A DNA stretch of 64,000 bases from Actinomycetota bacterium. Its GTDB lineage: Bacteria; Actinomycetota; Actinomycetes; Streptosporangiales; Streptosporangiaceae. The stretch lies in NCBI GenBank assembly GCA_027313705.1, contig DAHVDE010000067.1:62001-126000 (forward strand). The letters run 5' to 3'. The translations under genes were made by a program, and so were the position numbers. Below are positions 1-64,000 of this stretch, piece after piece (positions within the stretch are counted from its first letter, which is position 1; every line of letters begins with the position of its first letter). The notes below the pieces were generated by a model that ran no database searches, had not been told where the DNA came from, and was given only the letters and a program-made list of their open reading frames with translations.

Positions 1-6
1 CCTGAG

Positions 7-282
7 ATGGCACACAAGAAGGGCGCGTCTTCCAGCAGGAACGGGCGCGACTCCAACGCCCAGCGGCTGGGCGTGAAGCGCTTCGGCGGTCAGGTTGTCA
101 AGGCCGGCGAAATCATCGTGCGCCAGCGGGGAACGCACTTCCACCCTGGTGTGGGTGTTGGGCGCGGCAAGGACGACACGCTGTTCGCACTGGTGCCTGG
201 CGCGGTCGAGTTCGGCACGAGGCGCGGTCGGCGCGCGGTCAGTGTCGTGTCGGTGCCCGAGCCTGTTGCGAAGGCTAGCTAA
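7..282 (+). CDS. rpmA: 50S ribosomal protein bL27
   Basis: Component of the large ribosomal subunit whose N-terminal arm reaches the peptidyl-transferase centre. The 91-residue protein opens with [20 protein letters not shown] and contains GVKRFGGQ and [10 protein letters not shown], all hallmark bL27 motifs; length is normal. There is no cleavable N-terminal extension before MAHKK of the kind seen in Firmicutes. rplU normally lies just upstream and would be outside the window. The stop TAA (280-282) is followed with no gap, in the same frame, by obgE, so the two are co-transcribed and probably translationally coupled. Identity is certain. Confidence 0.98.
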
Positions 283-1647
283 CTGGCCGAGTTCGCAGAT
301 CAGGCCGAGCTCGTCGTCCAGGCTGGAAACGGCGGCAACGGGTGCGCTTCTGTGCACCGGGAGAAATTCAAGCCGCTTGGCGGGCCAGACGGAGGTAACG
401 GCGGGCGCGGCGGTAACGTCGTGCTCAAGGTCGAGCCGAGCGCGTCAACGCTGCTCGACTTTCACCGGCGGCCGCTGCGGCGGGCCGGCGATGGCAAGGC
501 GGGCGCTGGCGGTCACCGTAACGGGGCTAACGGCGGCGACCTAATGGTCGGCGTTCCTGATGGCACCGTCGTCAAGACGGCGGACGGCGAGGTACTCGCC
601 GATCTGATCGGGGCGGGGACCGAGTTCATTGCCGCCGAAGGCGGCCATGGCGGGCTAGGGAACGCGGCGCTTGCCTCGACCAAGCGCAAGGCACCGGGAT
701 TCGCGCTGCGCGGCGAGCCCGGACAGCGGGCCGAGCTGGTGCTTGAGCTGAAGACGATCGCCGATGTGGGCCTGGTCGGGTTCCCCAACGCGGGCAAGTC
801 TTCGCTGATCGCTGCGATGTCGGCGGCGCGGCCGAAGATCGCCAGTTACCCGTTCACGACCTTGATCCCGCACCTCGGCGTGGTAGCGGCGGGCGACGTC
901 CAGTTCGTGATGGCCGATGTACCTGGCCTGATTCCCGGTGCCAGCGAGGGCAGAGGACTCGGCCTGGAGTTCTTGCGGCATGTAGAGAGATGTTCCGTGC
1001 TCGTGCACGTGATCGACTGCGCGACGGCCGAGCCCGGGCGCGACCCGATCACCGACCTTGACGTGCTCGAGGCTGAGCTAGCCGCCTACGACGAGCTGAC
1101 CGGGGCAGGCATGGCGGGCAGGCCCAGGCTGGTGGTGCTCAACAAGGTCGACGTGCCAGAGGCGAGGGATCTTGCCGACATCGTGCTGCCCGAGTTTAAG
1201 GCCAGGGACCTGCCGGTGTACCTGGTGTCGGCCGCGACGGGGGAGGGGCTGCGGAAGCTGTCGTTCGCGATCGCGGCCATCATCGACGCGGCGAGGAAGT
1301 CGGCACCGCAGGCCTTGCCGACGCGGCTGGTAATCAGGCCTGAGCCGGTCGCCGGACCGGACTTCGAACTGGTCAAGCTGAGGGAGAACTCGTTCCTGAT
1401 CACGGGCGTGAAGCCACGCCGGTGGATCTTGCAGACCGATTTCAGCAATGACGAGGCCGTAGGCTACCTTGCTGACCGGCTGGCCAAGCTCGGCGTCGAG
1501 GAAGCACTCGCCGAAGCCGGGGCGGTGCCGGGTGCCGAGGTGCTGATCGGTGCGGAAGACGACGCGGTGGTGTTCGACTGGGATCCCAAGGTAGCGGCAG
1601 CGGCCGGCTTCGGACCTCGCGGCACCGATCCCCGGCTAGAGCACTAG
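283..1647 (+). CDS. obgE: GTPase Obg/CgtA, ribosome assembly and stress GTPase (apparent CTG start)
   Basis: Large-subunit assembly GTPase. The Gly-rich Obg fold ([18 protein letters not shown]), G1 loop GFPNAGKSS (about residues 166-174), [14 protein letters not shown] and a C-terminal OCT domain are all visible; 454 residues. The first ATG/GTG/TTG in frame is GTG at 352, but starting there would remove 23 conserved residues ([20 protein letters not shown]). In-frame codons run back only to CTG at 283, directly after the rpmA stop TAA. That CTG aligns with the usual Obg initiator Met and has AAGG at 271-274 as a Shine-Dalgarno. I therefore place the start at CTG 283. Product identity is certain; the start is inference. 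Confidence 0.9.
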
Positions 1648-1758
1648 CTCGCCGGGGATGGCAGGCGGCGTCGGCGTTAGGTCGCCGTGCACGCAGCCAA
1701 CTGCCGCCCCAGGGCCGACTAAACTGTATGGGCACTTGCGCCAGCGGAAGGAGCGCGG

Positions 1759-4095
1759 TTGTCCATCGAGGACCAGGCAGGTACCGAGCATACTCGCGAG
1801 CAGGCATATATCACGATCTTGTACGAACGCCTTGACGAGCTGAGGAAGCGAGCAGCCGACCGGCTCAATGGCGTCATGCGCCAGGTTGGCGGCACCCCGG
1901 CGGCGCGGACGGAACGTGAAGGGCTGACGGTCATGTACCGGCAGCAGATCGGCCAGCTCGCGGCGGCGGAGAACGGCTTGTGTTTCGGGCGCCTTGAGTT
2001 CAACGACGGCGCCAGAACCTATATCGGCCGGGTCGGCATGCACGCCGAGAACGACGACTACGACCAGCTTCTGATGGACTGGCGAGCCGAGGCCGCCCGG
2101 CCGTTCTACCTGGCGACGGCAGCCTCGCCAGGGGATGTCAGGGTGCGCAGGCACATCAAGACCCGTGGCCGTACCGTGACCAAGCTCGACGACGAGGTGC
2201 TAGACCTCGCGGTCGCCGACCCCGCCAAGCATGAGGGACTGACCGGGGAGTCGTCTTTGCTCGCGGCGCTGAAGGCGGGCCGCACCGGACGGATGCGCGA
2301 CATCGTCGAGACGATCCAGGCCGAGCAGGACTACATCATCAGGTCGGGGCTAGGCGGCATCGTCGTGGTCCAGGGCGGTCCGGGCACAGGTAAGACCGCT
2401 GTTGCCTTGCACCGGGCCGCTTACCTGCTCTACACCTACCGGCGTCAGCTCGAAAAGCCAGGCGTGCTCGTCGTCGGGCCGAACTCGACCTTCCTGCGTT
2501 ACATCGGCGAGGTGCTGCCTTCACTCGGCGAGACCAGCGTGCTGCTGGCGACCGTAGCCGACCTGATGCCTGGCATCACCGCGACAGGTACCGAGCCGGC
2601 GGCGGTCGCGCTGATCAAGGGGCGGCTGGAGATGGCCAAGGTCGTGGCGGCGGCGGTACGCGAGCGCCAGTCGCTGCCCGCTGGGGGTCTTTACGTTACT
2701 TTCGAAAAGGACAGCTACCAGCTTTCCCGGCAGTCGATCTCGCGCGCCAGGGAACGAGCGAGGCGGTCGCGGCAGCGGCACAACGAGGCCAGGCAGATCT
2801 TCGTGCGCGAGATGCTGAACGAGCTGGCGCGGGTGGTATCTGGTCGCCTCGGCGCCAACCCGCTCGGCGGCGGCAATCTGATGGGCCGTAACGACATCGA
2901 GGACCTGCGCGCAGAACTGCGCGAGGATCCGCAGGTGCGGGCGGCCATAGGCAGGCTCTGGCCGATCCTGACGCCACAGCAGCTCATCGGCGATCTGTAT
3001 GCGTCGCGGCGACTGCTGGCCACGGCGGCGCCCTCGCTGAGCCAGGCCGAACGTGACCTGTTGCGCCGGCCAGCCGGCGCACCGTGGACGCCAGCCGATG
3101 TGCCGCTGCTTGATGAGGCCGCCGAGCTGCTCGGCGAAGACGACCGGGCGGCCAAGGCCCTGGCCAGGCACAGACACGAAGAAGAAGAGGCCTACGCCCA
3201 GGGTGTGCTTGAGATCATCGGCAGGGACATAGAGGACGACCAGGAAATCCTGATGGGCGCCGACATGCTCGACGCATCCCGGCTGGCCAGGCGCTACGAC
3301 ATCGACGAGTACCGCACCCCGGCCGAGCGGGCCGCGGCCGACCGGACCTGGGCGTTCGGGCACGTGATCGTGGACGAGGCGCAGGAACTCTCGCCGATGG
3401 CCTGGCGGACCGTGATGCGGCGCTGCCCCATCAAGTCGATGACCATCGTCGGCGACGTGGCCCAGACCGGCGACGTCTCGGGAACGGCGTCCTGGTCCGA
3501 AGCACTCGGGCCGTACGCGGGTGACCGGTGGCGGCTGGCGCCGCTGACGGTCAACTACCGTACGCCTGCCGAGATCATGGCGGTAGCGGCCGATGTGCTT
3601 GCCGAGATTGATCCGCAGGCGCAGCCGCCACGCTCGGTGCGTGAGTCTGGCACATTGCCCTGGCGGCTGCGTGTCACCGAGACCGAGTTCGCGGACCGCG
3701 TGGCAGAAGCGGCGGTCGCCATCGCCGGATGGCAGGCGGGGGACGGGACGCTGGCGGTAATCTGCCCGGCATCGCGGGTCGAGGCGCTCAGGGCCGTGAT
3801 CGGCGGCGAGCCATCCGATGGTGGGGATCTCGAGCGGCCGGTGACCGTGCTGACCGTGCGCGAGGCTAAGGGCCTTGAGTTCGACTCCGTGCTCGTGGCC
3901 GACCCGGCGGCGATCCTCGGCGAGTCCTCGCGCGGTTACGGTGACCTCTACGTCGCCATGACCAGGGCTACTCAGCGGGCCGGTGTCATTCACAGTGGTG
4001 AGGTGCCTTCCGTGCTCGGCAGGCTGGCCCAGGTGGGGAGCGTGGCGCAGGCCATGGCCGGCCCGCAGGCTGCGCAGGTGACCGGCGCAGCCTAG
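1759..4095 (+). CDS. HelD/HelR-like superfamily 1 helicase, RNA polymerase recycling factor
   Basis: 778-residue UvrD/SF1-type protein of the actinobacterial HelD class. HelD proteins bind RNA polymerase, push into its channels and release stalled complexes; some (HelR) confer rifamycin tolerance. Visible: N-terminal coiled-coil stretch (about 10-75), HelD-specific region, Walker A GGPGTGKT (206-213), Walker B-type VDEAQELSP (near 540), and C-terminal SF1 motifs (TVLTVREAKGLEFDSVLV, YVAMTRAT). Start is TTG at 1759 with a strong GGAAGGAG at 1746-1753. A TAAACT at 1720-1725 could be a -10 element. It stands alone between obgE and the methylase. Class is confident; a role in rifamycin resistance is only a possibility. 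Confidence 0.9.
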   Translation: MSIEDQAGTEHTREQAYITILYERLDELRKRAADRLNGVMRQVGGTPAARTEREGLTVMYRQQIGQLAAAENGLCFGRLEFNDGARTYIGRVGMHAENDDYDQLLMDWRAEAARPFYLATAASPGDVRVRRHIKTRGRTVTKLDDEVLDLAVADPAKHEGLTGESSLLAALKAGRTGRMRDIVETIQAEQDYIIRSGLGGIVVVQGGPGTGKTAVALHRAAYLLYTYRRQLEKPGVLVVGPNSTFLRYIGEVLPSLGETSVLLATVADLMPGITATGTEPAAVALIKGRLEMAKVVAAAVRERQSLPAGGLYVTFEKDSYQLSRQSISRARERARRSRQRHNEARQIFVREMLNELARVVSGRLGANPLGGGNLMGRNDIEDLRAELREDPQVRAAIGRLWPILTPQQLIGDLYASRRLLATAAPSLSQAERDLLRRPAGAPWTPADVPLLDEAAELLGEDDRAAKALARHRHEEEEAYAQGVLEIIGRDIEDDQEILMGADMLDASRLARRYDIDEYRTPAERAAADRTWAFGHVIVDEAQELSPMAWRTVMRRCPIKSMTIVGDVAQTGDVSGTASWSEALGPYAGDRWRLAPLTVNYRTPAEIMAVAADVLAEIDPQAQPPRSVRESGTLPWRLRVTETEFADRVAEAAVAIAGWQAGDGTLAVICPASRVEALRAVIGGEPSDGGDLERPVTVLTVREAKGLEFDSVLVADPAAILGESSRGYGDLYVAMTRATQRAGVIHSGEVPSVLGRLAQVGSVAQAMAGPQAAQVTGAA

Positions 4096-4146
4096 ACGGA
4101 GAATCACCGCATCGTGGCTGAGCGGATATTCGCTGGCTGAACGACC

Positions 4147-4177
4147 GGCGGGCGACTAGGGTGGCGGGCGACTAGGG
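4147..4177. repeat. Two-copy tandem repeat, period 16
   Basis: The 15-mer GGCGGGCGACTAGGG occurs at 4147-4161 and again at 4163-4177, separated by one T. It lies between the helicase stop and the methylase start. It is one of several intergenic tandem repeats with a 16-bp period in this window. Confidence 0.9.
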
Positions 4178-4220
4178 CGGTCAAGCTGAGGAGAGACCAT
4201 GGGCGTGGTCATGTTCTTCC

Positions 4221-4991
4221 GTGCCAGGGCGGTCAGGCCGCCGGTCTTGGTCGGGCGCTGCCTATCAGGGCCGGCGGCTCGCCGGGTGGCCGGGCGCTAA
4301 CCCGCCTGGCGCGCATTTTCTCACCGATCGGGAGCAGGTTGGCCTGCTGGTGCGTGGCAGTGGTGTCGGACCCGGTGACCTGGTGCTTGATCTGGGTGCG
4401 GGCTACGGTGCGCTGACCGGGCCGCTGGCTGCCGCCGGCGCCACGGTTATCGCGATCGAACTCGATCCCGTGCTCGCCGGGCGGTTGCGGCGGCGGTTCG
4501 CTGGTCAGGCAGTGGTCACGGTGGTCGAGGCCGATCTGCGGAAGGTGCCGTTGCCGCTGCGGCCCTTTCATGTGGTGGCCAGTCCGCCGTTCGCGCTCAC
4601 GACGCTGCTTTGCCGAAGGCTCATGGGCGACCGGGAGGTCCGGCTGGCCGGCGCGGAACTCGTGCTTGAGTGGGGCGCGGCTAAATGGCTGACCAGGCCG
4701 GGTTCCGGTGACCGCGAAGTCGGCAGCTGGGCCGCGAAATACGAGATCGCTTTGGTGCGCCGGATACCGGCAGTGAGTTTCTCGCCGTCGCCGCGCTCAG
4801 ACGCCGCTCAGGTTCGCATCAGGCCACGGGCGGGCCGGCCACGGGCACGCCGGTTACAGGCCGATGGTGGCCAGGGCCGCGGTCAGGGCGCTGTGCCAGC
4901 CGCCGGGGGACCTGGCTGGTCCTGCCGAGGGCGGTTTGGCGTTGTCGAGCGCCGAAAGTGTGGCCATGACGACGTCGCCTGCCCGGCCTGA
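4221..4991 (+). CDS. Erm37-like rRNA adenine N6-methyltransferase family protein, altered motif IV
   Basis: Class I SAM-dependent methyltransferase of the KsgA/Erm family. GAHFLTD resembles motif X, LDLGAGYGALTGPL is the SAM loop, IELDP follows as motif II, and RPFHVVASPPF occupies motif IV, where mycobacterial Erm37 has ANPPY; the catalytic Asn is Ser here. After about residue 205 the protein becomes a low-complexity tail that runs 138 nt antisense into the convergent glycosyltransferase gene. The GTG start at 4221 has no good ribosome site; ATG at 4199 has one (GAGGAG) but is in another frame and stops after about 33 codons. Either the gene has an N-terminal frameshift or it starts weakly. 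Activity on 23S rRNA is doubtful. Confidence 0.62.
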   Translation: MPGRSGRRSWSGAAYQGRRLAGWPGANPPGAHFLTDREQVGLLVRGSGVGPGDLVLDLGAGYGALTGPLAAAGATVIAIELDPVLAGRLRRRFAGQAVVTVVEADLRKVPLPLRPFHVVASPPFALTTLLCRRLMGDREVRLAGAELVLEWGAAKWLTRPGSGDREVGSWAAKYEIALVRRIPAVSFSPSPRSDAAQVRIRPRAGRPRARRLQADGGQGRGQGAVPAAGGPGWSCRGRFGVVERRKCGHDDVACPA

Positions 4992-5948
4992 GGCAACGGC
5001 GGCGTCGCCTAGCTCAAGCTCGTGCTGCAGGTTGTCCCTGCCGTGCCCTTGGACAACGTCAAGCAGCAGCAACGGCCTGCCGACCACCCTTGCCTCGGTA
5101 CAAGTATCACCGGAACTGGTAATGACCAGGTCAGATGCCGCCATCAGCTCGGGAATCCGGTGCGAGAACCCGAATGGGTGCACCAGCGGCTGGCGCGCGG
5201 CGACCGCCCGCAGCCGTTGCTCAAGGTGGGTGTTCCTGCCCGCGACGGCCAGCACGTGCACCCCGGCATCGCCGAGCGCCCTGGCGGCCTGGGCGACAGG
5301 GCCAAGTCCCCAGCCTCCAGTGGTCAGCAGCACGCACTTGCCGTCTGCTGGCAGGTCAAGCTGCTGCCTGGCGCTGGACTGGGTCAGCGGCATGAAGAAG
5401 TCATCGCGCACCGGAGGCGGTACCACCAGGACCCGCGCCTGCGGCGCGAACCTCCTGACCGCGCGCTCGGCCACCTCGGAGGTGACCAGATAGAGATCTA
5501 CGTGCGAGTGCACCCACAGGCGGTGCGGCGTGGCATCGGTGCACAGCACGACGTGCCTGGTGCCCGGGTACCTGCCTGCCAGGGCGCTCATCGCAGAAGC
5601 ACCCGTCGCGAATACGGAAATGACCAGTTCAGCTGGGTTAGCGTCCAGGTGAGCGCGCAGCCTGGGCACGATCTGGCTCCTGGCCGCGGCATCGGCCAGC
5701 CAGGCCAGCCGGTTGCCCTCGCGCAACGCCGCGAAGTGAAAGGCGTCGTAAAGCCCTGGCAACGACAGCATGGTGCGGAAGACCTTGCTGCCGACCGAGT
5801 CGGCACCGCGGCCGAGCAGCTTCATCAGGTCCAGTTTCTCCGTCGACCAGCCTTGCGCCCGCAGTGCCGCCGAGCACGCCGCAGCCAGTTGATCGTGGCC
5901 AAGGCCGATCGACCCCGACAGCATGACGGCGTGCCTGCGTAGGCTCAT
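4854..5948 (-). CDS. GT28/MGDG-synthase-like glycosyltransferase
   Basis: 364-residue GT-B glycosyltransferase related to monogalactosyldiacylglycerol and processive diacylglycerol glucosyltransferases, which transfer sugar from a UDP-sugar to a lipid. The N-terminal GSIGLGHDQLAAAC matches the SxGxGH acceptor-binding loop of the family. The C-terminal half has LLTTGGWGLGP and a donor-site region MAASDLVITSSGDTCTEAR. No membrane helix is seen, consistent with peripheral membrane association. Its 3' end overlaps the tail of the convergent methylase. The polysaccharide deacetylase is divergent on the other side. Exact lipid and sugar cannot be told from sequence. Confidence 0.85.
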   Translation of the reverse strand: MSLRRHAVMLSGSIGLGHDQLAAACSAALRAQGWSTEKLDLMKLLGRGADSVGSKVFRTMLSLPGLYDAFHFAALREGNRLAWLADAAARSQIVPRLRAHLDANPAELVISVFATGASAMSALAGRYPGTRHVVLCTDATPHRLWVHSHVDLYLVTSEVAERAVRRFAPQARVLVVPPPVRDDFFMPLTQSSARQQLDLPADGKCVLLTTGGWGLGPVAQAARALGDAGVHVLAVAGRNTHLEQRLRAVAARQPLVHPFGFSHRIPELMAASDLVITSSGDTCTEARVVGRPLLLLDVVQGHGRDNLQHELELGDAAVASGRAGDVVMATLSALDNAKPPSAGPARSPGGWHSALTAALATIGL

Positions 5949-6033
5949 GACAGGGTTACCTGCCCCGCCAGTCAGACATCATGCGTCACAGGTGCCTGGT
6001 CAGGGTCATGCCTGGCCGGCCGCCCATGCCATC

Positions 6034-6792
6034 ATGGCATCGATGACGACCAGGTTGCTCCGACCGCCGCTCGTTACCGCCGCGGCCTTTGCGCTCGCCG
6101 GCGCCGCCGTGTTCCAGGCTGGTCCAGGCGTGACCGGGCTAGGACCGGTGCGCAGGGCCATGTTTCCCGCGCTCCTCGGTACGGGGCACGACGACCATGT
6201 CGCCCTGACCTTCGACGACGGTCCCGATCAGGCCGCTACTCCCTTGTTCGTCGAGGCTCTGGCCAGACGCGGCGTCAAAGCCACCTTTTTCCTGCTCGGC
6301 TCCAGGGTGGCCATGAACCCGCGCCTGGCGGCGGAACTGGTCGCGGCCGGGCACGAGGTCGCGGTGCACGGCTGGGAGCACAGGTTCCTGCCGCTGCGCG
6401 GGCACCTTGCCACCCATGACGACCTGGCCAGGGCGGCGGACACGATCGGGGAAGTGACCGAAGTGGTGCCCCGGCTGTTCCGGCCGCCCTACGGGGTGCT
6501 TAGCACCGGGGCGCTGATGGCAGCGCGCCGGCTGCGGCTGGCAACCGTGCTCTGGGGTTGCTGGGGCAAGGAATGGACGCCCGGCTCGACCGGCCGTTCT
6601 GTGTTTGCCACGCTCAGCGGTGACCTTCGTGGCGGCGTGACTGTGCTGCTGCACGACTCGGACGCTACTGCCCCGGCTGGCAGTGCCAAGGCGGCGCTTG
6701 ACGCGCTCGACCCGCTGTTCGACGAATGCGAACGCCGAGGACTGCGAATAGGCCCGCTCGGCGAGCATGGCTTGCCTCAGCTCGGTCAATGA
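6034..6792 (+). CDS. Polysaccharide deacetylase (NodB domain), membrane-anchored or secreted
   Basis: Carbohydrate esterase family 4 enzyme that removes N- or O-acetyl groups from cell-wall polymers. Motif 1 TFDDGPD gives the catalytic base and metal Asp, motif 2 HGWEH gives two metal His residues, motif 3 RPPYG and motif 5 LLHDSD complete the active site. A hydrophobic N-terminus (VTAAAFALAGAAVFQAG) is a signal peptide or anchor. Longer in-frame starts would overlap the divergent glycosyltransferase, so ATG 6034 is chosen; ATG 6043 is equally possible and neither has a strong ribosome site. 252 residues. Confidence 0.86.
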   Translation: MASMTTRLLRPPLVTAAAFALAGAAVFQAGPGVTGLGPVRRAMFPALLGTGHDDHVALTFDDGPDQAATPLFVEALARRGVKATFFLLGSRVAMNPRLAAELVAAGHEVAVHGWEHRFLPLRGHLATHDDLARAADTIGEVTEVVPRLFRPPYGVLSTGALMAARRLRLATVLWGCWGKEWTPGSTGRSVFATLSGDLRGGVTVLLHDSDATAPAGSAKAALDALDPLFDECERRGLRIGPLGEHGLPQLGQ

Positions 6793-6807
6793 GATGTATC
6801 TTGCTTT

Positions 6808-6850
6808 GACTCCCGATGCCTCTGACTCCCGATGCCTCTGGCTCCCGATG
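6808..6850. repeat. Tandem repeat, 16-bp unit, about 2.7 copies
   Basis: GACTCCCGATGCCTCT is present at 6808-6823 and 6824-6839, followed by a third partial copy with one change (GGCTCCCGATG, 6840-6850). It begins 16 bp after the deacetylase stop codon and lies in otherwise non-coding sequence. Confidence 0.92.
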
Positions 6851-6919
6851 AAATTCGCGTTGCCGCAGGAACGCGCCACGAACTCGGCCCCGGGTGGGGC
6901 TTGCCCTAACCTGGCGGGT

Positions 6920-6976
6920 ATGCGGCTAGTCGTCGAGTTCACCCTGCTGGACTTTGTGGTAGCTATGCTCGGCTAG
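6920..6976 (+). CDS. Possible leaderless micro-ORF, 18 residues
   Basis: ATG at 6920 is preceded by TAACCT (6907-6912) with exactly 7 nt between, the arrangement typical of leaderless actinobacterial genes. The product MRLVVEFTLLDFVVAMLG is hydrophobic and acidic. The stop overlaps the end of the convergent M48 protease gene. No recognisable -35 is present and such short ORFs occur by chance, so this is only a candidate. Confidence 0.25.
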   Translation: MRLVVEFTLLDFVVAMLG

Positions 6977-8004
6977 CTGTCGCCGTCGTCCGAGTCGTCC
7001 CTGCGCCCGAACCTGTTCATCAGCCGCTCGCCCGCGCCTACCGCGGAACCGGCGACCCCGCGCACCGCTCCGATCAGCGGGTCAGCTGAGCGGTTCCACG
7101 AGTCCTGGTAGGACTTGGCCGCCGACTTGAATTCGTCGCCCATCGAAGTGCCGCGGTCCTGGTCGCGCCTCGGGTAGTTCCCGGCCAGGATGTCGGCGTA
7201 GTCGCCGCTCGACGCCCACCGGTCAAGTTCGGCGAACCTGATCACCGCGAACGGGTGCGTGGTGCCCTGAAGCTGCATCAGCTTGATCAGGCTCTCCCGG
7301 ACGTCGGGCACGCCGTCGTACTCGCGCGCCTGCTCGAGGAAGGCGTCCGCGCTCAGTTCGGCGAGCCGCGAGCCGCCCGCTGTCTTCATCAGCGCCCGGC
7401 GCGAGGCGGCAACATCCTGGCAGGCCAGCAAGCCCGCCCGGTCACAAGACAGCTCCGACTTGCGGTACCACTCCTCGAGCCCCCAGATCACGGCCTTGAG
7501 GCCGATCCAGGCGATCGGGATGAGCGCAAGCCTGGTGACCAGGTTGAGCAGGGCAAACAACATGGTCCTGTAGACCGCGTGCCCGGAAAGCACGTGCCCG
7601 AGTTCGTGCCCGATGACGAACCTGAGCTCGTCTTCGTCCATCAGGTCGACCAGGCCGGTCGTGATCACGATGAACGGCTTGTCCGTGCCAAGCGCCATCG
7701 CGTTCACTTCAGGGTTCTGCCAGATGAAAAGTTCGGGTACTCGCGGCAGGTCGAGCACATATGCCCCGTCAAGCATCATCTGGTATACCTGCGGGAACTG
7801 CTGCTCGGACGCACGCACTGAGCTGGCAAGGAAGAGCAGTCGCAGGGCGCGGTCGCTGAACAGGCTGGCGATGTTGCGCAGGATCACATCGAAGCCGGTC
7901 AGCTTCCGCAGCGCGACCAGGGCGGAGCGGTCGGCAGGGTGTTCGTATGCGCGGGAGCTGATGTCCGGCAGACGAACGCGGGAGCGTTCAGGCACAGTGT
8001 TCAT
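6973..8004 (-). CDS. M48-family zinc metallopeptidase
   Basis: Membrane-associated metalloprotease of the M48 (HtpX/Ste24) clan. HELGH (residues 133-137) supplies the two His zinc ligands and the catalytic Glu, and SELSCDRAG about 50 residues later supplies the third ligand. Between them, FALLNLVTRLALIPIAWIGLKAVIWGL looks like membrane helices. The C-terminal part has a Gly/Ala/Ser-rich segment and an acidic tail. ATG at 8004 is preferred to the longer form because the longer form would overlap the divergent ligase start, and because TACCAT (8011-8016 on this strand) lies 6 nt upstream, suggesting a leaderless transcript. 343 residues. Confidence 0.88.
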   Translation of the reverse strand: MNTVPERSRVRLPDISSRAYEHPADRSALVALRKLTGFDVILRNIASLFSDRALRLLFLASSVRASEQQFPQVYQMMLDGAYVLDLPRVPELFIWQNPEVNAMALGTDKPFIVITTGLVDLMDEDELRFVIGHELGHVLSGHAVYRTMLFALLNLVTRLALIPIAWIGLKAVIWGLEEWYRKSELSCDRAGLLACQDVAASRRALMKTAGGSRLAELSADAFLEQAREYDGVPDVRESLIKLMQLQGTTHPFAVIRFAELDRWASSGDYADILAGNYPRRDQDRGTSMGDEFKSAAKSYQDSWNRSADPLIGAVRGVAGSAVGAGERLMNRFGRRDDSDDGDS

Positions 8005-8041
8005 GCCGTCATGGTATGCGCCTCTAGGAAGAGTGGCCGTC

Positions 8042-9403
8042 ATGGTTGAGATATATTTCGAGGCTGATGCCGAGACAATGCCCGCCGAAGGGCGTGCCGT
8101 CCTTCAGGGCGAGCGACTGGCCGGGCTCGTCGGCCGGCTGCTGGCTGCCGGGGGATTGCAGGCACGGCGGCTGAGCGAGGCCGGCGTGACCAGCGGCCGT
8201 GACGTCAGCCTTGCCGGCCTGGCCAAGCTGCCGACGACGAGCAAGCAGGACCTGTGGGATCACTACCCGTTCGGCATGCTCGCCGTGCCGCGCAGCGAGG
8301 TCGTCGCCGTGCACGGCTCGAGCGGCACGGGTGGCCGGCCGACGCTCGTTTCTTATTCACGGGCGGACCTGGCCTTGTGGTCACGGATGTGCGCGCGGGC
8401 GCTGGCGGGCGCGGGCGCCGGTCCTGGCACGATCATCCACAACGCCTACGGCTATGGCCTGTTCACCGGCGGGGTCGGCATTCACCAGGGCGCGATCGCG
8501 CTCGGGGCGACCGTTATCCCCGTGTCTGGCGGGATGACCGCCAGGCAGGTGACGCTGATCCGCGACCTGCGTCCTCGGGTGCTTACCTGCACCCCGTCCT
8601 ACGCGATCAGGCTCGGCGAGGCGCTCGCGGCAGCCGGGCTGACCAGGGAAACCGGCCTTTCACTTGAGGTGGGAGTCTTCGGCGCGGAACCCTGGACCGA
8701 GGAGATGCGGGCCAGGATCGGCGAACTCCTCGGCATCCGTGCCCTTGACATCTACGGCCTCTCCGAGGTCATCGGCCCCGGCGTCGCCTGCGAGTGCGCC
8801 ACCGCGGCGGACGGCCTGCACGTCAACGAAGACCATTTCCTTGCCGAGGCGCTAGATCCGCTGACCGGCGAGCCCGTGCCTTACGGCACGCCTGGTGAGC
8901 TGACGTTCACCACGCTGACCAAGGAGGCGATGCCGCTGCTGCGTTACCGCACCGGCGACATAGCGAGCCTGCGGCCCGGCAATTGCGAATGTGGCCGCAC
9001 GCTGGTGAAAATGTCCAAGGTCACCGGCCGCAAGGATGACATGCTGGTGATCAGGGGGGTCAATGTCTACCCGAGCGAGATAGAGCGGGTCTTGCTGGCC
9101 GAGCTCAAAGTGGCGCCTGATTACCTGCTTGTGGTCGACGAAAGGGGCGACCAGCGCGAGCTGATTGCCTGTTGCGAGCCTCTTTCCGCCAGTAACCTCC
9201 CCGGCTCGGCCGCCGGCGGCCAACTCGACCACGGGGCTGGCCTGGGCGCCGCGCTTCAGGCCAGGCTCCGCGACGCGCTTGGCGTCCGCGTCGGCGTCGC
9301 GCTGCTGCCGCCAGGCACCGTCCCGCGCGCCGAGGCAGGCAAGGCGGTGCGAGTCGCCAGGTGGACGGCCGGCGACCCGCCCGTGCCTGGCCTGTCTCGA
9401 TAG
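8042..9403 (+). CDS. Phenylacetate-CoA ligase-like adenylate-forming enzyme
   Basis: ANL-superfamily acyl-CoA ligase of the PaaK type, which activates aryl or related carboxylic acids to CoA thioesters with ATP. Visible: P-loop-like HGSSGTGGRPTLVSYS, Y-G-L-S-E motif (DIYGLSEVIGPGV), the metal-associated Cys pair in NCECGRTL, TGD in RYRTGDIASLR, and a hinge/C-terminal region with GRKDDMLVIRGVNVYPSEIE. 453 residues. ATG 8042 is chosen because AGGAAGAG (8026-8033) lies 8 nt upstream; longer in-frame starts run antisense to the M48 gene. No paa ring-epoxidase genes are nearby, so the substrate is open. Confidence 0.9.
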   Translation: MVEIYFEADAETMPAEGRAVLQGERLAGLVGRLLAAGGLQARRLSEAGVTSGRDVSLAGLAKLPTTSKQDLWDHYPFGMLAVPRSEVVAVHGSSGTGGRPTLVSYSRADLALWSRMCARALAGAGAGPGTIIHNAYGYGLFTGGVGIHQGAIALGATVIPVSGGMTARQVTLIRDLRPRVLTCTPSYAIRLGEALAAAGLTRETGLSLEVGVFGAEPWTEEMRARIGELLGIRALDIYGLSEVIGPGVACECATAADGLHVNEDHFLAEALDPLTGEPVPYGTPGELTFTTLTKEAMPLLRYRTGDIASLRPGNCECGRTLVKMSKVTGRKDDMLVIRGVNVYPSEIERVLLAELKVAPDYLLVVDERGDQRELIACCEPLSASNLPGSAAGGQLDHGAGLGAALQARLRDALGVRVGVALLPPGTVPRAEAGKAVRVARWTAGDPPVPGLSR

Positions 9404-9413
9404 GGTTCCCGGC

Positions 9414-10046
9414 ATGAGCGAGCAGGTGTCGGGGCATTCCGGGGTTCGCGCTGGTCCTTCCGCCAGGCGAATCGGCGTGATGGGCGGGACGTTTGATCCG
9501 GTTCATCATGGGCATCTGGCTGCGGCCAATGAGGCCGGGCACGCGTTCGGCCTTGACGAGGTGGTGTTTGTCCCTGCGGGGCAGCCGTGGCAGAAAAGCG
9601 AGCGCAAGCTCGCGGCCGCGGAAGACAGGTACCTGATGACGGCCATTGCGACCGCCTCGAATCCGAGGTTCTCCGTGAGCCGGATCGAGATCGACCGGCC
9701 AGGTGATACGTACTCCATTGACACGGCACGGGCGCTGCGGTCGGCTTTCGGCGCCGATGCCGAGATCTTCTTCATTGTCGGTGCCGATGCGCTGAGCCGG
9801 CTTGATACCTGGCGTGACCCGCAAGAACTGCTGACGCTGGTGCGATTCATCGGCCTTACCAGGCGGGGGCATCAAATCGCGGTGAACAGCCTGGACGCCG
9901 GCCAGTTCAGCCTGCTCGAGATGCCCGCGCTCGAGATCTCCTCGACCGTATTGCGGGCGAGAGTCAAGGCTGGCTTGCCGATTTCCTATCTCGTGCCTGA
10001 GGGCGTTGTCCAGTACATTGCGAAGCGAGGGCTGTACCGCGATTAG
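9414..10046 (+). CDS. nadD: Nicotinate-nucleotide adenylyltransferase
   Basis: NAD biosynthesis: converts nicotinate mononucleotide and ATP to deamido-NAD. The nucleotidyltransferase signature GGTFDPVHHGH lies near residues 24-34, and ISSTVLRARV is the C-terminal ISSTxIR motif that binds ATP phosphates; 210 residues. ATG 9414 is followed by an unconserved leader of about 20 residues. TAGGGT at 9401-9406 (its TAG is also the stop of the preceding ligase) sits 7 nt before the ATG, so a leaderless start is possible. In many actinobacteria rsfS follows at once; here an ABC transporter pair intervenes. Confidence 0.95.
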   Translation: MSEQVSGHSGVRAGPSARRIGVMGGTFDPVHHGHLAAANEAGHAFGLDEVVFVPAGQPWQKSERKLAAAEDRYLMTAIATASNPRFSVSRIEIDRPGDTYSIDTARALRSAFGADAEIFFIVGADALSRLDTWRDPQELLTLVRFIGLTRRGHQIAVNSLDAGQFSLLEMPALEISSTVLRARVKAGLPISYLVPEGVVQYIAKRGLYRD

Positions 10047-10055
10047 GGAGTGCGA

Positions 10056-10754
10056 GTGCTGCTAGCCGGTGTTGCCAAGCGGTACGGGCTCAGGTCGCCC
10101 TGGGTGGTCCAGGACGTGAGCCTGGAGATCAGGCCGAGGATGCTGGTGCGGTTCGAGGGCAGGAACGGCACTGGCAAGTCGACGTTGCTCCGCCTCGTTG
10201 CCGGGGTGTCCGTGCCGACGAAGGGCACGGTGACCGGGCGGCCGGTCACCGGGTACGTGCCCGAGCGGTTCCCTCCGGCGCTGCCGTTCACGGCTCGGGA
10301 CTATCTGATGCACCTTGGGCGGGTGCACGGCGTGCCCGCCGATGTCCTGCCTGCGCGCGTCGATGCCTGCCTTGACCGCTTCGGCGGGCTTGAGTTCGCC
10401 GGAGTGCCGTTGCGCAAGATGTCCAAGGGCATGTGCCAGAAGGTGGCAATTACCCAGGCACTGCTGCCTGCCCCTGGGCTGCTTGTGCTCGACGAGGCGT
10501 GGACCGGCCTGGATGCGGAGGCTAAGGCCGAGCTTGATGCCGCCGTGGCCGAGCGGATCGCGGCGGGCGGATCGGTGGTTTTCGTGGATCACGATCCGGG
10601 CCGGCTCGCGCATTTGGCGGCCGAGCGGTGGCGGATCGAGCGTGGCATGGCGGTTCGCGTGGCGGCCGATGCAAGTGCCGAGCCGGCCACTCCGCCGCGG
10701 GTGGCGGGAGAAGGCATGCATGTCCGTCATGTTGGGCAAGAACCAGATGAGTGA
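10056..10754 (+). CDS. ABC transporter ATP-binding subunit
   Basis: ATPase of a small two-component ABC system. Walker A GRNGTGKST, a divergent signature (LRKMSKGMCQKVAI instead of LSGGQ), Walker B LLVLDEAW and an H-loop (VVFVDHD) are present; 232 residues. GTG 10056 is favoured over GTG 10050 because AGGGAG at 10045-10050 is correctly spaced only for 10056. It lies 9 nt after nadD and 16 nt before its membrane partner. Substrate unknown; the short form resembles the ABC-2 exporters of lipids, lantibiotics or drugs. Confidence 0.9.
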   Translation: MLLAGVAKRYGLRSPWVVQDVSLEIRPRMLVRFEGRNGTGKSTLLRLVAGVSVPTKGTVTGRPVTGYVPERFPPALPFTARDYLMHLGRVHGVPADVLPARVDACLDRFGGLEFAGVPLRKMSKGMCQKVAITQALLPAPGLLVLDEAWTGLDAEAKAELDAAVAERIAAGGSVVFVDHDPGRLAHLAAERWRIERGMAVRVAADASAEPATPPRVAGEGMHVRHVGQEPDE

Positions 10755-10770
10755 CCAAAAGGGAGCCTGA

Positions 10771-11472
10771 GTGTTCGCGCTTGCCAGGTACCAGGTGTCG
10801 CTGCTCTTGCGGTCGCACCGGTGGATCCCGGCCGCCGTTATCTACCTGATCGGCGTCGCTGGCCTTGGCGGGGCAGGTGGTTCCGCGGCGGGGCATGGCA
10901 TGGCGCTGCCTGCTGGCCTTAGCTGGAGCGCGCTGATGCTGGTGCCAAGCGCCGCCTGGCTGACCAGGTCGGTACTGACGGCCGAGCCGCCTGCCGCCAG
11001 GGCCGTGGTCGCCGCGGCGGCTGGCCCGCGCCGCGCCCAGCTTGCCGCGCTCGGCGCGGCCCTCTGCTCCGCCGCGGTGTTCGGGCTGGCGGGCGTGATC
11101 TGGGAACTGGCGACCTGCGGCGTGGTCCGTGCGCAAGTGACCAACAGCGTCCTGATTGGCGCGACCGCCGCTGACCTCGGGCGAGGGCTTAGCACGGCGC
11201 TGATCTGCCTGCTGGTCGGCTCGGCGATCGGCGCCCTGTGCAACCCGCCGGTGATCAGCAGGCCGGCCGCAAGCATGCTCGCCAGCACGGCGGCGGTGGT
11301 GCTCGGCCTCGTCTGGAGCGTGTCGCCGGCCAACGCGGCGGTGCGCAGCGGTTACAGCGCCACTCCCAGCCCGTGGCTGACCAGCCTGGGCGTGCCGGTC
11401 GTCGTGGCTTTGGCGCTGTTCGCGCTAGCGTGGAGTATTTCGGCGCGAGTTGCGGCGCGGCGCTGTGGCTGA
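10771..11472 (+). CDS. ABC-2-like membrane subunit
   Basis: 233-residue integral membrane protein with about six hydrophobic segments (for example WIPAAVIYLIGVAGLGG, LSTALICLLVGSAIGAL and VPVVVALALFALAWSI), directly downstream of the ATP-binding subunit. GGGAG precedes the GTG start. No family motif is recognisable, so assignment as the permease rests on topology and position. The pair is inserted between nadD and rsfS. Confidence 0.78.
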   Translation: MFALARYQVSLLLRSHRWIPAAVIYLIGVAGLGGAGGSAAGHGMALPAGLSWSALMLVPSAAWLTRSVLTAEPPAARAVVAAAAGPRRAQLAALGAALCSAAVFGLAGVIWELATCGVVRAQVTNSVLIGATAADLGRGLSTALICLLVGSAIGALCNPPVISRPAASMLASTAAVVLGLVWSVSPANAAVRSGYSATPSPWLTSLGVPVVVALALFALAWSISARVAARRCG

Positions 11473-11546
11473 AGTTGGGCAAGCGCTGGCCGGCGGATAC
11501 GCTGAAAGAGCCGCTGTGGTGTTATGCCGGGTTCGGAGGTCGCGGC

Positions 11547-11578
11547 CCAACCTGTGCCGCAACCAACCTGTGCCGCAA
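11547..11578. repeat. Two-copy tandem repeat, 16-bp unit
   Basis: CCAACCTGTGCCGCAA at 11547-11562 is repeated exactly at 11563-11578. It lies in the 148-nt gap between the ABC membrane subunit and rsfS, upstream of the rsfS ribosome site. Confidence 0.93.
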
Positions 11579-11620
11579 GCTTGTTCCGCCGCAGCCTGAA
11601 TCAAGGAGGGTACGCAGCGT

Positions 11621-12019
11621 TTGACTGCCACCGACCGGGCCACCGAGCTCGTCCAGATCGCGGCCCTGGCCGCGTCTGACAAGCTGGCCACCGACATCAT
11701 TGCCTATGACGTCAGCGAGCAACTGGTCATCACCGATGCGTTCTTGCTCTGCTCGGCACCCAACGACCGGCAGGTACGCGCGATCGTCGACGAGATCGAG
11801 GAACGGCTAGCCAAAGCGGGAGCCAAGCCCGTTCGCCGCGAAGGCGAGCGGGAGGGCCGCTGGGTGCTGCTCGACTACATCGACGTCGTGGTGCACGTAC
11901 AGCATTCGGAAGAGCGGGTCTTCTACGCGCTCGAGCGGTTGTGGAAAGACTGCCCGCAGATCGAGTTGCCTGAGGCGGTGACCGCCGCGGCGGCGCAGGC
12001 CAGCCGGGGCCGGCTCTGA
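11621..12019 (+). CDS. rsfS: Ribosome silencing factor RsfS
   Basis: Binds ribosomal protein uL14 and blocks joining of subunits when nutrients are short. The 132-residue protein carries the family core AAxDKLATDIIAYDVSEQL, SAPNDRQVRAI and WVLLDYIDVVVHV. Start is TTG 11621 with AAGGAGGG at 11603-11610. The stop TGA overlaps the preferred CTG start of the downstream phosphatase. Length and motifs are normal for the family. Confidence 0.95.
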   Translation: MTATDRATELVQIAALAASDKLATDIIAYDVSEQLVITDAFLLCSAPNDRQVRAIVDEIEERLAKAGAKPVRREGEREGRWVLLDYIDVVVHVQHSEERVFYALERLWKDCPQIELPEAVTAAAAQASRGRL

Positions 12020-12666
12020 GCGCCCCGGCCGCCCCGCACGCGAGCCTGCTCCGGCTGGTGCTCTGGCGGCACGGCCAGACGACATACAACGCCGAGCGCA
12101 GGTTCCAGGGTCAGCTTGACGTGCCGCTCAACGCGCTCGGACGGCTCCAGGCGCAGCGCGCCGCGCGGCATCTCGCGCAGCTCAAGCCGGCCGCGATCTG
12201 GTCTTCCGATCTGAGCAGGGCCAGTAGCACCGCCGCCGCCCTGGCCGGGCTGACCGGGCTCAAGGTGCACCTGGACAAGGACTTGCGTGAGCGGCAGGGC
12301 GGAGCCTGGGAGGGCCTCACCACCGAAGAGATCAGGGAAAAGTATCCGGACGAGCTTGCCAAATGGGATCCGCCTGGCGGCGAGCCGGTCGCGGCGGTTG
12401 CCGAGCGGACCTCGGCGGCCCTGCTGCGCATCGCCGCTGGCGCCGGCGCGGACTCGCTGATCGTGGTAGTCGGCCATGGAGCCTCGCTGACCTGGGGCAT
12501 GTCGCGGCTGCTCGGCCTCGACGAGCGCGTCACCGGCGGGCTGGCGAACTGCTGCTGGTGCCTGCTTTCCCGCCGCGGCGACGGCGGCCGCTGGCGATTG
12601 CTCGAGTACAACGTGGGCGCGCTCCCCGAGCCGGTGGAAGTCGCCGAACTGGGCGACGAAGCCTGA
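12016..12666 (+). CDS. Histidine phosphatase family protein (probable CTG start)
   Basis: Phosphoglycerate-mutase-like phosphatase. LWRHGQTTYN carries the phosphorylated His, SSDLSRASSTA and the LRERQGGAWEGL segment follow, and VVVGHGAS carries the second active-site His. The first ATG/GTG/TTG is GTG 12058, only three codons before RHG, which would delete the first beta strand (LLRLVLW). In-frame sequence extends to CTG 12016, which overlaps the rsfS stop as CTGA, the same geometry as the common ATGA/GTGA overlaps. From there the product is 216 residues with an N-terminus SAPAAPHASLLRLVLWRHG. Substrate unknown; the rsfS-phosphatase pairing is common in actinobacteria. Confidence 0.85.
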   Translation: MSAPAAPHASLLRLVLWRHGQTTYNAERRFQGQLDVPLNALGRLQAQRAARHLAQLKPAAIWSSDLSRASSTAAALAGLTGLKVHLDKDLRERQGGAWEGLTTEEIREKYPDELAKWDPPGGEPVAAVAERTSAALLRIAAGAGADSLIVVVGHGASLTWGMSRLLGLDERVTGGLANCCWCLLSRRGDGGRWRLLEYNVGALPEPVEVAELGDEA

Positions 12667-12683
12667 CCTAGCCGCCCGCCAGT

Positions 12684-12702
12684 ACCAGGGACCCCTGGTC
12701 CC
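12684..12702 (+). terminator. Possible hairpin after the phosphatase gene
   Basis: GGGACC (12688-12693) and GGTCCC (12697-12702) form a short perfect stem with a 3-nt loop, and ACCAGG/CCTGGT offers an alternative stem. It lies 20-35 nt after the stop codon. No T-tract follows. Confidence 0.3.
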
Positions 12703-12831
12703 GGTGCCCTGCCCAGTCGCTGCAAAGGATTGCAGGACATTCACCTCAGGTCCGTTGTCATATTCTTGTCAGGTTTCTCGGCAAGCTGGAAAGCTGTGCA
12801 AAGTCTGACCTGCGCGGATCATCGTGACCCA

Positions 12832-12863
12832 GGTAAATTGATACGGGTAAATTGCCGATCGGC
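12832..12863. promoter_or_regulatory. Direct repeats and palindrome upstream of the 164-residue ORF
   Basis: GGTAAATTG occurs at 12832-12840 and 12846-12854 (period 14), followed by the palindrome GCCGATCGGC at 12854-12863. They lie 35-65 nt before the next start codon in an unusually AT-rich stretch and may be a regulator site. The remainder of 12667-12898 shows no gene. Confidence 0.35.
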
Positions 12864-12898
12864 AAGTCAGGATCGGCGTCATAGCGACAGGGGAAATT

Positions 12899-13393
12899 GT
12901 GATCGGTAATGAACATTTCGATCATTTAATAGCATCTGCTCCGGTCAACTTTGACGTGGCGGAAATGCGCTGGGCAGGGCTGGCTCAGTTGCTGGCTCAA
13001 GTCGGCATCAGCTCGTCGACCATAGTCGCGGTCAGCTGGTGCAGCGTCGGGCTTGGGGATATCGAGGCGCTCACCGACGAGCCTGGCCTCACCATGATTC
13101 ACCGCCACGGCGTGCTCAGCTCGGCGGGTCGTCTTAAGCCGGGCGGCGCCGGGGTGGAGCACTATGCGATCGACTTCCGCCAGTGCCGTCGCATCGCCGG
13201 CGTCGACACCAGCGACGGGCACGGATTCGGCAAGTACTGCATCGAGTTCCTCGGCTCAGGCGGTGTCCTGGTCGGCCGGCTGCAGTGGAGCTGGTGGACC
13301 AGGTTGTTCTGGCGCCCCCGTGCCAGGATCACCGCTGCCGAATCGGAACGTGACCGGATACTGAACGTCATCAAGGCCCTGGTGCCGTTATGA
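12899..13393 (+). CDS. Protein of unknown function, 164 residues
   Basis: Not recognised. The protein has an N-terminal helical part (EMRWAGLAQLLAQVGISSSTIVAV) and a beta-rich remainder ending in LVGRLQWSWWTRLFWRPRAR followed by a helix. This order resembles bacterial PH-like domains used to judge membrane or lipid contact, but that is only a guess. GTG 12899 follows CAGGGGAAATT, a usable ribosome site. Third-position GC is high throughout, which supports coding. It is isolated between the phosphatase and a terminator. Confidence 0.6.
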   Translation: MIGNEHFDHLIASAPVNFDVAEMRWAGLAQLLAQVGISSSTIVAVSWCSVGLGDIEALTDEPGLTMIHRHGVLSSAGRLKPGGAGVEHYAIDFRQCRRIAGVDTSDGHGFGKYCIEFLGSGGVLVGRLQWSWWTRLFWRPRARITAAESERDRILNVIKALVPL

Positions 13394-13398
13394 GGCTG

Positions 13399-13449
13399 CC
13401 GGCAGGCCAGGCCCGGGGAGCCCGCCGCCCCCCGGCCCTGGCCTGCCGG
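13399..13449. terminator. Bidirectional terminator hairpin
   Basis: CCGGCAGGCCAGG (13399-13411) pairs with CCTGGCCTGCCGG (13437-13449), giving a 13-bp perfect stem, with further GC pairing inside the loop. It sits between two convergent genes and would serve both. No T-tract, as is common in high-GC genomes. Confidence 0.72.
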
Positions 13450-13461
13450 CCCGGTGGCCGG

Positions 13462-14946
13462 TTACTCCACCAGGTCGTCAACTGGCTTCACGCCGGCCGT
13501 TCCCCGGCGCAGTCTCCGCAGCAGCCCGCCGAAGTACCAGAGCGCGGCGAGGATCGCGCCGTAGCCGAGCACCTTGTCGGCGCCGTGGAACGCGGCGGGC
13601 AGCGAGAGCACGAGCATGATCAGGAACGTGTAGGCCAGGACGAACCCGATGACGGGCCAGGCCCAGCGGCCGAGCGTGAAGGCACCGGGGATGGCATCGG
13701 CGGCACGGCGCTTGACCGCGTAGGCGATGGTGATCAGGAAGTAGATGATGTAAGGGATGATCGCGGTGGCGCCGACGAGCGTGCCGAAGGCACTGGCCTG
13801 AAGGTAGCCGTACCACATGACGGCGAGGTCGATGACGCCGAAGACCAGCAGGGCGATGACCGGGGTCTGGCTCCTCGGGTTGACCCGCCGCAGCCACTTG
13901 CTGAACGGCACCATGTTGTCCCGCGCGAGTGAGTAGCACAACCTTGCCTGGGCGCCTGAGCCGACGACCAGGATCGCGAACATCGAGAACACCACGAACG
14001 CGATGAAGACCTTGACCAGCCATCCGGGCAGCCAGTAGCTGGCGATGGTCAGCAAGGGCAGCGGGGAGCTCTCCACCGACTTCAGGCTGGGGATCGCGAC
14101 GGTGAAGCCGATGAGCGCGACCATGCCGAGTACCGCCGAGAGGAAGACGGCCCAGATGACGCCGCGCGGGACGCTGCGCACCGGGTTGACGGCGTCCTCG
14201 GACATGTCGGCGGCCAGTTCGAACCCGACCAGGGTGAACGCGCCGAGCAGTCCGGCAAGCGCGAACGCGTACCAGGTCGGGTTGTGCACGATCGAGGTGG
14301 TGCTGGTCAGGATGCTGCCGCCGTAGGGCGTCGGCTTGGCGTGCAAGCCCCACAAGACAAGCAGCAGCACGCCGAACACCACGGTGCCGATGATCTCGGT
14401 GAACACGGCGACGTTGTTGACCCTGGCGGCGACCTGGATGCTGATGATGTTGATCACCACGGGCAGCAGCATCAAGATGACCGCGACGGACAAGACCAGC
14501 CGCGGGCTCGGCGTGCTGATGCCGAACTCGCTGAGCAGCAGTGGCGAGGCGACTTCGAGCATGATCGCCCCGCCGCCGACCGCCATGTAAAGAAGTCCGG
14601 CGAAGCCGACGAACCAGCCGTAGGTCGGGTTCACCAGCCGGGCGCTCCACTGATAGGCGTAGCCGGCCAGCGGGATCCTGGTGCCAAGCTCGGCGACCAC
14701 CAGCGCGATGGCCAGGTTGCCCACGCCGACGATCGGCCAGGTCCAGATCGAGGCCGGGCCCCAGTTGGTCAGGCCGAAACTGTAGTTGAGGAAAATCCCA
14801 GTGGTAATGGAGATGATCGAGAACGCGATCGCGAACATCGAGAAGAACTTCAGCGATCGCCGCAGCTCAGGCTGGTAGCCGGCGCGTTCGACCAGGGCGT
14901 CGGCCGAGTCGGCCGAGCGTGCCGGATCATCTAGGGTGCTGGACAT
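13462..14946 (-). CDS. APC-family amino acid/amine permease
   Basis: 494-residue, roughly 12-helix transporter of the amino acid-polyamine-organocation superfamily. The first helix carries FSIISITTGIF, the unwound substrate-binding segment typical of APC proteins, and a long soluble N-terminus precedes it. It is the last gene of a four-gene operon, 15 nt after the aminotransferase. Import of an amino compound fits with a transaminase, kinase and aldolase acting next. The specific substrate is not predictable. Confidence 0.9.
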   Translation of the reverse strand: MSSTLDDPARSADSADALVERAGYQPELRRSLKFFSMFAIAFSIISITTGIFLNYSFGLTNWGPASIWTWPIVGVGNLAIALVVAELGTRIPLAGYAYQWSARLVNPTYGWFVGFAGLLYMAVGGGAIMLEVASPLLLSEFGISTPSPRLVLSVAVILMLLPVVINIISIQVAARVNNVAVFTEIIGTVVFGVLLLVLWGLHAKPTPYGGSILTSTTSIVHNPTWYAFALAGLLGAFTLVGFELAADMSEDAVNPVRSVPRGVIWAVFLSAVLGMVALIGFTVAIPSLKSVESSPLPLLTIASYWLPGWLVKVFIAFVVFSMFAILVVGSGAQARLCYSLARDNMVPFSKWLRRVNPRSQTPVIALLVFGVIDLAVMWYGYLQASAFGTLVGATAIIPYIIYFLITIAYAVKRRAADAIPGAFTLGRWAWPVIGFVLAYTFLIMLVLSLPAAFHGADKVLGYGAILAALWYFGGLLRRLRRGTAGVKPVDDLVE

Positions 14947-14961
14947 TACACCGTTCCTTTA

Positions 14962-16197
14962 CTATCCAAGGTGCTTGCGCACGGCTGCGAATGCCTCGTC
15001 TGCGGCCGCTAGCGCGGCCGCCACGTCGTCGTCGGTCATCGCTGCCGAGACGAACCAGTTGTGCCTGGGATGCAGGTACGCCCCGCGCTCGAGTGCGCGC
15101 GCGGCGAACAACCTGCCGAGCGTGTAGTCCTCGTCGCCCGCGAACGTCAGGTAGGGCATCTGCACCGGGCCGGTGTAGTTGATTTCCAGCCCCCAGGACG
15201 CGGCCTGGGCCACGATGCCGTCACGCAGCGCCGTGCCCGCCCGCTCCATTGCCTCGATGCCGCCCTCCTCTCGAAGTGCATTGATCGTCGCTATCCCTGC
15301 GGCCATCGGCACCGCAGCGAACCAGAAAGACCCGGTTACGTAGATCTCGCTGGCCCCGGCGCGGAACGCCTCGCTGCCGAGCACGGCGGCCAGGGGGTAA
15401 CCGTTGGCGATGGCCTTGCTCCACGCGGATAGGTCGGGGTCGACGCCGATCGGCTCCCAGCTCGACCCGAGCGCCATCCGGAACCCGCAGCGGACGTCGT
15501 CGAGGATCAGCGCCGCTCCGGTCGCGTCGCACAGTTCGCGCAGCCCGCGCGCGAACGCGGGATCGACAAGCTCCTGGTCGATCCCGGCATCGTGCTTGAA
15601 CGGAGAAACCACGATGGCCGCGAGGTCAGAGCCGGCTTCCTCGACCGCGGCCCGCGCGCTGGCCAGGTCGTTGAAGGTGTAGTGGCCAAGGTTGACGCGG
15701 TCAGCCTCCGTCACCCCGGCCGGCCTTGGCGTGCACCAGGGCAGCGCCCCGTGATAGGCGCCGTGCGCGACGAGGATCCGGTTCCTGCCGGTGGCAGCTC
15801 GCGCGATCGTGCAGCACATCGTCGTGGCGTCCGTGCCGTTCTTGGCGAACATGGCCCAGTCGGCGTGCCTGACCGTCGCCACGAAGAGCTCGGCAAGCTC
15901 GACCATCGCCGGCGCGGGCCCGTTCTGGCAGTCGGCAAGCGCCGCCTGCGCTCGCGCCGCTTCCTCGACCCTGGGGTGCTGGTGACCGAGTACGACGGGA
16001 CCGTAACTGCACATCAGGTCGACGTAGGAGTTCCCGTCAGCGTCCCAGACGCGCGCGCCCTTCCCGCCGGCCATGAACTGCGGGTACTGGGCCGGAAGCG
16101 GGTTAGCCGACTGATGCCCGTACATGCCGCCCGGAATGACCGCGGCGGCCCGGCGGCGCAATTCCCCGTCTGCGGTCCTGTTGCGTGCGTCAGTCAT
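14962..16197 (-). CDS. Class III PLP aminotransferase (glutamate-1-semialdehyde aminomutase-like)
   Basis: 411-residue fold-type I PLP enzyme. MCSYGPVVLGHQHP and FAKNGTDATT are characteristic of the GSA-aminomutase branch, ILDDVRCGFR holds the PLP-binding Asp, and SAWSKAIANGYPLAAVLG holds the Schiff-base Lys. It starts with ATG 16197, overlapping the kinase stop by 4 nt (ATGA). Because it sits between an amine permease and a sugar kinase plus aldolase, it more likely deaminates an imported amino compound than makes haem precursors; no other 5-aminolevulinate gene is beside it. Confidence 0.9.
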   Translation of the reverse strand: MTDARNRTADGELRRRAAAVIPGGMYGHQSANPLPAQYPQFMAGGKGARVWDADGNSYVDLMCSYGPVVLGHQHPRVEEAARAQAALADCQNGPAPAMVELAELFVATVRHADWAMFAKNGTDATTMCCTIARAATGRNRILVAHGAYHGALPWCTPRPAGVTEADRVNLGHYTFNDLASARAAVEEAGSDLAAIVVSPFKHDAGIDQELVDPAFARGLRELCDATGAALILDDVRCGFRMALGSSWEPIGVDPDLSAWSKAIANGYPLAAVLGSEAFRAGASEIYVTGSFWFAAVPMAAGIATINALREEGGIEAMERAGTALRDGIVAQAASWGLEINYTGPVQMPYLTFAGDEDYTLGRLFAARALERGAYLHPRHNWFVSAAMTDDDVAAALAAADEAFAAVRKHLG

Positions 16198-17198
16198 ACG
16201 GTGCTCCTTTGCTGATCCCGTGGCAGAAGTGAGGTGATTCGCCGGGCGGTGGCGGGTGCCGCCGAGCGCAGGAGGTCAATGGCCTGATCCAGGCCGGTCA
16301 GCCCGGCGTCAGAACCGAGCCCGGTGGCGACGAGCGATCCGCAGGCGATACCGAGCGCTGCCGCGTCCACCGGGCCGGTCTCGAGCAGCAGCCCGGTGAT
16401 CAGGCCGGCGTTGAACGCGTCACCGCAGCCGGTGGTGTCCACGACATCGACGGGAATGGCACGCAAGTGCACGGGGTCATTGCCCGGCCAGGCCACCAGG
16501 CAGCCGTCCGCCCCGAGCGTCACCGCCACCCCGTCAGCGCCGAGATTCAAGATCTTCTTTATCCCCGAATAGACATCGAGCGTGCCGGTGAGCGCGCACA
16601 GCTGCTCGGCGTTGGGCAGGAACCAGTCGGTCGTCCCGAGCAGCGCGGCGAGCCGGTCCAGGTCAGATGCGTGTCCTGGATGGAGGACGTCGACCGCGAC
16701 GAGCGCGCCGCCGCCCTTTGCGGCGGCGACGACGTCAGGCAGCCCTCGGCCGGTGAAGTCGCCGAGCGCGTCAGGGGCGCCGATCATCACCGCGCGGGCG
16801 CCGGCCACCAGGTCCAGGTCGACGTCGTCCGGGGTGAGGAACCTGGTAGCTCCAGGCACATGCAGCGCAGGACGTTCGCCGTTCGGCCTGATCGGCAAGA
16901 TCGTGGCCGAGGTCTGCACGCCGCTTTTGCGTGCCAGGCCGCTGGTGTCTATGCCATGCCGCCGCATCGCCTCGGTGAGCAGGTCGCCGAGCAGGTCGTC
17001 GCCTATGGCCCCGATCGTGACCACGTCAGCGCCGAGCTTGGCCAGGTCAACGGCCGTCCCCGCCGCCGTCCCCGCCGCCGTGGCCTTGATCTGGCTGAGC
17101 CTGGCGCTGCCCTGGCCAGGCGGTATCTCTTCCACCGGCCAGCCGAGCACGTCGAGTATGTGGGCGCCGATCGTGACGACCCGGCCGATCCCGCTCAA
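16194..17198 (-). CDS. PfkB-family carbohydrate kinase
   Basis: Ribokinase-like kinase that phosphorylates a sugar or sugar-like alcohol. GAHILDVLGWP begins the fold, AGTAAGTAVDLAKLGADV is the substrate-side motif, and VDTTGCGDAFNAGLI is PfkB signature 2 with the catalytic Asp. Start is TTG 17198: AAGGAG lies 6 nt upstream and the TTG overlaps the aldolase stop as TTGA. Longer in-frame readings run antisense-free through the aldolase gene and lack homology. 334 residues. Member of the four-gene operon. Confidence 0.9.
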   Translation of the reverse strand: MSGIGRVVTIGAHILDVLGWPVEEIPPGQGSARLSQIKATAAGTAAGTAVDLAKLGADVVTIGAIGDDLLGDLLTEAMRRHGIDTSGLARKSGVQTSATILPIRPNGERPALHVPGATRFLTPDDVDLDLVAGARAVMIGAPDALGDFTGRGLPDVVAAAKGGGALVAVDVLHPGHASDLDRLAALLGTTDWFLPNAEQLCALTGTLDVYSGIKKILNLGADGVAVTLGADGCLVAWPGNDPVHLRAIPVDVVDTTGCGDAFNAGLITGLLLETGPVDAAALGIACGSLVATGLGSDAGLTGLDQAIDLLRSAAPATARRITSLLPRDQQRSTV

Positions 17199-17872
17199 GA
17201 GGAGCTCCTTGAGCGCCGGCGGGTGCCGTAGCCCAGGCGCCTGGCCTGCGCGCTCACCTCGGCGAGTTCCGCGGCGGAAAGGATGCGCGGCTCGCCGTAG
17301 CACAACGCGCGCCGGTAAACCCCGGCCAGCCACTCGAGCAGCAGCGCGTTCTCATAGGCACGGGCCAGGGTGCGACCGCAGGTGACGGCCCCGTGATTGC
17401 GCAAGATCGCCGCCTGCCGCCCGTCAAGCGCGCCGATCGCGGCGCTGGCCAGGCCGTCGGAACCGAACCGCGCGTACGGGGCGACTCGAACCGGCCCGCC
17501 AAGGCTCGTGATCGCGTAGTGAATCGCGGGCAGTTCGTCGCGGACCGTCGACAGGGCGATGACCTCGGGGGAGTGCGTGTGCACGACCGCCCCCGAGTTA
17601 GTCGCCGCGTAGATCGCCAGGTGCATCGGGGTCTCAGACGACGGGGCCTCTGGCGAGGAAACCTCGGTGCCGTCGAGCGCGATCACCGCGATGTCAGCGG
17701 CGCTCAGCTCGTGGTAGCTGATCCCCGACGGGGTGATGGCCACGAGGTCTCCGCAGCGCACGCTGAGGTTGCCTGCGCTCCCGACGGCTAGTCCGTCCGC
17801 GAGCAGGCGTGCGCTGAACGCGACGAGCTGCTCGCGAGCGGCGTGCAGATCGGCGGCATCGAGGTCATACAC
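17195..17872 (-). CDS. Class II aldolase/adducin family protein
   Basis: Zn-dependent aldolase of the fuculose-phosphate/ribulose-5-phosphate epimerase family. GSAGNLSVR and ITPSG form the phosphate loop, SSETPMHLAIY includes the catalytic Glu, HTHSPEV gives two zinc His ligands, and LRNHG gives the third. 225 residues, ending in a basic serine tail. It is the first gene of the operon and its start is 18 nt from a palindromic operator. With the kinase it would cleave a phosphorylated ketose into two small fragments. Confidence 0.9.
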   Translation of the reverse strand: MYDLDAADLHAAREQLVAFSARLLADGLAVGSAGNLSVRCGDLVAITPSGISYHELSAADIAVIALDGTEVSSPEAPSSETPMHLAIYAATNSGAVVHTHSPEVIALSTVRDELPAIHYAITSLGGPVRVAPYARFGSDGLASAAIGALDGRQAAILRNHGAVTCGRTLARAYENALLLEWLAGVYRRALCYGEPRILSAAELAEVSAQARRLGYGTRRRSRSSS

Positions 17873-17889
17873 TAAAGCCAGATGTTAGA

Positions 17890-17944
17890 CGGACGTCCGA
17901 TAAAAAAACAGTAGGCGCGTGCCCGTTTTTAAACTGGATGTCCG
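17890..17944. promoter_or_regulatory. Operator pair between aldolase operon and tetR
   Basis: CGGACGTCCG (17890-17899) is a perfect 10-bp palindrome; a degenerate copy TGGATGTCCG lies at 17935-17944. They are about 45 bp apart in the 133-nt divergent intergenic region, next to an A-rich run (17903-17909). Dyads of this kind are typical binding sites for the adjacent TetR repressor. Confidence 0.6.
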
Positions 17945-18005
17945 TGCCGCTGGTCACGGCTAGGGCACCCATGGGGGCGTGCCCTAGCCGTGCGGGCAGG
18001 GAGCC

Positions 18006-18596
18006 ATGCCGAAGATCGTTGACTGGGATGCCAGGCGTGATGAGATCTTGTCGGCGACCTGGCGCGTCATCGCCCGCGAGGGCATCGCCAAGGCGACGAT
18101 CAGGGCCATCGCCCGCGAGGCCGACTGCTCGCCGGGCATACTCGCGCACTACTTCGACGGCAAGGCCGACATCCTCGGTGCCGCCTTGCTGCTTTCGCAC
18201 CGCCGGGTGGGCGCCAGGATGGATGCGGCGGCGGCCGGCCTGCGCGGTCTTGGCGCACTCCGCGTGGTGATGCTCGAAGCGCTGCCGCTTGACGACAAGC
18301 GCGACCTGGAGGCGCAGATCGAGATCAGTTTCTGGGGCCGGGCGCTCGGCAACGCGGCGCTGCGCGACTTGCAGAACAGCGAGTTCGACCGGCTGAAGGC
18401 CAGGCTGCGGCGGCACCTGGCGGAGGCAGCCGAGCTGCATCAGCTCAGGCCCGCCCTCGACCTGGATCTCGCCTGCCACCAGCTAGTCGTGCTCATCGAC
18501 GGGGTAAGCGCCGAACGGGTGCTCTACCCCGATCGGGTGCCGCCAGGGCGGCAGGTGGAATTGCTCGAAGAACTGCTTAACGGCCTGAAGGAGTGA
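18006..18596 (+). CDS. TetR/AcrR-family regulator (BetI-like C-terminus)
   Basis: 196-residue repressor. The helix-turn-helix spans about residues 10-55 (REGIAKATIRAIAREADCSP then ILAHYFDGKADIL). The C-terminal domain resembles the BetI-type ligand-binding/dimer domain. Divergent from the aldolase operon with palindromic sites between, so it probably represses that operon and itself until the substrate or a derivative binds. ATG 18006 has GGGAG just upstream. Confidence 0.92.
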   Translation: MPKIVDWDARRDEILSATWRVIAREGIAKATIRAIAREADCSPGILAHYFDGKADILGAALLLSHRRVGARMDAAAAGLRGLGALRVVMLEALPLDDKRDLEAQIEISFWGRALGNAALRDLQNSEFDRLKARLRRHLAEAAELHQLRPALDLDLACHQLVVLIDGVSAERVLYPDRVPPGRQVELLEELLNGLKE

Positions 18597-18640
18597 ACCT
18601 GAACGTTTGCCTGCCATCCGAGCCGGCCAGGGATGGTTCT

Positions 18641-18646
18641 TATACT
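18641..18646 (+). promoter_or_regulatory. -10 box TATACT of a leaderless small gene
   Basis: TATACT, a near-perfect sigma-70 type -10 element, ends 7 nt before ATG 18654, so transcription would begin at or next to the start codon. No clear -35 is visible. Confidence 0.5.
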
Positions 18647-18653
18647 TGGCGTA

Positions 18654-18770
18654 ATGCCCTTCGCGGTCCAGCCACAGGCCGAGGCGATCACCTGGCGGGA
18701 GAAGCGCCGGCTGATCGCCGGTCTTGCGGCGCTCGAGATCGTGCTCGCCGCGCAGCAGCTTATCCCCTGA
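18654..18770 (+). CDS. Small leaderless ORF, 38 residues
   Basis: ATG 18654 lies 7 nt after TATACT. The product begins MPFAVQPQAEAITWREKRR and ends LIAGLAALEIVLAAQQLIP: a charged front half then a hydrophobic, possibly amphipathic or membrane-inserting helix. Codon use has high third-position GC. No known family. It sits between tetR and the ketosynthase fusion gene and could be a short regulator or membrane peptide. It is shorter than usual gene-calling limits. Confidence 0.5.
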   Translation: MPFAVQPQAEAITWREKRRLIAGLAALEIVLAAQQLIP

Positions 18771-18864
18771 GTCAGGTACCCCCGGCGGTCTAGGTAGTCC
18801 TGGCACGCCAGGCTGAGTACGCGTACCGATGCGGCGGCGCGCCCGCGCTGGCTGAATCGATGGC

Positions 18865-20622
18865 ATGGCTGAGGCATATATCACCGGCACCGGCGCTTAC
18901 CTGCCTGGTGACCCGGTAAGCAACGAGGAACTCGCGGTCAGGTTCGGCGACGGCACCAGGCGGGACGAGGCGCTTCACCGGCGTGCGCTGGCCGCTAACG
19001 GGATCAGGACCAGGCATTACGCGACCGATAAGCACGGCAAGAACACGATGCTCAACGAGGAACTCGCGGTTCACGCGGTCAGCAGGGCGCTGGCCGATCG
19101 CGGGCTGCCTGCCACCGAGGTCCGGATGCTGACGGCCGGGACCACGCAAGGCGACCTGCTCGTTCCTGGCTTCGCCTCGATGGTGCACGGCAGGCTCGGC
19201 GGCGGGCCGATGGAGCTGCTTTCCTCGGCAGGGGTGTGCGCCTCCTCGATGGCGGCGCTCAAGGCGGCCGTCTCCGCCGTCCAGCTCGGCCAGCATCGGG
19301 TCGCCGTCGCGGTCGGCTCCGAGCTCGCCAGCAGGTCGTTCTCCGGGGACTGCCCATCTCCGGACACCGCCTTCTTGCGGTGGACGCTCTCTGACGGCGC
19401 GGGCGCGGTAGTGGTGGAGCCGGAGCGAAGGCCAGACGGGCTGAGCTTTCGGGTCGACTGGATGCACCTGGTGTCTTACGCGCACGAGCACGAGGTGTGC
19501 ATGAGCGCGGCGCTGCCGGACGGCGTGACCGTGCCGAGGCTGCGGCAGGACATGTCCGCGCTTTCTGCCCTGGTCGACGTGGGCGTGGCCGAGTACGCCG
19601 CGCTGGTCAGGGCGGGGCGGATTGATCCGGGTACCGAGCATGTGCTCTGCCATTACAGTGCCGGGCACTTCAGGGACAAGCTGATGACCAGGCTGCGCGA
19701 AGCCGGGTTCGAGCCCGATGAAGGCAAATGGTTCACGAACCTGTACACGGCAGGCAACACCGGAGCAGCGAGCGTGTTCGTGCTGCTCGACGCGGCGAAG
19801 CCGCTGCTGCGGCCTGGGGACCGCGTGCTGCTCGTGGTCCCTGAGTCCGGCCGGTTCATGTTCGCGTTCGCGCAGCTCACGTGTGTAGGTCAGGACGGCA
19901 ACCCCAGCCAGGCCGAGTTCGCGGCCTCGCCGCTCGGGCGGCCGCTTGCCGGTGATCCGCCGGCCGCCGTCCGTGCGTTCACCGAACTTGCGGTGGTGTG
20001 GTCGGAATTCGAGCGGGAGCTTGCCCGCGTCCCTGTGGTGCGGCGGATCGAGGAAGGCAGCGCGACCGCGGGCGACTACCACAGGCTGCTGCGTAACCTG
20101 CGCCAGCAGGTCGTGGACGGCGGCCGGTGGATCTCGCTGGCGGCCGCCAGTTTCTCTGCCGGACTGTTCTGGCTGCGCAGCGCGGCGATCGAGCACGCCG
20201 CCGCCGAGCACCGCGACTACCAGTTGCTCGAGCAGGACTACCTGTCGGCGGGTGGCGACAAGGAAACCATCGCCACGACACCACAGAACATCGGCACGGC
20301 GGCGCTGTCGGCTTTCATGTTCTACCGGGCAGGCCAGCCCGACCCGGTCGACCTGCTCGGCGCGATGTTCATCATCGAAGGCCTCGGCGTGCGCAAGGCC
20401 GGGTTCTGGGCGGACCGGCTGCGTGACAGTGCCGGCCTGCGTGCTGATCAGCTGAAGTTCCTGCGCTACCACAGCGAGGGCGATGAGGAGCACTTCGCGA
20501 TCCTGGCCGCCGCGCTGCGGTCTGGCCTGCTCGACGACGCCGCGGTCAGTCAGGTCGTCAGGACCGCACGGGTCGTGGCCAGGCTGTACGCGCTGCAACT
20601 CGAGGAGCTTGACCATGTCTGA
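18865..20622 (+). CDS. KAS III-type ketosynthase fused to a haem-oxygenase-like (HDO) iron enzyme
   Basis: 585-residue two-domain fusion. Residues 1 to about 340 are a thiolase-fold ketosynthase of the KAS III/StlD-DarB type with the Cys-His-Asn set: Cys125 in SSAGVCASSMAAL, His263 in CHYSAGHF, Asn298 in YTAGNTGAAS. Residues about 375-585 are all-helical and match the PqqC/TENA/CADD-like iron-containing redox family; IEHAAAEHRDY and RYHSEGDEEHF are candidate metal-ligand helices. HDO relatives include UndA (alkene formation) and other di-iron oxidases. A condensing enzyme tied to an oxygenase suggests acyl chain building then oxidative tailoring. It overlaps the next gene by 8 nt. Confidence 0.85.
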   Translation: MAEAYITGTGAYLPGDPVSNEELAVRFGDGTRRDEALHRRALAANGIRTRHYATDKHGKNTMLNEELAVHAVSRALADRGLPATEVRMLTAGTTQGDLLVPGFASMVHGRLGGGPMELLSSAGVCASSMAALKAAVSAVQLGQHRVAVAVGSELASRSFSGDCPSPDTAFLRWTLSDGAGAVVVEPERRPDGLSFRVDWMHLVSYAHEHEVCMSAALPDGVTVPRLRQDMSALSALVDVGVAEYAALVRAGRIDPGTEHVLCHYSAGHFRDKLMTRLREAGFEPDEGKWFTNLYTAGNTGAASVFVLLDAAKPLLRPGDRVLLVVPESGRFMFAFAQLTCVGQDGNPSQAEFAASPLGRPLAGDPPAAVRAFTELAVVWSEFERELARVPVVRRIEEGSATAGDYHRLLRNLRQQVVDGGRWISLAAASFSAGLFWLRSAAIEHAAAEHRDYQLLEQDYLSAGGDKETIATTPQNIGTAALSAFMFYRAGQPDPVDLLGAMFIIEGLGVRKAGFWADRLRDSAGLRADQLKFLRYHSEGDEEHFAILAAALRSGLLDDAAVSQVVRTARVVARLYALQLEELDHV

Positions 20623-21556
20623 GCTCGCGGCAGACCCGTCCTTGTGGGAGGTCATGGCGGCCGACCCCGCCACTCCTATCGACCCGGCCACCCTCCGCCT
20701 GGTCATCAGTGATCAGCGGCTGGCCAGTCGCGCGCTGCTCTACCCGTGGCTGCGGTCGTGCTCCAGGCTGATCGTCACTGTCATCGTCGCAGGCAAGCGA
20801 CTATGCCCGGTCAGCTTCTCCGCGCACGTGACGATGGACCGGATGTGTCTTTGGTTCCTCAGGCGCTTCGTGGCCCCTGACGCCGTCTACTTGCTGATCA
20901 GGCATTTCATCATCGAGACCAACCTGCTCAATTTCTGCCTGCGCAACACGGGAGTGACCGGGGCCGCGGAAGTGAGCCTGCGCCCGGTATCGCTGGCCGG
21001 GCTCGGCAACGGCGCCGTCATCGAACACGACCTGAACGTGTACCGCACGCTGCTCGCCATCGGCAACTCCGGTGCCGTCCGGCAGGCAACCGCGGCCGGC
21101 CTGGACTTCGGGATGCTGGCCGTGCCTGACATCGACCCGCAGCGGCAGTTCAGGCGCTTGCTTAACCTGGACATCCAGACCGCGCTTTGCCTGATGAACA
21201 TTCCGTTCGCGTTCTGCCTGACAGCGGAGCAGTACCGGCGGGCCGTGCACTCCATGCGGCTTGATGCGTCGCTGCTCGGCATCATCGCCGCCGTTACCGG
21301 GGACAGCACCTTCCTGGCGTGGGCGCCAGGCGCCGCCGGGGCGGTGCGGGTAGACAGCAACGCCGATGTGCCTGCGATGGTCTACGCTCACGCGGTGCGC
21401 TGCGAGTACGTGCACGCCCGGCTCAGCAGGCTGGCCGGCGACGCGGCGGCGGGAGAATATCTGGTGACCAGCGAGTATCGTCTGGACTGTGGAAGCTGTT
21501 GTCGTAGGCGCGCGGGGCAGCCGGCTGGCTCAGCTCATGGTCAGGGAGTTGCTTGA
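20615..21556 (+). CDS. Unknown protein encoded between the KAS-HDO fusion and hemC
   Basis: 313 residues, no family recognised. Largely helical with hydrophobic patches (LIVTVIVAG, YLLIRHFIIETNLLNFCL) but no clear transmembrane helix or signal peptide. Start ATG 20615 follows CGAGGAG and overlaps the fusion gene by 8 nt; the end overlaps hemC by 68 nt in another frame. The last about 25 residues (RRRAGQPAGSAHGQG) look like read-through of the hemC start region. Its tight packing suggests a partner or tailoring enzyme for its neighbours. Confidence 0.68.
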   Translation: MSELAADPSLWEVMAADPATPIDPATLRLVISDQRLASRALLYPWLRSCSRLIVTVIVAGKRLCPVSFSAHVTMDRMCLWFLRRFVAPDAVYLLIRHFIIETNLLNFCLRNTGVTGAAEVSLRPVSLAGLGNGAVIEHDLNVYRTLLAIGNSGAVRQATAAGLDFGMLAVPDIDPQRQFRRLLNLDIQTALCLMNIPFAFCLTAEQYRRAVHSMRLDASLLGIIAAVTGDSTFLAWAPGAAGAVRVDSNADVPAMVYAHAVRCEYVHARLSRLAGDAAAGEYLVTSEYRLDCGSCCRRRAGQPAGSAHGQGVA

Positions 21557-22409
21557 TCATCTCGGCACCTGCCCTGTCGTCGAGTTCAAGGTCAAGGTCG
21601 TGGTGACCGACGGCGACCTTGACCGCAGCACGCCGCTGCGGGAACTTGGCGGCGCGGACAGCGGCGGTGTCTTCACTAACCGGCTTCAGGATGAGCTTTT
21701 TGCTGGCCGGATAGACATTGCCGTTCACTCGCTGAAAGACCTGCCGACGGCGTGTCCAGAAGGTCTTGCCCTTGCGGTGACTCCGCCGCGTGCCGATCCT
21801 CGGGATGCGCTCTGCGGGTCAAGCCTGTCGGCGCTCAGGCCAGGAGCGAGGGTCGGTACCGGGTCAGCTCGCCGAGTCGCCCAGCTCAAGGCGCTGCGGC
21901 CCGACCTGGAAGTGATCCCGCTGCGCGGCAACGTGCCGACCAGGCTCGGCCGGCTGAAGTCCGGCCTCGATGCCGTCGTGCTTGCCGCGTCAGGTCTGCG
22001 CAGGCTGGGGGCGAAGGACAGCGTGGCAGAGTTCCTCGACACCGGAATTTTCCCGCCCTCGCCTGGGCAAGGAGCGCTCGGCGTCCAGGTGAGGGCCGCC
22101 GATAGCGAGCTGCTTTCGATGCTCGACTCCTACGGTGATCCTGACGCTGACGCCGCCGTCAGAGCCGAGCGGGCGCTGCTGGCCAGGCTGCACGGCGGCT
22201 GCTCGGTGCCGGTCGGCGCCTTCGCGGTCAGGGCAGCCGGTGAGCTCAAGCTCAACGCCCAGGTCACCTCGACCGACGGACGGCGGGTAGTCGCCGGCCA
22301 CGTGACCGGCACCGACCCGGACGCGGCGGGCAAGGAACTGGCCTCGATCTTGCTGGCGCGCGGCGCGGAGGAGATACTGCGCGAGGTCCGCGCGCCCGCC
22401 CTTCCCTAG
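21489..22409 (+). CDS. hemC: Hydroxymethylbilane synthase (porphobilinogen deaminase)
   Basis: Joins four porphobilinogens into the linear tetrapyrrole hydroxymethylbilane. All key residues are there: GARGSRLA, catalytic Asp84 in HSLKDLPT, Arg128-Arg129 in GTGSARRVAQ, Arg146 in RGNVPTRL, PPSPGQGALG, and Cys238 in HGGCSVPVG that anchors the dipyrromethane cofactor. 306 residues, normal length. GTG 21489 lies within the end of the preceding gene. Usual neighbours hemA, hemB and hemD are absent, so this is either a displaced housekeeping copy or a copy serving the local operon. Confidence 0.92.
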   Translation: MEAVVVGARGSRLAQLMVRELLDHLGTCPVVEFKVKVVVTDGDLDRSTPLRELGGADSGGVFTNRLQDELFAGRIDIAVHSLKDLPTACPEGLALAVTPPRADPRDALCGSSLSALRPGARVGTGSARRVAQLKALRPDLEVIPLRGNVPTRLGRLKSGLDAVVLAASGLRRLGAKDSVAEFLDTGIFPPSPGQGALGVQVRAADSELLSMLDSYGDPDADAAVRAERALLARLHGGCSVPVGAFAVRAAGELKLNAQVTSTDGRRVVAGHVTGTDPDAAGKELASILLARGAEEILREVRAPALP

Positions 22410-22471
22410 CGCGCCGGCCGGCGGCAGCGTTTTGCGGCTTTTGGTTGACACTGTGACCGCTTCCCCATTGG

Positions 22472-24094
22472 ATGGTGGCCGTGCGGTTGACGCGAGGTAC
22501 AAGCGGTAAGACCTTTCTGGCAGGTTCGGCCAGCTTGCTCCTGATCTCCGCCCCCTGGCCCGGAGCAGCCGGGCCGGCCGCAGCCGGTGCGGTGACGGCT
22601 CCGTGTGCCCAGCACGCGCTCCAGGCCGCCATCGACCACGGCGGTGTGCTGGTGTTCAAGGCCGCCTGCAAGCTGAACCTGAGCAGGGAACTGTCCGTTC
22701 CCGCCGGGGACGTGGTGACCATTCGCGGCGGCGGCCGTCAGGTCACGATCGAAGGCGGCAGCACCAGGTATCACCCGCTCAACGTCCTCACCAGGGTTTT
22801 CCTGGTCGCGGGCACGCTGACGCTGGAGAATCTCGCCATCGCCAACGGCGAGGTTGCCGGCAAGAACGCGGCCGGCGGAGCCGGCGGCGCGACGGGCAAC
22901 TCGGGTATCTCGCCCGGGCAGGCGGGCGGCGCGGGCCAGCAGGGATTCCCTGGCGGCAACGGCGGGCCAGGAGAAGGCGGCGGCATTTATGTCGGGCCAG
23001 GCGCGAGTTTGACAGCCAATCACGTGAACTTCAGCGGCGACATCGCCGTCGGCGCGCCAGGGGCGCCTGGCGGGGCCGGCGGCCCTGGCGGTCAGGGCGG
23101 CCCTGCCGTCGGCGGCGCGGCGGGTGACGGCGGAACCGGCGGAGCGGGCGGGCCGGGCGGAACCGGGGGCGCCGCCTACGGCGGTGCCATCTACAACCTC
23201 GGCAAGGTCACTGTCGTCGGCGGCACGTTCAGCGGCGACCAGGCGCTCGGCGGTGCAGGCGGGGTCGGCGGCGAAGGCGGACCTGGCGGTGCGGCCGGCC
23301 AGGTACAGACCGCTGGCACCTTCGGAAACGGCGGCGCAGGCGGAACCGGCGGCGCAGGCGGGATCGGCGGCGCCGCCTACGGCGGTGCCATCTACAGTTC
23401 TGGCAGCCTGCTGGCCGAAGGAAGCCAGTTCAGTAAGAGCGGCGCCTCGGGCGGCGCGGCGGGTACCGGCGGTACCGGGGGCCGCGGCGGGTCAGGCTTC
23501 TGCCCGTCGAGCCCGCCGTCGGACTGCGGCGGCAACTCAGGCGGCAACGGCGGGGACGGCGGCGCAGGAGGTGACGGCGGGGCAGCCGCCGGGGGTGCTG
23601 TCTACGCGACCGCCACCGCGAATCTCGAAGGCACCGGGTTCACCGGCGACAAGGCAGACGGCGGTGCCGCAGGACCGCGCTGCGGGCCGGCCGGTCCCGG
23701 CTGCGGTGGCGCGGGCGGCGCGGGCGGCGGGTTCGCAGCCAGTCACGGCGCACAGGGACGTCAGGGCGCGGAAGGCAGCGCGGGCACGGCGGCTTTCCCC
23801 GTGGCCAATGTCAAGCGGGTAAGCCTGCCACCGGTCATGGTCACGACCAAGAGCCTCGCCAAGGGACGGACGGGCAAGGCGTACCTGATGGTCCTCGCGG
23901 CAAAAGGCGGTATCACGCCGTATAAGTGGGTGGTCAAAGGGCTGCCTAAGGGACTCAGCGCGACGGCGGGCGGCGTTATCCGCGGCAAGCCGGCCAAGGC
24001 GGGATCTTTCCGGCTGACGGCCAGCGTCAGCGACCCGACGGCCACGCAGCGGACCACGGCGAGGGCCACGCTCACGCTGACCGTCGCAAGGTAA
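22472..24094 (+). CDS. Secreted Gly-rich (PGRS-like) beta-helix protein with Ig-like C-terminal domain
   Basis: 540 residues. A signal-like N-terminus (FLAGSASLLLISAPWPGAAG) is followed by a short parallel beta-helix start (DHGGVLVFKAACKLNLS, VVTIRGGGRQVTIEGG), then about 320 residues of GGAGG/GGxGG repeats interrupted by the recurring phrase AAYGGAIYNLG / AAYGGAIYSSG / GGAVYATAT. The last 85 residues resemble a putative Ig (He_PIG) domain: GGITPYKWVVKGLPKGLSAT. The pattern recalls mycobacterial PE_PGRS arrays without a PE domain. Likely an exported or wall-bound surface protein. The 3' end overlaps the convergent MFS gene by 23 nt. Confidence 0.78.
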   Translation: MVAVRLTRGTSGKTFLAGSASLLLISAPWPGAAGPAAAGAVTAPCAQHALQAAIDHGGVLVFKAACKLNLSRELSVPAGDVVTIRGGGRQVTIEGGSTRYHPLNVLTRVFLVAGTLTLENLAIANGEVAGKNAAGGAGGATGNSGISPGQAGGAGQQGFPGGNGGPGEGGGIYVGPGASLTANHVNFSGDIAVGAPGAPGGAGGPGGQGGPAVGGAAGDGGTGGAGGPGGTGGAAYGGAIYNLGKVTVVGGTFSGDQALGGAGGVGGEGGPGGAAGQVQTAGTFGNGGAGGTGGAGGIGGAAYGGAIYSSGSLLAEGSQFSKSGASGGAAGTGGTGGRGGSGFCPSSPPSDCGGNSGGNGGDGGAGGDGGAAAGGAVYATATANLEGTGFTGDKADGGAAGPRCGPAGPGCGGAGGAGGGFAASHGAQGRQGAEGSAGTAAFPVANVKRVSLPPVMVTTKSLAKGRTGKAYLMVLAAKGGITPYKWVVKGLPKGLSATAGGVIRGKPAKAGSFRLTASVSDPTATQRTTARATLTLTVAR

Positions 24095-25646
24095 CGGCGG
24101 CCAGCACGGCGGCCACTGCGAGCAGCGCCGCCGACAGGTACAGCGCGTCGTGCAGTGCCGTGCCGAACGCGGCGTAGCCTGCGCGGAAGAGCTCACCGAA
24201 GATGCCGCTCCTGCTGGCACCCGAGCCGCCGCCGGCGAGCAAGGCGACCCCGCCGCCGCTTTGCACGACCGAGATCACGTAGTTCTGGATTACCGCAGGC
24301 AGGTGCAGTCTCACCATGGGCGCAAGCAGTCCCGACCTGAGCTGGGCGCTGACGATCGCGCCGAGCACCACGACGCCCGCCACGGCCCCGATCTCCCTGC
24401 TCGTGTTCGTCGCCGAGGCCGCCATGCCCGACCGCTCGCCAGGTACGACCTCAAGTACCGACGACGTGATCGGCACCACGCACGCCCCGAGCCCTGCCCC
24501 GGCGACCGCCAGGCTGATCGCGAGCAGCGGGTAGCTGGGGTGCGGACCGAGCACAGCGTTGGTGGCGAGCAGGCCGGCGGTGAAGACCACGCAGCCGGTC
24601 ACCAGGGACCATCTGACGCCCGCCCGCGTCGTCCAGCGTCCGGCGAGCACCGAGGCCGTGATCATCACCGCCGCCATGGGCAAGAACACGCCGGCGATGC
24701 GGTAAGCCGAGTAACCTGCGACCTCGGCGAGATACAGCGCGGTGAAAAAGAAAATCGCAAAGGTCGCGAAATAGCAGCAGAACGCGATGATGTTGGGCGT
24801 GAGAAACCCTGGAACGCGGAGAAAACGCGCCTCGACCAAGGGATGCGCGCAGCGTCGCTCCCGCCGGACGAACAGCACCCCGGCCGCGGCGCCGACAACG
24901 TAAAGCACAAGCTGCTCGGGGTGGAGGAAGCCGGAGGTCTCACCCTCGATGACCGCGAAGGCGAGCGCCGTCACGCAGCAGAATCCGAGCAGCGTGCCCG
25001 CGATGTCGACCCGGCCCGCCGCCGGATCTGAGTTCTCTGGCAGCGCCAGTGCCCCGGCCAGGAGTGCCGCGAGCCCGAAGGTGACATCGAACCAGAAGAT
25101 GCCGCGCCAGGTCCACAGGCCGGCAAGCACGCCGCCGAGTACCGGCCCGAGTGCCAGCGCGACCCCGGAGACGGCCGCCCAGATCCCCAGCGCGCGGTTC
25201 CTGCTGGCCAGGTCGGGATAGAGCTGCCTGATCATCGACAGCGTTCCCGGCTCGCTGGCGGCGGCGCCGACCCCCATGACGGCCCGGCCGGTGATCAGGA
25301 TCCCGATGCCAGGCGCGAGCGCGGAGAGCAGGGCGCCCGCGCAGTACAGGCCGGCCCCGGCGAGCATGACCTTCTTGCGGCCGAACTGATCGCTGATCAT
25401 GCCGAACGCCAGCATGAGCGTCGCGAACGGCAGCGCGTAGGCGCCTACGACCCACTGCAACGAGGAAACGCCTGCCCGCAGGCCGCCCTGGATGCTGGCC
25501 AGCGCCACGCTGACGACGGTGTTGTCTAGGAAGGTCAGGAACAGCAGCGTGCAGAGCACGGCAAGTGCCACCGGGCGGCGCCGCCAGGCGAGTTCCGCTG
25601 CGCCGCTTCCGCTGGCGCCGTCCGGTGTGGCGATTGCGCCGGTCAT
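24072..25646 (-). CDS. MFS drug exporter, DHA2/EmrB-QacA type
   Basis: 524-residue, about 14-helix proton antiporter. FLDNTVVSVALASIQ is motif D1 of the DHA2 group, QWVVGAYAL lies in helix 2, FGRKKVMLAGAG is motif A, and ALGPVLGGVLAGLWTWRGIFW is motif C. The translation extends further upstream but that part overlaps the lipoprotein gene; ATG 25646 (MTGAIATPDG) is chosen, 4 nt after that gene's stop. Probably co-transcribed with the lipoprotein. Substrate unknown. Confidence 0.9.
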   Translation of the reverse strand: MTGAIATPDGASGSGAAELAWRRRPVALAVLCTLLFLTFLDNTVVSVALASIQGGLRAGVSSLQWVVGAYALPFATLMLAFGMISDQFGRKKVMLAGAGLYCAGALLSALAPGIGILITGRAVMGVGAAASEPGTLSMIRQLYPDLASRNRALGIWAAVSGVALALGPVLGGVLAGLWTWRGIFWFDVTFGLAALLAGALALPENSDPAAGRVDIAGTLLGFCCVTALAFAVIEGETSGFLHPEQLVLYVVGAAAGVLFVRRERRCAHPLVEARFLRVPGFLTPNIIAFCCYFATFAIFFFTALYLAEVAGYSAYRIAGVFLPMAAVMITASVLAGRWTTRAGVRWSLVTGCVVFTAGLLATNAVLGPHPSYPLLAISLAVAGAGLGACVVPITSSVLEVVPGERSGMAASATNTSREIGAVAGVVVLGAIVSAQLRSGLLAPMVRLHLPAVIQNYVISVVQSGGGVALLAGGGSGASRSGIFGELFRAGYAAFGTALHDALYLSAALLAVAAVLAAVTLRRSA

Positions 25647-25650
25647 TGGC

Positions 25651-26169
25651 CTAGCTTCCGCATGCGCTCGGGATGAGCTTGTTCTTAGCCCCGTACGCCA
25701 GGCGCACCAGGCCGCAGAACGTGCCGTCGGAGACCAGCCAGCGGCCACCAGAATAGACGGCGGTGCCATGGAGGTTGGTTTCCAGCGGTTTACCGCCGAG
25801 CAGGATCGTGTAGACGACGGTGGCCTGGCCGATGGCGGACTGCACCCGGACGCTGCTCACGGTGCCCGAGGCCTGGAAGACGAGCGCGCCGAGCGAGGTC
25901 TTCTCCTGTGAGCTGACAAACGACGCGAACGCCTGGCCGTTCTGCAGCAGCTTGAGGCGCCTGGGGATCGGGACGTTGCCGTTGAAGAACTCGGTCCAGG
26001 CCGACTTGACCGCCGCGGCTGCGGCAGCGCCGGCCTGCGGCTGGCCGGTCGGGGTGGGCTTTCGCCCAGGGGAACTTGCTGCGGAGGTAGCCGAGCTTCC
26101 CGAACAGGCGGCGAGGCTAAGGATCAGTGTCGCGAACAGCGCCGCGCTCAGTGTCTTCCCGGATTTCAT
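25651..26169 (-). CDS. Lipoprotein with MTB12-like domain
   Basis: 172 residues. Signal peptide and lipobox LAAC at about residues 18-21 predict lipidation. A Ser/Pro/Thr linker precedes a compact domain starting AWTEFFNGNVPIPRRLKLLQ, matching the low-molecular-weight antigen MTB12/SnoaL-like proteins of actinobacteria (FF-x-x-N/D then LLQNG). Function unknown in the family; extracellular binding is likely. It precedes the MFS exporter by 4 nt. Confidence 0.78.
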   Translation of the reverse strand: MKSGKTLSAALFATLILSLAACSGSSATSAASSPGRKPTPTGQPQAGAAAAAAVKSAWTEFFNGNVPIPRRLKLLQNGQAFASFVSSQEKTSLGALVFQASGTVSSVRVQSAIGQATVVYTILLGGKPLETNLHGTAVYSGGRWLVSDGTFCGLVRLAYGAKNKLIPSACGS

Positions 26170-26235
26170 AAATAAGAGTGTGCCGTGAACTGCCGCGCAA
26201 CGAGCAACTTCCCTGGCCTCGCCGCCCCTGCCTCG

Positions 26236-27207
26236 TTACCCCTGTGTCTCGAAGCGGGTACCGACAGAAAGGAAACCGAGGCGCCGCCTGCGCGCGTAGA
26301 TCCGGCCGGTCTGGCCGCCGCTGGCGATGTCGTTCATCGCGTCGCCGATCTGGCGGAACGCCAGGACCACCAGGATCAGCGTGATCATCGGCGGGTAGAC
26401 CTGCCACCAGTACCCGTTGAACAGGTTGTTGACGCCGTTGGTCAGCAGCGTGCCCCAGTCGGCGAACGGCGGCGGCGGGCCGATGCCAAGGAAACTGAGC
26501 ACGGAAAGCGCGTAGATGGAGTCGGCCACGCCGAAGGCCGAGGTCACCACGCAGATGCCGAACGTGTTCGGGACCATGTGCTTGATCAGTATCCACCGCT
26601 TGCTCGCGCCCATGGCTGTGGCCGCCTGGGCGAACTCCCTGGTCCGCAAGGTCAGCACCTGGCCGCGAACCAGCCTGGCCACGGCTGGCCAGGACAGCAC
26701 GGACAAGATCACGATGATCACGAACAGGTTAAGCGAGAACATGCTCGAGACGATGATCAGGAGCAGCAGCGTCGGCACGGCTAGCAGAGAGTCCACGATC
26801 CGCATCAAGATCGCGTCGCCGAAACCGCCGATGACGCCGGAGATCGCGCCGTAGAGGAGTCCGAGCACGGTGCCGAGAATGCCGACCGCAAAGCCGAGTT
26901 CAAGCGAGGACTGGCCGCCTTGCATGAGGCGGGCGAGGATGTCGAAGCCGAACTCGTCGGTTCCTAGCGGGTGGCCTGGACCGGGCGGCTCGTTGATCAG
27001 GTTCAGGTTCACTGAGACCAGGTTGGCATGGTAAAAGAGCGGCCCGGCGAAGCAGAACAAGCAGAGCGCGACCACGATGCCCACTCCGCTCATCGTGCGC
27101 CGGTTGCGCAGGAACGCACGGAGGGTGAGGCCGCTCGGCCCCCGGCCACCCTGCGCGACGCCGCCTTCCGCTGCTTCCTCGAGCGAGGTCGCGCTAGTTG
27201 CTGCCAT
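26236..27207 (-). CDS. Oligopeptide/dipeptide ABC permease, OppC/DppC type
   Basis: 323-residue binding-protein-dependent transport permease. N-terminal helix, then HPLGTDEFGFDILARLMQGG, the OppC signature, and an EAA loop FAQAATAMGASKRWILIKHM. The C-terminus ends in a basic RRRR stretch. It overlaps oppB by 14 nt and is third in the operon. No oppD/oppF ATPase gene follows; the next gene encodes a lipoprotein after a 66-nt gap. Confidence 0.92.
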   Translation of the reverse strand: MAATSATSLEEAAEGGVAQGGRGPSGLTLRAFLRNRRTMSGVGIVVALCLFCFAGPLFYHANLVSVNLNLINEPPGPGHPLGTDEFGFDILARLMQGGQSSLELGFAVGILGTVLGLLYGAISGVIGGFGDAILMRIVDSLLAVPTLLLLIIVSSMFSLNLFVIIVILSVLSWPAVARLVRGQVLTLRTREFAQAATAMGASKRWILIKHMVPNTFGICVVTSAFGVADSIYALSVLSFLGIGPPPPFADWGTLLTNGVNNLFNGYWWQVYPPMITLILVVLAFRQIGDAMNDIASGGQTGRIYARRRRLGFLSVGTRFETQG

Positions 27208-28150
27208 AGCGGATCCTTGGGTCGAGCATGCCGTAGGCGATGTCAGCGAGCAGGCTGCCGATGACGGTCGCGACCCCGATGACGAGCGTGGCGCCGAGCA
27301 TCACCGGATAGTCGTGCTCAAGGGCGGACTGCCAGAACAGCAGGCCCATGCCGGGGAAGTTGAAGATCGACTCGGCGATCAGCGCGCCCGCGACGATGCT
27401 GGGGAAGGACAGCCCGAGAATGGTGATGACCGGCAGCAGCGAGTTGCGCAGCACGTGCCGGTAGAGCACGAGCCTTCTTGACAGGCCCTTGGCCCGAGCG
27501 GTCCGCACGTAGTCAGAGGCAAGCGACTGGATGGCCTGCGTGCGCACGTACTGCGAGAACCCGGCGACGCTGTTGATCGACAGCACCGCCACCGGCAAGA
27601 TCAGCGCCCGCCAGTCGGCCAGCAGGCCCCCGACCGTGGTGATGCCGCCGTTGAAGGTCGCGTAGAACACGTGGAACTGCACGCACAGCAAGGCGATCAG
27701 CAAGAAGGCTTCGAGGAAGTCTGGCGCGGAATACAGCGTGAACCAGGTGCCCGCCAGGGCGTCGTCGGCGAACTGGTTGTGGTTGACCGCCTGGTAGATC
27801 CCCGTGGGGATGCCGATGATCAGGGCGAGCAGGGTGGACAAGCCGAGCAGCACGGCATCCCTCGGCAGCCGCTGGGAGATCAGCGTGGTAACCGGCTGCT
27901 GCAGCTGATAGGAGATGCCGAGGTTGCCGTGCAGCACCTGGTCGATGTAGATGATGAACTGCTGGTAGATCGGCTTGTCCAGCCCGTACGTGTGGTCGAA
28001 GATGGCGATCCTGGCCGGCGTGGCCTTCAGCCCGAGCACAGCCTTGGCCGTATTGCCCGGCTCGATGTGCAACAGGATGAAGGTCATGAGCATCACGCCG
28101 ACCACGACCGCGAGAGCCTGGCCGAGGCGCCGGATGATGTACCAGGTCAT
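27194..28150 (-). CDS. Oligopeptide/dipeptide ABC permease, OppB/DppB type
   Basis: 318-residue permease with the OppB N-terminal helix (YIIRRLGQALAVVVGVMLMTFIL), six membrane spans and the EAA loop DYVRTARAKGLSRRLVLYRH. ATG overlaps the binding-protein stop by 4 nt (ATGA), so translation is coupled. It pairs with OppC to form the channel. Confidence 0.93.
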   Translation of the reverse strand: MTWYIIRRLGQALAVVVGVMLMTFILLHIEPGNTAKAVLGLKATPARIAIFDHTYGLDKPIYQQFIIYIDQVLHGNLGISYQLQQPVTTLISQRLPRDAVLLGLSTLLALIIGIPTGIYQAVNHNQFADDALAGTWFTLYSAPDFLEAFLLIALLCVQFHVFYATFNGGITTVGGLLADWRALILPVAVLSINSVAGFSQYVRTQAIQSLASDYVRTARAKGLSRRLVLYRHVLRNSLLPVITILGLSFPSIVAGALIAESIFNFPGMGLLFWQSALEHDYPVMLGATLVIGVATVIGSLLADIAYGMLDPRIRYGSN

Positions 28151-29982
28151 GATCCTGGCTTGGTGTAGTACCAGACCTCAGGGTTGAGCGTGCCTGAGAA
28201 CGGGTTCCACGGCGTGATCCCAGCCAGGTTCTTCTTGAAGACGAAGAGGTTGGACGCGTTCGGCAGCCAGAGGTAAGGAAGCTGCTCGGCGGTGTAGTCC
28301 TCGTAGGCGAAGAACGCCGACGGGCTCGAGCTGTACTCGGTGGCGTCGATCAGCTGGTTTTCCCTGGCGCTCGAGTAGCCGCCGTAGTTGCCGAAGCCGC
28401 CGGTGTTGAACTGGCCGGCTCCTGATGGGTCGAGGAAGTACGGGTTGTAGCCGTAGTCCTGAAGCTGCCAGGAGCAGGTCGCCACCGGATGGGTCTTGGC
28501 ATTGCAGTAGGCCGTAGTCGCGACGATCGTGTTGAACGGCTCGGGCTTCAAGACGATCTTGACGCCGGCCTGGGCTTCGGTCGACTGGATGGCGGCGTTC
28601 TGCTGGTCGAACGAGGCGATGCCTGAGGTGTAGAGCAACTGGAACCGCAGCGGCTCGCCCTTGGTGATGCCCGCACCGCACTCTCCCGCGCCGCTGCCCG
28701 CCTTCTGGCAGGTGTCGGTGCCGTTAGGCGTGACCGTCCAGCCGTGGCTTCGCAGCAGCGCCTCGGCCTTGGAAACCGAGTACGGGTAAGGTCCGCCGGC
28801 CTTCTCTTGCGGTGAGGCCCACTGCTGGCCGTAGTCGACGGGGATCGGGCCGTTGCCGGGGTCGGCATACCCGTCGTAAACCTTCTTGACGATCTGCGGC
28901 CGGTCGATCAGGTACTCGAGCACCTGCCTGATGTAAAGCTGGCGGAGCATCGGCCCGTTCACCGGGTTGTAGAGGTTGGGCACGATCTCGGCCACCCCGG
29001 CCACTGGCAGCGACGCGACCGTGTAGCCCTCAGCCTGAAGCGCGCCGACCTGGTTGACGTCGTTGAGCGGCAGGGTGCCCAGGTCAATGCTGGTGCCAGA
29101 ACGCAGCGTGTTCATCTCGGCGGTGTCGCTTGTGAACGGCGTCTGGATGACCTTGCTGAGAATGGGCTTGTCTTGACCAGAGTAGTTCTTGTTCGGCACG
29201 TAGGCGTAGTAGCCGCTGCTCTCGAACGTCTGGAGCGTCCACGGTCCGTCGACCACCTTCCACAGCGGGTTGGTGGCGAAGGTGCTCATGATGCCGCCCT
29301 GCTTCTGCAGGAAGGCGTAGACGGCCTTGGCGCCCGCCTTGGTCTCGTCGTAGTTGCCGACTTTGCCGCTGACCGACTCCTTGTCCCAGGCGTGCTGCGG
29401 GATCAGCGCGATCGTCGAGAGCACGTCGTCGGTGTAGAAGGTCGGGTTGTAGGACCTGGTCAGGTCGAGCACGACGGTGTGCGCGTTCGGCGTGAGGACC
29501 TTCTTCACGTCCACGGGGAACAGGCCCTGGGTGTAGCTGATCCAGTTCTGGTAGTTGTACTTCAGCAGGTTGTAGACGAACGTGAAGTCACGGCTGGTGA
29601 CCGGCGAGCCGTCCGACCACTTCCACGGCTTGAGCACGATCGTGATGACCGAGTCGTTGGCGCTGTACTTGAGCGAGCTGAACGCGCTTTCCTGCGGGTT
29701 GACGATCGACTTGCCGCCGTCACCGGAATAGACCAGGTACGGCCACAGGCCCTGGGTCAGGTTGACGTTGTATCCGTCACTGTTCGTTGACGGAGGGTAA
29801 GGAAAGATAAAGTTTGGTGAAGCCGCGACCTCGGCTATTGTCACCGTGCCGCCCTTCAGCGGCTTCCCCGAGACGTGTGGGGTACCTGAGCCGATCTTGC
29901 TACCTGAGCCCGAGCATGCGGCGACGACCGTCGCCAAGGCCAAGATCACCACTGCTGAGGCGAGTCGACGGGACCTGCGCAT
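28147..29982 (-). CDS. Peptide ABC transporter substrate-binding lipoprotein (SBP family 5)
   Basis: Extracellular binding protein, 611 residues. Signal peptide with lipobox VVAAC near residues 20-24, then the family 5 fold: GGTVTIAEVAASPNFIFPYP, KWSDGSPVTSRDFTFVYN, and a long C-terminal lobe. ATG 29982 is chosen because AAGGAG lies upstream with correct spacing; an ATG 24 nt earlier has no such site. First gene of the three-gene transporter operon. Such proteins bind peptides, but also nickel or sugars in some cases. Confidence 0.93.
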   Translation of the reverse strand: MRRSRRLASAVVILALATVVAACSGSGSKIGSGTPHVSGKPLKGGTVTIAEVAASPNFIFPYPPSTNSDGYNVNLTQGLWPYLVYSGDGGKSIVNPQESAFSSLKYSANDSVITIVLKPWKWSDGSPVTSRDFTFVYNLLKYNYQNWISYTQGLFPVDVKKVLTPNAHTVVLDLTRSYNPTFYTDDVLSTIALIPQHAWDKESVSGKVGNYDETKAGAKAVYAFLQKQGGIMSTFATNPLWKVVDGPWTLQTFESSGYYAYVPNKNYSGQDKPILSKVIQTPFTSDTAEMNTLRSGTSIDLGTLPLNDVNQVGALQAEGYTVASLPVAGVAEIVPNLYNPVNGPMLRQLYIRQVLEYLIDRPQIVKKVYDGYADPGNGPIPVDYGQQWASPQEKAGGPYPYSVSKAEALLRSHGWTVTPNGTDTCQKAGSGAGECGAGITKGEPLRFQLLYTSGIASFDQQNAAIQSTEAQAGVKIVLKPEPFNTIVATTAYCNAKTHPVATCSWQLQDYGYNPYFLDPSGAGQFNTGGFGNYGGYSSARENQLIDATEYSSSPSAFFAYEDYTAEQLPYLWLPNASNLFVFKKNLAGITPWNPFSGTLNPEVWYYTKPGS

Positions 29983-30177
29983 ACTCGGCTTCTCCTTTGC
30001 AGCCAATACCCGCGCCTTCCACTGCGGGCAGCGCCAGCGGGCGCTAACCGGAAGTAACGGGCGGATGAACTATCAGCCTGAGGCTGTAGTCCCGGCGAGC
30101 CAATACCTCCGCGCAAAGAGTGCTCAAGACGTGACTAAATCGTGATTAGCCAACTAATGTCGCGTTCGAGCGGCGTC

Positions 30178-30936
30178 TTAGCCGCGGCCGATGAAGGGCA
30201 TCTTGGTCGCGGTGATGGTCAGGAACTGCACGTTGGCGTCGAGCGGTAGCGAGGCCATGTAGCGCACGGCCTCGGCTACGTGCCGCGCGTCGAAGGTGGG
30301 CTCAGGCATGACCGAGCCGTCGGCCTGCCTGGCGCCCGCACTGATTCCGCTGGTCATATCGGTGGCCGCGTTGCCGATGTCGATCTGGCCGCAGGCTATG
30401 TCGAAGGGGCGGCCGTCCAGCGAGATCGACCTGGTCAGTCCCGTGATCGCGTGCTTCGTGGCGGTGTACCCTACGCTGGCCGGACGCGGGCTGTGGGCCG
30501 AGACGGAGCCGTTGTTGATGATCCGGCCGCCACGAGGACGCTGCTCCTTCATCAGCCGGAAGGCGTGATGGGCGCACAGGAAAGCGCCGGTCAGGTTGAC
30601 GCCGACGATCCGCTGCCACTGCGCTGGGCTGAGTTCGTCCACGGCGCCCGCGGAGCCGGAAATGCCCGCGTTGTTGACCAGCAGGTCGAGCCTGCCCAGG
30701 CGCTCCCTGACTACCTGGAACAAGGCCGCGACCGACTCGGCGGAGGAAACGTCGGTCGGCACCGCGATCGCCGACCCTGGCGGCCAGTGCCCTGCGCCGA
30801 TCGTCTCGCGCAGCGCCAGGTCCCGCCGGCCAGCCGCGACCACCCGCCAGCCCGCCGACAGCAGAGTCCTGGCGATTTCGCGCCCGAGGCCAGAGCCTGC
30901 TCCGGTAACCAAGGCGGCACCGGTCACGGCGGTCAC
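30178..30936 (-). CDS. Short-chain dehydrogenase/reductase
   Basis: 252-residue classical [11 protein letters not shown] is the NAD(P) loop, NNAG is conserved, Ser in NNGSVSAHS and the YTATK motif provide the catalytic Ser-Tyr-Lys. The substrate side carries an [16 protein letters not shown] segment. GTG start overlaps the stop of the upstream dehydrogenase by 4 nt (GTGA), so the two are an operon, likely acting on the same sugar-acid route. Cofactor choice not determined. Confidence 0.88.
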
Positions 30937-31937
30937 GAAGGGGTGCCCGACTCGGCCAGGTGCATCCTGATGACCGACTCGAAGTCCTGGTCAGGGGTGA
31001 GGCCGAGCGCCGCCGCCCGTTCGGAGCGAACCCGGCCTGGCCAGCCGAGGAAGAGACCGATGATCAACGGATCAGGCGCCCAGTCGATCCGTGCGGCGAC
31101 GTCGGGGCCAGCGACCCGGCCGAGCGCCGCGACCATGTCGGCGACCTTGACCGTCAGCGCGGGCATGGTGACCGGGCTGCGCCCGCCCCAGGCGTGGTCG
31201 TGCGCTCCGGCCGCTCGGAGCAGCGCGTCGATGGCCTTGGCCGGCGAGGCGAGCGCTACTTCTGTGTCAGCGCCGACCGGGCACGTCGCGCGCTGCCCGG
31301 TCAGTGGCTCGCGGATGATGCCAGACAGGAAGCCGGACGCGGCGCCGTTCGGGCCGCCCGGCCTGACGCTCACTGTCATCAGCCGGATCGCGCGCCCGCG
31401 CAGGAAGCCCTTGCGGGTGTAGTCGGCCAGGAGTTGTTCGCAGATGAGCTTCTGCACGCCATAACTGGACTGCGGATTAGGCAGCGTCTGATCTTCCACG
31501 ACCTCGGGCAGCGGGTGCTCGGGCGAGCCGCCGAAGACGGCGACTGAGCTGGCGAACACCAGGAACGGACTGGTGCCGAGCGCACGGCAGGCGGCAAGCA
31601 GCGACTGAGTTGCCGCCAGGTTCGCCCGCATCCCCAGGTCGAAGTCCGCCTCGCATTCCCCGCTGACCGCCGCCGCCAGGTGAAAGATCACGTCGGCGCT
31701 GGCGAGGGCGTCCGCGCCGCTGCCACCTGGGCCGAGCACCTGCCCCGCGTCGCCGCGCAGTTCGGTCACCATTTCATGACCGGCCAGGCCGGCGGGCAGT
31801 CCGGCCCTGTCGACCAGCGTGAGCCGGTCAAGCTGGCGGACTTCGCCTGCGATCGCGAGACCGCCGGCCGCAAGCAACTGCCTGGCCAGGCGGGCGCCGA
31901 GGAAGCCGGCCCCGCCCGTGATCACGACGTTAGCCAC
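30933..31937 (-). CDS. Extended SDR, D-erythronate dehydrogenase (DenD)-like
   Basis: 334-residue NAD-dependent epimerase/dehydratase family protein. [12 protein letters not shown] is the Rossmann loop, and [13 protein letters not shown] holds the catalytic Tyr and Lys. Motifs ASSVAVFGG and [20 protein letters not shown] are characteristic of the D-erythronate dehydrogenase group, which oxidises C4 sugar acids at C2. GTG 31937 is chosen: TACGGT (31944-31949 on this strand) lies 6 nt upstream, so it is probably leaderless; longer starts add only unconserved sequence. Divergent from the FMN oxidase gene. Confidence 0.85.
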
Positions 31938-32015
31938 TAAGCCACCGTAAACCAGATCCCGCGGCCTGCGGACAGAGATTGAGCCCGCCGAGAACATGCA
32001 GCTCGCCCGGAAGCC

Positions 32016-32137
32016 GGCGGTGCTCACTAAGCCCGCCACTCAGTGAGCACCGCCTCGGTCAGCCACCTCGGGGGGGACAGGCGCTGACTAAGGGGGAAGC
32101 TGCCCATCTCAATAGGACTTTAACCGGCAATTGCCGG
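32016..32137. promoter_or_regulatory. Hairpin and perfect palindrome between denD-like gene and FMN oxidase
   Basis: GGCGGTGCTCACT (32016-32028) and AGTGAGCACCGCC (32042-32054) form a perfect 13-bp inverted repeat with a 13-nt loop. CCGGCAATTGCCGG (32124-32137) is a perfect 14-bp palindrome about 55 nt before the oxidase start. Both lie in the divergent intergenic region 31938-32192 and are good operator candidates; no regulator gene is adjacent. Confidence 0.55.
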
Positions 32138-32192
32138 ATCGGAGTTTGCGTTTACTTGATCATTGCGCCGCTGACGGGTAAATCTAGCCAGC

Positions 32193-33422
32193 ATGAACGA
32201 TTTCACCCGGTTGCTCACTGCCCAGGTCGCCGCTGACGCCCGTACGCTGCCCGCGAGGGCGCTGGCCAGGCTGAGTGCGGCAAACCCGGCCAGCAGGGCA
32301 GGGACGATCAGTGAATTGCGTGCGGTCGCCGCCAGGCGGGTGCCCAGGGTCGTGTTCGATTACGTGGACGGCGGTGCGGGGGACGAGATCACGTTGCGGC
32401 GCAACCAGACCGCACTCCGTGACATTGAGTTGCGGCCGCGAGTTCTCGTGGATGTATCAAAGGTAGTAACGGCGACTACCGCGCTTTCCGAGCCTATCGC
32501 GTTGCCATTGATCGCCGCCCCGATGGGGCTTGCCGGGCTGCTGAACCCGGCAGGCGAGGTGGCGATCGCGCGCGCCATGAGCGAGGCCCGTTCCATCAGC
32601 ATCCTTTCTGTGATGGCCTCTTGCCCGGTTGAGGAGGTGGCCGCCGCCGCGCCAGGGCCGCTCTGGTTCCAGATGTACTTGTGGCGCGACCGCGGCCTGG
32701 TCAGGGACATGCTTGCCCGGGTCAGGGCGGCGGGCGTGAACGTGCTCGTGGTGACGGTGGACGTGCCGTGCGCTGGCAACAGGGATCGCGACAGAAAGAA
32801 CGGCTTTACCGTGCCGCCCAGGATCACGGCGAGGGCACTTGCCGATGGCATAGTTCACCCGCGCTGGTCATATGACTTCGTCCGCAATCCGAGGATCAGC
32901 TGGGGCAACTTGCCTGGCGACTCCGCTGCCAGTGCCGCGTCGCTGAGCACTCGCACGAACCAGCAGTTCGACCCGGCCGCGACGTGGCCGGACCTGACCT
33001 GGTTCCGCGAGAACTGGCCAGGCCGCCTGGTGATCAAGGGCGTGCTCGATCCCGCGGACGCCAGGCGAGCGGTAGAACTTGGCGCCGAGGCCGTCGTCGT
33101 CTCCAACCACGGCGGCAGGCAGCTAGACGGTGCCCGGGCGACGATCAGCGCGCTTCCTGCCGTCAGCGAAGCCGTCGGTGATGCTGCGGAGGTCTACCTC
33201 GACGGCGGCATCAGGCGCGGCGCCGACATCGCCAAGGCTGTCGCCCTCGGCGCTCGTGCCTGCCTGGCCGGGCGGGCGCTAGCATACGGTCTCGGCGCGG
33301 CCGGGCAGCCCGGAGTCAGTCGTGCCGTCGAGATCCTTGGCTCAGAGCTGAGAACCGTGCTTGCGCTGACCGGTTGCCCGCAGGTCAGCGACTTGAGCCC
33401 GGCCTGGGTAAGGCAGCCGTGA
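32193..33422 (+). CDS. FMN-dependent alpha-hydroxyacid dehydrogenase/oxidase (LldD-like)
   Basis: 409-residue TIM-barrel flavoenzyme oxidising L-2-hydroxy acids. VFDYVDGGAGDEITLRRN and LPLIAAPMGLAGLLNP bind FMN, WFQMYLWRD follows, and SNHGGRQLDGARATI holds the catalytic His and substrate Arg; YLDGGIRRGADIAKAVALGA binds the FMN phosphate. An N-terminal extension of about 35 residues precedes the conserved core. Divergent from two sugar-acid dehydrogenases, so it may feed a hydroxy-acid catabolic route. Lactate, glycolate and mandelate enzymes share this fold. Confidence 0.9.
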   Translation: MNDFTRLLTAQVAADARTLPARALARLSAANPASRAGTISELRAVAARRVPRVVFDYVDGGAGDEITLRRNQTALRDIELRPRVLVDVSKVVTATTALSEPIALPLIAAPMGLAGLLNPAGEVAIARAMSEARSISILSVMASCPVEEVAAAAPGPLWFQMYLWRDRGLVRDMLARVRAAGVNVLVVTVDVPCAGNRDRDRKNGFTVPPRITARALADGIVHPRWSYDFVRNPRISWGNLPGDSAASAASLSTRTNQQFDPAATWPDLTWFRENWPGRLVIKGVLDPADARRAVELGAEAVVVSNHGGRQLDGARATISALPAVSEAVGDAAEVYLDGGIRRGADIAKAVALGARACLAGRALAYGLGAAGQPGVSRAVEILGSELRTVLALTGCPQVSDLSPAWVRQP

Positions 33423-33444
33423 GCTTTTGTGCCCCTACCTGCGG

Positions 33445-35652
33445 CTAACCCTTCCAGACATAGGTCGCGCCGTGATGGTCGCCGACGGCGAGCATGCTGC
33501 CGTCGTGGCTGAAGCCGACCGCCCAGACGTTGCCGGGGCTGGGCAGTGCCTGGACGGCCTGGTCGTCGCTCAGCCGCCAGAGATAGGTGTAGCCGCTGAC
33601 GTCGCCGGTCGCGAGCAGGGTTCCGTCCGGGCTGAACGCCAGTGCCTCCACCGCGGGGCTGGCGTTGGGGTCGGCAAGCGTGGCGGTCAGGCTGCCGGTC
33701 GAGACGTTCCACAGGTAGGTGGAGCCGTTGAATGACCCGGTGGCAAGGGTGGCGCCGTCCGGGCTGAACTGCACCGCAAGCACGCCAGAGCCGGGCACTG
33801 GCAGCGAGCTGGTCTGGGTCCTTGTCGACACCTGCCACAGGTAGGCGGTTCCGTTGTAGTCACCGGTAGCCAGCGTGGTTCCTCCGGGGCTGAAGGCCAG
33901 CGTGTTGACGCCAGTGGAGGCGGGGTCGGAGAGCTCACCTGACAGCTTTCCCGAGGCGACGCTCCAGAGCCGCACATCGCCGCTGCCGTCACCGGCCGCG
34001 ACGGTGCTGCCTGCCGGGTTGAACGCGATCGACTCGACCGCGCGGCCCGATACCGGCATCAGCTGGACCGGCTGGGCGTTGCCTGCCGGGCGCCACAGGT
34101 AGACGCTTCCCGCGGAATCGCCGATCGCGAGCGTCCTGCCGTCTGGGCTGAACGCCAGCGCGAGCACAGGAACCTGGCCAGGGATGCTGACCGAACCGGA
34201 TTCCTGGCCGGTGGCTGGGTTCCAGAGGTAGACGGTGCCGTTGTTCCCCGCGGTCGCCAGCGTGCCTGAAGCGCTGAAGGCGAGCGTGCTGACCCCGGCG
34301 TTCTTGCCTGCCGGATTCAGCGTGCGAAACCTGGTGAACGAGGTGGGCTGAGGAGTGCGTGCCTGGCTGGCGCCGCTGCCAGGGTTCTGTTTCTGGCCGT
34401 TAGAGCTGATCAGAAGGCTGCCGGCCACGATGCCCGCCGCGACCACGATCGCGCCGGCGATGGCAACGGCCGAGCGCTGCCTGGCGCGGCCGGCGGCGGG
34501 CGCTGGCCGGTACTGTGCGCCTCGGCCGGTCGGCGTCAGGTAGGGGTAAGGCGCGTAGGGCGTGGCCTGAGCAGGTCCGTAGCCTGGCTGCGGCAGGTAA
34601 CCGGGTGCGTAGCCTGGCACTTGTACCTGGCCTGGCTGTACCGGTGCGGGCGGGGTCGGTGCGGGCTGTACCGGTGCGGGCTGTACCGGTGCGGGCGGCC
34701 GCCCCGCGTGGCTGGGCGGCGGCAGCACGGCCTCGGTCGGAGTGCGGGCGGCCTGGTCACCGATCGCGCTTGGTCCCGGCTCGTACTGCGGCAGCCGCAG
34801 CGCCTCGCGCAGCGCGGCAGTGAAGTCACGGCAGGTCGGGTAACGGGCGGCAGGCGATTTGGCAAGAGCACGGGCGAGCACGTCGTCGGCCTGCGAGGGA
34901 AGGTCTGGTCGCCTGGACGTCAGCGCAGGAACCTCGTCCCTGACGTGCGCCCAGATCATCGCCATCGGCTGGTCACGGGTAAATGGCGGGGTGCCTGACA
35001 GCAGTTCGTACGCCGAGCAGGCCAGTGAGTACTGGTCGGCACGGCCGTCGACGGGCTCGCCTTCTATCTGCTCGGGCGCCATGTAGTCGAGCGTCCCGAC
35101 GAAGACGCCGGTACGGGTCAGGGCGGAACCGGACATGACGTCCTTGCTGATGCCGAAGTCCGACAGGTAAATATGGTCAGGCCGGTCGCCGCCAGTGCTG
35201 ACATCCATCAGCATGTTGGCGGGCTTGACGTCCCTGTGCACCAGGTCGTGGCGGTGCGCGGAGTCGAGAGCGGAAGCCACCTGCGACAAGATCAGCGCGG
35301 CGCGTCCCCTGGGCAGCGGTCCCGACTCGTGCACGTGGCTGTGCACGTCACCGCCTGGCACATACCGCATCGCGATGAACAGCGCGTTGTCAGACTCGCC
35401 CGCCTCGAAGACCGGGATGATGTGCGGGTCGTCAACTGAAGCGGCCACCCGCGATTCCCTGATGAACCTGAGCCTGAATGCCTCGTCCTGCGCCAGTTCT
35501 GGCGCCAGTACCTTGAGCGCCACCTTCCTGCTCAGCCGTTCGTCGGTGGCGAGGTACACCACGGCCATGCCGCCCGCGCCCAGCCGGCGCTCAATCAGGT
35601 ACCCGGCTACCCGCGATCCCTGCGGCAATCCCTGAATGGGTACATCGGCCAT
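33445..35652 (-). CDS. Membrane Ser/Thr protein kinase with C-terminal WD40 propeller
   Basis: 735 residues. Kinase domain 15-285: glycine loop LGAGGMAVVYLA, Lys47 in VALKVL, HRDVKPAN (Asp141), DFG (165-167), APEQ. A Pro/Gln-rich linker with repeated APVQP follows, then one membrane helix (about 394-417), then seven WD40-type blades (440-735), each with FSPDG...LATGD...YLW. Kinase inside, propeller outside, as in other actinobacterial PknD-like sensors. The second ATG (35652) fits GGGGAGG better than the ATG at 35655. It is the last member of the minus-strand TIR-CHAT set, 69 nt after the WD40 gene. Confidence 0.92.
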   Translation of the reverse strand: MADVPIQGLPQGSRVAGYLIERRLGAGGMAVVYLATDERLSRKVALKVLAPELAQDEAFRLRFIRESRVAASVDDPHIIPVFEAGESDNALFIAMRYVPGGDVHSHVHESGPLPRGRAALILSQVASALDSAHRHDLVHRDVKPANMLMDVSTGGDRPDHIYLSDFGISKDVMSGSALTRTGVFVGTLDYMAPEQIEGEPVDGRADQYSLACSAYELLSGTPPFTRDQPMAMIWAHVRDEVPALTSRRPDLPSQADDVLARALAKSPAARYPTCRDFTAALREALRLPQYEPGPSAIGDQAARTPTEAVLPPPSHAGRPPAPVQPAPVQPAPTPPAPVQPGQVQVPGYAPGYLPQPGYGPAQATPYAPYPYLTPTGRGAQYRPAPAAGRARQRSAVAIAGAIVVAAGIVAGSLLISSNGQKQNPGSGASQARTPQPTSFTRFRTLNPAGKNAGVSTLAFSASGTLATAGNNGTVYLWNPATGQESGSVSIPGQVPVLALAFSPDGRTLAIGDSAGSVYLWRPAGNAQPVQLMPVSGRAVESIAFNPAGSTVAAGDGSGDVRLWSVASGKLSGELSDPASTGVNTLAFSPGGTTLATGDYNGTAYLWQVSTRTQTSSLPVPGSGVLAVQFSPDGATLATGSFNGSTYLWNVSTGSLTATLADPNASPAVEALAFSPDGTLLATGDVSGYTYLWRLSDDQAVQALPSPGNVWAVGFSHDGSMLAVGDHHGATYVWKG

Positions 35653-35721
35653 CATTGCCTCCCCAACAAGAAACCGACGCCTGACCGACCATACCGCCTC
35701 AATAGCCAGGCGGAGGTTTGG

Positions 35722-36990
35722 TCAGGCAGACCACAGATGAGCCGCTTTACCGGCCCGCGTCGCCAGTTGAACGCTGTCGGGGCTGAAGGTCGCAGAGGTG
35801 ACAGCGGAGTTGTGCGGAATCCTCGCGAGCAGCTTGCCGGTCGCTGCTTCCCAGAGCTGAGCGATCTTGTCCGCGCCTGCCGTAACGAGTTGCCTGCCGT
35901 CGGGGCTGAAGCGCGCTACTTGCGAATAGCCGTGCTGCGTCCTGACGAGCTCTTGTCCGCTGGCCGTGTCCCAGAGCCTGATCGTCCCGACCGAGTTGAC
36001 CGTCACCAGGCGAGTGCCGGTCGCGTCGAACGCGATCGATGTCAGGTGCTGGTCGTCTTGCGCACGGAGTGTTTCCTTGCCGCTTGCGATCTGCCATACC
36101 CTGGCCATGTTTCCGCTTACGGTGGCGAGATATTCACTGTCCGGGCTGTAGGCCAGCGCGGTGACCGTACGGGCGTGCGGCAGCAGGCCGACCGGCGCGG
36201 CGCTGTAGAGGTCCCACAGCCTGACCGTCCGGTCGGAACTGGCGGTTGCCAGTACCCCGCTGTCAGGGGCGAACGAGATGGTCCAGCGCTCCATGCGCTC
36301 GAGCCAGGGCGCGAGCTGGCCGCTGACGGAGTCCCACATCCTGGTCACGCCGTCCACGCTGTAAGTGACCAGGCGGGAACTGTCCGGACTGAACGCCGTC
36401 ACGGACACGTCTTCGTCGTGCCTGATCGGCGCGACGCGCTGCCCGGTCGCGACGTCCCAGAGCGTCGCGGCGTTAGAGTACTGGCAAAGGGCGATGAGTC
36501 GTTTGCTGTTCTTGCTGAAGCCCACCGCGGCGACAAGCCGGTCGTGTGAGAGCCGGGCCATTTCCTGGCCATCGGGACTCCAGAGCCTGGCGATCTTCTC
36601 GTCGCTTACCGTCGCGATCCTTGACCCGTCTTCGCTGAAGCGTGCCGAGGTGACCGACGCGAAGTGCTCAAGTCGCGAGATCTCGCCGCCCATGATGGCG
36701 TCCCACAAGATGGCAGAGCGGTTGCCCGCGATTGCCGCCGGGCGAAGCCTGGACACCAGTCTGGTGCCGTCAGGGCTCAGGGAAATACCTGCTACTGCTC
36801 GCTCGTGCCGCAGTCCGGCGATCTCGTTGCCCATACCGTCCCACAGCCGTACCTTCGCGTCAGAGTTAGCCGTCAGGACGCGGTCGTCGGCCAGGCTGAA
36901 GACCAGGTCGGTCGTTTCAGGTGCACGATGAAGCTGGCCAATCGGCGCACCCGGAGCGAGTCCTGGCAGGCGCTGCCTGTGCACGGGCAC
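35722..36990 (-). CDS. WD40-repeat protein (start uncertain, possible frameshift at the 5' end)
   Basis: 422 residues made of about nine WD40 blades with recurrent FSPDS.RLVT / VRLWD patterns and no other domain, so a soluble propeller scaffold. GTG 36990 is the only start in frame but has a poor ribosome site and opens in the middle of a Pro/Gly-rich segment. An excellent site (AAGGAAGGAAG) with ATG 37120 lies upstream in another frame, 22 nt after the TIR-CHAT stop; that frame stops after 67 codons and overlaps the WD40 frame. Either a +1 shift or sequence error joins them. Propellers of this kind often recognise the trigger in conflict systems. Confidence 0.76.
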   Translation of the reverse strand: MPVHRQRLPGLAPGAPIGQLHRAPETTDLVFSLADDRVLTANSDAKVRLWDGMGNEIAGLRHERAVAGISLSPDGTRLVSRLRPAAIAGNRSAILWDAIMGGEISRLEHFASVTSARFSEDGSRIATVSDEKIARLWSPDGQEMARLSHDRLVAAVGFSKNSKRLIALCQYSNAATLWDVATGQRVAPIRHDEDVSVTAFSPDSSRLVTYSVDGVTRMWDSVSGQLAPWLERMERWTISFAPDSGVLATASSDRTVRLWDLYSAAPVGLLPHARTVTALAYSPDSEYLATVSGNMARVWQIASGKETLRAQDDQHLTSIAFDATGTRLVTVNSVGTIRLWDTASGQELVRTQHGYSQVARFSPDGRQLVTAGADKIAQLWEAATGKLLARIPHNSAVTSATFSPDSVQLATRAGKAAHLWSA

Positions 36991-37142
36991 TGGTTCTTTG
37001 CCGGGTACCGAGCCGCCCGCAGGCTGGCCGGGCCGCGGCGCCCGATCCTGGCGGGGAACCTCGACCCGGCCGAAGCACGGCGGCTACCTCGTGCGGGTCG
37101 CCTAGCGGCGCTGACGTCATTGTCTTCCTTCCTTAGGGATGA

Positions 37143-38759
37143 TCAGGCGGCGAAATCGAATAGCCGGGTCTGGCCGCCGCGCAGGCAGAGCACGGGAATG
37201 ACCCATTCGAGAACGTAGCCGCCGGTGCCGAGGATGCCGATCCGGCCGCTTGACATGGCCTGGTCCAGGTCGGCGCCGCGGGCGATTGCGCCATAAAAGC
37301 CGCCGGCGAAGGCGATGGCCGCCTGGTCGCTGATCTTGACCTGCATGGCCGCCACCGCGCTGACGCCGCCCGCGATCAGTTTCGTGGCGGTGCTGGCAAA
37401 GAGCCCGTCTGCCGCACCTTCGCAGGAGTTGAGTACGACCAGCCTCGGCATGGAGCCGGCCACGCGGAGCAGGTCGGTGAAGCGGCTCGCCGCTACCTGA
37501 TGCGGCCGCCCGCCGGCCCGGGCGAGCACGATTCCGCTTTCCCCGCCGATGGCCTCGCCCTGGCCAGGGGAAGCGCCATGGCCGACGAAATGGATAACGT
37601 GCCATTGGCCGCCGAGCAAGGCATTCTGCAAGGAACTCCAGGTCGCGTCGGGCACCCACTCGATTTCGGCTAGTCCGTCCCGCACCGGTCCTGCCAGCGC
37701 CCTGGCAAGCAGGCCACGCTCGCGGTCCACGCTGACCGGCGGCAGGCCGTGCGGCGAGGAGGTGACGCCGAGGATGCGAAGCGGCGGCCGGACCGCGAGC
37801 GGCGCCGGCGCCGCGGGGACACTGACGCTCCTGGCGAGATGATCGTGCCTGGCCACGTAGGTGTCCCTGGTCTCGTCGTACATGGCTTCCCACGGCAGCC
37901 TGGCCAGGTCAGCGGTCTCGGCCCGCAGCAAGATTCGCAGCGGGCGGTTCCGCTGCGCCGCGATGGCGAGATTGGCGCGATACATGCCTGACACTGGTTC
38001 GGTGCCAAGCAGGGCGGCGAATAGCTGCTGGCCGATCGCGCGAACGGCACGCCCGGTTTCCTGCGCCCGGCGGGCGGATCTTCTCTCCTGGTCGGAGAGT
38101 ATCTCGCCAAGGGCCTGCCAGCGGGCCGCGATGTCATCAGGGTCGAGCAGGGCGACTGAGGAACCTTCACCGGCTTGCGAGCGGACGACGGTTGCCCTGT
38201 ACCTGCCCGCCTCGCGGGCGGGCTCGATTGCCAGTTCAATGGTGACCGGTTCGCCGCAGGCCGCTAGCCGAGCTGGCCGGGCGGGCGTTCCGCCCGAGGG
38301 CTCGCCGAGAACCGCCCTGATCCTGGTAATCAGCCGGGCTGCGCCCGCTTCGAAGCGCTCGCCGGACAGGTCGGCGGGCGTGAGCGAGCCAAGTGTGCGC
38401 CCGCCGCCAAGCTCCCACTCAGGGATCGTGCAATCGTCGAAACGGACCGGCATGAGCCAGGCATCTTCTGGCCGGCGAAGCCGCAGTTGATCTATCGCAA
38501 GCACAAGTTGCTCGTTCTGCAGGCTCCTGCTCTTCCCCAGGCTGTGCCAGGAAAAGCACGCGATGAAAACGAGGGCGTCATTCGCGATGGCCTGCCTTAT
38601 CCGCAGCCGCCAGTCCTCGCCAGGCCAGAGGTCGTCCGTATCACGCCAAACCAGAATATTTGCGCTTTCGAGTATTTGCTGCAACCGGTCGACCAGAAGG
38701 GAATCGTCGTGGTCATAGCTGAGGAAGACATGCCCGCGCGCTTCAGCCGATTGCCTCAT
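37143..38759 (-). CDS. TIR-CHAT fusion, predicted NADase plus caspase-like protease
   Basis: 538 residues. The TIR domain (about 8-150) begins HVFLSYDHDDSLLVDRL, continues VWRDTDDLWPGEDW, and has a candidate catalytic Glu83 in SLQNEQLVLAID; TIR domains cleave NAD or make cyclic ADP-ribose signals. A middle helical part follows. The C-terminal CHAT domain (about 325-535) has the caspase-like dyad His394 in HFVGHGAS and Cys446 in VVLNSCEGA. Start ATG 38759 overlaps the upstream SLOG gene by 17 nt, so expression is coupled. TIR and CHAT domains are known effectors of bacterial immunity and cell death; which activity operates here is inference. Confidence 0.9.
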   Translation of the reverse strand: MRQSAEARGHVFLSYDHDDSLLVDRLQQILESANILVWRDTDDLWPGEDWRLRIRQAIANDALVFIACFSWHSLGKSRSLQNEQLVLAIDQLRLRRPEDAWLMPVRFDDCTIPEWELGGGRTLGSLTPADLSGERFEAGAARLITRIRAVLGEPSGGTPARPARLAACGEPVTIELAIEPAREAGRYRATVVRSQAGEGSSVALLDPDDIAARWQALGEILSDQERRSARRAQETGRAVRAIGQQLFAALLGTEPVSGMYRANLAIAAQRNRPLRILLRAETADLARLPWEAMYDETRDTYVARHDHLARSVSVPAAPAPLAVRPPLRILGVTSSPHGLPPVSVDRERGLLARALAGPVRDGLAEIEWVPDATWSSLQNALLGGQWHVIHFVGHGASPGQGEAIGGESGIVLARAGGRPHQVAASRFTDLLRVAGSMPRLVVLNSCEGAADGLFASTATKLIAGGVSAVAAMQVKISDQAAIAFAGGFYGAIARGADLDQAMSSGRIGILGTGGYVLEWVIPVLCLRGGQTRLFDFAA

Positions 38760-39264
38760 GAGCAGAGCCTATGAGATCAAGCGGCGGTCTTAAGTGCCAT
38801 ACTTCGGGCGGCAGAGCCTGATTGACCGCCTCTTCCGGTGAATGTGCCGTGCTCTCAAGCCGGCCCTCGATAGACCAGCCGGCCAGGATTGCCACTGGCT
38901 TGCCTGTCCGTTTCGCGAAAGCTATCTCGCTCATGGTGCCCCAGCTCCCGCCGATCGCGATCACCGCGTCGCAAGCCCGTACCACCAGGCCATTGCGCAA
39001 TTCGCCGATCCCGGTCGGCAGCGCGATGGTCAGGTAAGGGTTGCCAGCGCCGCGGTCATCTCCCGGCAGCAGCCCGACGGTAAGGCCGCCTCGTCCGGCC
39101 GCCCCCTCGCAGGCCGCCGCCATGACTCCGCCGAGCCCGCCGCATACCAGGACCGCGCCGCGTTCGGCCAGCAGGCGCCCTACCTGCCGCGCGAGGCGTG
39201 ACAGGCCGGCCGGTGCGCCGTCGCCTGGCCCGATGACCGCGACGTATCCGCTCCGCGATGTCAT
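38743..39264 (-). CDS. SLOG/LOG-family nucleotide-binding protein (TIGR00725-like)
   Basis: 173-residue Rossmann-like protein. VAVIGPGDG starts the fold, LVCGGLGGVMAAACEGA is the first nucleotide-binding loop, and IAIGGSWGTMSEIAFA matches the PGGxGTxxE motif of LOG phosphoribohydrolases with Pro replaced. SLOG domains bind NAD- or nucleotide-derived messengers and are repeatedly linked to TIR enzymes in bacterial defence loci; other members hydrolyse nucleoside monophosphates. ATG 39264 has GAGAGG upstream. First gene of the minus-strand set and overlapping the TIR-CHAT gene. Confidence 0.88.
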   Translation of the reverse strand: MTSRSGYVAVIGPGDGAPAGLSRLARQVGRLLAERGAVLVCGGLGGVMAAACEGAAGRGGLTVGLLPGDDRGAGNPYLTIALPTGIGELRNGLVVRACDAVIAIGGSWGTMSEIAFAKRTGKPVAILAGWSIEGRLESTAHSPEEAVNQALPPEVWHLRPPLDLIGSAHEAIG

Positions 39265-39371
39265 GACGTCCTCTCAGTTTCCCGCTGCCGGGAATCTCGC
39301 GGCTCATTGAAGGTTGCACGGCAGCGTACGATCAAAGACGACACTACGTGTTCGGGCTGGAGGCTGGACCG

Positions 39372-39551
39372 ATGATCAGGGTGAAAACAGGTCCGAGACT
39401 GGGACTGGGCCCGCTGCAGTTGCTCGGCGGCGGCCTGCTGCTGATGCACCTCGACCGGGCCGTCAGGCACCAGCGGACGTGCGAGAGGTGCGAGGGGCGC
39501 GACTTCATGGCGATCACCATGGACGTCGGGCACCTGTGGGGTAACGCCTAG
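39372..39551 (+). CDS. Small protein of unknown function with CxxC
   Basis: 59 residues starting MIRVKTGPRLGLG, with a short hydrophobic stretch (LLGGGLLLMHL) and a CERC motif. Start ATG 39372 has GGAGG about 9 nt upstream; GTG 39348 is an alternative. A TACGAT at 39327-39332 may be a -10. It is divergent from the SLOG/TIR-CHAT operon and may share its promoter region. No family recognised. Confidence 0.45.
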   Translation: MIRVKTGPRLGLGPLQLLGGGLLLMHLDRAVRHQRTCERCEGRDFMAITMDVGHLWGNA

Positions 39552-39636
39552 CACCCGCCCGGCCCGAACTTAGCGGGTCAGGCTTGACCGGCCGCGCGCC
39601 CGGCGGCTGGCGCTGCCGGTCAAGTAAACCCGGCTG

Positions 39637-40485
39637 CTACCCGAGGACCGCGACCTTGTAGTCGTAGTACTTGGCTAGGTAGTTCAGCGTCGAGGCATGC
39701 AGCAGGTAGTCGCCGTCCAGGGCGAACTGCGTGCTCCAGGAGTTCCTGACCTTGATGACGGTGTTGTTGAGCTCGACGGTGCCATCGCTGGTCTGGGCGA
39801 CTTGGACGATGCCGCGCTGCAGGGTCTCGTGTCCGCCCGCCACCCCTGACCCGATAGCGGCGTGGAGCGCAGCCAGGCTTCCGTCGCCGTCGACGAAGCC
39901 GTTGCTGTCCGGGTTCATCCAGGAGTTGAACCAGGGACCGCCCTGCATGACCGTGCCGGTCTGAAGCAGCGACAGGCACGCGACCACGTTTGGCGCTGAC
40001 TGGTAGCTCGCGGCGAAGCCGAGGTGGATGAGTTCCTGGCAGACGTACAGGCCGCTCGACCCGCAGTCGGTCGGCGGCCATTCCTGGGCCGGATCACCGG
40101 TCTGGTCGGTGACCAGATGGTAGAGGACGATCGCGAACTCCTCGTCGGTCATCGCGTTCGTGGCCGACACGCTGACCTGCCCGGACTGTGCGGCGAGAGT
40201 CAGGCCGGAGATGTCCTTGCCGGCCGCGGCCCAGCGCTCGGCGATGTGCGCGGTGCCCGCGTTGCAGGTGCAAGAGCCGAGCGCGTCCGCGTTCTGCGCC
40301 CCGGCGACGAGCTGGGTCACGTTGATGCCCTGAGCATGCAGGTCTTCCTGGTCGAGGACCGGGATGGGGATGTCATGCACGACTTCCTTGAGCGCCGATC
40401 CGTCGTGGAACGCCAGCAGATCGAACCGCAGCGGTTCCGCTACGGCTATCTGACCGAATTTGGTCCTGGTCGGACCCTCATACAT
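39637..40485 (-). CDS. Papain-like (C1-type) cysteine peptidase homologue
   Basis: 282 residues without a signal peptide. The triad is readable: Cys72 in DALGSCTCNAGTA (family LGSCTxNA), His219 in GVAGGHETL, Asn248 in VRNSWSTQFALDGDYL (family NSWG...GY). The N-terminal HDIPIPVLDQEDLH resembles a short propeptide. ATG 40485 has GGAGG 5 nt upstream; the longer frame contains no domain. It lies just upstream of a small gene and the TIR-CHAT set but on its own transcript. Could act on proteins or be a toxin-like effector. Confidence 0.77.
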   Translation of the reverse strand: MYEGPTRTKFGQIAVAEPLRFDLLAFHDGSALKEVVHDIPIPVLDQEDLHAQGINVTQLVAGAQNADALGSCTCNAGTAHIAERWAAAGKDISGLTLAAQSGQVSVSATNAMTDEEFAIVLYHLVTDQTGDPAQEWPPTDCGSSGLYVCQELIHLGFAASYQSAPNVVACLSLLQTGTVMQGGPWFNSWMNPDSNGFVDGDGSLAALHAAIGSGVAGGHETLQRGIVQVAQTSDGTVELNNTVIKVRNSWSTQFALDGDYLLHASTLNYLAKYYDYKVAVLG

Positions 40486-40594
40486 AGCGCCTCCATTCAG
40501 GTTCTTTCGTTTTAGGGTAATGGTGAAATTGCTCGACGAGCCTATAGCTTCGGCCGGGGTGCTGCCAGTGGCCCGGCAGTAAGACACTTGGTCG

Positions 40595-40864
40595 GTGAGG
40601 TTCGCTATTTCGGTACGGCCAGGGGCGGTACATGCCGGTGTCGGTGGTGAGCGCGCGGGCGCGCTGATAGTGCGGGTCAATGAGCGGGCGGAAGGAGGCC
40701 GGGCGACGGAGGCCGCGCTCGCGGCGGTAGCTGCAGCGTTCGGTGTGCGGCGCGGCGATGTGACCCTGGTGACCGGCAAGACCAGCCGCACTAAGGTGGT
40801 CGAGGTCGCCGGGGGTGACCAGGGGCTGCTCGATCGCCTGCTCGCGGCGGCCGATTCGCGGTAG
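40595..40864 (+). CDS. DUF167 (YggU-family) protein
   Basis: 89-residue small alpha/beta protein; VRPGAVHAGVGG, VNERAEGGRATEA and GDVTLVTGKTSRTKVVEV match the DUF167/YggU family, which is widespread and of unknown function. GTG 40595 start. Divergent from the papain-like gene with 109 nt between; convergent with the next gene. Confidence 0.86.
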   Translation: MRFAISVRPGAVHAGVGGERAGALIVRVNERAEGGRATEAALAAVAAAFGVRRGDVTLVTGKTSRTKVVEVAGGDQGLLDRLLAAADSR

Positions 40865-40901
40865 CAGGGGCGCGGGCCGGCGGGCAGCGGGTCCGCTCGC
40901 C

Positions 40902-41870
40902 TTACGGCTGCCACTGGATGCCGTAGCCCAGGTACATCACCAGGTCGCTGAATTGCGCGTGCACCTCGCCGGCCGCGTCAGGGACGAGCAGGTCGCCGGT
41001 CTTCCTCGGCTGTTCGTACATCCTGACCGTCTCGCCAGCCAGCCGCCTTACCCACTGCGGCGGACGATCGGGGTGAAAACGGATCTTCAGGTCAAGCGTG
41101 TCGCACCGGTATTCCGGAGTCAGCAGGTAACGCGAACTCATCGGCTTGTCGTCGGCGACGCGGGCGATCAGCGCGTATTCGTGCTCCTGTCCGGCCTGCA
41201 GCGGTGCGGGCAGTTGCACGATGTACTGGTACCGGTTACCGAACGGCTGCTCCCGCCTGACCAGCCGGCCGCCGTGCAGCACCTCGGCGGAAAGCGCAGG
41301 CCCGGTTCCCCCGTTGTTGCTCGGGACGTCGACCCAGGCCATGACCTCGCGCAGGTCGTCGCGGGTAGCCACGATCCTGCGGTGCTGTATCGACTCTGGC
41401 ACCGGCGTGTCGAGGCGAAGCAGCGCGCGGACCTCGGCCAGGTACCAGCCCTGCGGTCCGGCCAGGATCTGGCTGCGGCGGCGCTGCAATTCGCCTGCGA
41501 TCTGCTCGGCCAACAGGCGTTCGGCTTCCCTGACCCTGCGCTTGCCGGTGCGGAACTCCCTGCCGAGCTGCTCTGACAGCCACTGGACCCGCTGGTCGAG
41601 GTGCGGCATCTCCTTGGCCTGACCGGACAGCGCGAGGCTGGCCGTCACGGCGAGGCGCAAGTCGGCGGGCAACTGGGCCGCGCAGCCGTTGAGCTGAACC
41701 TTGAGCGCCTCCCGCAAGTTCGCCGGCTCCGCGTCGGCCAGCTCGAGCAGGTGCTTGCCGACACGCTGGCGCAGGTCGCTGGACTGAATGGCGCGACCCT
41801 TGTGCAGCGACTGAAGTTCAGCCTCGATCAGCTCGATCAGGCTCTCGGTTTCTGATTGGTTTGCTGTCAT
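40902..41870 (-). CDS. Conserved unknown protein with helical N-terminus and beta-rich C-terminus
   Basis: 322 residues, no signal peptide. Residues 1-130 are acidic and helical, probably coiled (SLIELIEAELQSLHKG, VREAERLLAEQIAGEL). Residues 140-320 look beta-rich with Trp/Tyr-rich stretches and end YLGYGIQWQP. No known domain recognised. It neighbours the effector-like genes and may belong to the same accessory block. ATG start at 41870 with a weak ribosome site. Confidence 0.66.
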   Translation of the reverse strand: MTANQSETESLIELIEAELQSLHKGRAIQSSDLRQRVGKHLLELADAEPANLREALKVQLNGCAAQLPADLRLAVTASLALSGQAKEMPHLDQRVQWLSEQLGREFRTGKRRVREAERLLAEQIAGELQRRRSQILAGPQGWYLAEVRALLRLDTPVPESIQHRRIVATRDDLREVMAWVDVPSNNGGTGPALSAEVLHGGRLVRREQPFGNRYQYIVQLPAPLQAGQEHEYALIARVADDKPMSSRYLLTPEYRCDTLDLKIRFHPDRPPQWVRRLAGETVRMYEQPRKTGDLLVPDAAGEVHAQFSDLVMYLGYGIQWQP

Positions 41871-41991
41871 TTACTTGGCACTTCTCGCGCTAGCTGCCAC
41901 ATTCCCGGCTAGCTGTCGCCTTGCCCGTCTTGTTCAGCGATGCAGAAACGGACAGGATCGGGTTAAGGCCGGCGAACAGAGAAGGGACGGC

Positions 41992-42051
41992 ATGGGCTTG
42001 TTGGATCTTTTCGATACTAACCGGATCAGCCCGGCTGCGGGGAGGCCATGA
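41992..42051 (+). CDS. 19-residue ORF translationally coupled to the next gene
   Basis: ATG 41992 has GAAGGGA about 4 nt upstream and encodes MGLLDLFDTNRISPAAGRP; its stop TGA overlaps the next ATG as ATGA at 42048-42051. The fit of ribosome site, size and overlap suggests a real translated leader or peptide ahead of the 203-residue protein and a PLP enzyme. A precursor peptide is possible but no known class fits. Confidence 0.42.
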   Translation: MGLLDLFDTNRISPAAGRP

Positions 42052-42659
42052 GCCGCGCCATCTGGATTCGCCTGGTCAGCCAGCCTGGCCGGCCCGGTCT
42101 CAGCCGGGCACAGGCCGTGCTGGCCTGCAACGTGGAATCGCTCTACGCGGCCGACGCCGCGCTTGCCCGTGCGGTGGCGGTCGAACAGCGGCGCCTGATC
42201 GCCTCCACGATCGCAAACACGCTGATGGCGGCCAACTGGACCGTCACGGTCGTGGATGGGGGAGCGCCTGACCGGTGCACGGGGATCGAGGCTACTCGCG
42301 GCACGGAGCATCTGCTCGCCGCGGCTTGTTACGGCGACCTCGTCGTGGATCAGGCAGGCGCCGATGACAGGGGCGCCGGCGATGATCTCGTCGAGGGGCT
42401 GCGCCAGGTTGGCGGCACCGTGGTTGCAGGCACTGCGGTAGCCGGCCAAGCAGCGGCAGCCGGTACCGGCGATCGCGCCATCGGGACGCTTTACGGCATC
42501 CGCGGCGGCCCGTCGCTCGCGCATGCGATCCAGGCCGGCCTGCGCCGGAGTCAGGTGACGGCGGTGACCCGCCCGTCCGGCGGCCAGACGGCGGTCTCAC
42601 CGCAAGGAGCGCGACATGCAGCTAGATGTTCCGCATCGAGCCGGCATCGCCGATCGTGA
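42048..42659 (+). CDS. Unknown protein upstream of a DegT-type enzyme
   Basis: 203 residues. Pattern of alternating helices and strands (NTLMAANWTVTVVDGG, TEHLLAAACYGDLVVDQAGA, GGTVVAGTAVAG) suggests an alpha/beta fold but no family is recognised. The tail after residue 185 (ARHAARCSASSRHRRS) overlaps the next gene by 44 nt in another frame and looks non-conserved. ATG start overlaps the 19-codon ORF stop. Confidence 0.52.
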   Translation: MSRAIWIRLVSQPGRPGLSRAQAVLACNVESLYAADAALARAVAVEQRRLIASTIANTLMAANWTVTVVDGGAPDRCTGIEATRGTEHLLAAACYGDLVVDQAGADDRGAGDDLVEGLRQVGGTVVAGTAVAGQAAAAGTGDRAIGTLYGIRGGPSLAHAIQAGLRRSQVTAVTRPSGGQTAVSPQGARHAARCSASSRHRRS

Positions 42660-43722
42660 CTTGCTCGAGGAGATCTCGGCGGCGTGCCGGTGGTGGAGCA
42701 GGCAGCGCACCTGGCTAGTGAGTTCCTCCTTCACCGGTGGCGGCGTGATCGGGGCGTTCGAGCACCTTGTCGCCGGCCGGGTAGCCCGCGACGCGCTCGC
42801 GCTTGCCTTGCCGAGCGGTACCGCGGCGCTGGTCGCCGCCCTCCGCGCGGCAGGCGTACGGCCAGGTGCCACTATCGGGGTGCCGGCGCTTGGCTGGACC
42901 GCAGCCGGCGCCGCAGCCAGCGCCCTGCGCGTCCGTACCCGCGCGCTGCCGGTGAACCAGGTGACTGGCCTGCTCGACCCGGCACTGCTGGCGCCCGATC
43001 CAGGGCTGGCCGGCGGCCTCGCCGCTGTCGTCGCTGTCCACCAGCACGGAATCGCCTGTGACGTGCCCGAACTCCGCCGCATCTGGCCGGGAATCCCGGT
43101 TATCGAGGACGCGGCCTGGGCCTGGGGTGCGCGTTACCCCGACGGCGCGGCTGTCGGCTCTGCGGCTGACGCCTGTGCCTTTTCCTTCGACGCAGCCAAG
43201 ACCCCGAGCGCCGGAGAGCTTGGCTGCCTGGTGACAAGGACTCACGCCTGGTACGCAAGCGCGGTCGAGCTAACGCAGCATCCGGTCCGCCAGATGGTGG
43301 CCGGCGTCCTTTCTCCCAAAGACGACCAGCCGATGATGCGGGCCGCTCCGGCGGCGGCCATGCTCGGGGCATTTGCCGTGCAGCGTCACACGGCACAGGC
43401 GCCTTTGCTCAGGCAAGCCGCCGCCCTGCTGGCCAGCGACCTGGAGGGAGCGGGCCTGACCGTGCTGTCCGCAGCAGAGTCGCGTTCACCTGGCGTCATC
43501 TCGGTCAAGGCGAGCCTGACACGGGTCAGGGCCGCAGTCGACGGTCTGGCCCTGACCGGAGGACTCACCGTGGCATCGGTGCGCCGGCCGGAGTCGCGGG
43601 TCCATCCGCAGGCCGCCGATGATCCCGGATTGCTCGAACTGGCCGGTTCGATCGTCACGGTCACCCTGGCCAGCCGCCGACGGAAACGTACTTACCAGGC
43701 CGAGTGCCGCAGACGCGGCTGA
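42616..43722 (+). CDS. DegT/DnrJ/EryC1/StrS-type PLP aminotransferase homologue
   Basis: 368-residue fold-type I PLP protein. LALPSGTAALVAALRAAGV is the cofactor-phosphate region, VIEDAAWAWGARYPDG holds the PLP Asp, and AFSFDAAKTPSAGELGCLV holds the Schiff-base Lys in the FSFxxxKxxxxGExG motif. The family aminates keto-sugars for antibiotics and surface glycans. ATG 42616 has AAGGAG 6 nt upstream. No sugar-nucleotide synthesis genes are beside it, so the acceptor is unclear. Confidence 0.82.
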   Translation: MQLDVPHRAGIADRDLLEEISAACRWWSRQRTWLVSSSFTGGGVIGAFEHLVAGRVARDALALALPSGTAALVAALRAAGVRPGATIGVPALGWTAAGAAASALRVRTRALPVNQVTGLLDPALLAPDPGLAGGLAAVVAVHQHGIACDVPELRRIWPGIPVIEDAAWAWGARYPDGAAVGSAADACAFSFDAAKTPSAGELGCLVTRTHAWYASAVELTQHPVRQMVAGVLSPKDDQPMMRAAPAAAMLGAFAVQRHTAQAPLLRQAAALLASDLEGAGLTVLSAAESRSPGVISVKASLTRVRAAVDGLALTGGLTVASVRRPESRVHPQAADDPGLLELAGSIVTVTLASRRRKRTYQAECRRRG

Positions 43723-43770
43723 GCTAGCCGGAGGCGGGTTGAGCTAGCCGGAGGCGGATTGAGCTAGCCG
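43721..43770. repeat. Tandem repeat, 20-bp unit, 2.5 copies
   Basis: The unit GAGCTAGCCGGAGGCGGGTT (43721-43740) is repeated with one change at 43741-43760 and partially at 43761-43770. The first copy's TGAG contains the DegT stop codon, so the repeat begins at the gene end. Confidence 0.92.
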
Positions 43771-43773
43771 AAA

Positions 43774-43938
43774 TCAGGAGCGGCTTTTCGCCGTGCGCAT
43801 GGACTGCCAGAGACCGTCAAGCTCCTTGGCGAGCTTCTTCTGCTCGGCGTCGGTCCAGGCATGATCATCGCCATACCGGTAACCATCAGGGGGTGCGATC
43901 GTCAGCGCCCCGGCGTCTGGCTTCGACTTCTTCGGCAT
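43774..43938 (-). CDS. Small unknown protein, 54 residues
   Basis: MPKKSKPDAGALTIAPPDGY then a charged helix ending WQSMRTAKSRS. Start ATG 43938 has AGGAG 6 nt upstream and lies 2 nt after the stop of the membrane-protein gene, so it is the last gene of that operon. Longer frames are antisense-free but duplicate the membrane gene region. Lysine- and serine-rich; no family recognised. Confidence 0.6.
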   Translation of the reverse strand: MPKKSKPDAGALTIAPPDGYRYGDDHAWTDAEQKKLAKELDGLWQSMRTAKSRS

Positions 43939-43940
43939 AG

Positions 43941-45473
43941 CTACTCCTGCACAGGCCTGCGCGCCACTGGCAGCAACCAGGACACAGTCAAAATGATACC
44001 AGCGGCCAGCGCGAATGCCGAGAGGCACGTCCACAGGACCGTTGGCATGGCACGGCCCTGGTGCAAGACCAGATTACCGACAGCGAATAGAACAATTAGC
44101 ACATCAACTGCGATAACGCACCTGGCGGCGACCAGTAGCCTGGCGGCGAGCGGGTGCGCGCCGGGACTCACCAGCATCGTGGCGAACACGCCGAGCAATG
44201 CGAGCAGCAAGGTAGCGGCGGTACCCGCTTGACCCTGATCGCCCTTGGAGAAGACCGCGGCCAGGTTGAGCCTGCCGGTGGTCACCACGCCGGCGATGAC
44301 CAGGGCGACCAGCCAGGAGCCTGTCAGCCATCCAGGGCGGCTCACCCGCACGTAGATGGCTGCCTGATAGCGGCGGTAACTGGCGTCGGGCGGGCTTAGC
44401 TGCACGTTCGGCGCGCAGCCGGCCACCTTGATGTCCGCCGCAGGATCCCAGGAGCTTATCCGCCGCCATAGCGACTTCCTGGCGGTGTGATCGTGGCTGT
44501 CTCCGGCTGCCTCGCCGACCGGGACAGCGGTGATGCCCACGACGTCGACGCCAGACGGTGCCGTCACCTGAAGATGATGGCTGCCGCCGCTCCCGCCGAT
44601 GAGGAGATCGACTTGCCAGCAGCGCCACCCGAGTAGCTGCCTGATCCTGGCCCAGGTCCCGGGCGGCCGCGAGAACCTGATCTCACTTTCGTAGGTCAGC
44701 TTGACGACCCGCCGCGTTCCCGGTGGTGACGTGGTGCCGATATGGACGAGAAAGTTGTTCGCGAGCTCGCCGATCTGATGACGGAAAATAGCGAACTGCA
44801 AGAGCCTGAGGTGGACCGACCTGGTCTCCTGTGGGTCGGCTTCCTTGGCCAGCGATTCCTGGTAAGCGCGCTCGCCCCTGATCCTGGCCCGCAGGGCGGC
44901 ATCGAGTTCGCGCTCGGCGTTCCTGCGCTCACGTCGCCTGCGCTCGCCGCGGGCCTTCCCGAGGTTGTCCCAGGAATGCGCGATGTCGGCCTGCGCGTCC
45001 ATGAGCCTGGCGGCTGCCAGCAGCGCCGGGGGTCGCGCGCGCAGTTCTCCCGGCATGTCGTGGACGATTCTTCCCAGGTCGCCGGCGAACGAGGCCGGAA
45101 AGTCTTCCGCGGCGAGGTTAAGCAGCGCAGAAGCCAGGAAAACGAGCGCGGCACTTAGCCGCTCGGTCGTCTCGAGCGAGGTCGGCAGCGGAAGCGCGGC
45201 AGATCGCTCATCATGCAAGCTGAACGCGATCAGGCTCGTCTTCTCCATGGAGGTGACCGGAACTAGCCGCAGTTCCTCGCCGCCGATCATCAAGATAGGC
45301 GCGTCTTCAGGAACGATGAAATCGACGCTCAGGCGCCAGCGCACCGCCCTGGTATCGAGAAACTCAAGCCGCTGAACTCGCCTTCTGACCCAGCCAGGGG
45401 AGGCATCAGGGTCGGCCGCTCTGGCCTGGAGCGTAAGCAGGCCGATGCCAAGTTCGACCGGATCAGTCGGCAT
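43941..45473 (-). CDS. Large unknown protein with coiled coil and four C-terminal membrane helices
   Basis: 510 residues. N-terminal 200 residues are soluble and beta-rich; residues about 160-225 form a basic coiled coil (GERRRRERRNAERELDAALRAR); a second beta region follows, and four hydrophobic helices close the protein (LTGSWLVALVIAGVVTTG, AATLLLALLGVFATMLVSPG, LLVAARCVIAVDVLIVLFAV, VLWTCLSAFALAAGIILTVS). ATG 45473 is taken because longer frames overlap the thioredoxin gene. Possibly a membrane effector or sensor. Family unknown. Confidence 0.68.
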   Translation of the reverse strand: MPTDPVELGIGLLTLQARAADPDASPGWVRRRVQRLEFLDTRAVRWRLSVDFIVPEDAPILMIGGEELRLVPVTSMEKTSLIAFSLHDERSAALPLPTSLETTERLSAALVFLASALLNLAAEDFPASFAGDLGRIVHDMPGELRARPPALLAAARLMDAQADIAHSWDNLGKARGERRRRERRNAERELDAALRARIRGERAYQESLAKEADPQETRSVHLRLLQFAIFRHQIGELANNFLVHIGTTSPPGTRRVVKLTYESEIRFSRPPGTWARIRQLLGWRCWQVDLLIGGSGGSHHLQVTAPSGVDVVGITAVPVGEAAGDSHDHTARKSLWRRISSWDPAADIKVAGCAPNVQLSPPDASYRRYQAAIYVRVSRPGWLTGSWLVALVIAGVVTTGRLNLAAVFSKGDQGQAGTAATLLLALLGVFATMLVSPGAHPLAARLLVAARCVIAVDVLIVLFAVGNLVLHQGRAMPTVLWTCLSAFALAAGIILTVSWLLPVARRPVQE

Positions 45474-45489
45474 CTGGATAGTAAAGCAC

Positions 45490-45918
45490 TCAGCCGCCGA
45501 TCGCGTTGTCCACCCAGGTGCGCAGGGCGGCCAGCGGAGCGGCGCCGGTCTGCCTGGCGGTGACCCTTCCGTTTTGCAGCACCAGCAAAGTGGGGATCGC
45601 TTGCGCTCCGAATCGCTGGGAAAGCCTGGGGGAGTCATCGACATTGACCTTGACGAGCTTCACCTTTCCCGCCAGGTCGTGCGCGAGTTGCTCGAGGGCC
45701 GGGCTGACCATGCGGCATGGCCGGCACCATGGTGCCCACAAGTCGACCACCACGGGGATCTTCGCCGCGTCGGCGATCTCGGCGAAATTGGTGTCGTCGG
45801 CGTCGGCGATCCAGGGCAGCGCCTTATGGCATTTGGCGCAGTTCGGCCTTCCCTGTGCGGCCGCGGGCACCCGGTTCGCCTGACCGCAACCCGCGCACTT
45901 GATTACACCGTTAGCCAT
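45490..45918 (-). CDS. trxC: Thioredoxin 2 with N-terminal zinc motif
   Basis: 142 residues. Two CxxC pairs (CAGCG and CAKCH) form a zinc knuckle in the first 32 residues, as in TrxC; the redox site WAPWCRPC follows near residue 65, then the cis-Pro loop AIPTLLVL. Reduces protein disulfides. ATG start; 16 nt before the membrane-protein gene. Confidence 0.93.
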   Translation of the reverse strand: MANGVIKCAGCGQANRVPAAAQGRPNCAKCHKALPWIADADDTNFAEIADAAKIPVVVDLWAPWCRPCRMVSPALEQLAHDLAGKVKLVKVNVDDSPRLSQRFGAQAIPTLLVLQNGRVTARQTGAAPLAALRTWVDNAIGG

Positions 45919-45933
45919 TCCTTCATTATCTCC

Positions 45934-46614
45934 CTACTTGGCCGAACCGCCAGTGGCGAGCCGCATCAAGTCAGTGTCCAGATCGATGGCGATCGGACTT
46001 CCGTCTGCCTCGACTGCGGCGGCACTGCCGTATTCGTGCTGATAGCTTGGCCAGGACTGGTCTTTGATTTTCCGCGCGAAGTCCGATTCCATGAGCAATG
46101 CCAGTTCGAGCGCGGCGCGTTCGATGCGCTTGTTAAGCGCCGGATCGCCCCAGTCTTCCGTGGCGGCGAATAGCGACGTCGGAACCGTCATCGTGCGCAG
46201 GTAGGCAAACATCGGCCGTAGCTGATCGTCGGTGACCAGTGCGTGCCTGGCGGTCCCCGCGGTTGCCGCGAGCACGACCGGCTTGGCGATCAGCAGGTCG
46301 TTGTCGAGTACGTCGAGGAAGGAAGTAAACAGGCCGCTCGGGCCCGCCTTGTAGACGGGGGTCGCCGCGATGATGGCGTCGGCTTCGCCGAGCGCGGTGA
46401 CCGCCTGCCCTAGCTTCTCGGTGACCAGCGTGGTGACCAGCGCGGCGGAGATGTCCGCCGCCAGTTCGCGCAGTTCGATCCTGGTGCTGCTTGCCTGGTG
46501 GCCGTGATCTTCGACCAGTGCCGTGACACGTTCCGCGGTTCGGTCGGCGAGCAGCCTGGTCGAGGAAGGATCACTTGTTCCCGCGTTGATCACCGCGATT
46601 TTGTACGTGGTCAA
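45934..46614 (-). CDS. NADPH-dependent FMN reductase, CE1759/MsuE type
   Basis: 226-residue flavodoxin-like reductase supplying reduced FMN to a partner oxygenase. IAVINAGTSDPSSTR is the FMN-phosphate loop and ATPVYKAGPSGLFTSFLDVL the isoalloxazine-binding loop. TTG 46614 is chosen: AAGGATT lies upstream and the protein begins TTYKIAVI, while longer forms overlap the MarR gene. With the LLM oxidoreductase two genes away it forms the known CE1758/CE1759-type two-component pair. Confidence 0.86.
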   Translation of the reverse strand: MTTYKIAVINAGTSDPSSTRLLADRTAERVTALVEDHGHQASSTRIELRELAADISAALVTTLVTEKLGQAVTALGEADAIIAATPVYKAGPSGLFTSFLDVLDNDLLIAKPVVLAATAGTARHALVTDDQLRPMFAYLRTMTVPTSLFAATEDWGDPALNKRIERAALELALLMESDFARKIKDQSWPSYQHEYGSAAAVEADGSPIAIDLDTDLMRLATGGSAK

Positions 46615-46643
46615 TTTGGCCGAATCCTTAAAGGTGTGAAATG

Positions 46644-47081
46644 TCAGCTGCCCTGAGCGGAGGCTAGCTGCGCGCACAATGCTTGCAATTGCCTGAGTTC
46701 GGCGGGTCCAAGCCCGGCCGTCATCGCGCGGGCGACGCTCCTGCCGTGCCCGCGGCCGATCTCCCGTTGCCTGGCCCTGCCTTCCTCAGTCAGCGTGAGC
46801 AGCACGCCGCGCCGGTCAGCGGGGTCGGGCCGGCGCGCGATCAGGCCGCGCTCGGCCAGTCGTTCCGTCATGCGGGACAGGGCAGGCTGGCTGAGCAGCA
46901 CGTGGTGGTCGAGGTCGCTGATCCGCACCGGGCCAGGGCACTTGGACAAGGTGTAGAGCACGTCGTACTCGCGCATCGACAGGTCCCGCCAGATGTCGTC
47001 GGCGGCGAAGTGCCTCATCAAGATCGCGTGGACGGCCAGGATCGACTCCCAGGCGTCGTTGGCCGGATGGGCGTTCATCAC
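46644..47081 (-). CDS. MarR-family regulator
   Basis: 145-residue winged-helix repressor. MREYDVLYTLSKCPGPVRISDLDHHVLLSQPALSRM is the DNA-binding helix set, followed by RRPDPADRRGVLLTLTEEG of the wing. ATG overlaps the LLM gene stop by 4 nt. A near-palindrome upstream of the operon is its likely site, so it would control the flavin pair in response to an aromatic or oxidant ligand. Confidence 0.92.
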   Translation of the reverse strand: MMNAHPANDAWESILAVHAILMRHFAADDIWRDLSMREYDVLYTLSKCPGPVRISDLDHHVLLSQPALSRMTERLAERGLIARRPDPADRRGVLLTLTEEGRARQREIGRGHGRSVARAMTAGLGPAELRQLQALCAQLASAQGS

Positions 47082-48259
47082 AACCTCGGATAGCTGGCCT
47101 GTGCCGCTGAGTCCTCGTAGGGCGACCCGCCGGTGACGTTGTCACCGCGGTTGGCGTTCGGTCGCGGCTGGCGCGGCGCCGAGTCACCGTACTTGGCCGT
47201 GACCAGGCTGGCGTGGGTCGGCGCCGCCGGGGTCTGCGGGTCCTGGCGGGCGGCGATCTCCTTGCGCAGCACCGGGATGACCTCCTCGCCGAGCAGGTCA
47301 AGCTGGCGCAGCACGGTCGCGAGCGGCAGGCCGGCGTGGTCGATCAGGAACAACTGGCGCTGATAGTCACCGAAATGCTCGCGGAAGGTCAGCGTCTTGT
47401 CGATGACTTCCTGCGGGCTCCCGACCGACAGCGGGGTGAGGTCCATGAAGTCCTCCATGGAAGGACCGTGACCGTAGACCGGGGCCTGGTCGAAGTAAGG
47501 GCGAAACTCGCGCTTGGCGTCCTGCGACTTCTTCGCGACGTAGGCCTGGCCGCCGAGGCCCACTATGGCCTGCTTGGCCGTGCCGTGGCCATAGTGCTCG
47601 AAGCGCTGGCGGTAAAACCTGATCAGGCGGATGTAGTGCTCCTTGGGCCAGAAGATGTTGTTGGCGAAGAAGCCGTCGCCGTAGTATGCCGCCTGCTCGG
47701 CGATCTCAGGGGTGCGGATCGAGCCGTGCCACACGAAGGGCGGCACGTCGTCGAGTGGTCTCGGGATCGAGGTGAAACCCTGGAGCGGCGTGCGGAACTT
47801 GCCCTCCCAGTCCACGACATCCTCGCGCCACAGGCGGTGCAGGAGGTTATAGCTTTCCAGCGCCAGCGGGAGACCCTGCCTGATGTCCTGGCCGAACCAC
47901 GGGTACACGGGCGCGGTGTTTCCCCGGCCGAGCATCAGGTCCATCCGGCCCTTGGACAGGTGCTGGAGCATCGCGTATTCCTCGGCGATGCGAACGGGGT
48001 CGTTGGTGGTAATGAGCGTTGTGGCCGTGGTCAGGATCAGGTTCGTCGTAGAACCCGCGATGTAGGCAAGCAGCGTGGTGGGAGAAGACGAGAAGAACGG
48101 CGGGTTATGGTGCTCCCCGATCGCGAACACGTCGAAGCCGGTTTCCTCCGCCTTCTGCGCGATCTTGACGACCGCGTCGATCCGCTCTGCTTCGGTCGGG
48201 GTTTCCCGTGAGACCGGGTCCCTGGTGATGTCGCTCACCGAGAAGATCCCGAACTGCAT
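47078..48259 (-). CDS. LLM-class flavin-dependent oxidoreductase, CE1758 type
   Basis: 393-residue luciferase-like TIM-barrel monooxygenase. Start MQFGIFSVSDITRDP, then EETGFDVFAIGEHHNPPFF and RMDLMLGRGNTAPVYPWFGQ. A Pro/Asn-rich tail of about 50 residues follows the barrel. Uses FMN (or F420) reduced by the neighbouring reductase. GGAGGGCAGGAAAG precedes the ATG. First gene of the operon LLM-marR-reductase. Substrate unknown. Confidence 0.93.
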   Translation of the reverse strand: MQFGIFSVSDITRDPVSRETPTEAERIDAVVKIAQKAEETGFDVFAIGEHHNPPFFSSSPTTLLAYIAGSTTNLILTTATTLITTNDPVRIAEEYAMLQHLSKGRMDLMLGRGNTAPVYPWFGQDIRQGLPLALESYNLLHRLWREDVVDWEGKFRTPLQGFTSIPRPLDDVPPFVWHGSIRTPEIAEQAAYYGDGFFANNIFWPKEHYIRLIRFYRQRFEHYGHGTAKQAIVGLGGQAYVAKKSQDAKREFRPYFDQAPVYGHGPSMEDFMDLTPLSVGSPQEVIDKTLTFREHFGDYQRQLFLIDHAGLPLATVLRQLDLLGEEVIPVLRKEIAARQDPQTPAAPTHASLVTAKYGDSAPRQPRPNANRGDNVTGGSPYEDSAAQASYPRL

Positions 48260-48340
48260 CTTTCCTGCCCTCCTGCCTGGCCAGGCGGGCGGCCTGGCAC
48301 GGGCTGTTCCCGGACCACCGGGCTGCGCCGGGCTTCAGGG

Positions 48341-48360
48341 GTATATGCGTTTGCATGTAT
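48341..48360. promoter_or_regulatory. Near-palindrome upstream of LLM-marR operon
   Basis: TATATGC (48342-48348) and GCATGTA (48353-48359) form an inverted repeat with one mismatch around GTTT. It is AT-rich within GC-rich flanks and lies about 85 nt before the LLM start, a good MarR operator candidate. Confidence 0.5.
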
Positions 48361-48438
48361 CTCTAACGCCGACCGGGGCGCGTTATTCCGCAGGAACCGG
48401 ACAGGAAAGGCACGGCAGGCGCGGGCCGTGAAGACAGG

Positions 48439-48846
48439 CTATTGACTGGCCACGTACTCAGCGTCTGTTACGTGGTCACCCCAGGTGGGTTCTTGGCGGT
48501 GATCGGCGGGCGCAGCCGCTTCTGTGATGGACAGGTGAGACATGAAGTGATCTGGTGCCGCACCGTGCCAGTGCCACTCGTCGGCCGGGGTGCGAATGAT
48601 GTCTCCCGCGCGGATCTCGGTGACCTCGCCGCCTGCGGCCTGGATCAGACCACGTCCTTCCGTGACGTACAGAGTCTGGCCGACAGGGTGCGCGTGCCAG
48701 GCGGTGCGGGCCGCCGGGGTGAACCTGACGGCGTTGACCCTGACGCGGGAAGGTTCCTCGCCCCTGGCGATCGGGTCCATCCAGACGTCGCCGGTGAACC
48801 ATTCGGCCGGGCCTTTGGCGGTTGGCTGCTTCTGAATGATGTCCAT
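48439..48846 (-). CDS. Small cupin-domain protein
   Basis: 135-residue cupin. FTPAARTAWHAHPVGQTLYV is motif 1 with metal His residues, and the motif-2 region is AGDIIRTPADEWHWHGA. Family members include quercetinase-like and carboxymuconolactone-linked cupins. ATG 48846 is preceded by TACGGT (48854-48859 on this strand) with 7 nt between, suggesting a leaderless transcript. Separate from galE by about 110 nt. Confidence 0.82.
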   Translation of the reverse strand: MDIIQKQPTAKGPAEWFTGDVWMDPIARGEEPSRVRVNAVRFTPAARTAWHAHPVGQTLYVTEGRGLIQAAGGEVTEIRAGDIIRTPADEWHWHGAAPDHFMSHLSITEAAAPADHRQEPTWGDHVTDAEYVASQ

Positions 48847-48955
48847 GGGACCGACCGTACAAGCTGGGGCACTGGCCCGGCATGAGCGAGCGCCTGCCAC
48901 ACTCCGGCCTGATCGGTGCCGAACCGCTCGGCATGCCGGCCCCCGCGCCCCTGCC

Positions 48956-49936
48956 TCAGGCCCGTCCATCGCGCCACCGCCAGCGGGCGAAGTCCCAAGC
49001 GTCCCGCACCATCGCGGACAGATCTCGTTCTGGCCGCCAGTTAAGCTCCAGGCCGATGAGTTCCGACGAGGCGATCAAGACGGCCGGGTCGCCAGGACGC
49101 CGGCCGCCGACCCTGGCCGGAATCTCGGTGCCGGTCACCTCGCGGCACGCCGCGAGCACCTCGAAGGTGGAGTACCCGTTGCCATTGCCCAGGTTGTAGA
49201 CGGCATGCCGCCCCGGCGTGCAGCCGGCCAGGGCAAGCAGATGCGCGTCGGCGAGGTCGCGGACGTGGATGTAGTCCCGCACGCAACTGCCGTCTGCGGT
49301 CGGATAGTCATCGCCGAAGATGCTCAGTTCCTCTTGGCCGCCGAGCGCGACGGAGAGGATGTTCGGAATCAGGTGGGTTTCCCTTGCATGCCGTTCGCCG
49401 AGCCTGACGTCGCCTTCGAGGTAGGCGCCCGCGACGTTGAAGTAGCGCAGGCTGACCGCGCCGAACCCGTGCATCAGGCAGTACTCGGCCAGCACGGTGT
49501 CGACCGCGAGCTTGGACGCGCCATAGGGACTCGTCGGCCTGGCCGGAGCGCTTTCCCTGACCGGCACGCTGTCCGGCTCGCCATAGGTCGCCGCCGTCGA
49601 GGAGAACACGATCGAGCGCACGCCCGCCACGCGCATGGCCTCGAGCAGGGCCAGCGTCCCGCCGAGGTTACTGGCCCAGTACAGCGCCGGATTCGCGACA
49701 GATTCGCCCACCAGCGACCTGGCCGCGAAGTGCAGCACGGCCTCAATTCCGCCATTAAGCACCCCGGCAGCGTCGGCACGCAGGTCACCATGGACGAACA
49801 TGGCACCACGCGGGACCGCGTCGGCATGCCCGGTCGACAGGTCATCAAGCACGACCACGTCGTGCCCTTCCGCGACCAGTCGGGCAGCGACCACGCTGCC
49901 GATGTAGCCGGCCCCGCCGGTCACGAGCAGTCTCAT
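48956..49936 (-). CDS. galE: UDP-glucose 4-epimerase
   Basis: 326-residue extended SDR interconverting UDP-glucose and UDP-galactose. LLVTGGAGYIGS binds NAD, FSSTAATYG and SPYGASKLAVD carry Ser, Tyr and Lys, and RYFNVAGA plus DDYPTADGSCVRDYIHVRDL are GalE signatures. Supplies galactose for cell-wall polymers. Not clustered with galK/galT. Normal length. Confidence 0.93.
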   Translation of the reverse strand: MRLLVTGGAGYIGSVVAARLVAEGHDVVVLDDLSTGHADAVPRGAMFVHGDLRADAAGVLNGGIEAVLHFAARSLVGESVANPALYWASNLGGTLALLEAMRVAGVRSIVFSSTAATYGEPDSVPVRESAPARPTSPYGASKLAVDTVLAEYCLMHGFGAVSLRYFNVAGAYLEGDVRLGERHARETHLIPNILSVALGGQEELSIFGDDYPTADGSCVRDYIHVRDLADAHLLALAGCTPGRHAVYNLGNGNGYSTFEVLAACREVTGTEIPARVGGRRPGDPAVLIASSELIGLELNWRPERDLSAMVRDAWDFARWRWRDGRA

Positions 49937-50226
49937 GCCTTAAATGATCAAGCAGGACGTTTCGCCGCTGCTCGCCGCCCCGCACCTGGCGGCGATGAAG
50001 CGCGCCAGGTGCGGGCAGGGCGGATCGCCAGGGCGAGTTCTTCTGCTGCCTCGTCAGGTCTGCCGAGGCTGGCCGTGCCCGGCCGAGGTTGGCGTGCCCG
50101 GCGGGCAGCGCCTTGTCGATCCTGATGGCCGCATGGCAGGTGGCCTCTGCCTCCGTGTCCCTGCCCAGGGCTGTACCTGGGCGAGCGATGGTGAGCTGGC
50201 GATCGGGGAGGTGGCAGGCTTACCGC
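49937..50226. other. Gene-poor gap with hairpin and imperfect 20-bp repeat
   Basis: No supported gene. CCGCACCTGGCG (49980-49991) and CGCCAGGTGCGG (50003-50014) form a perfect 12-bp stem with an 11-nt loop. A 20-bp unit beginning GCCGAGGCTGGCCGTGCCCG (50062-50081) is followed by an imperfect copy at 50082-50101. An open frame from ATG 49944 has no recognisable domain. Confidence 0.6.
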
Positions 50227-50767
50227 ATGGATGACGAGAACGTCCTGAAACTCATTTGAGCGGTGAGAGCGAGCAGGTCGAGCGGAAGGAACAGCCGACT
50301 GCTGAGGAAGAGGCCATCATTACCGAACGCAGGCATGCTGCTAACCTGCCGTTCGATGCGCGGCCCGTCTCTTCCTCCGCGATTGATGACCTTGATCGCG
50401 GCCGGTTCCGTGAGGCGATCTTGCCGCAACTCATTGCCGACGACGTGCTCAGGGAGAACAAGCGCTCGATACAGCAGCAGTTGGCGTCACTCAGGTTGGT
50501 CATGCCATCAGAGCTTCAGAACGCGCTGCTGCACAGGACTTACGAGGCGAGTAACGCTCCGGTACGCGTCACGTCACCTGGTTCGATGACCGGGTCGAGA
50601 TACACTCACCTGGCGGCCCGTTCGGGCAAGTGACTGTCGAGACCATAGGGCAGCCAGGGCTGACGGACTACCGAAACCCAACACTCGCTGGAGTCCTGAA
50701 CAGGCTTGGATTTGTGCAACGATTTGGCGTTGGCAACGCTCACGGACTGGAGGCAGGACTGGGCTAG
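50227..50767 (+). pseudogene. Decayed Schlafen/AlbA_2-domain ATP-binding gene
   Basis: Three pieces of one gene are readable in different frames. MDDENVLKLI (50227-50256) then stops; SGESEQVERK in the next frame continues the AlbA_2 start (usual form ESETVEFK). The frame then jumps to ERRHAANLPFDARPVSSSAI, so the middle of the AlbA_2 domain is missing. DLDRGRFREAILPQLI and ENKRSIQQQLASLRLV follow. After RVT at about 50573 the frame shifts again to WFDDRVEIHSPGGPFG, LTDYRNPTLAGVLNRLG and VQRFGVGNAHG (50579-50767). Two frameshifts plus an internal deletion rule out a functional product. Confidence 0.85.
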
Positions 50768-51235
50768 CCACCTGTCGAGGAAGCCTGATGCCGGGCTCGA
50801 AGCGCCAGCCGGTGAGATGCGCCCGCGGGGTTATGTGGTTTTGCGGCACGGCACTCGCGTCGATCGTGTCGTGGGCGCCTACGAACGATGGCTGCGCCAG
50901 GTTCCCGGCGAGTACCGCAGGGCAGTGCTTGCTGAACCGAGGCACTGGCACTGCGTCTGCTTGATGCAATCGCCGGCAGCGCGCCGGCGTGAGGAACGAC
51001 GCATCAAGGACGCTCCGCGACGGGCGCTGAAGGTAAAGCCGCACGGTTTCGTTCCTTGCGCCCGGCTGACGGGGACACCTCGGCGGGCTGTGAGCAACGG
51101 CAGCGGGGCGACCATGACCGCCGCTGCGAGCGGTGCGACTACCAGCCGGCCGCCGGCGGAGATTTCTGGCGGCTGAAAAGAAGTTCGATGCAGTCTCAGG
51201 AGCGACGGCTGCCCGCCAGGACTCACCGGCTGGTA
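50768..51235. other. About 470 nt without a supported gene
   Basis: Several open frames exist but none shows a known domain. The frame reading GYVVLRHGTRVDRVVGAYER then WLRQVPGEYRRAVLAEP looks protein-like, and a segment RFRSLRPADGD in another frame might be its continuation, so this may be another decayed gene next to the Schlafen remnant. Nothing firmer can be said. Confidence 0.4.
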
Positions 51236-51298
51236 GTTAGTAAAGCAATTGCTTGACTAACAAACCGAGTCCCCTTATGGTTAAGCATGTGCTTAACC
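51236..51298. promoter_or_regulatory. Leaderless ArsR promoter between two dyads
   Basis: -35 TTGACT (51253-51258), 17-bp spacer, -10 TATGGT (51276-51281), then 7 nt to GTG 51289. A 26-bp imperfect dyad centred on AAGCAATTGCTT (51236-51261) covers the -35; a second dyad, GGTTAAGCA then TG then TGCTTAACC (51279-51298), is perfect and covers the -10 end and start codon. Both share AAGCA/TGCTT half-sites, fitting autoregulation by the ArsR product. Confidence 0.8.
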
Positions 51299-51633
51299 AA
51301 CTGCTTGAGCCGGATCTTGACCTGGTGTTCCATGCGCTGGCCGATCCCGGGCGACGGTCGATGGTTGAGCGGCTTAGCGAAGGGCCCGCTTCGGTGAGCG
51401 AGCTCGGGCTGCCGCTGGCGATGTCGCTCGCGGCTGTCGTTCAGCATGTCCAGGTGCTTGAGGCCAGCGGCCTCGTGCTGTCGCACAAGGTCGGCCGTAC
51501 CCGCACGTGCCGCATCAATCCGGCGGTGCTGCGCTCGGCCGAGCACTGGATCACGCAGCGGCGGGCCCGGTGGGAGCGCACGCTCGACCGGCTCGGAGAA
51601 TACCTGGCCGAAAACGAAGGAGAAGGGCAATGA
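51289..51633 (+). CDS. ArsR-family winged-helix regulator
   Basis: 114-residue repressor. DLVFHALADPGRRSMVERL, then SVSELGLPLAMSLAAVVQHVQVLEASGLVL is the winged helix-turn-helix, and KVGRTRTCRINPAVL the wing. No metal-binding Cys pair is present, so it is of the non-metal ArsR type usually paired with an SRPBCC protein. GTG 51289 is chosen from promoter geometry; ATG 51277 lies inside the -10 region and TTG 51253 is the -35 box. Confidence 0.9.
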   Translation: MLNQLLEPDLDLVFHALADPGRRSMVERLSEGPASVSELGLPLAMSLAAVVQHVQVLEASGLVLSHKVGRTRTCRINPAVLRSAEHWITQRRARWERTLDRLGEYLAENEGEGQ

Positions 51634-52097
51634 CCGGCCACTCGGTAATTCACGACACGTTCACGATCGAACGCATATATCCGGTGCCGGTGTTCCGCGT
51701 ATTCGCCGCGTTCGCCTCGGCGGAAGCCAAGAGTACCTGGGGTGATACCGGTGACCTTGAGCCGGTGCCAGGCAGCGTGACCGAATTCGACTTCCGCATT
51801 GGCGGACGTGAGCGGTTCAGTACCATCTGCCAGCAGGCCAGCTACCGTTATGATGCACTCTATTATGACATCATTCCTGATCAGCGGATTATCTATAGCT
51901 ACGAGATGTATGCAGATGATGCCCGCATCTCGGTATCGGTCGCGACTATCGAGTTCGTAAAGAACGGTGAAGGAACCACGCTGACCGTGACCGAGCAGGG
52001 CGCTTACCTGGACGGCATCGACGGATTGCAGGCGCCGGCCCTGCGCAGGGAAGGCACCGAGGAGATGCTTGACGGGCTGGCTCATTACCTCGGCTGA
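51630..52097 (+). CDS. SRPBCC/AHSA1-family protein
   Basis: 155-residue helix-grip protein. IERIYPVPVFRVFAAFASAE begins the fold, FDFRIGGRERF and YEMYADDARISVSVATIEF follow, and a C-terminal helix MLDGLAHYLG closes the cavity. ATG overlaps the ArsR stop as ATGA, the standard ArsR-AHSA1 two-gene module. Binds a hydrophobic ligand; biological role unknown. The region between 51840 and 51910 is unusually AT-rich. Confidence 0.88.
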   Translation: MTGHSVIHDTFTIERIYPVPVFRVFAAFASAEAKSTWGDTGDLEPVPGSVTEFDFRIGGRERFSTICQQASYRYDALYYDIIPDQRIIYSYEMYADDARISVSVATIEFVKNGEGTTLTVTEQGAYLDGIDGLQAPALRREGTEEMLDGLAHYLG

Positions 52098-52474
52098 GGG
52101 ATGACGCCTGGCCTGGTGCCTAGTGGTGGCGGGCCGCAGTGTCGGCCCAGGTCGGGGTCGGACGCCAGCATGTCGGCGTACTTCTTGCGCGCTTCCTCGC
52201 GCTTGGCGGGGAGGTACTCAGTCGGCCAGAGGCCGGGCTGCGGCTCGTAGTTCTTGAGCACGTTGCGGGCGATCGTCACCTTGTGCACTTCGTCAAAGGC
52301 CCCGGTCTTGACCTGCTGCTTGAGCGGGTCGGCAAGAGCCTTGGCCTTGGGATTGCGCGAGTACGCTGCCCGCGGGAAGACGAGGTCGAGCGGCTCGATC
52401 TCGGTGGCGCAGAAGTCCGCCACCCAGTCAAGCTCGGCCCGAAACTCTGGGTCAGTTGAGAAGTCCCACGCCAT
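52085..52474 (-). pseudogene. Acyl-CoA dehydrogenase with the central region deleted
   Basis: 129 residues. The first 57 match an acyl-CoA dehydrogenase N-terminus (MAWDFSTDPEFRAELDWVAD, IEPLDLVFP, LADPLKQQVKT), then the sequence passes directly to the very C-terminus of such enzymes (FDEVHKVTIARNVLKNY, normally GxDEVH..VIAR). About 250-300 residues with FAD site and catalytic Glu are missing, in frame. A stable remnant or a truncated protein without activity. It overlaps the SRPBCC gene end by 13 nt. Confidence 0.75.
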
Positions 52475-52507
52475 CGCGGCCTCCCTGCGTTGCTAGAACG
52501 TGATTCT

Positions 52508-52531
52508 GGCGCTGTGGCGCTGTGGCGCTGT
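52508..52531. repeat. Three exact copies of an 8-bp unit
   Basis: GGCGCTGT occurs three times in tandem (52508-52531), followed by a partial GGCT. It lies just upstream of the truncated dehydrogenase gene. Confidence 0.92.
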
Positions 52532-52632
52532 GGCTGGGAGGGGCTGGCTGTCGGTGGGGGCGGCTAAGGTGAGTGGCAGATGTTGAGAGAGATGGCATCG
52601 CCGGGTGAAGGCAGAGTTCGGCCATTCGGCCG

Positions 52633-52676
52633 AGGCAGAGGTCGGTCCAGGCAGAGGTCGGTCCAGGCAGAGATCG
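52633..52676. repeat. Tandem repeat, 16-bp unit, about 2.75 copies
   Basis: AGGCAGAGGTCGGTCC at 52633-52648 and 52649-52664, then AGGCAGAGATCG (52665-52676) with one change. It lies in the 410-nt gap 52475-52884, which otherwise holds no supported gene. Confidence 0.93.
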
Positions 52677-52884
52677 ACGCGAAGATGGAACTCCTGGTTG
52701 GGAGTCGTTTCCCGGTTGAGTGGCCCTCCGTTCCGATGAGTGACACCCCTGGCCGTGTCGGCCTGGGCGTGAACGTCGAAGTGGGGGTGCCCGCGTTTGC
52801 GGTGGACCCGTTCCCTATGGCCTTTCGCGGCGAGCTTTCGTCGCGCCTTGTTTCGCTGTCCGCTTTGCTGGGAGGTGGTGTTCG

Positions 52885-54468
52885 ATGTGCGAGGGGGAGC
52901 CTGAGTCGGCGAGCACCGCGATGTCTGCGGCGCTCGCCGCGATCGGGCGAGTGGCCGATGCCGACCTTGCCTTGGTGCCCGTCGCTGACCAGGCCGAGTG
53001 CTTGCGGCAGCTTGAGCGGGTCGAGGCCGTCCTGACCGCGGCGCGGGCGTCCGTCCTGTCGGCCTTTGATCGCCGTCACGGGTTTGCTAAGGATGGCCAG
53101 GGAACGGCGCGGACTTGGCTGATGTGGCAGACGCAGGTGACGGCGGGGGCTGCGTCCGGGGCCGTGGGGTGGATGCGCAGGTTGCGCGACCACGCCGGCG
53201 TGGCGCGCGCATTGCGTGCGGCGCGAGTCTCCGCCTCCTGGGCTAAGCAGATCTGCACGTGGACTGACCAGTTGCCGGAGTGGGCCCGTGCGGAAGCCGA
53301 CGAGATCTTGCTTGAGGCTGTGGCTGCCGGGCTCGGGCTTGAGGACCTGGCCTGGTTGTTCGAGCAGATGCTGCGCAAGCTTGCCCGTCCGGATGAGGAC
53401 AGGGCCTTTGAGGACCGGCAGGTATGCATCGGAACCACCTTCGGCGGCGCGGGGCGAATCGAAGGTGACCTGACGCCGCAGTGTGCCGAGGCCGTCCAGG
53501 CAGTGCTCGACGCGCTCAGCAAGAAAATGGGACCAGAGGACACCAGGACGAGGGGTCAGCGGCGGCATGATGCCCTTTATGAGGCGTTCCGCCGGCTTGT
53601 CGCTGCGGGGAACCTGCCCGACCGGGCCGGACAGCCGGTGCGGCTGCAACTCCACATCAGCCTGGAAGAGCTGATGAGACGCCTCGAAGACCGGCAGCCT
53701 GGCGAACAGAACAGCAAGAACGAGCCTGCTGCCTCGAAGTCGGGTTCAGGCGGAAATACGGTTTCCTGGCGCAAGTTCGGTGATCGTAGCGGGCGGTCAT
53801 GGCGACTTCGTGATGACGATTCGCCTATGCCTGAGCCTCGCCCAGGATGGCCGCTAGCAGGGCCGGGCGACGAATGTGACGCCTCGATCATGCCCGTCGT
53901 GGTGGGGGCGATCGACCAGGAGTTGCTCGACAAGCTCGTCAGACTCCTGACCGGACCGCTCGCGGTCGCGCCGGATAGTTCAGGCGGCACGCCCGGTAGC
54001 ACGCCGAGTGGCACGCCGCAGGCGACAGTGAACAGCGATCGTGTCCGCGATCTCATTGTCGCTAACGCCGTGGCCCTGTTCTCAGGGCCACGCGGGCTCG
54101 CGTCATTTCTTCGCCGGCGTGAGCTATCCGGCGCCGCCGCCTCGGCGAGCCTCCCCCTGGATGCCGGTGCGAGCACGGAAACGATACCGCCGCATCTGCG
54201 CCGGGCCGTGATCCTCAGAGACCGGCACTGCGCGGCGCCGGGATGTGATCAACCGGTCGCGGCGTGTCAAGTTCACCACATTCGCCCGCGCCGAATGGGC
54301 GGTGTTACGAAACTTACGAATTTGCTCCTGCTATGTTCCTTTCATCACCTGATTCTGGTACATACATGGGGCTGGGGGATCACGCTCAATTCCGACGGCA
54401 CGACTACGATGCGTAGCCCAGACGGCACGAAGGTGTTCCATAGCCAGGGCCCGCCGGCGGCGGCTTAG
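52885..54468 (+). CDS. DUF222/HNH endonuclease domain protein (13E12-repeat type)
   Basis: 527 residues. A long helical DUF222 region (about 15-260; ECLRQLERVEAVLTAARASV, TARTWLMWQTQVTAGAA) is followed by a variable linker and a C-terminal HNH nuclease: RDRHCAAPGCDQPVAACQVH and HIRPRRMGGVTKLTNLLLLC then FHH. The Cys pair and His residues for metal binding are intact. These proteins are abundant and repetitive in actinobacteria, often linked to mobile REP13E12-like elements. GTG 52885 has GGGAGGTGG upstream. Confidence 0.87.
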   Translation: MCEGEPESASTAMSAALAAIGRVADADLALVPVADQAECLRQLERVEAVLTAARASVLSAFDRRHGFAKDGQGTARTWLMWQTQVTAGAASGAVGWMRRLRDHAGVARALRAARVSASWAKQICTWTDQLPEWARAEADEILLEAVAAGLGLEDLAWLFEQMLRKLARPDEDRAFEDRQVCIGTTFGGAGRIEGDLTPQCAEAVQAVLDALSKKMGPEDTRTRGQRRHDALYEAFRRLVAAGNLPDRAGQPVRLQLHISLEELMRRLEDRQPGEQNSKNEPAASKSGSGGNTVSWRKFGDRSGRSWRLRDDDSPMPEPRPGWPLAGPGDECDASIMPVVVGAIDQELLDKLVRLLTGPLAVAPDSSGGTPGSTPSGTPQATVNSDRVRDLIVANAVALFSGPRGLASFLRRRELSGAAASASLPLDAGASTETIPPHLRRAVILRDRHCAAPGCDQPVAACQVHHIRPRRMGGVTKLTNLLLLCSFHHLILVHTWGWGITLNSDGTTTMRSPDGTKVFHSQGPPAAA

Positions 54469-54526
54469 CCGGGGGGTTCTCGGCTGTCGCCTAGCGTGAA
54501 GACATCGGCCGTCAAGGCCGCCGGCC

Positions 54527-54660
54527 CTAGGTTGCCGAGCGGAGTTCTTCGTAGCCGATGTGGGACTTGAGTATCGCCGTTAGCCCGTCGAGGATGGCGG
54601 CGACAAGACCGTGGTCTTCGATGAGGTTATCGATCACCGGGGGCGAGCTCGGGCGCGCCG
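54527..54660 (-). pseudogene. Possible hemerythrin-domain remnant
   Basis: The last about 40 codons before the stop at 54527 read VIDNLIEDHGLVAAILDGLT then AILKSHIGYEELRSAT. Asp-His followed by His-x-x-x-Glu-Glu resembles hemerythrin/HHE helices with the middle lost. Upstream of this the frame degenerates into the neighbouring gene. Weak but recognisable. Confidence 0.38.
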
Positions 54661-54719
54661 CCGCGCAGCGTGCATGGCGCGATCCGCCACCGTCACGCGG
54701 CACTGCCTGCATCTGCATC

Positions 54720-55883
54720 CTAAACGGGCTGCTGCGACCTGGGCGAGTCAGAAGGCTGGGCCTCGCCCGTGCCGGGATCCCATTTCTGCTCGATCTTGGC
54801 GAAGCGCCAGATCCCCAGCGCCACCACCCAGGTGACCACGAAGACGGCCACGATGACATAGCCGGCCTTGTTGATATTGAAGCCGCCCATGAAGGACCAG
54901 AAGGTGCCTGACAGCTTGAGCTCCTGCCCCAGCAGGCCAAGCAGCTCGACCGTGCCGATGAAGAAGGCGACAAAAATCGACAGGCCGGTGATGGTGATGT
55001 TGTAGTAGACCTTGCGGACCGGCCGGGCGAAGGCCCAGTCGTAGGCGAAGTTCATGAAGCAGCCGTCTGCGGTGTCGAACAGGCACATTCCTGCGGCGAA
55101 CAGGATCGGCAGAGACAAGATCGCGTAGAACGGCAGGCCGCTGACCACCGCCGTCCCAGCCAGGACAAGCAGCGCGACTTCGGTCGCGGTGTCGAAGCCG
55201 AGGCCGAAGAGCACGCCGACCGGGTAGATCTTCCACGGAGTGTCGACCCGCCGGGCGAGCGGTCCGAGAATCCGGTTCATCAGGCCGCGCTTGTCCAGCT
55301 GGGCGTTGAGTTCCTCGTCGTTGTAGGTGCCGCGGCGCATATCGCGGAAAACCCGGACGATGCCGACCATGATGACGACATTGAGAGCGGCGATGATGTA
55401 GAGGAAGACGCCAGATACCGAAGTGCCGACGAGGGTGGTCAGGCTGTGCAAGCTTGAGTTGCCGTTCCTGACCTGGTTGTCGAGGGCGCGGATGCCGAAG
55501 TTGAGCAGCACGGCCAGCACGAACACGATCGTGGAGTGACCGAGGGAGAAGAAGAAGCCCACGGACAGCGGGCGCTGGCCATCGCCGACTAGCTTGCGGG
55601 TGGTGTTGTCGATGGCGGCGATGTGGTCGGCGTCGAAGGCGTGCCGCATGCCGAGCGTGTACGCCAAGATGCCGGTGCCGAAGCCGAAGATCTCCGTCGA
55701 TGTGATGTGGTAGTGCCCGCTGACGGCCGCCGCCAGCATCGCCCAGCCAAGTACATGCAGGCCGACGATCACGCCTACCATCGCGCCGAACCTCGCCCAC
55801 TCCGAGGGAGTGAGCATCTTGACCATGCGCGCGCGCCACTGCGACACGTCAGCCCCCCGTGCTTGATCGCGAGCCAGATTCAT
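54720..55883 (-). CDS. NiCoT-type nickel/cobalt permease (HoxN/NixA family)
   Basis: 387 residues, eight membrane spans. The metal-binding signature MRHAFDADHIAAIDN in helix 2 is exact, with FFFSLGHSTIVF, LFGLGFDTATEVALL and LPILFAAGMCLFDTADG as further family motifs. Imports Ni2+ (or Co2+) for enzymes such as urease, NiSOD or hydrogenase. ATG 55883 is preferred over an upstream start; a Nur-like box overlaps it. C-terminal tail is polar. Confidence 0.9.
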   Translation of the reverse strand: MNLARDQARGADVSQWRARMVKMLTPSEWARFGAMVGVIVGLHVLGWAMLAAAVSGHYHITSTEIFGFGTGILAYTLGMRHAFDADHIAAIDNTTRKLVGDGQRPLSVGFFFSLGHSTIVFVLAVLLNFGIRALDNQVRNGNSSLHSLTTLVGTSVSGVFLYIIAALNVVIMVGIVRVFRDMRRGTYNDEELNAQLDKRGLMNRILGPLARRVDTPWKIYPVGVLFGLGFDTATEVALLVLAGTAVVSGLPFYAILSLPILFAAGMCLFDTADGCFMNFAYDWAFARPVRKVYYNITITGLSIFVAFFIGTVELLGLLGQELKLSGTFWSFMGGFNINKAGYVIVAVFVVTWVVALGIWRFAKIEQKWDPGTGEAQPSDSPRSQQPV

Positions 55884-55899
55884 TGCAACTAATTCGCAA
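55883..55899. promoter_or_regulatory. Nur-like (nickel-uptake regulator) box
   Basis: TTGCAA, five bases, TCGCAA (55883-55899) matches the Streptomyces Nur operator pattern TTGCAA-N5-TTGCAA with one change. It immediately adjoins the permease start codon. Repression of nickel uptake by nickel-loaded Nur would follow. Confidence 0.55.
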
Positions 55900-55949
55900 T
55901 AGCGTATCTCAGGCAACTACCTGATGCTCGCTGAGCCTGGGAAGACCGG

Positions 55950-56792
55950 TCAGTGCGCGACAGCCGCCTGGCGGGCCTTATGGCTCGTCTTGGCTCGTAC
56001 CTCGGCGAGTGTCAGCCGCGGTCCGAAGCAGAACCAGTACCACCGCAGGTAGCCAGGGATCCAGCGAGCGATCTTCAGGCTGGAAAGCTCGCTCAGGTGA
56101 TCGACGCCAATGGTGGGGATTTCGGCGATCGGCAGCCGCAGCCGCCTGGCCTTGGCCGCGAGTTCGATGCCAATGTCGAAGCCGTATCGCGAGTCGATGC
56201 CAGCCCGCCGCGCGAACGCCGCCGAGCATGCCTTAAACGAGTTCGTCGCGTCACAAGTGCCCAGCCTGGTGAAAATTTGCAGCGACCGGCATGCTCCCCG
56301 CGAGACGATGGCGCGCATCCTCGGCGCTCCCGCCAGTTGGCCGCCGTCCATGTAGCGTGACGCCGCTGCGACCGCGCAGCCACGTTCCACCAGCCTGACC
56401 AAGTCGTCTATCTGCCGGAGATCGTCCCGCCCGTCGGGCATGGTGACCACGATCACATCAGCCTTCGCGGCCTTGATGCCTGACCTTATCGCGTCGGCGG
56501 CGCCCGCATGCTGCTGGCTTACCAGGCAGTAAACCCGCGGCTCACGGCCGGCGTAGTCCATCGCGACCCTCAGCGTGGGATCATGGGGACTGTCGGCGAC
56601 GACGATGGCCTCGCAGGACAGCGTGACAGACTCGAACAGCCGGTGCAGCACGTCGACGATGGTCTCGCCCGCACCGCATGCTGGGATAATCACCGAGACT
56701 CTCGGATCACCGGCCGGCTCGTGCAGTTCTGCTCCGCTAAATCCAGCATCCTTTGCCGCCAAATAGCGCGCTTCGCATGCGTCTGGCACCAT
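55950..56792 (-). CDS. Family 2 glycosyltransferase (paralogue of the enzyme at 58046-58795)
   Basis: 280-residue GT-A enzyme. RVSVIIPACGAGETIVDVLH opens the fold, TMPDGRDDLRQIDDL takes the place of the metal-binding DxD-type region, and the long shared block DATNSFKACSAAFARR, GIDSRYGFDIGIELAAKA and LRLPIAEIPTI is typical of dolichyl-phosphate-mannose-synthase-like transferases. ATG 56792 has GGAGG 5 nt upstream. It sits just beyond a terminator, so it is a separate unit from the main glycan operon. Confidence 0.87.
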   Translation of the reverse strand: MVPDACEARYLAAKDAGFSGAELHEPAGDPRVSVIIPACGAGETIVDVLHRLFESVTLSCEAIVVADSPHDPTLRVAMDYAGREPRVYCLVSQQHAGAADAIRSGIKAAKADVIVVTMPDGRDDLRQIDDLVRLVERGCAVAAASRYMDGGQLAGAPRMRAIVSRGACRSLQIFTRLGTCDATNSFKACSAAFARRAGIDSRYGFDIGIELAAKARRLRLPIAEIPTIGVDHLSELSSLKIARWIPGYLRWYWFCFGPRLTLAEVRAKTSHKARQAAVAH

Positions 56793-56953
56793 GGGGGCCT
56801 CCGGGCTCGTGATGATCTTGTCGCGCTGCGAGATTAGCAACTTTCCGTAGCTGAGTGCATGCATTTAGTAATCAGTGGAGCGCGCTGACTTTTCTTTTAA
56901 CGTCGGATAGATGCGACATCGGGGCGAATGTGGCGGGCGATGCCCAGGGAAAA

Positions 56954-56989
56954 CGCCAAACGGCCCTGGGTAACCAGGGCCGTTTGGCG
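56954..56989 (-). terminator. Intrinsic terminator of the glycan operon
   Basis: CGCCAAACGGCCCTGG (56954-56969) pairs perfectly with CCAGGGCCGTTTGGCG (56974-56989), a 16-bp stem with a GTAA loop. On the minus strand it is followed by TTTT. It lies 25 nt after the epimerase stop. Confidence 0.88.
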
Positions 56990-57014
56990 CGTCGAGATGA
57001 AGTCGCGAGAAGTA

Positions 57015-58046
57015 CTAGATCGTGCCTGCCTTGACGGCGTCGACGATCCAGGGAATGACCTCGTCGAGCATGTCGTCGAGCGTGGTCTCCGCCTCGAAGC
57101 CAAGCACTCGCTTAGCCTTCTCTGTCGCTGGCACCCTTCGCTGCACGTCGTATTCGAACGGGTCGTCGTTCACGATCCGCAGTTCGGAGTCCGCGCCCTT
57201 GATCTTGTGCCAGATTGCCTCGGCCAGTTCAAGCACGGTCGTACCCTGCGCGGTCGAGAGGTTGAAGTCCTCGTTCTTGGCTTCGGGATGCTCCATCGCC
57301 ATGACGATGCCCTTGGCCAGGTCGCCGCCGTAGGTGTAGTGCCTGATCTGCTCGCCTGAGCCGAGAATGTGCAGCGGGTCCTGTCCCTTAACGACCTTTT
57401 GCACCAAGTCGGGTACGACATGGCTCATCGCCAGCTTGACGTTGCCAGACAGGATCTCTTCGTCGCCTAGCGCGCGGCTCTCGCCAGTGCCCACGCAGTT
57501 GAACGGGCGGACAATCGTGTAAGGCAACTGGTACTGGTCCCAGGCTGCCCGCGCGAAGTACTCGACCGCCAGTTTCTGGAAGCCGTAAGAAGAAAGCGGC
57601 GGAGGAACCTCGCGCTCCTGGCCTTCGTGCGAGGGCCAGTGATCGGCGCTCTCGAAGACCATCGACGAGGACATGTAAGTGACCTTCCGCAGCCGGCCGG
57701 CACCTGACTTATACGCGGCGATGGCCGCGTCGCAGGAAGCGGCGATGATCCGCTCGTTCGTTGCCAGCAGGTCGTAGGCGTAGGTGTGGAAGTAGGAAAT
57801 GCCGCCGATCATCGCCGCTCCGGCGATGAAGTGGTCGCAGTCTTCCAGCAGCCTGGCCATCAACTCGATGTCGCGGCAGTCACCCTCGACCAGCGAGTAG
57901 TGCGGGTTGTCGTCGTAGGACTTCTTAACCCGGCCGTACTTGGAGAAGTTGTCGATGCCGACAACTTCGTAACCCCGGTGAAGCAGTTCCTCGACGAGAT
58001 AGCCGCCGATGAAGCCAGCCGACCCGCTGACCAGAACCTTCTCCAT
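57015..58046 (-). CDS. NAD-dependent nucleotide-sugar epimerase/dehydratase
   Basis: 343-residue extended SDR. VLVSGSAGFIGGYL binds NAD, YMSSSMVFES and SSYGFQKLAVEYF carry the Ser/Tyr/Lys triad, and YTIVRPFNCVGTGE follows. ATG 58046 overlaps the preceding glycosyltransferase stop by one base (TGATG). Third gene of an operon with a sugar-nucleotide dehydrogenase and GT2, so it likely acts on a UDP-uronic acid or related sugar. Confidence 0.9.
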   Translation of the reverse strand: MEKVLVSGSAGFIGGYLVEELLHRGYEVVGIDNFSKYGRVKKSYDDNPHYSLVEGDCRDIELMARLLEDCDHFIAGAAMIGGISYFHTYAYDLLATNERIIAASCDAAIAAYKSGAGRLRKVTYMSSSMVFESADHWPSHEGQEREVPPPLSSYGFQKLAVEYFARAAWDQYQLPYTIVRPFNCVGTGESRALGDEEILSGNVKLAMSHVVPDLVQKVVKGQDPLHILGSGEQIRHYTYGGDLAKGIVMAMEHPEAKNEDFNLSTAQGTTVLELAEAIWHKIKGADSELRIVNDDPFEYDVQRRVPATEKAKRVLGFEAETTLDDMLDEVIPWIVDAVKAGTI

Positions 58047-58795
58047 CACTTACCTTTCTTTGCCACCCGTTTCTTGAGCTGATCAGCTGTCAGCCGGGAA
58101 CCGAATGCGAGCCTGTACCAGCGCAGATACTTAGGAATCCACCTGGCCATCTTGAAATTGGACAAACCTGCCTGGCGGTCAAGCCAGATCGTCGGAATCT
58201 CGGCCACCGGCAGCCGCATGCGCTTGGCCTTAGCGGTGAGTTCGATCCCGATTTCGAAGCCGTCGCGGGAGTCGATCCCGACCAACCGGACGAATTCGGT
58301 TGAGTACGCCTTGAACGAGTTCGTGGCGTCTCTTGTCCCAGTATGCGTGAGCAACTGTAGCGACCTGCCCGCCATCCGGGAGAGCAGGCCCTTGAGATAA
58401 GGCCCGCCGACCTGCTGTCCGCCGGGCATGTAGCGGGACGCACAGGCGACCGCCACACCGCGCTCGACGAGCCTGGCCAGGTCGTCGATCTGCCTCGGGT
58501 CGTCGCATCCGTCAGCCATGGTCACTACCGCGACCGCAGCGGCCGAGGAGTCGATGCCGAACCTGATCGCGTTGGCCGGACCCCGGCCGTACGTGTTGAC
58601 CAGGTAGCGGAGCCTAGGCTCCTTTTGCGCGTACTCGACCACGACGGGAACCGTGGTGTCCTGCTCGCTGTCGACGACTACCAGGACTTCGCAAGACAGC
58701 CGCACAGACTCGAACATCCGGTCAAGCACGGGGATGATGGCATCGTCCTCGTTGTAGGCCGGAATGACGATCGAGATGCGCGGAATCTCGCTCAC
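58046..58795 (-). CDS. Family 2 glycosyltransferase
   Basis: 249-residue GT-A enzyme, closely similar to the one at 55950-56792. RISIVIPAYNEDDAIIPVLD, then VVDSEQDTTVPV, TMADGCDDPRQIDDLARLVE and GIDSRDGFEIGIELTAKAKR are visible. GTG 58795 overlaps the dehydrogenase stop as GTGA. No membrane helix; it probably transfers sugar to a polyprenyl phosphate or growing glycan. Second gene of the operon. Confidence 0.9.
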   Translation of the reverse strand: MSEIPRISIVIPAYNEDDAIIPVLDRMFESVRLSCEVLVVVDSEQDTTVPVVVEYAQKEPRLRYLVNTYGRGPANAIRFGIDSSAAAVAVVTMADGCDDPRQIDDLARLVERGVAVACASRYMPGGQQVGGPYLKGLLSRMAGRSLQLLTHTGTRDATNSFKAYSTEFVRLVGIDSRDGFEIGIELTAKAKRMRLPVAEIPTIWLDRQAGLSNFKMARWIPKYLRWYRLAFGSRLTADQLKKRVAKKGK

Positions 58796-59997
58796 ACTCG
58801 TACGCCCTTGCCGAGCACGTTCCACATGTCAGCCACTGGCTTGTCGGTGACCAAGTCGCGGTATTCGGGGTGCGGTGCGGCGATCACGAGCAGGTCGCTC
58901 TGGTCGAGCACCTCCTGCATTGGCACCAGCCTCGGGTCATTCTTGACGTACGGGTCGGTGCAGAGCACTGCGTTCGCCTTGAAGGCCAGGATCCGCCGCA
59001 GCTTGTACGACAGGCTCGACCTGATGTCGTCAGAACCGCCTTTGAACGCCATGCCGAGTATGCCCACCGTCATGTTGGCCAGGTCGAACTCCTGCTCAAG
59101 CCGGTGCACCAGATAGAGCGGCATGCCTTCATTGATCGCCATGGCGGTGTGCCCGAGCGCGAAGTTGTTGTTGTTGAACGCCGCCAGTTGCATGGTGTCC
59201 TTAAACAGGCAAGGACCAGCGGCGAAACCGGCGCCAGGCATGTCGGTGGCTCTCGGGTAGTCGAGCATCAGGCCCTGCCTGATCCGCTCGAAGTCCAGAC
59301 CGCGATCGTTCGCCATCATGTACAACTGATTCGCCGTGGCGAACTTTATGTACCGCCACACGTTGGTAAAGAGTTTCGCAAGCTCGGCTTCCTCGGGCGA
59401 CATTGGCACCAGGGTGGACGTAAGCCTGCGGAACAGAGCGCCCGCGCGCTCAATGCCGCGTTCGGTGCGGCTAGAGACGATCTGCGGCAAGTCGAACAGT
59501 TCGGTCATTGCCTTGCCTTCTGCGATCCGTTCCGGGCAGAAGGCGACGTCCATTGTGAGGCCGAGCTTGGCAAGATGCTTCTCCACCAGAGCGGTGACGC
59601 CAGGGTAAACGGTGCTCCGCAGGATCAGGATCTGCTCGTTATTCAACTGGTCGGCGAACTTGGCCAGGGCCTCGGGAATTGCCGACTGGTCGGGGTTGAG
59701 GTGCTCGTCGACCGGGGTGCCGATGACAACCACGACGTGCTCGGCGGTCGCGATGATCCCCGGATCGGCGGAGGCCTTGAGCTTGCCTTCGGCTACTACG
59801 CGCTTGAGCACGTCAGCTGCGCCGGCCTCGTCGAACGGCATCTCTCCGGCGTTGACTGTGCCGACGGCGCTCGCGCTGACGTCGTAGATGCCGGTTCGCA
59901 GTCCGCGATCGGCAAAAGCAATCGCCAGCGGCAGTCCGACGTGACCACAGCCGCCCACGACGACCACGTCACGAGAAAATGCGCCAGAAGCCGTCAC
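58792..59997 (-). CDS. UDP-glucose/UDP-N-acetylmannosamine 6-dehydrogenase family
   Basis: 401-residue nucleotide-sugar dehydrogenase that oxidises C6 to a uronic acid with two NAD. VVVVGGCGHVGLPLAIAFAD is the Rossmann loop, IGTPVDEHLNPD and RSTVYPGVT follow, and AGPCLFKDT holds the catalytic Cys; GILGMAFKGGSDDIRSSLSY is the UDP-binding domain. Closer to the WecC/TviB branch than to plain Ugd. ATG 59997; first gene of the glycan operon. Confidence 0.93.
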   Translation of the reverse strand: MTASGAFSRDVVVVGGCGHVGLPLAIAFADRGLRTGIYDVSASAVGTVNAGEMPFDEAGAADVLKRVVAEGKLKASADPGIIATAEHVVVVIGTPVDEHLNPDQSAIPEALAKFADQLNNEQILILRSTVYPGVTALVEKHLAKLGLTMDVAFCPERIAEGKAMTELFDLPQIVSSRTERGIERAGALFRRLTSTLVPMSPEEAELAKLFTNVWRYIKFATANQLYMMANDRGLDFERIRQGLMLDYPRATDMPGAGFAAGPCLFKDTMQLAAFNNNNFALGHTAMAINEGMPLYLVHRLEQEFDLANMTVGILGMAFKGGSDDIRSSLSYKLRRILAFKANAVLCTDPYVKNDPRLVPMQEVLDQSDLLVIAAPHPEYRDLVTDKPVADMWNVLGKGVRV

Positions 59998-60089
59998 CGA
60001 GAGTACCTCCGGTCAGAAAAATTTGGGTGATACGTAGGCAGGACGACATGCTACGACACCGGCTGGACGAGAGTGGCCCATGTCCTGCA

Positions 60090-60200
60090 AACACCAGTGC
60101 TGCTAACACCAGTGCTGCTAACACCAGCGCTGCAAACACCAGCGCGCAAACGCCGATGCCGCAAAGATTAGGTGTAGCAAACAGCGGTGTAGCAAACAGC
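60090..60200. repeat. Two 15-bp tandem repeat blocks in a divergent promoter region
   Basis: AACACCAGTGCTGCT is repeated at 60090-60104 and 60105-60119, with variant copies at 60120-60134 and 60135-60145. A second unit, GGTGTAGCAAACAGC, occurs at 60171-60185 and 60186-60200. Both lie in the 379-nt gap 59998-60376 between divergent genes; nothing else coding was found there. Confidence 0.92.
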
Positions 60201-60376
60201 ATGGGCCGGGAGCGGCTGACCGTCACCAGGTGAGAACTCTACCAGGAGCGCGGGATTCCCTGTGCCAGAGCACGGGTACACAGCCGTTCGGCCCGCAGGG
60301 CAGACTTCAGCGCGGCCAAGGCCGGATATGAGGTGGAGCGAGAAAGATGTAAGTCATCGAACCTGATGAGTATGAT

Positions 60377-62251
60377 GTGGACCCGATAAGCCCGACGCAC
60401 GGCAGCGTACCGGCACAGCCGGATGCGGGCGCTCCGCTCCCCGTTACCAACCCAGGAAACGTTGTGACCACATCTTCTGAGGTGGACCTGCCGCAAGGCG
60501 AACCTGACCCACGAGGTTCGTCAGCTACAGGCTCGCCAGCTCCTGGCCAGCCAGCTCCTGGCCAGCCCGCTCCTGGCCAGCCGCCGGGTTCGCACCGAGC
60601 CCCTCGCGCTGGCCAGCCGGCTGACTCTGGCCTGGCGGCGCTGCTTGATTCTAAGTACTTCCAGCCAGCGATCGTGATCGTCGGAATCTTGCTGCTCGGA
60701 CTCGCCTACCTGGCCCAGGCACGGACCATCGCCACCATTTCTGAGGGAGCGTCCCAGGCCCTGCAGGGCTGGGACATGCTGCACGGCAATATCTTGCTGC
60801 ACGGCTGGTCGCTATCCGATGTCTCGTTCTGGACCACAGAACTCCCCGAGTACGCGCTGGTCGAGGCCATCAAGGGCCTGAACGGCAACACCGTGCCGAT
60901 CGCCGCCGCGATCAGCTACTTCGGCCAGGTCGTGCTGGCCGCGTTCTTGGCCAAGGGGCGCGCCACAGGCAAGGAAGGCTGGGTGCGGGCGCTTATCGCC
61001 GTCGGCATCATGCTCGCGCCGCCGCTCGGTTCGGCCACCGCGCTGCTCATGTCCAGCCCGGACCACACCGGAACGCACGTGCCTTTGCTGTTTATCTACC
61101 TCGTGCTCGACCGGGTGCGCCCGCGCTGGTGGGTTCCGATCCTCATCGCCGTGCTGCTTGCCTGGGCACAGGTCGCCGACACGCTCGTCATGGTAGAAGG
61201 CGCCTTGCCGATCGCCCTTGTCTGCGCGGTGCGCATGTACCGCAGGCGCGGTCCCTGGCGTGGCCAGGTCTATGACGCCTCGCTGGTGATCGGTGCCCTG
61301 GTGTCCGCCGTTCTGGCCAAGGAAGTGCTCAAGGTTGTCGCGCAGGCTGGCGGCTTCTACGTGCGCACGCCGATCGCCGCCTTCGGCACGCCGGAGCAGA
61401 TCGGCGCGCTGTTCTGGACCAAGATCGAGAACGTGCTGCTGGTATTCGGCGCGAACTTCTTCGGCGTGATCCTCGGCCATACCGCGATCATCGCGTTCAT
61501 TCACCTCGTCGGCGTGGCCATGGTGGTGTGGGCACTCGCCTTCGTCATCAGGCGCTTCTACGTCGAGGACGATCAGATACTTCAGATGTTCGCGGTGGCC
61601 TTCGTGGTGGTGCTCGCCGCCTATGTCCTCGGCACTAAGCCGGACTCCAACGAGATCGTCGGCCTGCTCCCGATCGGCGCTGTGCTGGCCGGCCGTGCGC
61701 TAGGCGGCAAGGTGATCAAGGCGAACCTGGTGCCCGCGCTCGCCGTGGTATTCGTCATGTGCGCCGGCCTTCTGCTGTACAACGCCAGCAGGCCAGCCCA
61801 AATCAACCCGAACGTGAAGGTCGCTGCCTGGCTGCAGCAGCACCACCTGGATTACGGGCTGGCCGGTTACTGGAACGCCAGCAGCGTGACCGCGGAGACC
61901 GGCGGTAACGTGATGGTGCGGCCGGTGCGCACCTTCCAGAGCCAGGTCGTGGCGGCCAACTTCGAGACCGATCAGACGTGGTATGACCCGGCCAGGCACA
62001 ATGCCAACTTCGTGATCTGGGTCAAGCACGCCAGTTGCGGGAACCTGTGCCTGACCAAGAAGGGCCTCATGGGCGCCTTCGGACCGCCATCGAAGACCTA
62101 CCTCGTGGACGGCTACCGGGTGCTGGTTTACCGCCAGAACCTGCTGAACAATGTGCAGTACGTTTCCTTCTGCGGACCAGCCTGGCCATGGGTTGCCAAG
62201 GGCTCGCCGTCGTTCGACCTGCATTGCAGCAGTGGCAGCGGCGGCGCTTAG
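60377..62251 (+). CDS. Multi-pass membrane protein, glycosyltransferase-like
   Basis: 624 residues. N-terminus is Pro/Gln-rich with repeated SPAPGQPAPGQ, followed by about 9-11 membrane helices and an extracytoplasmic C-terminal domain with Cys pairs (HASCGNLCLTKK and SFCGPAW). The overall shape is that of polyprenyl-phosphate-sugar-using GT-C or O-antigen-type proteins, but no catalytic motif is certain. GTG 60377 overlaps a TATGAT -10-like element; GTG 60464 has AGGAAA upstream and may be the true start. Divergent from the glycan operon. Confidence 0.8.
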   Translation: MDPISPTHGSVPAQPDAGAPLPVTNPGNVVTTSSEVDLPQGEPDPRGSSATGSPAPGQPAPGQPAPGQPPGSHRAPRAGQPADSGLAALLDSKYFQPAIVIVGILLLGLAYLAQARTIATISEGASQALQGWDMLHGNILLHGWSLSDVSFWTTELPEYALVEAIKGLNGNTVPIAAAISYFGQVVLAAFLAKGRATGKEGWVRALIAVGIMLAPPLGSATALLMSSPDHTGTHVPLLFIYLVLDRVRPRWWVPILIAVLLAWAQVADTLVMVEGALPIALVCAVRMYRRRGPWRGQVYDASLVIGALVSAVLAKEVLKVVAQAGGFYVRTPIAAFGTPEQIGALFWTKIENVLLVFGANFFGVILGHTAIIAFIHLVGVAMVVWALAFVIRRFYVEDDQILQMFAVAFVVVLAAYVLGTKPDSNEIVGLLPIGAVLAGRALGGKVIKANLVPALAVVFVMCAGLLLYNASRPAQINPNVKVAAWLQQHHLDYGLAGYWNASSVTAETGGNVMVRPVRTFQSQVVAANFETDQTWYDPARHNANFVIWVKHASCGNLCLTKKGLMGAFGPPSKTYLVDGYRVLVYRQNLLNNVQYVSFCGPAWPWVAKGSPSFDLHCSSGSGGA

Positions 62252-62263
62252 CGCCACACCCTC

Positions 62264-63898
62264 ATGAGTTCATCCGGTTCTGACGCAGCTTTCGATGCCG
62301 TGATCGTAGGCGGTGGCCACAATGGTCTCGTCGCCGCCGCCTACCTGGCCAAGCACGGTCTGCGTGCGCTCGTGCTCGAGCGCAGGGACATAGCTGGCGG
62401 CGCCGCCGTAAGCGAGCACCCGTTCGGACCTGACTACACGGTCACCTCGCTGTCCTATGTGGTCTCGCTCCTGCCCGCCAGCCTGGTCGCCGAGCTTGGC
62501 CTGTCCAGGTTCGGCTATCACGTGTATCCCCAGGGCGGTTACTTCGCGCCACGGACTGATGGCAGGTACCTGCGAATGCCGGAGGAACCGGCCGAGCGCC
62601 ATGCGGAAATCGCGAAGTTCTCCGCCCGCGACGCGGATAGTTACGAACGCTATTCCGCCGACCTGGCCGCCATTGCCGCCGTTCTCGGCCCGATGCTCAC
62701 CCAGATACCGCCGAAGCTCGGCTCGCGCCGCCCGGCCGATCTGCTCAGGCAGGCAGGCCTGGTCAGGCACCTGCGCAAGGTGAACACCCGCCTTGCGGTC
62801 GACCTCACCAGGCTCATGACGGGCAGCATCGCTGACCTGCTCGACCAGTATTTCGAGAGCGACGCGCTCCGCGGCGTGCTTTCAGTCTCAGGGGTCATCG
62901 GCATGTGGGCAGGCCCGAGGTCGGCGGGCACCGGATACGTCACGCTGCACCATCACATCGGGGATACCGCTGGGCAGACTGGCGCGTGGGGGTTCCCGCG
63001 CGGCGGCATGGGAGCAGTCAGCGATGCCCTGGCTGGCGCCGCTCGATCCTTCGGAGCACAGATCAGGACCGGGGCAGAAGTAAAGAAGATCATTGTCCGC
63101 CAAGGGCACGTCACCGGGGTCGCCCTGGCAGACGGCCAGGAGATCACCGCCGCGACGGTCGTCACGACGGCACATCCGCGAATCTCTTTCCTTGAACTGG
63201 TCGACCAGGGCGAGTTGCCAGGTGACTTCCTGGCGGATATCAAGCGCTGGCAGAGCAGGAGCGGCACGGTCAAGCTGAACCTTGCCCTTGACCGCCTGCC
63301 GGTGTTCTCCAGCCATCCCGGCTTTCACCCGCAGGTGCACGGCGGAACGATCGTGCTGGCAGAAAGCCTGGACGACATCGAGCGCGGGTATCAGGACGCC
63401 GTCGCTGGGCGGCCATCTGAGCTGCCGTTCGCCGACATCTGCATTCCTAGCGTGTTCGACGACTCGCTGGCGCCTGCCGGGCGGCATGTGATGTCACTGT
63501 TCACTCAGTACGTGCCGTGCGGGTACGCCGGCAATCCGGACCAGGCCGAGCTTGACAGGTACGCTGACCGCGTCATCGACCGGCTGGAGGCAGTAGCTCC
63601 AGGGTTCACCGAGTCTGTGCTGCACAGGCAGGTGATCGGGCCGCATCAGATGCAAGAGGAATATGGCCTGGTCGGCGGCAACATCTTCCATGGCGAGCTG
63701 ACCATGGGCCAGATGTTCCACGGACGCCCGGCCGCCGGGTACGCGGATTTCCGAACTCCGGTGCGCGGGCTTTACCAGGCCGGGTCCGCGACGCACGGCG
63801 GCGGCGGCGTGACCGGGATTCCAGGCAGGAACGCGGTGCGGCAGATTCTCGCTGACCGGCGGCTGCGTGGCCTAGGTCGCCGCCGCGGGCTCGGCTAG
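62264..63898 (+). CDS. FAD-dependent oxidoreductase, CrtI/PYROXD2-like
   Basis: 544-residue phytoene-desaturase-superfamily flavoprotein. VIVGGGHNGLVAAAYLAKHG is the FAD loop, VLERRDIAGGAAVSEHPF follows, and the C-terminal GLYQAGSATHGGGGVTGIPG closes the FAD site. Closer to PYROXD2-type proteins than to carotenoid desaturases; no carotenoid genes adjoin. ATG 62264 lies 12 nt after the membrane-protein stop, suggesting one transcript. Substrate unknown. Confidence 0.9.
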   Translation: MSSSGSDAAFDAVIVGGGHNGLVAAAYLAKHGLRALVLERRDIAGGAAVSEHPFGPDYTVTSLSYVVSLLPASLVAELGLSRFGYHVYPQGGYFAPRTDGRYLRMPEEPAERHAEIAKFSARDADSYERYSADLAAIAAVLGPMLTQIPPKLGSRRPADLLRQAGLVRHLRKVNTRLAVDLTRLMTGSIADLLDQYFESDALRGVLSVSGVIGMWAGPRSAGTGYVTLHHHIGDTAGQTGAWGFPRGGMGAVSDALAGAARSFGAQIRTGAEVKKIIVRQGHVTGVALADGQEITAATVVTTAHPRISFLELVDQGELPGDFLADIKRWQSRSGTVKLNLALDRLPVFSSHPGFHPQVHGGTIVLAESLDDIERGYQDAVAGRPSELPFADICIPSVFDDSLAPAGRHVMSLFTQYVPCGYAGNPDQAELDRYADRVIDRLEAVAPGFTESVLHRQVIGPHQMQEEYGLVGGNIFHGELTMGQMFHGRPAAGYADFRTPVRGLYQAGSATHGGGGVTGIPGRNAVRQILADRRLRGLGRRRGLG

Positions 63899-64000
63899 CG
63901 GTTCTTCAGGTCCGGTCAGCTTGGCCCGGCGCAGCGCGGGGTTGATCGCGCCGAGCAGCAGCGCACCTGCCACGCAGATCAGGCCGCCGCTGACCACGGA
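63872..64000 (-). CDS. MFS transporter, C-terminal part (runs off the window)
   Basis: Only the last 42 codons are present: a membrane helix SVVSGGLICVAGALLLGAIN, then PALRRAKLTGPEEPLAE and a stop at 63872. The helix followed by NPALRR is typical of the last span of EntS-type MFS exporters. It overlaps the end of the convergent flavoprotein gene by 27 nt. The 5' part lies outside the window. Confidence 0.7.
   Translation of the reverse strand, partial: SVVSGGLICVAGALLLGAINPALRRAKLTGPEEPLAEPAAAT

Follow-up and report, generated by a model that had tools for sequence, protein, structure and literature searches.

Three overlapping genes lie in a row in the window, by which we mean the whole stretch of 64,000 nucleotides that was analysed (Table 1). 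The first encodes a ketosynthase (KS) fused to a haem-oxygenase-like (HDO) domain, the second a DUF6999 protein and the third a hydroxymethylbilane synthase (HemC). The first-pass annotation had described these reading frames with an overlap of 8 nt between KS-HDO and DUF6999 and of 68 nt between DUF6999 and hemC, and the ORF coordinates reproduce both overlaps exactly. It had also remarked that hemA, hemB and hemD are missing nearby, and indeed none of them was found within the window. The named neighbours of KS-HDO in the window are a TetR gene, DUF6999, HemC, a glycine-rich protein and an MFS gene. The glycine-rich protein is of the secreted type, starts 62 nt past hemC and has no match in Pfam or NCBIfam. 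Promoter and terminator scans gave results no better than chance.

Table 1. Coordinates of the features discussed, as positions in the window
Feature	Position	Strand	Remarks
Operon: amino-acid permease, class III aminotransferase, PfkB kinase, class II aldolase	13462-17872	-	
Aminotransferase of this operon	14962-16197	-	
Perfect inverted repeat, putative operator	17955-17992		14-nt arms, 10-nt spacer
KS-HDO fusion ORF	18865-20622	+	585 aa
Ketosynthase III domain, StlD/DarB-like (Cys125, His263, Asn298)	18865..19899	+	domain and structure-relative matches
Place of the missing ketosynthase loop	19500-19530	+	
HDO domain fused to the ketosynthase	19900..20622	+	PF14518 match, conserved residues, predicted model
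DUF6999 (PF22523) protein	20615-21556	+	313 aa from ATG at 20615; helical
Second hemC (hydroxymethylbilane synthase paralogue)	21489-22409	+	306 aa, GTG start
Glycine-rich secreted-type protein	22472-24094		540 residues

The operon to the left of these genes looks catabolic. Between its aldolase gene and the divergent TetR gene lies an inverted repeat (CACGGCTAGGGCAC), which is likely to be a TetR operator for the left-hand operon.

Domains of the KS-HDO and DUF6999 proteins

A PDB search identified StlD (5gk0, E=1e-50) as the closest solved relative of the KS domain, and in the alignment Cys125, His263 and Asn298 fall on the Cys, His and Asn motifs of StlD. The domain thus has the KAS III fold with its Cys-His-Asn triad; together with the PF14518 match described below, this agrees with the earlier description of a ketosynthase with a full catalytic set fused to an HDO. 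With StlD and DarB, which belong to stilbene and dialkylresorcinol pathways, it has in common the KAS III-type fold, the three catalytic motifs and an alignment with StlD over the full domain. It differs from them in its fusion to an HDO (in relatives of the window KS, the HDO is either fused or encoded next to it), in the additional DUF6999 partner, and in the lack of a loop of ~20 residues that its KS relatives have. The loop is missing shortly after the motif VCMSA, and the KS of Longispora (L033) is also shorter. With 271.5 bits against the StlD/DarB family model NF005293 (cut-off 450) and 242 bits against the DarB model NF053539 (cut-off 550), the window KS stays below both NCBIfam cut-offs, and its reaction may therefore differ. 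The partners of a dialkylresorcinol (darABC) pathway, the aromatase DarA and the carrier protein DarC, were not found beside the window KS, and no recurrent aromatase or carrier occurs among the module neighbours in 80 relatives.

The C-terminal part of the first gene matches Haem_oxygenas_2 in Pfam (PF14518, E=4.6e-10). Its predicted model (pLDDT 95) has the haem-oxygenase-like seven-helix fold, with 3dde (Z 24.9, rmsd 2.2, 217 residues), CADD (Z 23.6) and UndA (Z 19.4) as the best structural matches. Among 28 sequences, including that of Pseudoalteromonas, the residues His99, Glu103, His104, Asp106, Glu160, His191, Asp195 and His198 of the domain are invariant; adding 345 converts these to His444, Glu448, His449, Asp451, Glu505, His536, Asp540 and His543 of the full protein. 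The usual HDO ligands follow the order E-H-X-H-D/E-H (E-H-X-H-D-H or E-H-X-H-E-H), which applies to about 85% of groups (PMC11363339). Positions three to six of this motif are present in the window protein (Glu505, His536, Asp540, His543), but the first two deviate: the first ligand helix reads H444xxxE448-H449xD451 and offers no carboxylate-then-His pair at helical spacing. A 3H/3C ligand set in reversed order, for example with His444 and Asp451, is possible from these residues, and AetD is another HDO that departs from the usual order (PMC10654658). The domain likely binds metal, but because the ligand order of its first helix departs from the usual E-H, binding of two metals is something we only infer. 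Compared with UndA, CADD, SznF and AetD (PF14518), the fold, the Glu in third position and the H-x3-D-x2-H pattern on the last ligand helix are the same, whereas the His preceding the carboxylates on the first helix (HxxxEHxD), the KS fusion and the DUF6999 partner are different.

These structural matches bear on one alternative for the chemistry of the fusion protein, in which the product of the KS is a beta-keto or beta-hydroxy acid, which the HDO decarboxylates oxidatively, as UndA does fatty acids, to an alkene or enone and not to a ring. The match of the model to UndA is in keeping with this, and HDOs are O2-dependent enzymes whose characterised members mainly have fatty or amino acids as substrates (PMC13108848). 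However, the nearest solved relatives are 3dde and CADD rather than UndA, and the ligand order on the first helix is unlike the E-H motif of UndA, so we rate this route as rather unlikely.

The second protein, listed as unknown in the first-pass annotation, does have a family, since it matches DUF6999 (PF22523) over its full length (E=7e-74, Pfam); as to function the earlier label stands, as none is described for DUF6999 in the literature searched. It is predicted to be mostly helical, and Arg96, His97, Glu101, His138, Asp139, Asp186, Asp217, His259 and Glu264 are invariant among 26 sequences. Foldseek returned nothing under E=1, the best VIA-align match was weak (Z 3.2), and a profile search of PDB sequences gave no match up to E=10, but a weak or absent fold match is no proof of a new fold. 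DUF6999 may be either a lipid-binding partner or an enzyme that has a metal site or an acid-base site.

Distribution of the KS-HDO-DUF6999 module

Scanning 84,980 species genomes with the DUF6999 alignment yielded 91 confirmed loci, 80 of which were kept, all from Actinomycetota. In every one of these 80 named loci, KS, HDO and DUF6999 occur in fixed order, which bears out the pairing of KS-HDO with the then unnamed protein as a conserved unit. KS and HDO share a single reading frame in 35 loci and are separate adjacent genes in the other 45. The fused form is found in Streptosporangiaceae, Treboniaceae, Glycomycetaceae and Micromonosporaceae, and the split form in families of the Micrococcales such as Microbacteriaceae, Cellulomonadaceae and Demequinaceae. 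DUF6999 is rare: it is carried by 4 of 396 genomes drawn evenly from the phylum and by 3 of 60 relatives. Among plasmids, the searches turned up a single DUF6999 record. On a Pseudoalteromonas plasmid (L096), KS, HDO and DUF6999 are three adjacent genes, and the DUF6999 protein scores 322 bits with the Pfam model; Caulobacter vibrioides, from the control list, also carries DUF6999. In the Pseudoalteromonas locus, the gene after DUF6999 (12783-14687) encodes a 634-residue protein with a weak match to an Ig-like domain. The only other recurrent neighbours of the module are a NarL-type regulator and a sensor kinase, mainly in Glycomyces, Catellatospora and Trebonia (L018-L078). No account of such a module was found in the literature, which was searched for DUF6999, for the combination of KS and HDO, and for gene clusters containing hemC. 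The module is thus real, conserved and undescribed in the literature searched.

HemC is no part of this pattern. At none of the 80 loci does it adjoin the module, in flanks of up to 7 kb, so that the trio suggested by the first-pass annotation is ruled out as a conserved operon.

The hemC paralogue and its junction with the module

The HemC of the window is a complete hydroxymethylbilane synthase, as had been proposed: it scores 268 bits with the equivalog model TIGR00212 (cut-off 164), both domains are present, and the active-site Asp84 and the cofactor-site Cys238 are intact. The search for a second hemC in the same genome (G000) found the canonical copy on contig C9, with 304 bits and in the context hemA-hemC-hemD-hemB, hemL following further on. 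The window hemC is therefore an additional paralogue, while the genome has one hemB. At 43% identity to the canonical HemC of its own genome, the window protein has its best matches in 299 genomes of the family at 74, 71 and 68% (G518, G479 and G516), followed by 57% and about 51%. In a tree it falls, unlike canonical HemC, into a 12-row clade of stand-alone paralogues (HemC2; support 100/100), apart from the HemCs with a hemACD context, including that of its own genome.

The neighbourhoods of the HemC2 clade vary, and the closest relatives of the window protein (68-74%) are located elsewhere, some of them next to a divergent second hemB. Neither KS-HDO nor DUF6999 was found in the HemC2 loci examined. 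A divergent HemB is encoded beside HemC2 at three loci (L146, L147, L151). At the first of these (contig C9 of G516, 2029-9419), HemC2 lies within 7.5 kb of divergent HemB-, HemA- and HemL-like genes, possibly a complete second gene set for hydroxymethylbilane. Another deep clade of stand-alone HemCs comprises four loci (L099, L103, L104, L105) from Glycomyces, Phytomonospora, Catellatospora and a Streptosporangiaceae MAG, whose genomes hold KS-HDO-DUF6999 at a separate place. A specialised tetrapyrrole cluster of the tolyporphin type was not recognised in the window, where hemC is the sole duplicated hem gene. The aminotransferase of the left-hand operon was considered as a HemL partner and ruled out: it scores 198 bits where the hemL cut-off is 527, lies on the opposite strand, is 30% HemL-like and is conserved in sister species within the other operon.

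On this basis we can weigh the idea of the first-pass annotation that an acyl unit from KS-HDO is joined to a pyrrole or linear tetrapyrrole from a dedicated HemC. The translational overlap of DUF6999 and hemC is real, hemC is an extra copy with intact active-site residues, and the HemC2 genes beside a divergent HemB (once also with HemA- and HemL-like genes) suggest a specialised tetrapyrrole use elsewhere. Nothing, however, ties the KS-HDO product to a pyrrole: hemC adjacency is zero in 80 loci, the HemC2 loci examined are devoid of the module genes, the source genome has no second hemB, and the set includes no ligase or acyl-carrier gene. We consider such a product very unlikely. It is also improbable, if to a lesser degree, that HemC2 is a supply gene that raises tetrapyrrole flux for a haem demand linked to the module or its regulator. 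The intact HemC fold and residues and the position of hemC at the operon end would suit this role, but HDO metals are non-haem, no haem protein was found in the module, and the modules of relatives manage without hemC.

The flanks give a view of how the arrangement arose. Two sister species, G399 and G397, keep three genes of the left-hand operon (permease, aminotransferase and kinase) in the same order beside the TetR gene, but the module is absent after TetR and unrelated genes are found instead. The right-flank pair of MFS and lipoprotein genes recurs in three genomes of the same genus, and in G399 the pair lies on the same contig as the left flank, ~68 kb away. Since both flanks are native and these relatives lack the module at this position, the segment from KS to HemC is an insertion relative to them. 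DUF6999 proteins elsewhere mostly end ~265-290 residues past the conserved start; in contrast, the window copy extends to residue 313, and its last ~25 residues (289-313) are predicted to form a disordered run-on tail that reads into hemC. The most plausible origin of the 68-nt overlap is that hemC became attached to the 3' end of DUF6999, rather than that the two genes have long overlapped and co-evolved. The arrival of HemC beside the module would then be recent, confined to the lineage of the window and probably incidental. Owing to the same overlap, HemC is likely co-translated, and some functional link may still exist in this lineage.

Alternatively, the hemC junction could be an assembly chimera. 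The genome is a draft of 118 contigs with a contamination estimate of 4.28%, and the junction was seen in no other genome of those compared. However, GC content stays uniform throughout the region, genes of both flanks recur within the genus, the frame of DUF6999 is undamaged where it runs into hemC, and HemC begins with MExVxxGxRGS as in its orthologues. A chimera is thus extremely unlikely.

Proposed chemistry and implications

We hold with high confidence that KS, HDO and DUF6999 form the functional unit and that HemC is a lineage-specific neighbour. The complete explanation, which adds the chemistry proposed here to the module and a separate HemC, is reasonably likely. StlD and DarB form a cyclohexane-1,3-dione by condensing an acyl thioester with a beta-ketoacyl thioester. 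In a similar manner, the KS of the module would take an acyl thioester of fatty-acid metabolism onto Cys125 and join it to a beta-ketoacyl thioester. With its dimetal site and O2, the HDO would then act on the released product by aromatising, hydroxylating or decarboxylating it, and would stand in for the aromatase that dialkylresorcinol pathways have as a separate enzyme. DUF6999 would catalyse a third step or bind the lipid product. HemC probably forms ordinary hydroxymethylbilane and would be co-transcribed solely owing to its insertion at the DUF6999 3' end.

As KS and HDO are fused in 35 of 80 loci, the two are expected to act consecutively, the HDO directly on the KS product. That this product is the HDO substrate is a modestly favoured reading of the gene arrangement. 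Aromatisation, hydroxylation and decarboxylation all fit, and any particular oxidation is doubtful as a specific assignment. A little short of an even chance is what we give the broadest formulation: an undescribed three-enzyme pathway, present in Actinomycetota as well as Pseudomonadota, whose HDO has its first-helix ligands reversed and oxidises what the fused KS makes, and in which DUF6999, with its invariant His, Asp and Glu residues, is a helical enzyme or lipid-binding fold of a new kind.

Setting HemC aside avoids a false lead to acyl-pyrroles. What is left is a compact, widely conserved module of two or three genes which, not being part of a large cluster, is a tractable target. The covalent KS-HDO fusion would directly couple carbon-carbon bond formation to dimetal O2 chemistry, and the module would give the orphan Pfam family DUF6999 a testable function.

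Follow-up and report, generated by a model that had tools for sequence, protein, structure and literature searches.

Gene content and layout of the locus

The window, a stretch of 64,000 nucleotides with a GC content of about 67%, is part of contig C63 in a genome of 5.3 Mb and 118 contigs. Between positions 33445 and 39264, the list of open reading frames and Pfam placed four minus-strand genes, encoding a SLOG protein, a TIR-CHAT fusion, a WD40 propeller and a kinase with a transmembrane segment and a WD40 tail (Table 1), in agreement with the genes and domains claimed in the initial annotation, which had been made from the sequence alone. The tight packing that it had described was found as well, the SLOG and TIR-CHAT genes overlapping by 17 nt and the WD40 and kinase genes being separated by 66 nt. 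This overlap suggests co-translation of SLOG and TIR-CHAT and counts for membership of SLOG in a common unit. Scanning 33200-39700 returned no sigma-70-like promoter sites and five terminator-like sites, compared with 2.7 (sd 1.8) in shuffled sequences. The terminator-like site at 39645-39629 lies upstream of SLOG, so that SLOG may open the transcript, with no clear excess of such sites over shuffles.

Table 1 Features of the locus in window coordinates
Feature	Position	Strand	Evidence or remark
SLOG/LDcluster4 (TIGR00725) protein, 173 aa	38743-39264	-	Pfam LDcluster4 7.8e-43; TIGR00725 2.9e-35
TIR-CHAT fusion, 538 aa	37143-38759	-	Pfam TIR_2 5e-17, CHAT 2.3e-25
TIR Glu83 codon	38511-38513	-	invariant in 8/8 close TIR sequences
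CHAT His394 codon	37578-37580	-	invariant in 12/12 CHAT sequences
CHAT Cys446 codon	37422-37424	-	invariant in 12/12 CHAT sequences
ATG with good ribosome-binding site, 22 nt past the TIR-CHAT gene	37118-37120	-	other frame, stop after about 66 codons
WD40 propeller reading frame, 422 aa, candidate 5' end	35722-36990	-	Pfam WD40 8.5e-46
Hairpin between WD40 and kinase genes, 17-pair imperfect stem	35679-35727	-	folding energy
Ser/Thr kinase-TM (398-416)-WD40 protein, 736 aa	33445-35655	-	Pkinase 3.1e-45, WD40 3.3e-41

The flanking genes look metabolic by Pfam (transport, SDR, epimerase, FMN and luciferase-like enzymes). We rejected a defence island as the setting, as ten flanking proteins gave a single PADLOC match, to an oxidoreductase. 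No STAND NTPase was present among the families listed for nine locus proteins (25 of 43 families for the two WD40-bearing proteins).

Two further minus-strand genes lie upstream of SLOG. Positions 39637-40485 encode a 282-aa protein without an NCBIfam match (a longer reading, 39637-40914, is without a Pfam match), in which GSCTCNAGTAHI and a late NSW look, as we presume, papain-like. Positions 40902-41870 encode a 322-aa protein without a family, which has three paralogues in this genome (on contigs C45, C106 and C1) and no match in four congeners. Near the C45 paralogue, at a distance of about 3 kb, is a CHAT gene that matches weakly.

The TIR-CHAT protein joins two known folds

TIR domains cut NAD and CHAT domains are caspase-like proteases, and both are often used in bacterial self-destruction. 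In the fusion protein, TIR covers residues 11-144, the N-part of CHAT about 170-240 and CHAT itself 243-510. Three residues had been proposed as intact active-site positions, and all three proved to be placed exactly and to be invariant in the aligned relatives (Table 1): E83, which we take from other TIRs to be the catalytic glutamate, and H394 and C446, the predicted His/Cys dyad of CHAT. Degenerate TIR or CHAT sites, which would have spoken against the annotation, were looked for in these alignments and not found. The TIR alignment of eight sequences left out a ninth TIR, that of locus L136, which in the CHAT alignment places an Asp opposite E83 in a stretch where the alignment is uncertain; a TIR-CHAT fusion thus need not imply an active TIR.

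Structure prediction, suggested as a check in the initial annotation, upheld the two domain assignments. An AlphaFold2 model built with 19 aligned sequences reached a mean pLDDT of 84.7 and a pTM of 0.72, with low confidence at residues 1-6 and 156-167, the linker near 156-167 being the least confident inner stretch. In structural alignments, the CHAT half matched SAVED-CHAT (8tl0; Z 20.4, 194 aligned residues, 2.9 Å), Csx29 (8eex; Z 20.3, 298 aligned, 3.6 Å), separase (5fc2; Z 19.3) and the membrane anti-sigma factor DdvA (8rw5; Z 17.8), while residues 8-153 matched the SPARTA TIR (8ifl; Z 15.9, 135 aligned, 2.8 Å), MyD88 (7beq; Z 14.8) and Cat1 (9mue; Z 14.0). The PADLOC SAVED_CHAT model matched residues 270-501, which is the CHAT part, and a ThsB match in the fusion was weak (E 0.0093). 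Both halves are predicted to adopt known folds, and the interest lies in their combination.

No other single match across both domains was obtained in 297 order, 394 class, 341 family and 396 phylum genomes, sets that overlap and in which the best three or four candidates per genome were scored at E limits of 1e-10 to 1e-20. One further TIR-CHAT fusion, L136, was recognized by a Pfam scan after recovery through its CHAT only, and such searches can therefore overlook fusions whose TIR has diverged. A search of genome contigs yielded two relatives, both TIR only; one TIR relative was located in a Frankiaceae MAG. The full TIR-CHAT protein was absent from all four congeners, and the relatives examined usually carry TIR or CHAT alone rather than both in one chain. 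A mobile origin was considered and rejected: the 12 plasmid records and one phage record that matched each covered one domain only and at most 67% of TIR-CHAT, and no record in these collections covered both TIR and CHAT.

Two TIR loci are of separate note. At L129 (7477-9511; L039 lies on the same contig), two overlapping tandem TIR genes are 57-61% identical to the window TIR, and at L046 in this genome (7016-10798), a C-terminal TIR with 58% identity directly precedes a protein that reads by eye as TIR-NTPase-repeat.

A propeller recurs behind CHAT in relatives

The partners of CHAT were surveyed in 17 relatives (E<1e-8) with flanking DNA (10 kb at most and less near contig ends), after dropping the window's own locus (L009). 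Outside this count stand L137, L138, L140-L146, L147 and L148-L150 as well as the more distant CHAT loci L020-L035; L137, L138, L140-L146 and L148-L150 were viewed by a motif script, and L138, L142 and L146 by Pfam.

A propeller follows CHAT in six of the 17 (L042, L049, L126, L128, L132 and L134). With the window proteins as tblastn queries, WD40 was found directly behind CHAT in L042, L049, L128 and L132, and Pfam placed WD40 there in L042, L128 and L132 and a PD40 propeller in L134. The L049 match to the window WD40 reached 8e-45, in a locus whose own CHAT reading frame is interrupted. L126, from the same genus (G297:C343), holds the CHAT stretch of highest identity (62% over residues 419-535) and shows CHAT (3.5e-16) and then WD40 (1.4e-9) in a single 176-aa frame; it is a remnant that misses the earlier CHAT part and retains the later part plus one WD40 repeat, followed by two stops. 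We see in L126 the strongest argument for CHAT and WD40 belonging together in this lineage. L146, beyond the 17 loci, is a further CHAT-propeller case.

In the other 11 relatives, no propeller was found behind CHAT. The C-terminal ends seen by Pfam were TPR (L127), CBM9 (L135) and NB-ARC-TPR (L044), and Pfam gave nothing beyond CHAT in L041, L043, L050, L051, L052, L130 and L131; in L130, a propeller gene of its own lies on the opposite strand at a distance of 6.7 kb. As far as the consulted part of PMC7159879 goes, these relatives fit the pattern of a constant protease with a variable partner in actinobacteria. TIR stands ahead of CHAT in one of the 17 (L136, by Pfam), and the window TIR had no tblastn match in any. 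In no relative examined are TIR-CHAT and WD40 encoded by two neighbouring genes; the split arrangement is thus seen at the present locus only.

SLOG and the kinase mostly occur apart from TIR and CHAT

Conserved co-occurrence of the four gene families, put forward in the initial annotation as a check on their belonging together, was not seen around CHAT: within the fetched flanks (10 kb at most), tblastn detected SLOG in none of the 17 relatives and a kinase domain in one, L044. Loci collected from the side of SLOG and from the side of the kinase give a similar picture.

The SLOG protein passes the TIGR00725 cut-off, its solved relatives include a molybdenum cofactor carrier (PDB matches 6y01, 1rcu and 2iz5), and it contains a glycine-rich GGSWGTMSE stretch common to most of the close SLOG relatives listed. 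Matches were found in 56 of 60 genomes at E<=0.001, 16 of them (own genome included) at <=1e-29 and the others at 1e-9 or weaker. In all 16 other SLOG loci inspected (15 genes and one fragment, L087, at about 50-69% identity), matches to TIR, CHAT and the kinase were absent at E<=1e-4 over 4.6-20 kb per locus, and the neighbouring genes vary between loci (in a comparison without L078, dropped for length). SLOG as a signal receiver, as initially annotated, is unsupported by these 16 loci.

These data bear on a three-gene operon of SLOG, TIR-CHAT and WD40, in which SLOG would bind, store or destroy a nucleotide produced by TIR and so serve as its receptor, sponge or safety valve. The 17-nt same-strand overlap with TIR-CHAT argues for it, as do the terminator-like site upstream of SLOG, with the reservation given above on its excess over shuffles, and the GGSWGTMSE stretch, LOG-fold proteins being known to act on nucleotides. 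Against these stand the missing TIR or CHAT in 16/16 SLOG loci, the absence of SLOG from the fetched flanks of all 17 CHAT relatives and the lack of an effector domain fused to SLOG, unlike ThsA of Thoeris, which is a SLOG fused to an effector part; no ThsA match was obtained, and in Pfam the protein matched LDcluster4 only. We consider this operon rather unlikely and SLOG membership of the TIR-CHAT module doubtful, the pointer to SLOG reading a putative TIR signal being adjacency only.

The kinase carries VALKV (from 45), HRD (from 140) and SDFG (from 165) motifs, and a single strongly hydrophobic segment spans 398-416; the protein therefore appears active and membrane-anchored, which bears out its description as a membrane Ser/Thr kinase with a WD40 tail. 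Its best PADLOC match was PD-T4-6 (8.7e-100), but 34 models match, mostly kinases among the 25 listed, and the sequence looks like that of a general Ser/Thr kinase. The family is expanded, with matches at E<=1e-100 in 12 of 60 genomes (own included) and up to nine per genome (four here, nine in G297). TIR, CHAT and SLOG had no match in five of five kinase loci examined (L102-L105 and L110; 4 to 20 kb), among which L102 (G297:C105) holds a full-length relative with 57% identity. L044 departs from this: a CHAT-NB-ARC gene and a kinase-WD40 gene, with 63% identity in the kinase part, lie there tail to tail with 1.7 kb between their ends. We rejected the kinase as a relay, since its family is widespread and, in these five loci, found apart from TIR, CHAT and SLOG; adjacency is the only pointer to such a role, and the kinase-WD40 protein is probably not part of the TIR-CHAT module. 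As a separate observation, L104 in this genome (6395-11344) has two tandem kinase-type genes beside a gene with an FHA-like start by eye.

Between the WD40 and kinase genes, the hairpin in Table 1 folds with -37.3 kcal/mol for an 86-nt stretch (z -2.7; matched by 3 of 200 shuffles), making it a possible terminator without a U-run, one that the terminator scan of 33200-39700 did not flag. In G297, of the same genus, SLOG (66% identity), the kinase and the CHAT-WD40 remnant are on three different contigs; the missing linkage is suggestive rather than proof, because this assembly is 81% complete and in about 680 contigs.

The initial annotation had read the four genes as one circuit, in which the propeller senses a trigger, the membrane kinase relays it, TIR signals to SLOG and CHAT cuts a target. 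Tight one-strand packing and the nearby kinase-WD40 and CHAT genes of L044 would favour such a circuit, but both the kinase-WD40 and the SLOG family occur apart from TIR and CHAT in every other locus examined, the G297 genes are scattered as described, and the hairpin intervenes, so that we regard it as highly improbable. One part of that interpretation stands, the link between TIR-CHAT and WD40, through the CHAT-propeller relatives; the circuit itself is unsupported, SLOG being apart in 16/16 loci and the kinase in 5/5, an outcome that the initial annotation had named as refuting the unit. The locus illustrates how a four-part circuit can be read from adjacency alone without backing from relatives.

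The WD40 gene lacks a convincing start

The WD40 frame has weak start codons only, such as the GTG at 36990, and the ATG at 37120 with its good ribosome-binding site is in another frame (Table 1); that ATG may be the intended WD40 start, followed by a frameshift. Over 36880-37095, codon-position composition points to the WD40 frame in places, but unevenly. The simplest reading of these sequence features would be a frameshift within 36880-37095, be it a true lesion or an assembly error; otherwise the gene would begin at the weak GTG. The WD40 gene may be broken.

A locus in decay, its module non-working through a WD40 frameshift as in the same-genus remnant L126, would account for the out-of-frame start, and G297:C343, reduced to the later part of CHAT and a single WD40 repeat ahead of two stops, offers a parallel. 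Yet TIR-CHAT is fully open with every catalytic residue present, and an assembly error would look the same; we give decay a low probability.

A candidate two-part module

With moderate confidence, we favour TIR-CHAT and WD40 as a two-part conflict or cell-death module, with SLOG and the kinase most likely as neighbours. It is anchored in the domains, the intact catalytic residues, the predicted folds and the recurrent CHAT-propeller fusion in relatives. Such a module may have originated from the actinobacterial design of a CHAT protease with a variable C-terminal partner; at this locus, the propeller has a reading frame to itself, and TIR would have been added ahead of CHAT. The WD40 propeller might sense a trigger or scaffold assembly and then free or cluster TIR-CHAT, whereupon TIR would split NAD+ and CHAT would cleave a partner protein or its own linker near 156-167. 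NAD+ loss and cleavage together would lead to growth arrest, and the SLOG and kinase genes would serve separate functions of their own. The trigger, target and product of the TIR-CHAT/WD40 pair, and an anti-phage role, are inferred. A variant in which CHAT controls the TIR NADase within one polypeptide, the propeller signal causing a cut of the presumably disordered linker at about 156-167 that frees or clusters TIR, and co-translated SLOG reading or mopping up the product, appears very improbable.

Should both sites of the two-part module be active, NAD loss would be coupled to proteolysis in one switch. The recurrent CHAT-propeller fusions provide a defined candidate sensor-effector pair.

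Relation to known systems

TIR and CHAT in one protein are already known and recur in L136: the consulted part of PMC10907252 describes a predicted conflict protein of Thiohalocapsa PB-PSB1 that contains both and that, at the DGR 2 locus, is targeted by a diversity-generating retroelement. That part mentions no WD40 neighbour of DGR 2, whereas WD40 adjoins TIR-CHAT here. The term 'TIR-CHAT' was absent from the literature searched, which excluded most subscription papers. As far as the consulted part of PMC7159879 (Kaur et al. 2020) goes, the two-gene EACC1/caspase system, prevalent in actinobacteria, has a protease of the caspase superfamily whose C-terminal partner domain is highly variable; the likeness lies in the protease with a variable partner, but the design as described there is without the N-terminal TIR that TIR-CHAT has. 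EACC1 had no match in this genome, nor in the control genomes.

Resemblance to SAVED-CHAT (CHAT matches 8tl0, 2.1e-12) and TIR-SAVED (TIR matches 7qqk, 2.1e-5) is limited by the absence of SAVED, Pfam giving only TIR_2 and CHAT in the protein. Similarly, the CHAT fold is shared with Craspase TPR-CHAT/Csx29 (Z about 20 over about 295 residues), but a Pfam match to TPR is absent from TIR-CHAT. Thoeris also has TIR and SLOG in one locus; here, in contrast, TIR is fused to a protease and SLOG is a free-standing LDcluster4 protein. The latter, judged by its TIGR00725 score and the PDB matches given above, would resemble the molybdenum cofactor carrier and TIGR00725 LOG-like proteins.

Trypco1-associated protease systems offer a further comparison: Trypco1 adjoins two CHAT relatives, and no match was found in this genome (control match in 1 of 14). 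The Trypco1 genes lie beside CHAT genes at L128 (12069-12410) and L131 (8880-9257), one of which is a CHAT-WD40 fusion. Small proteins with similar starts, without a Pfam match, also stand beside CHAT at L130 (7257-7733) and L132 (7774-8205) and may form an unnamed partner family. Finally, at L142 (1468-4068), CHAT is fused to a solute-binding domain (SBP_bac_1, 4.8e-18).
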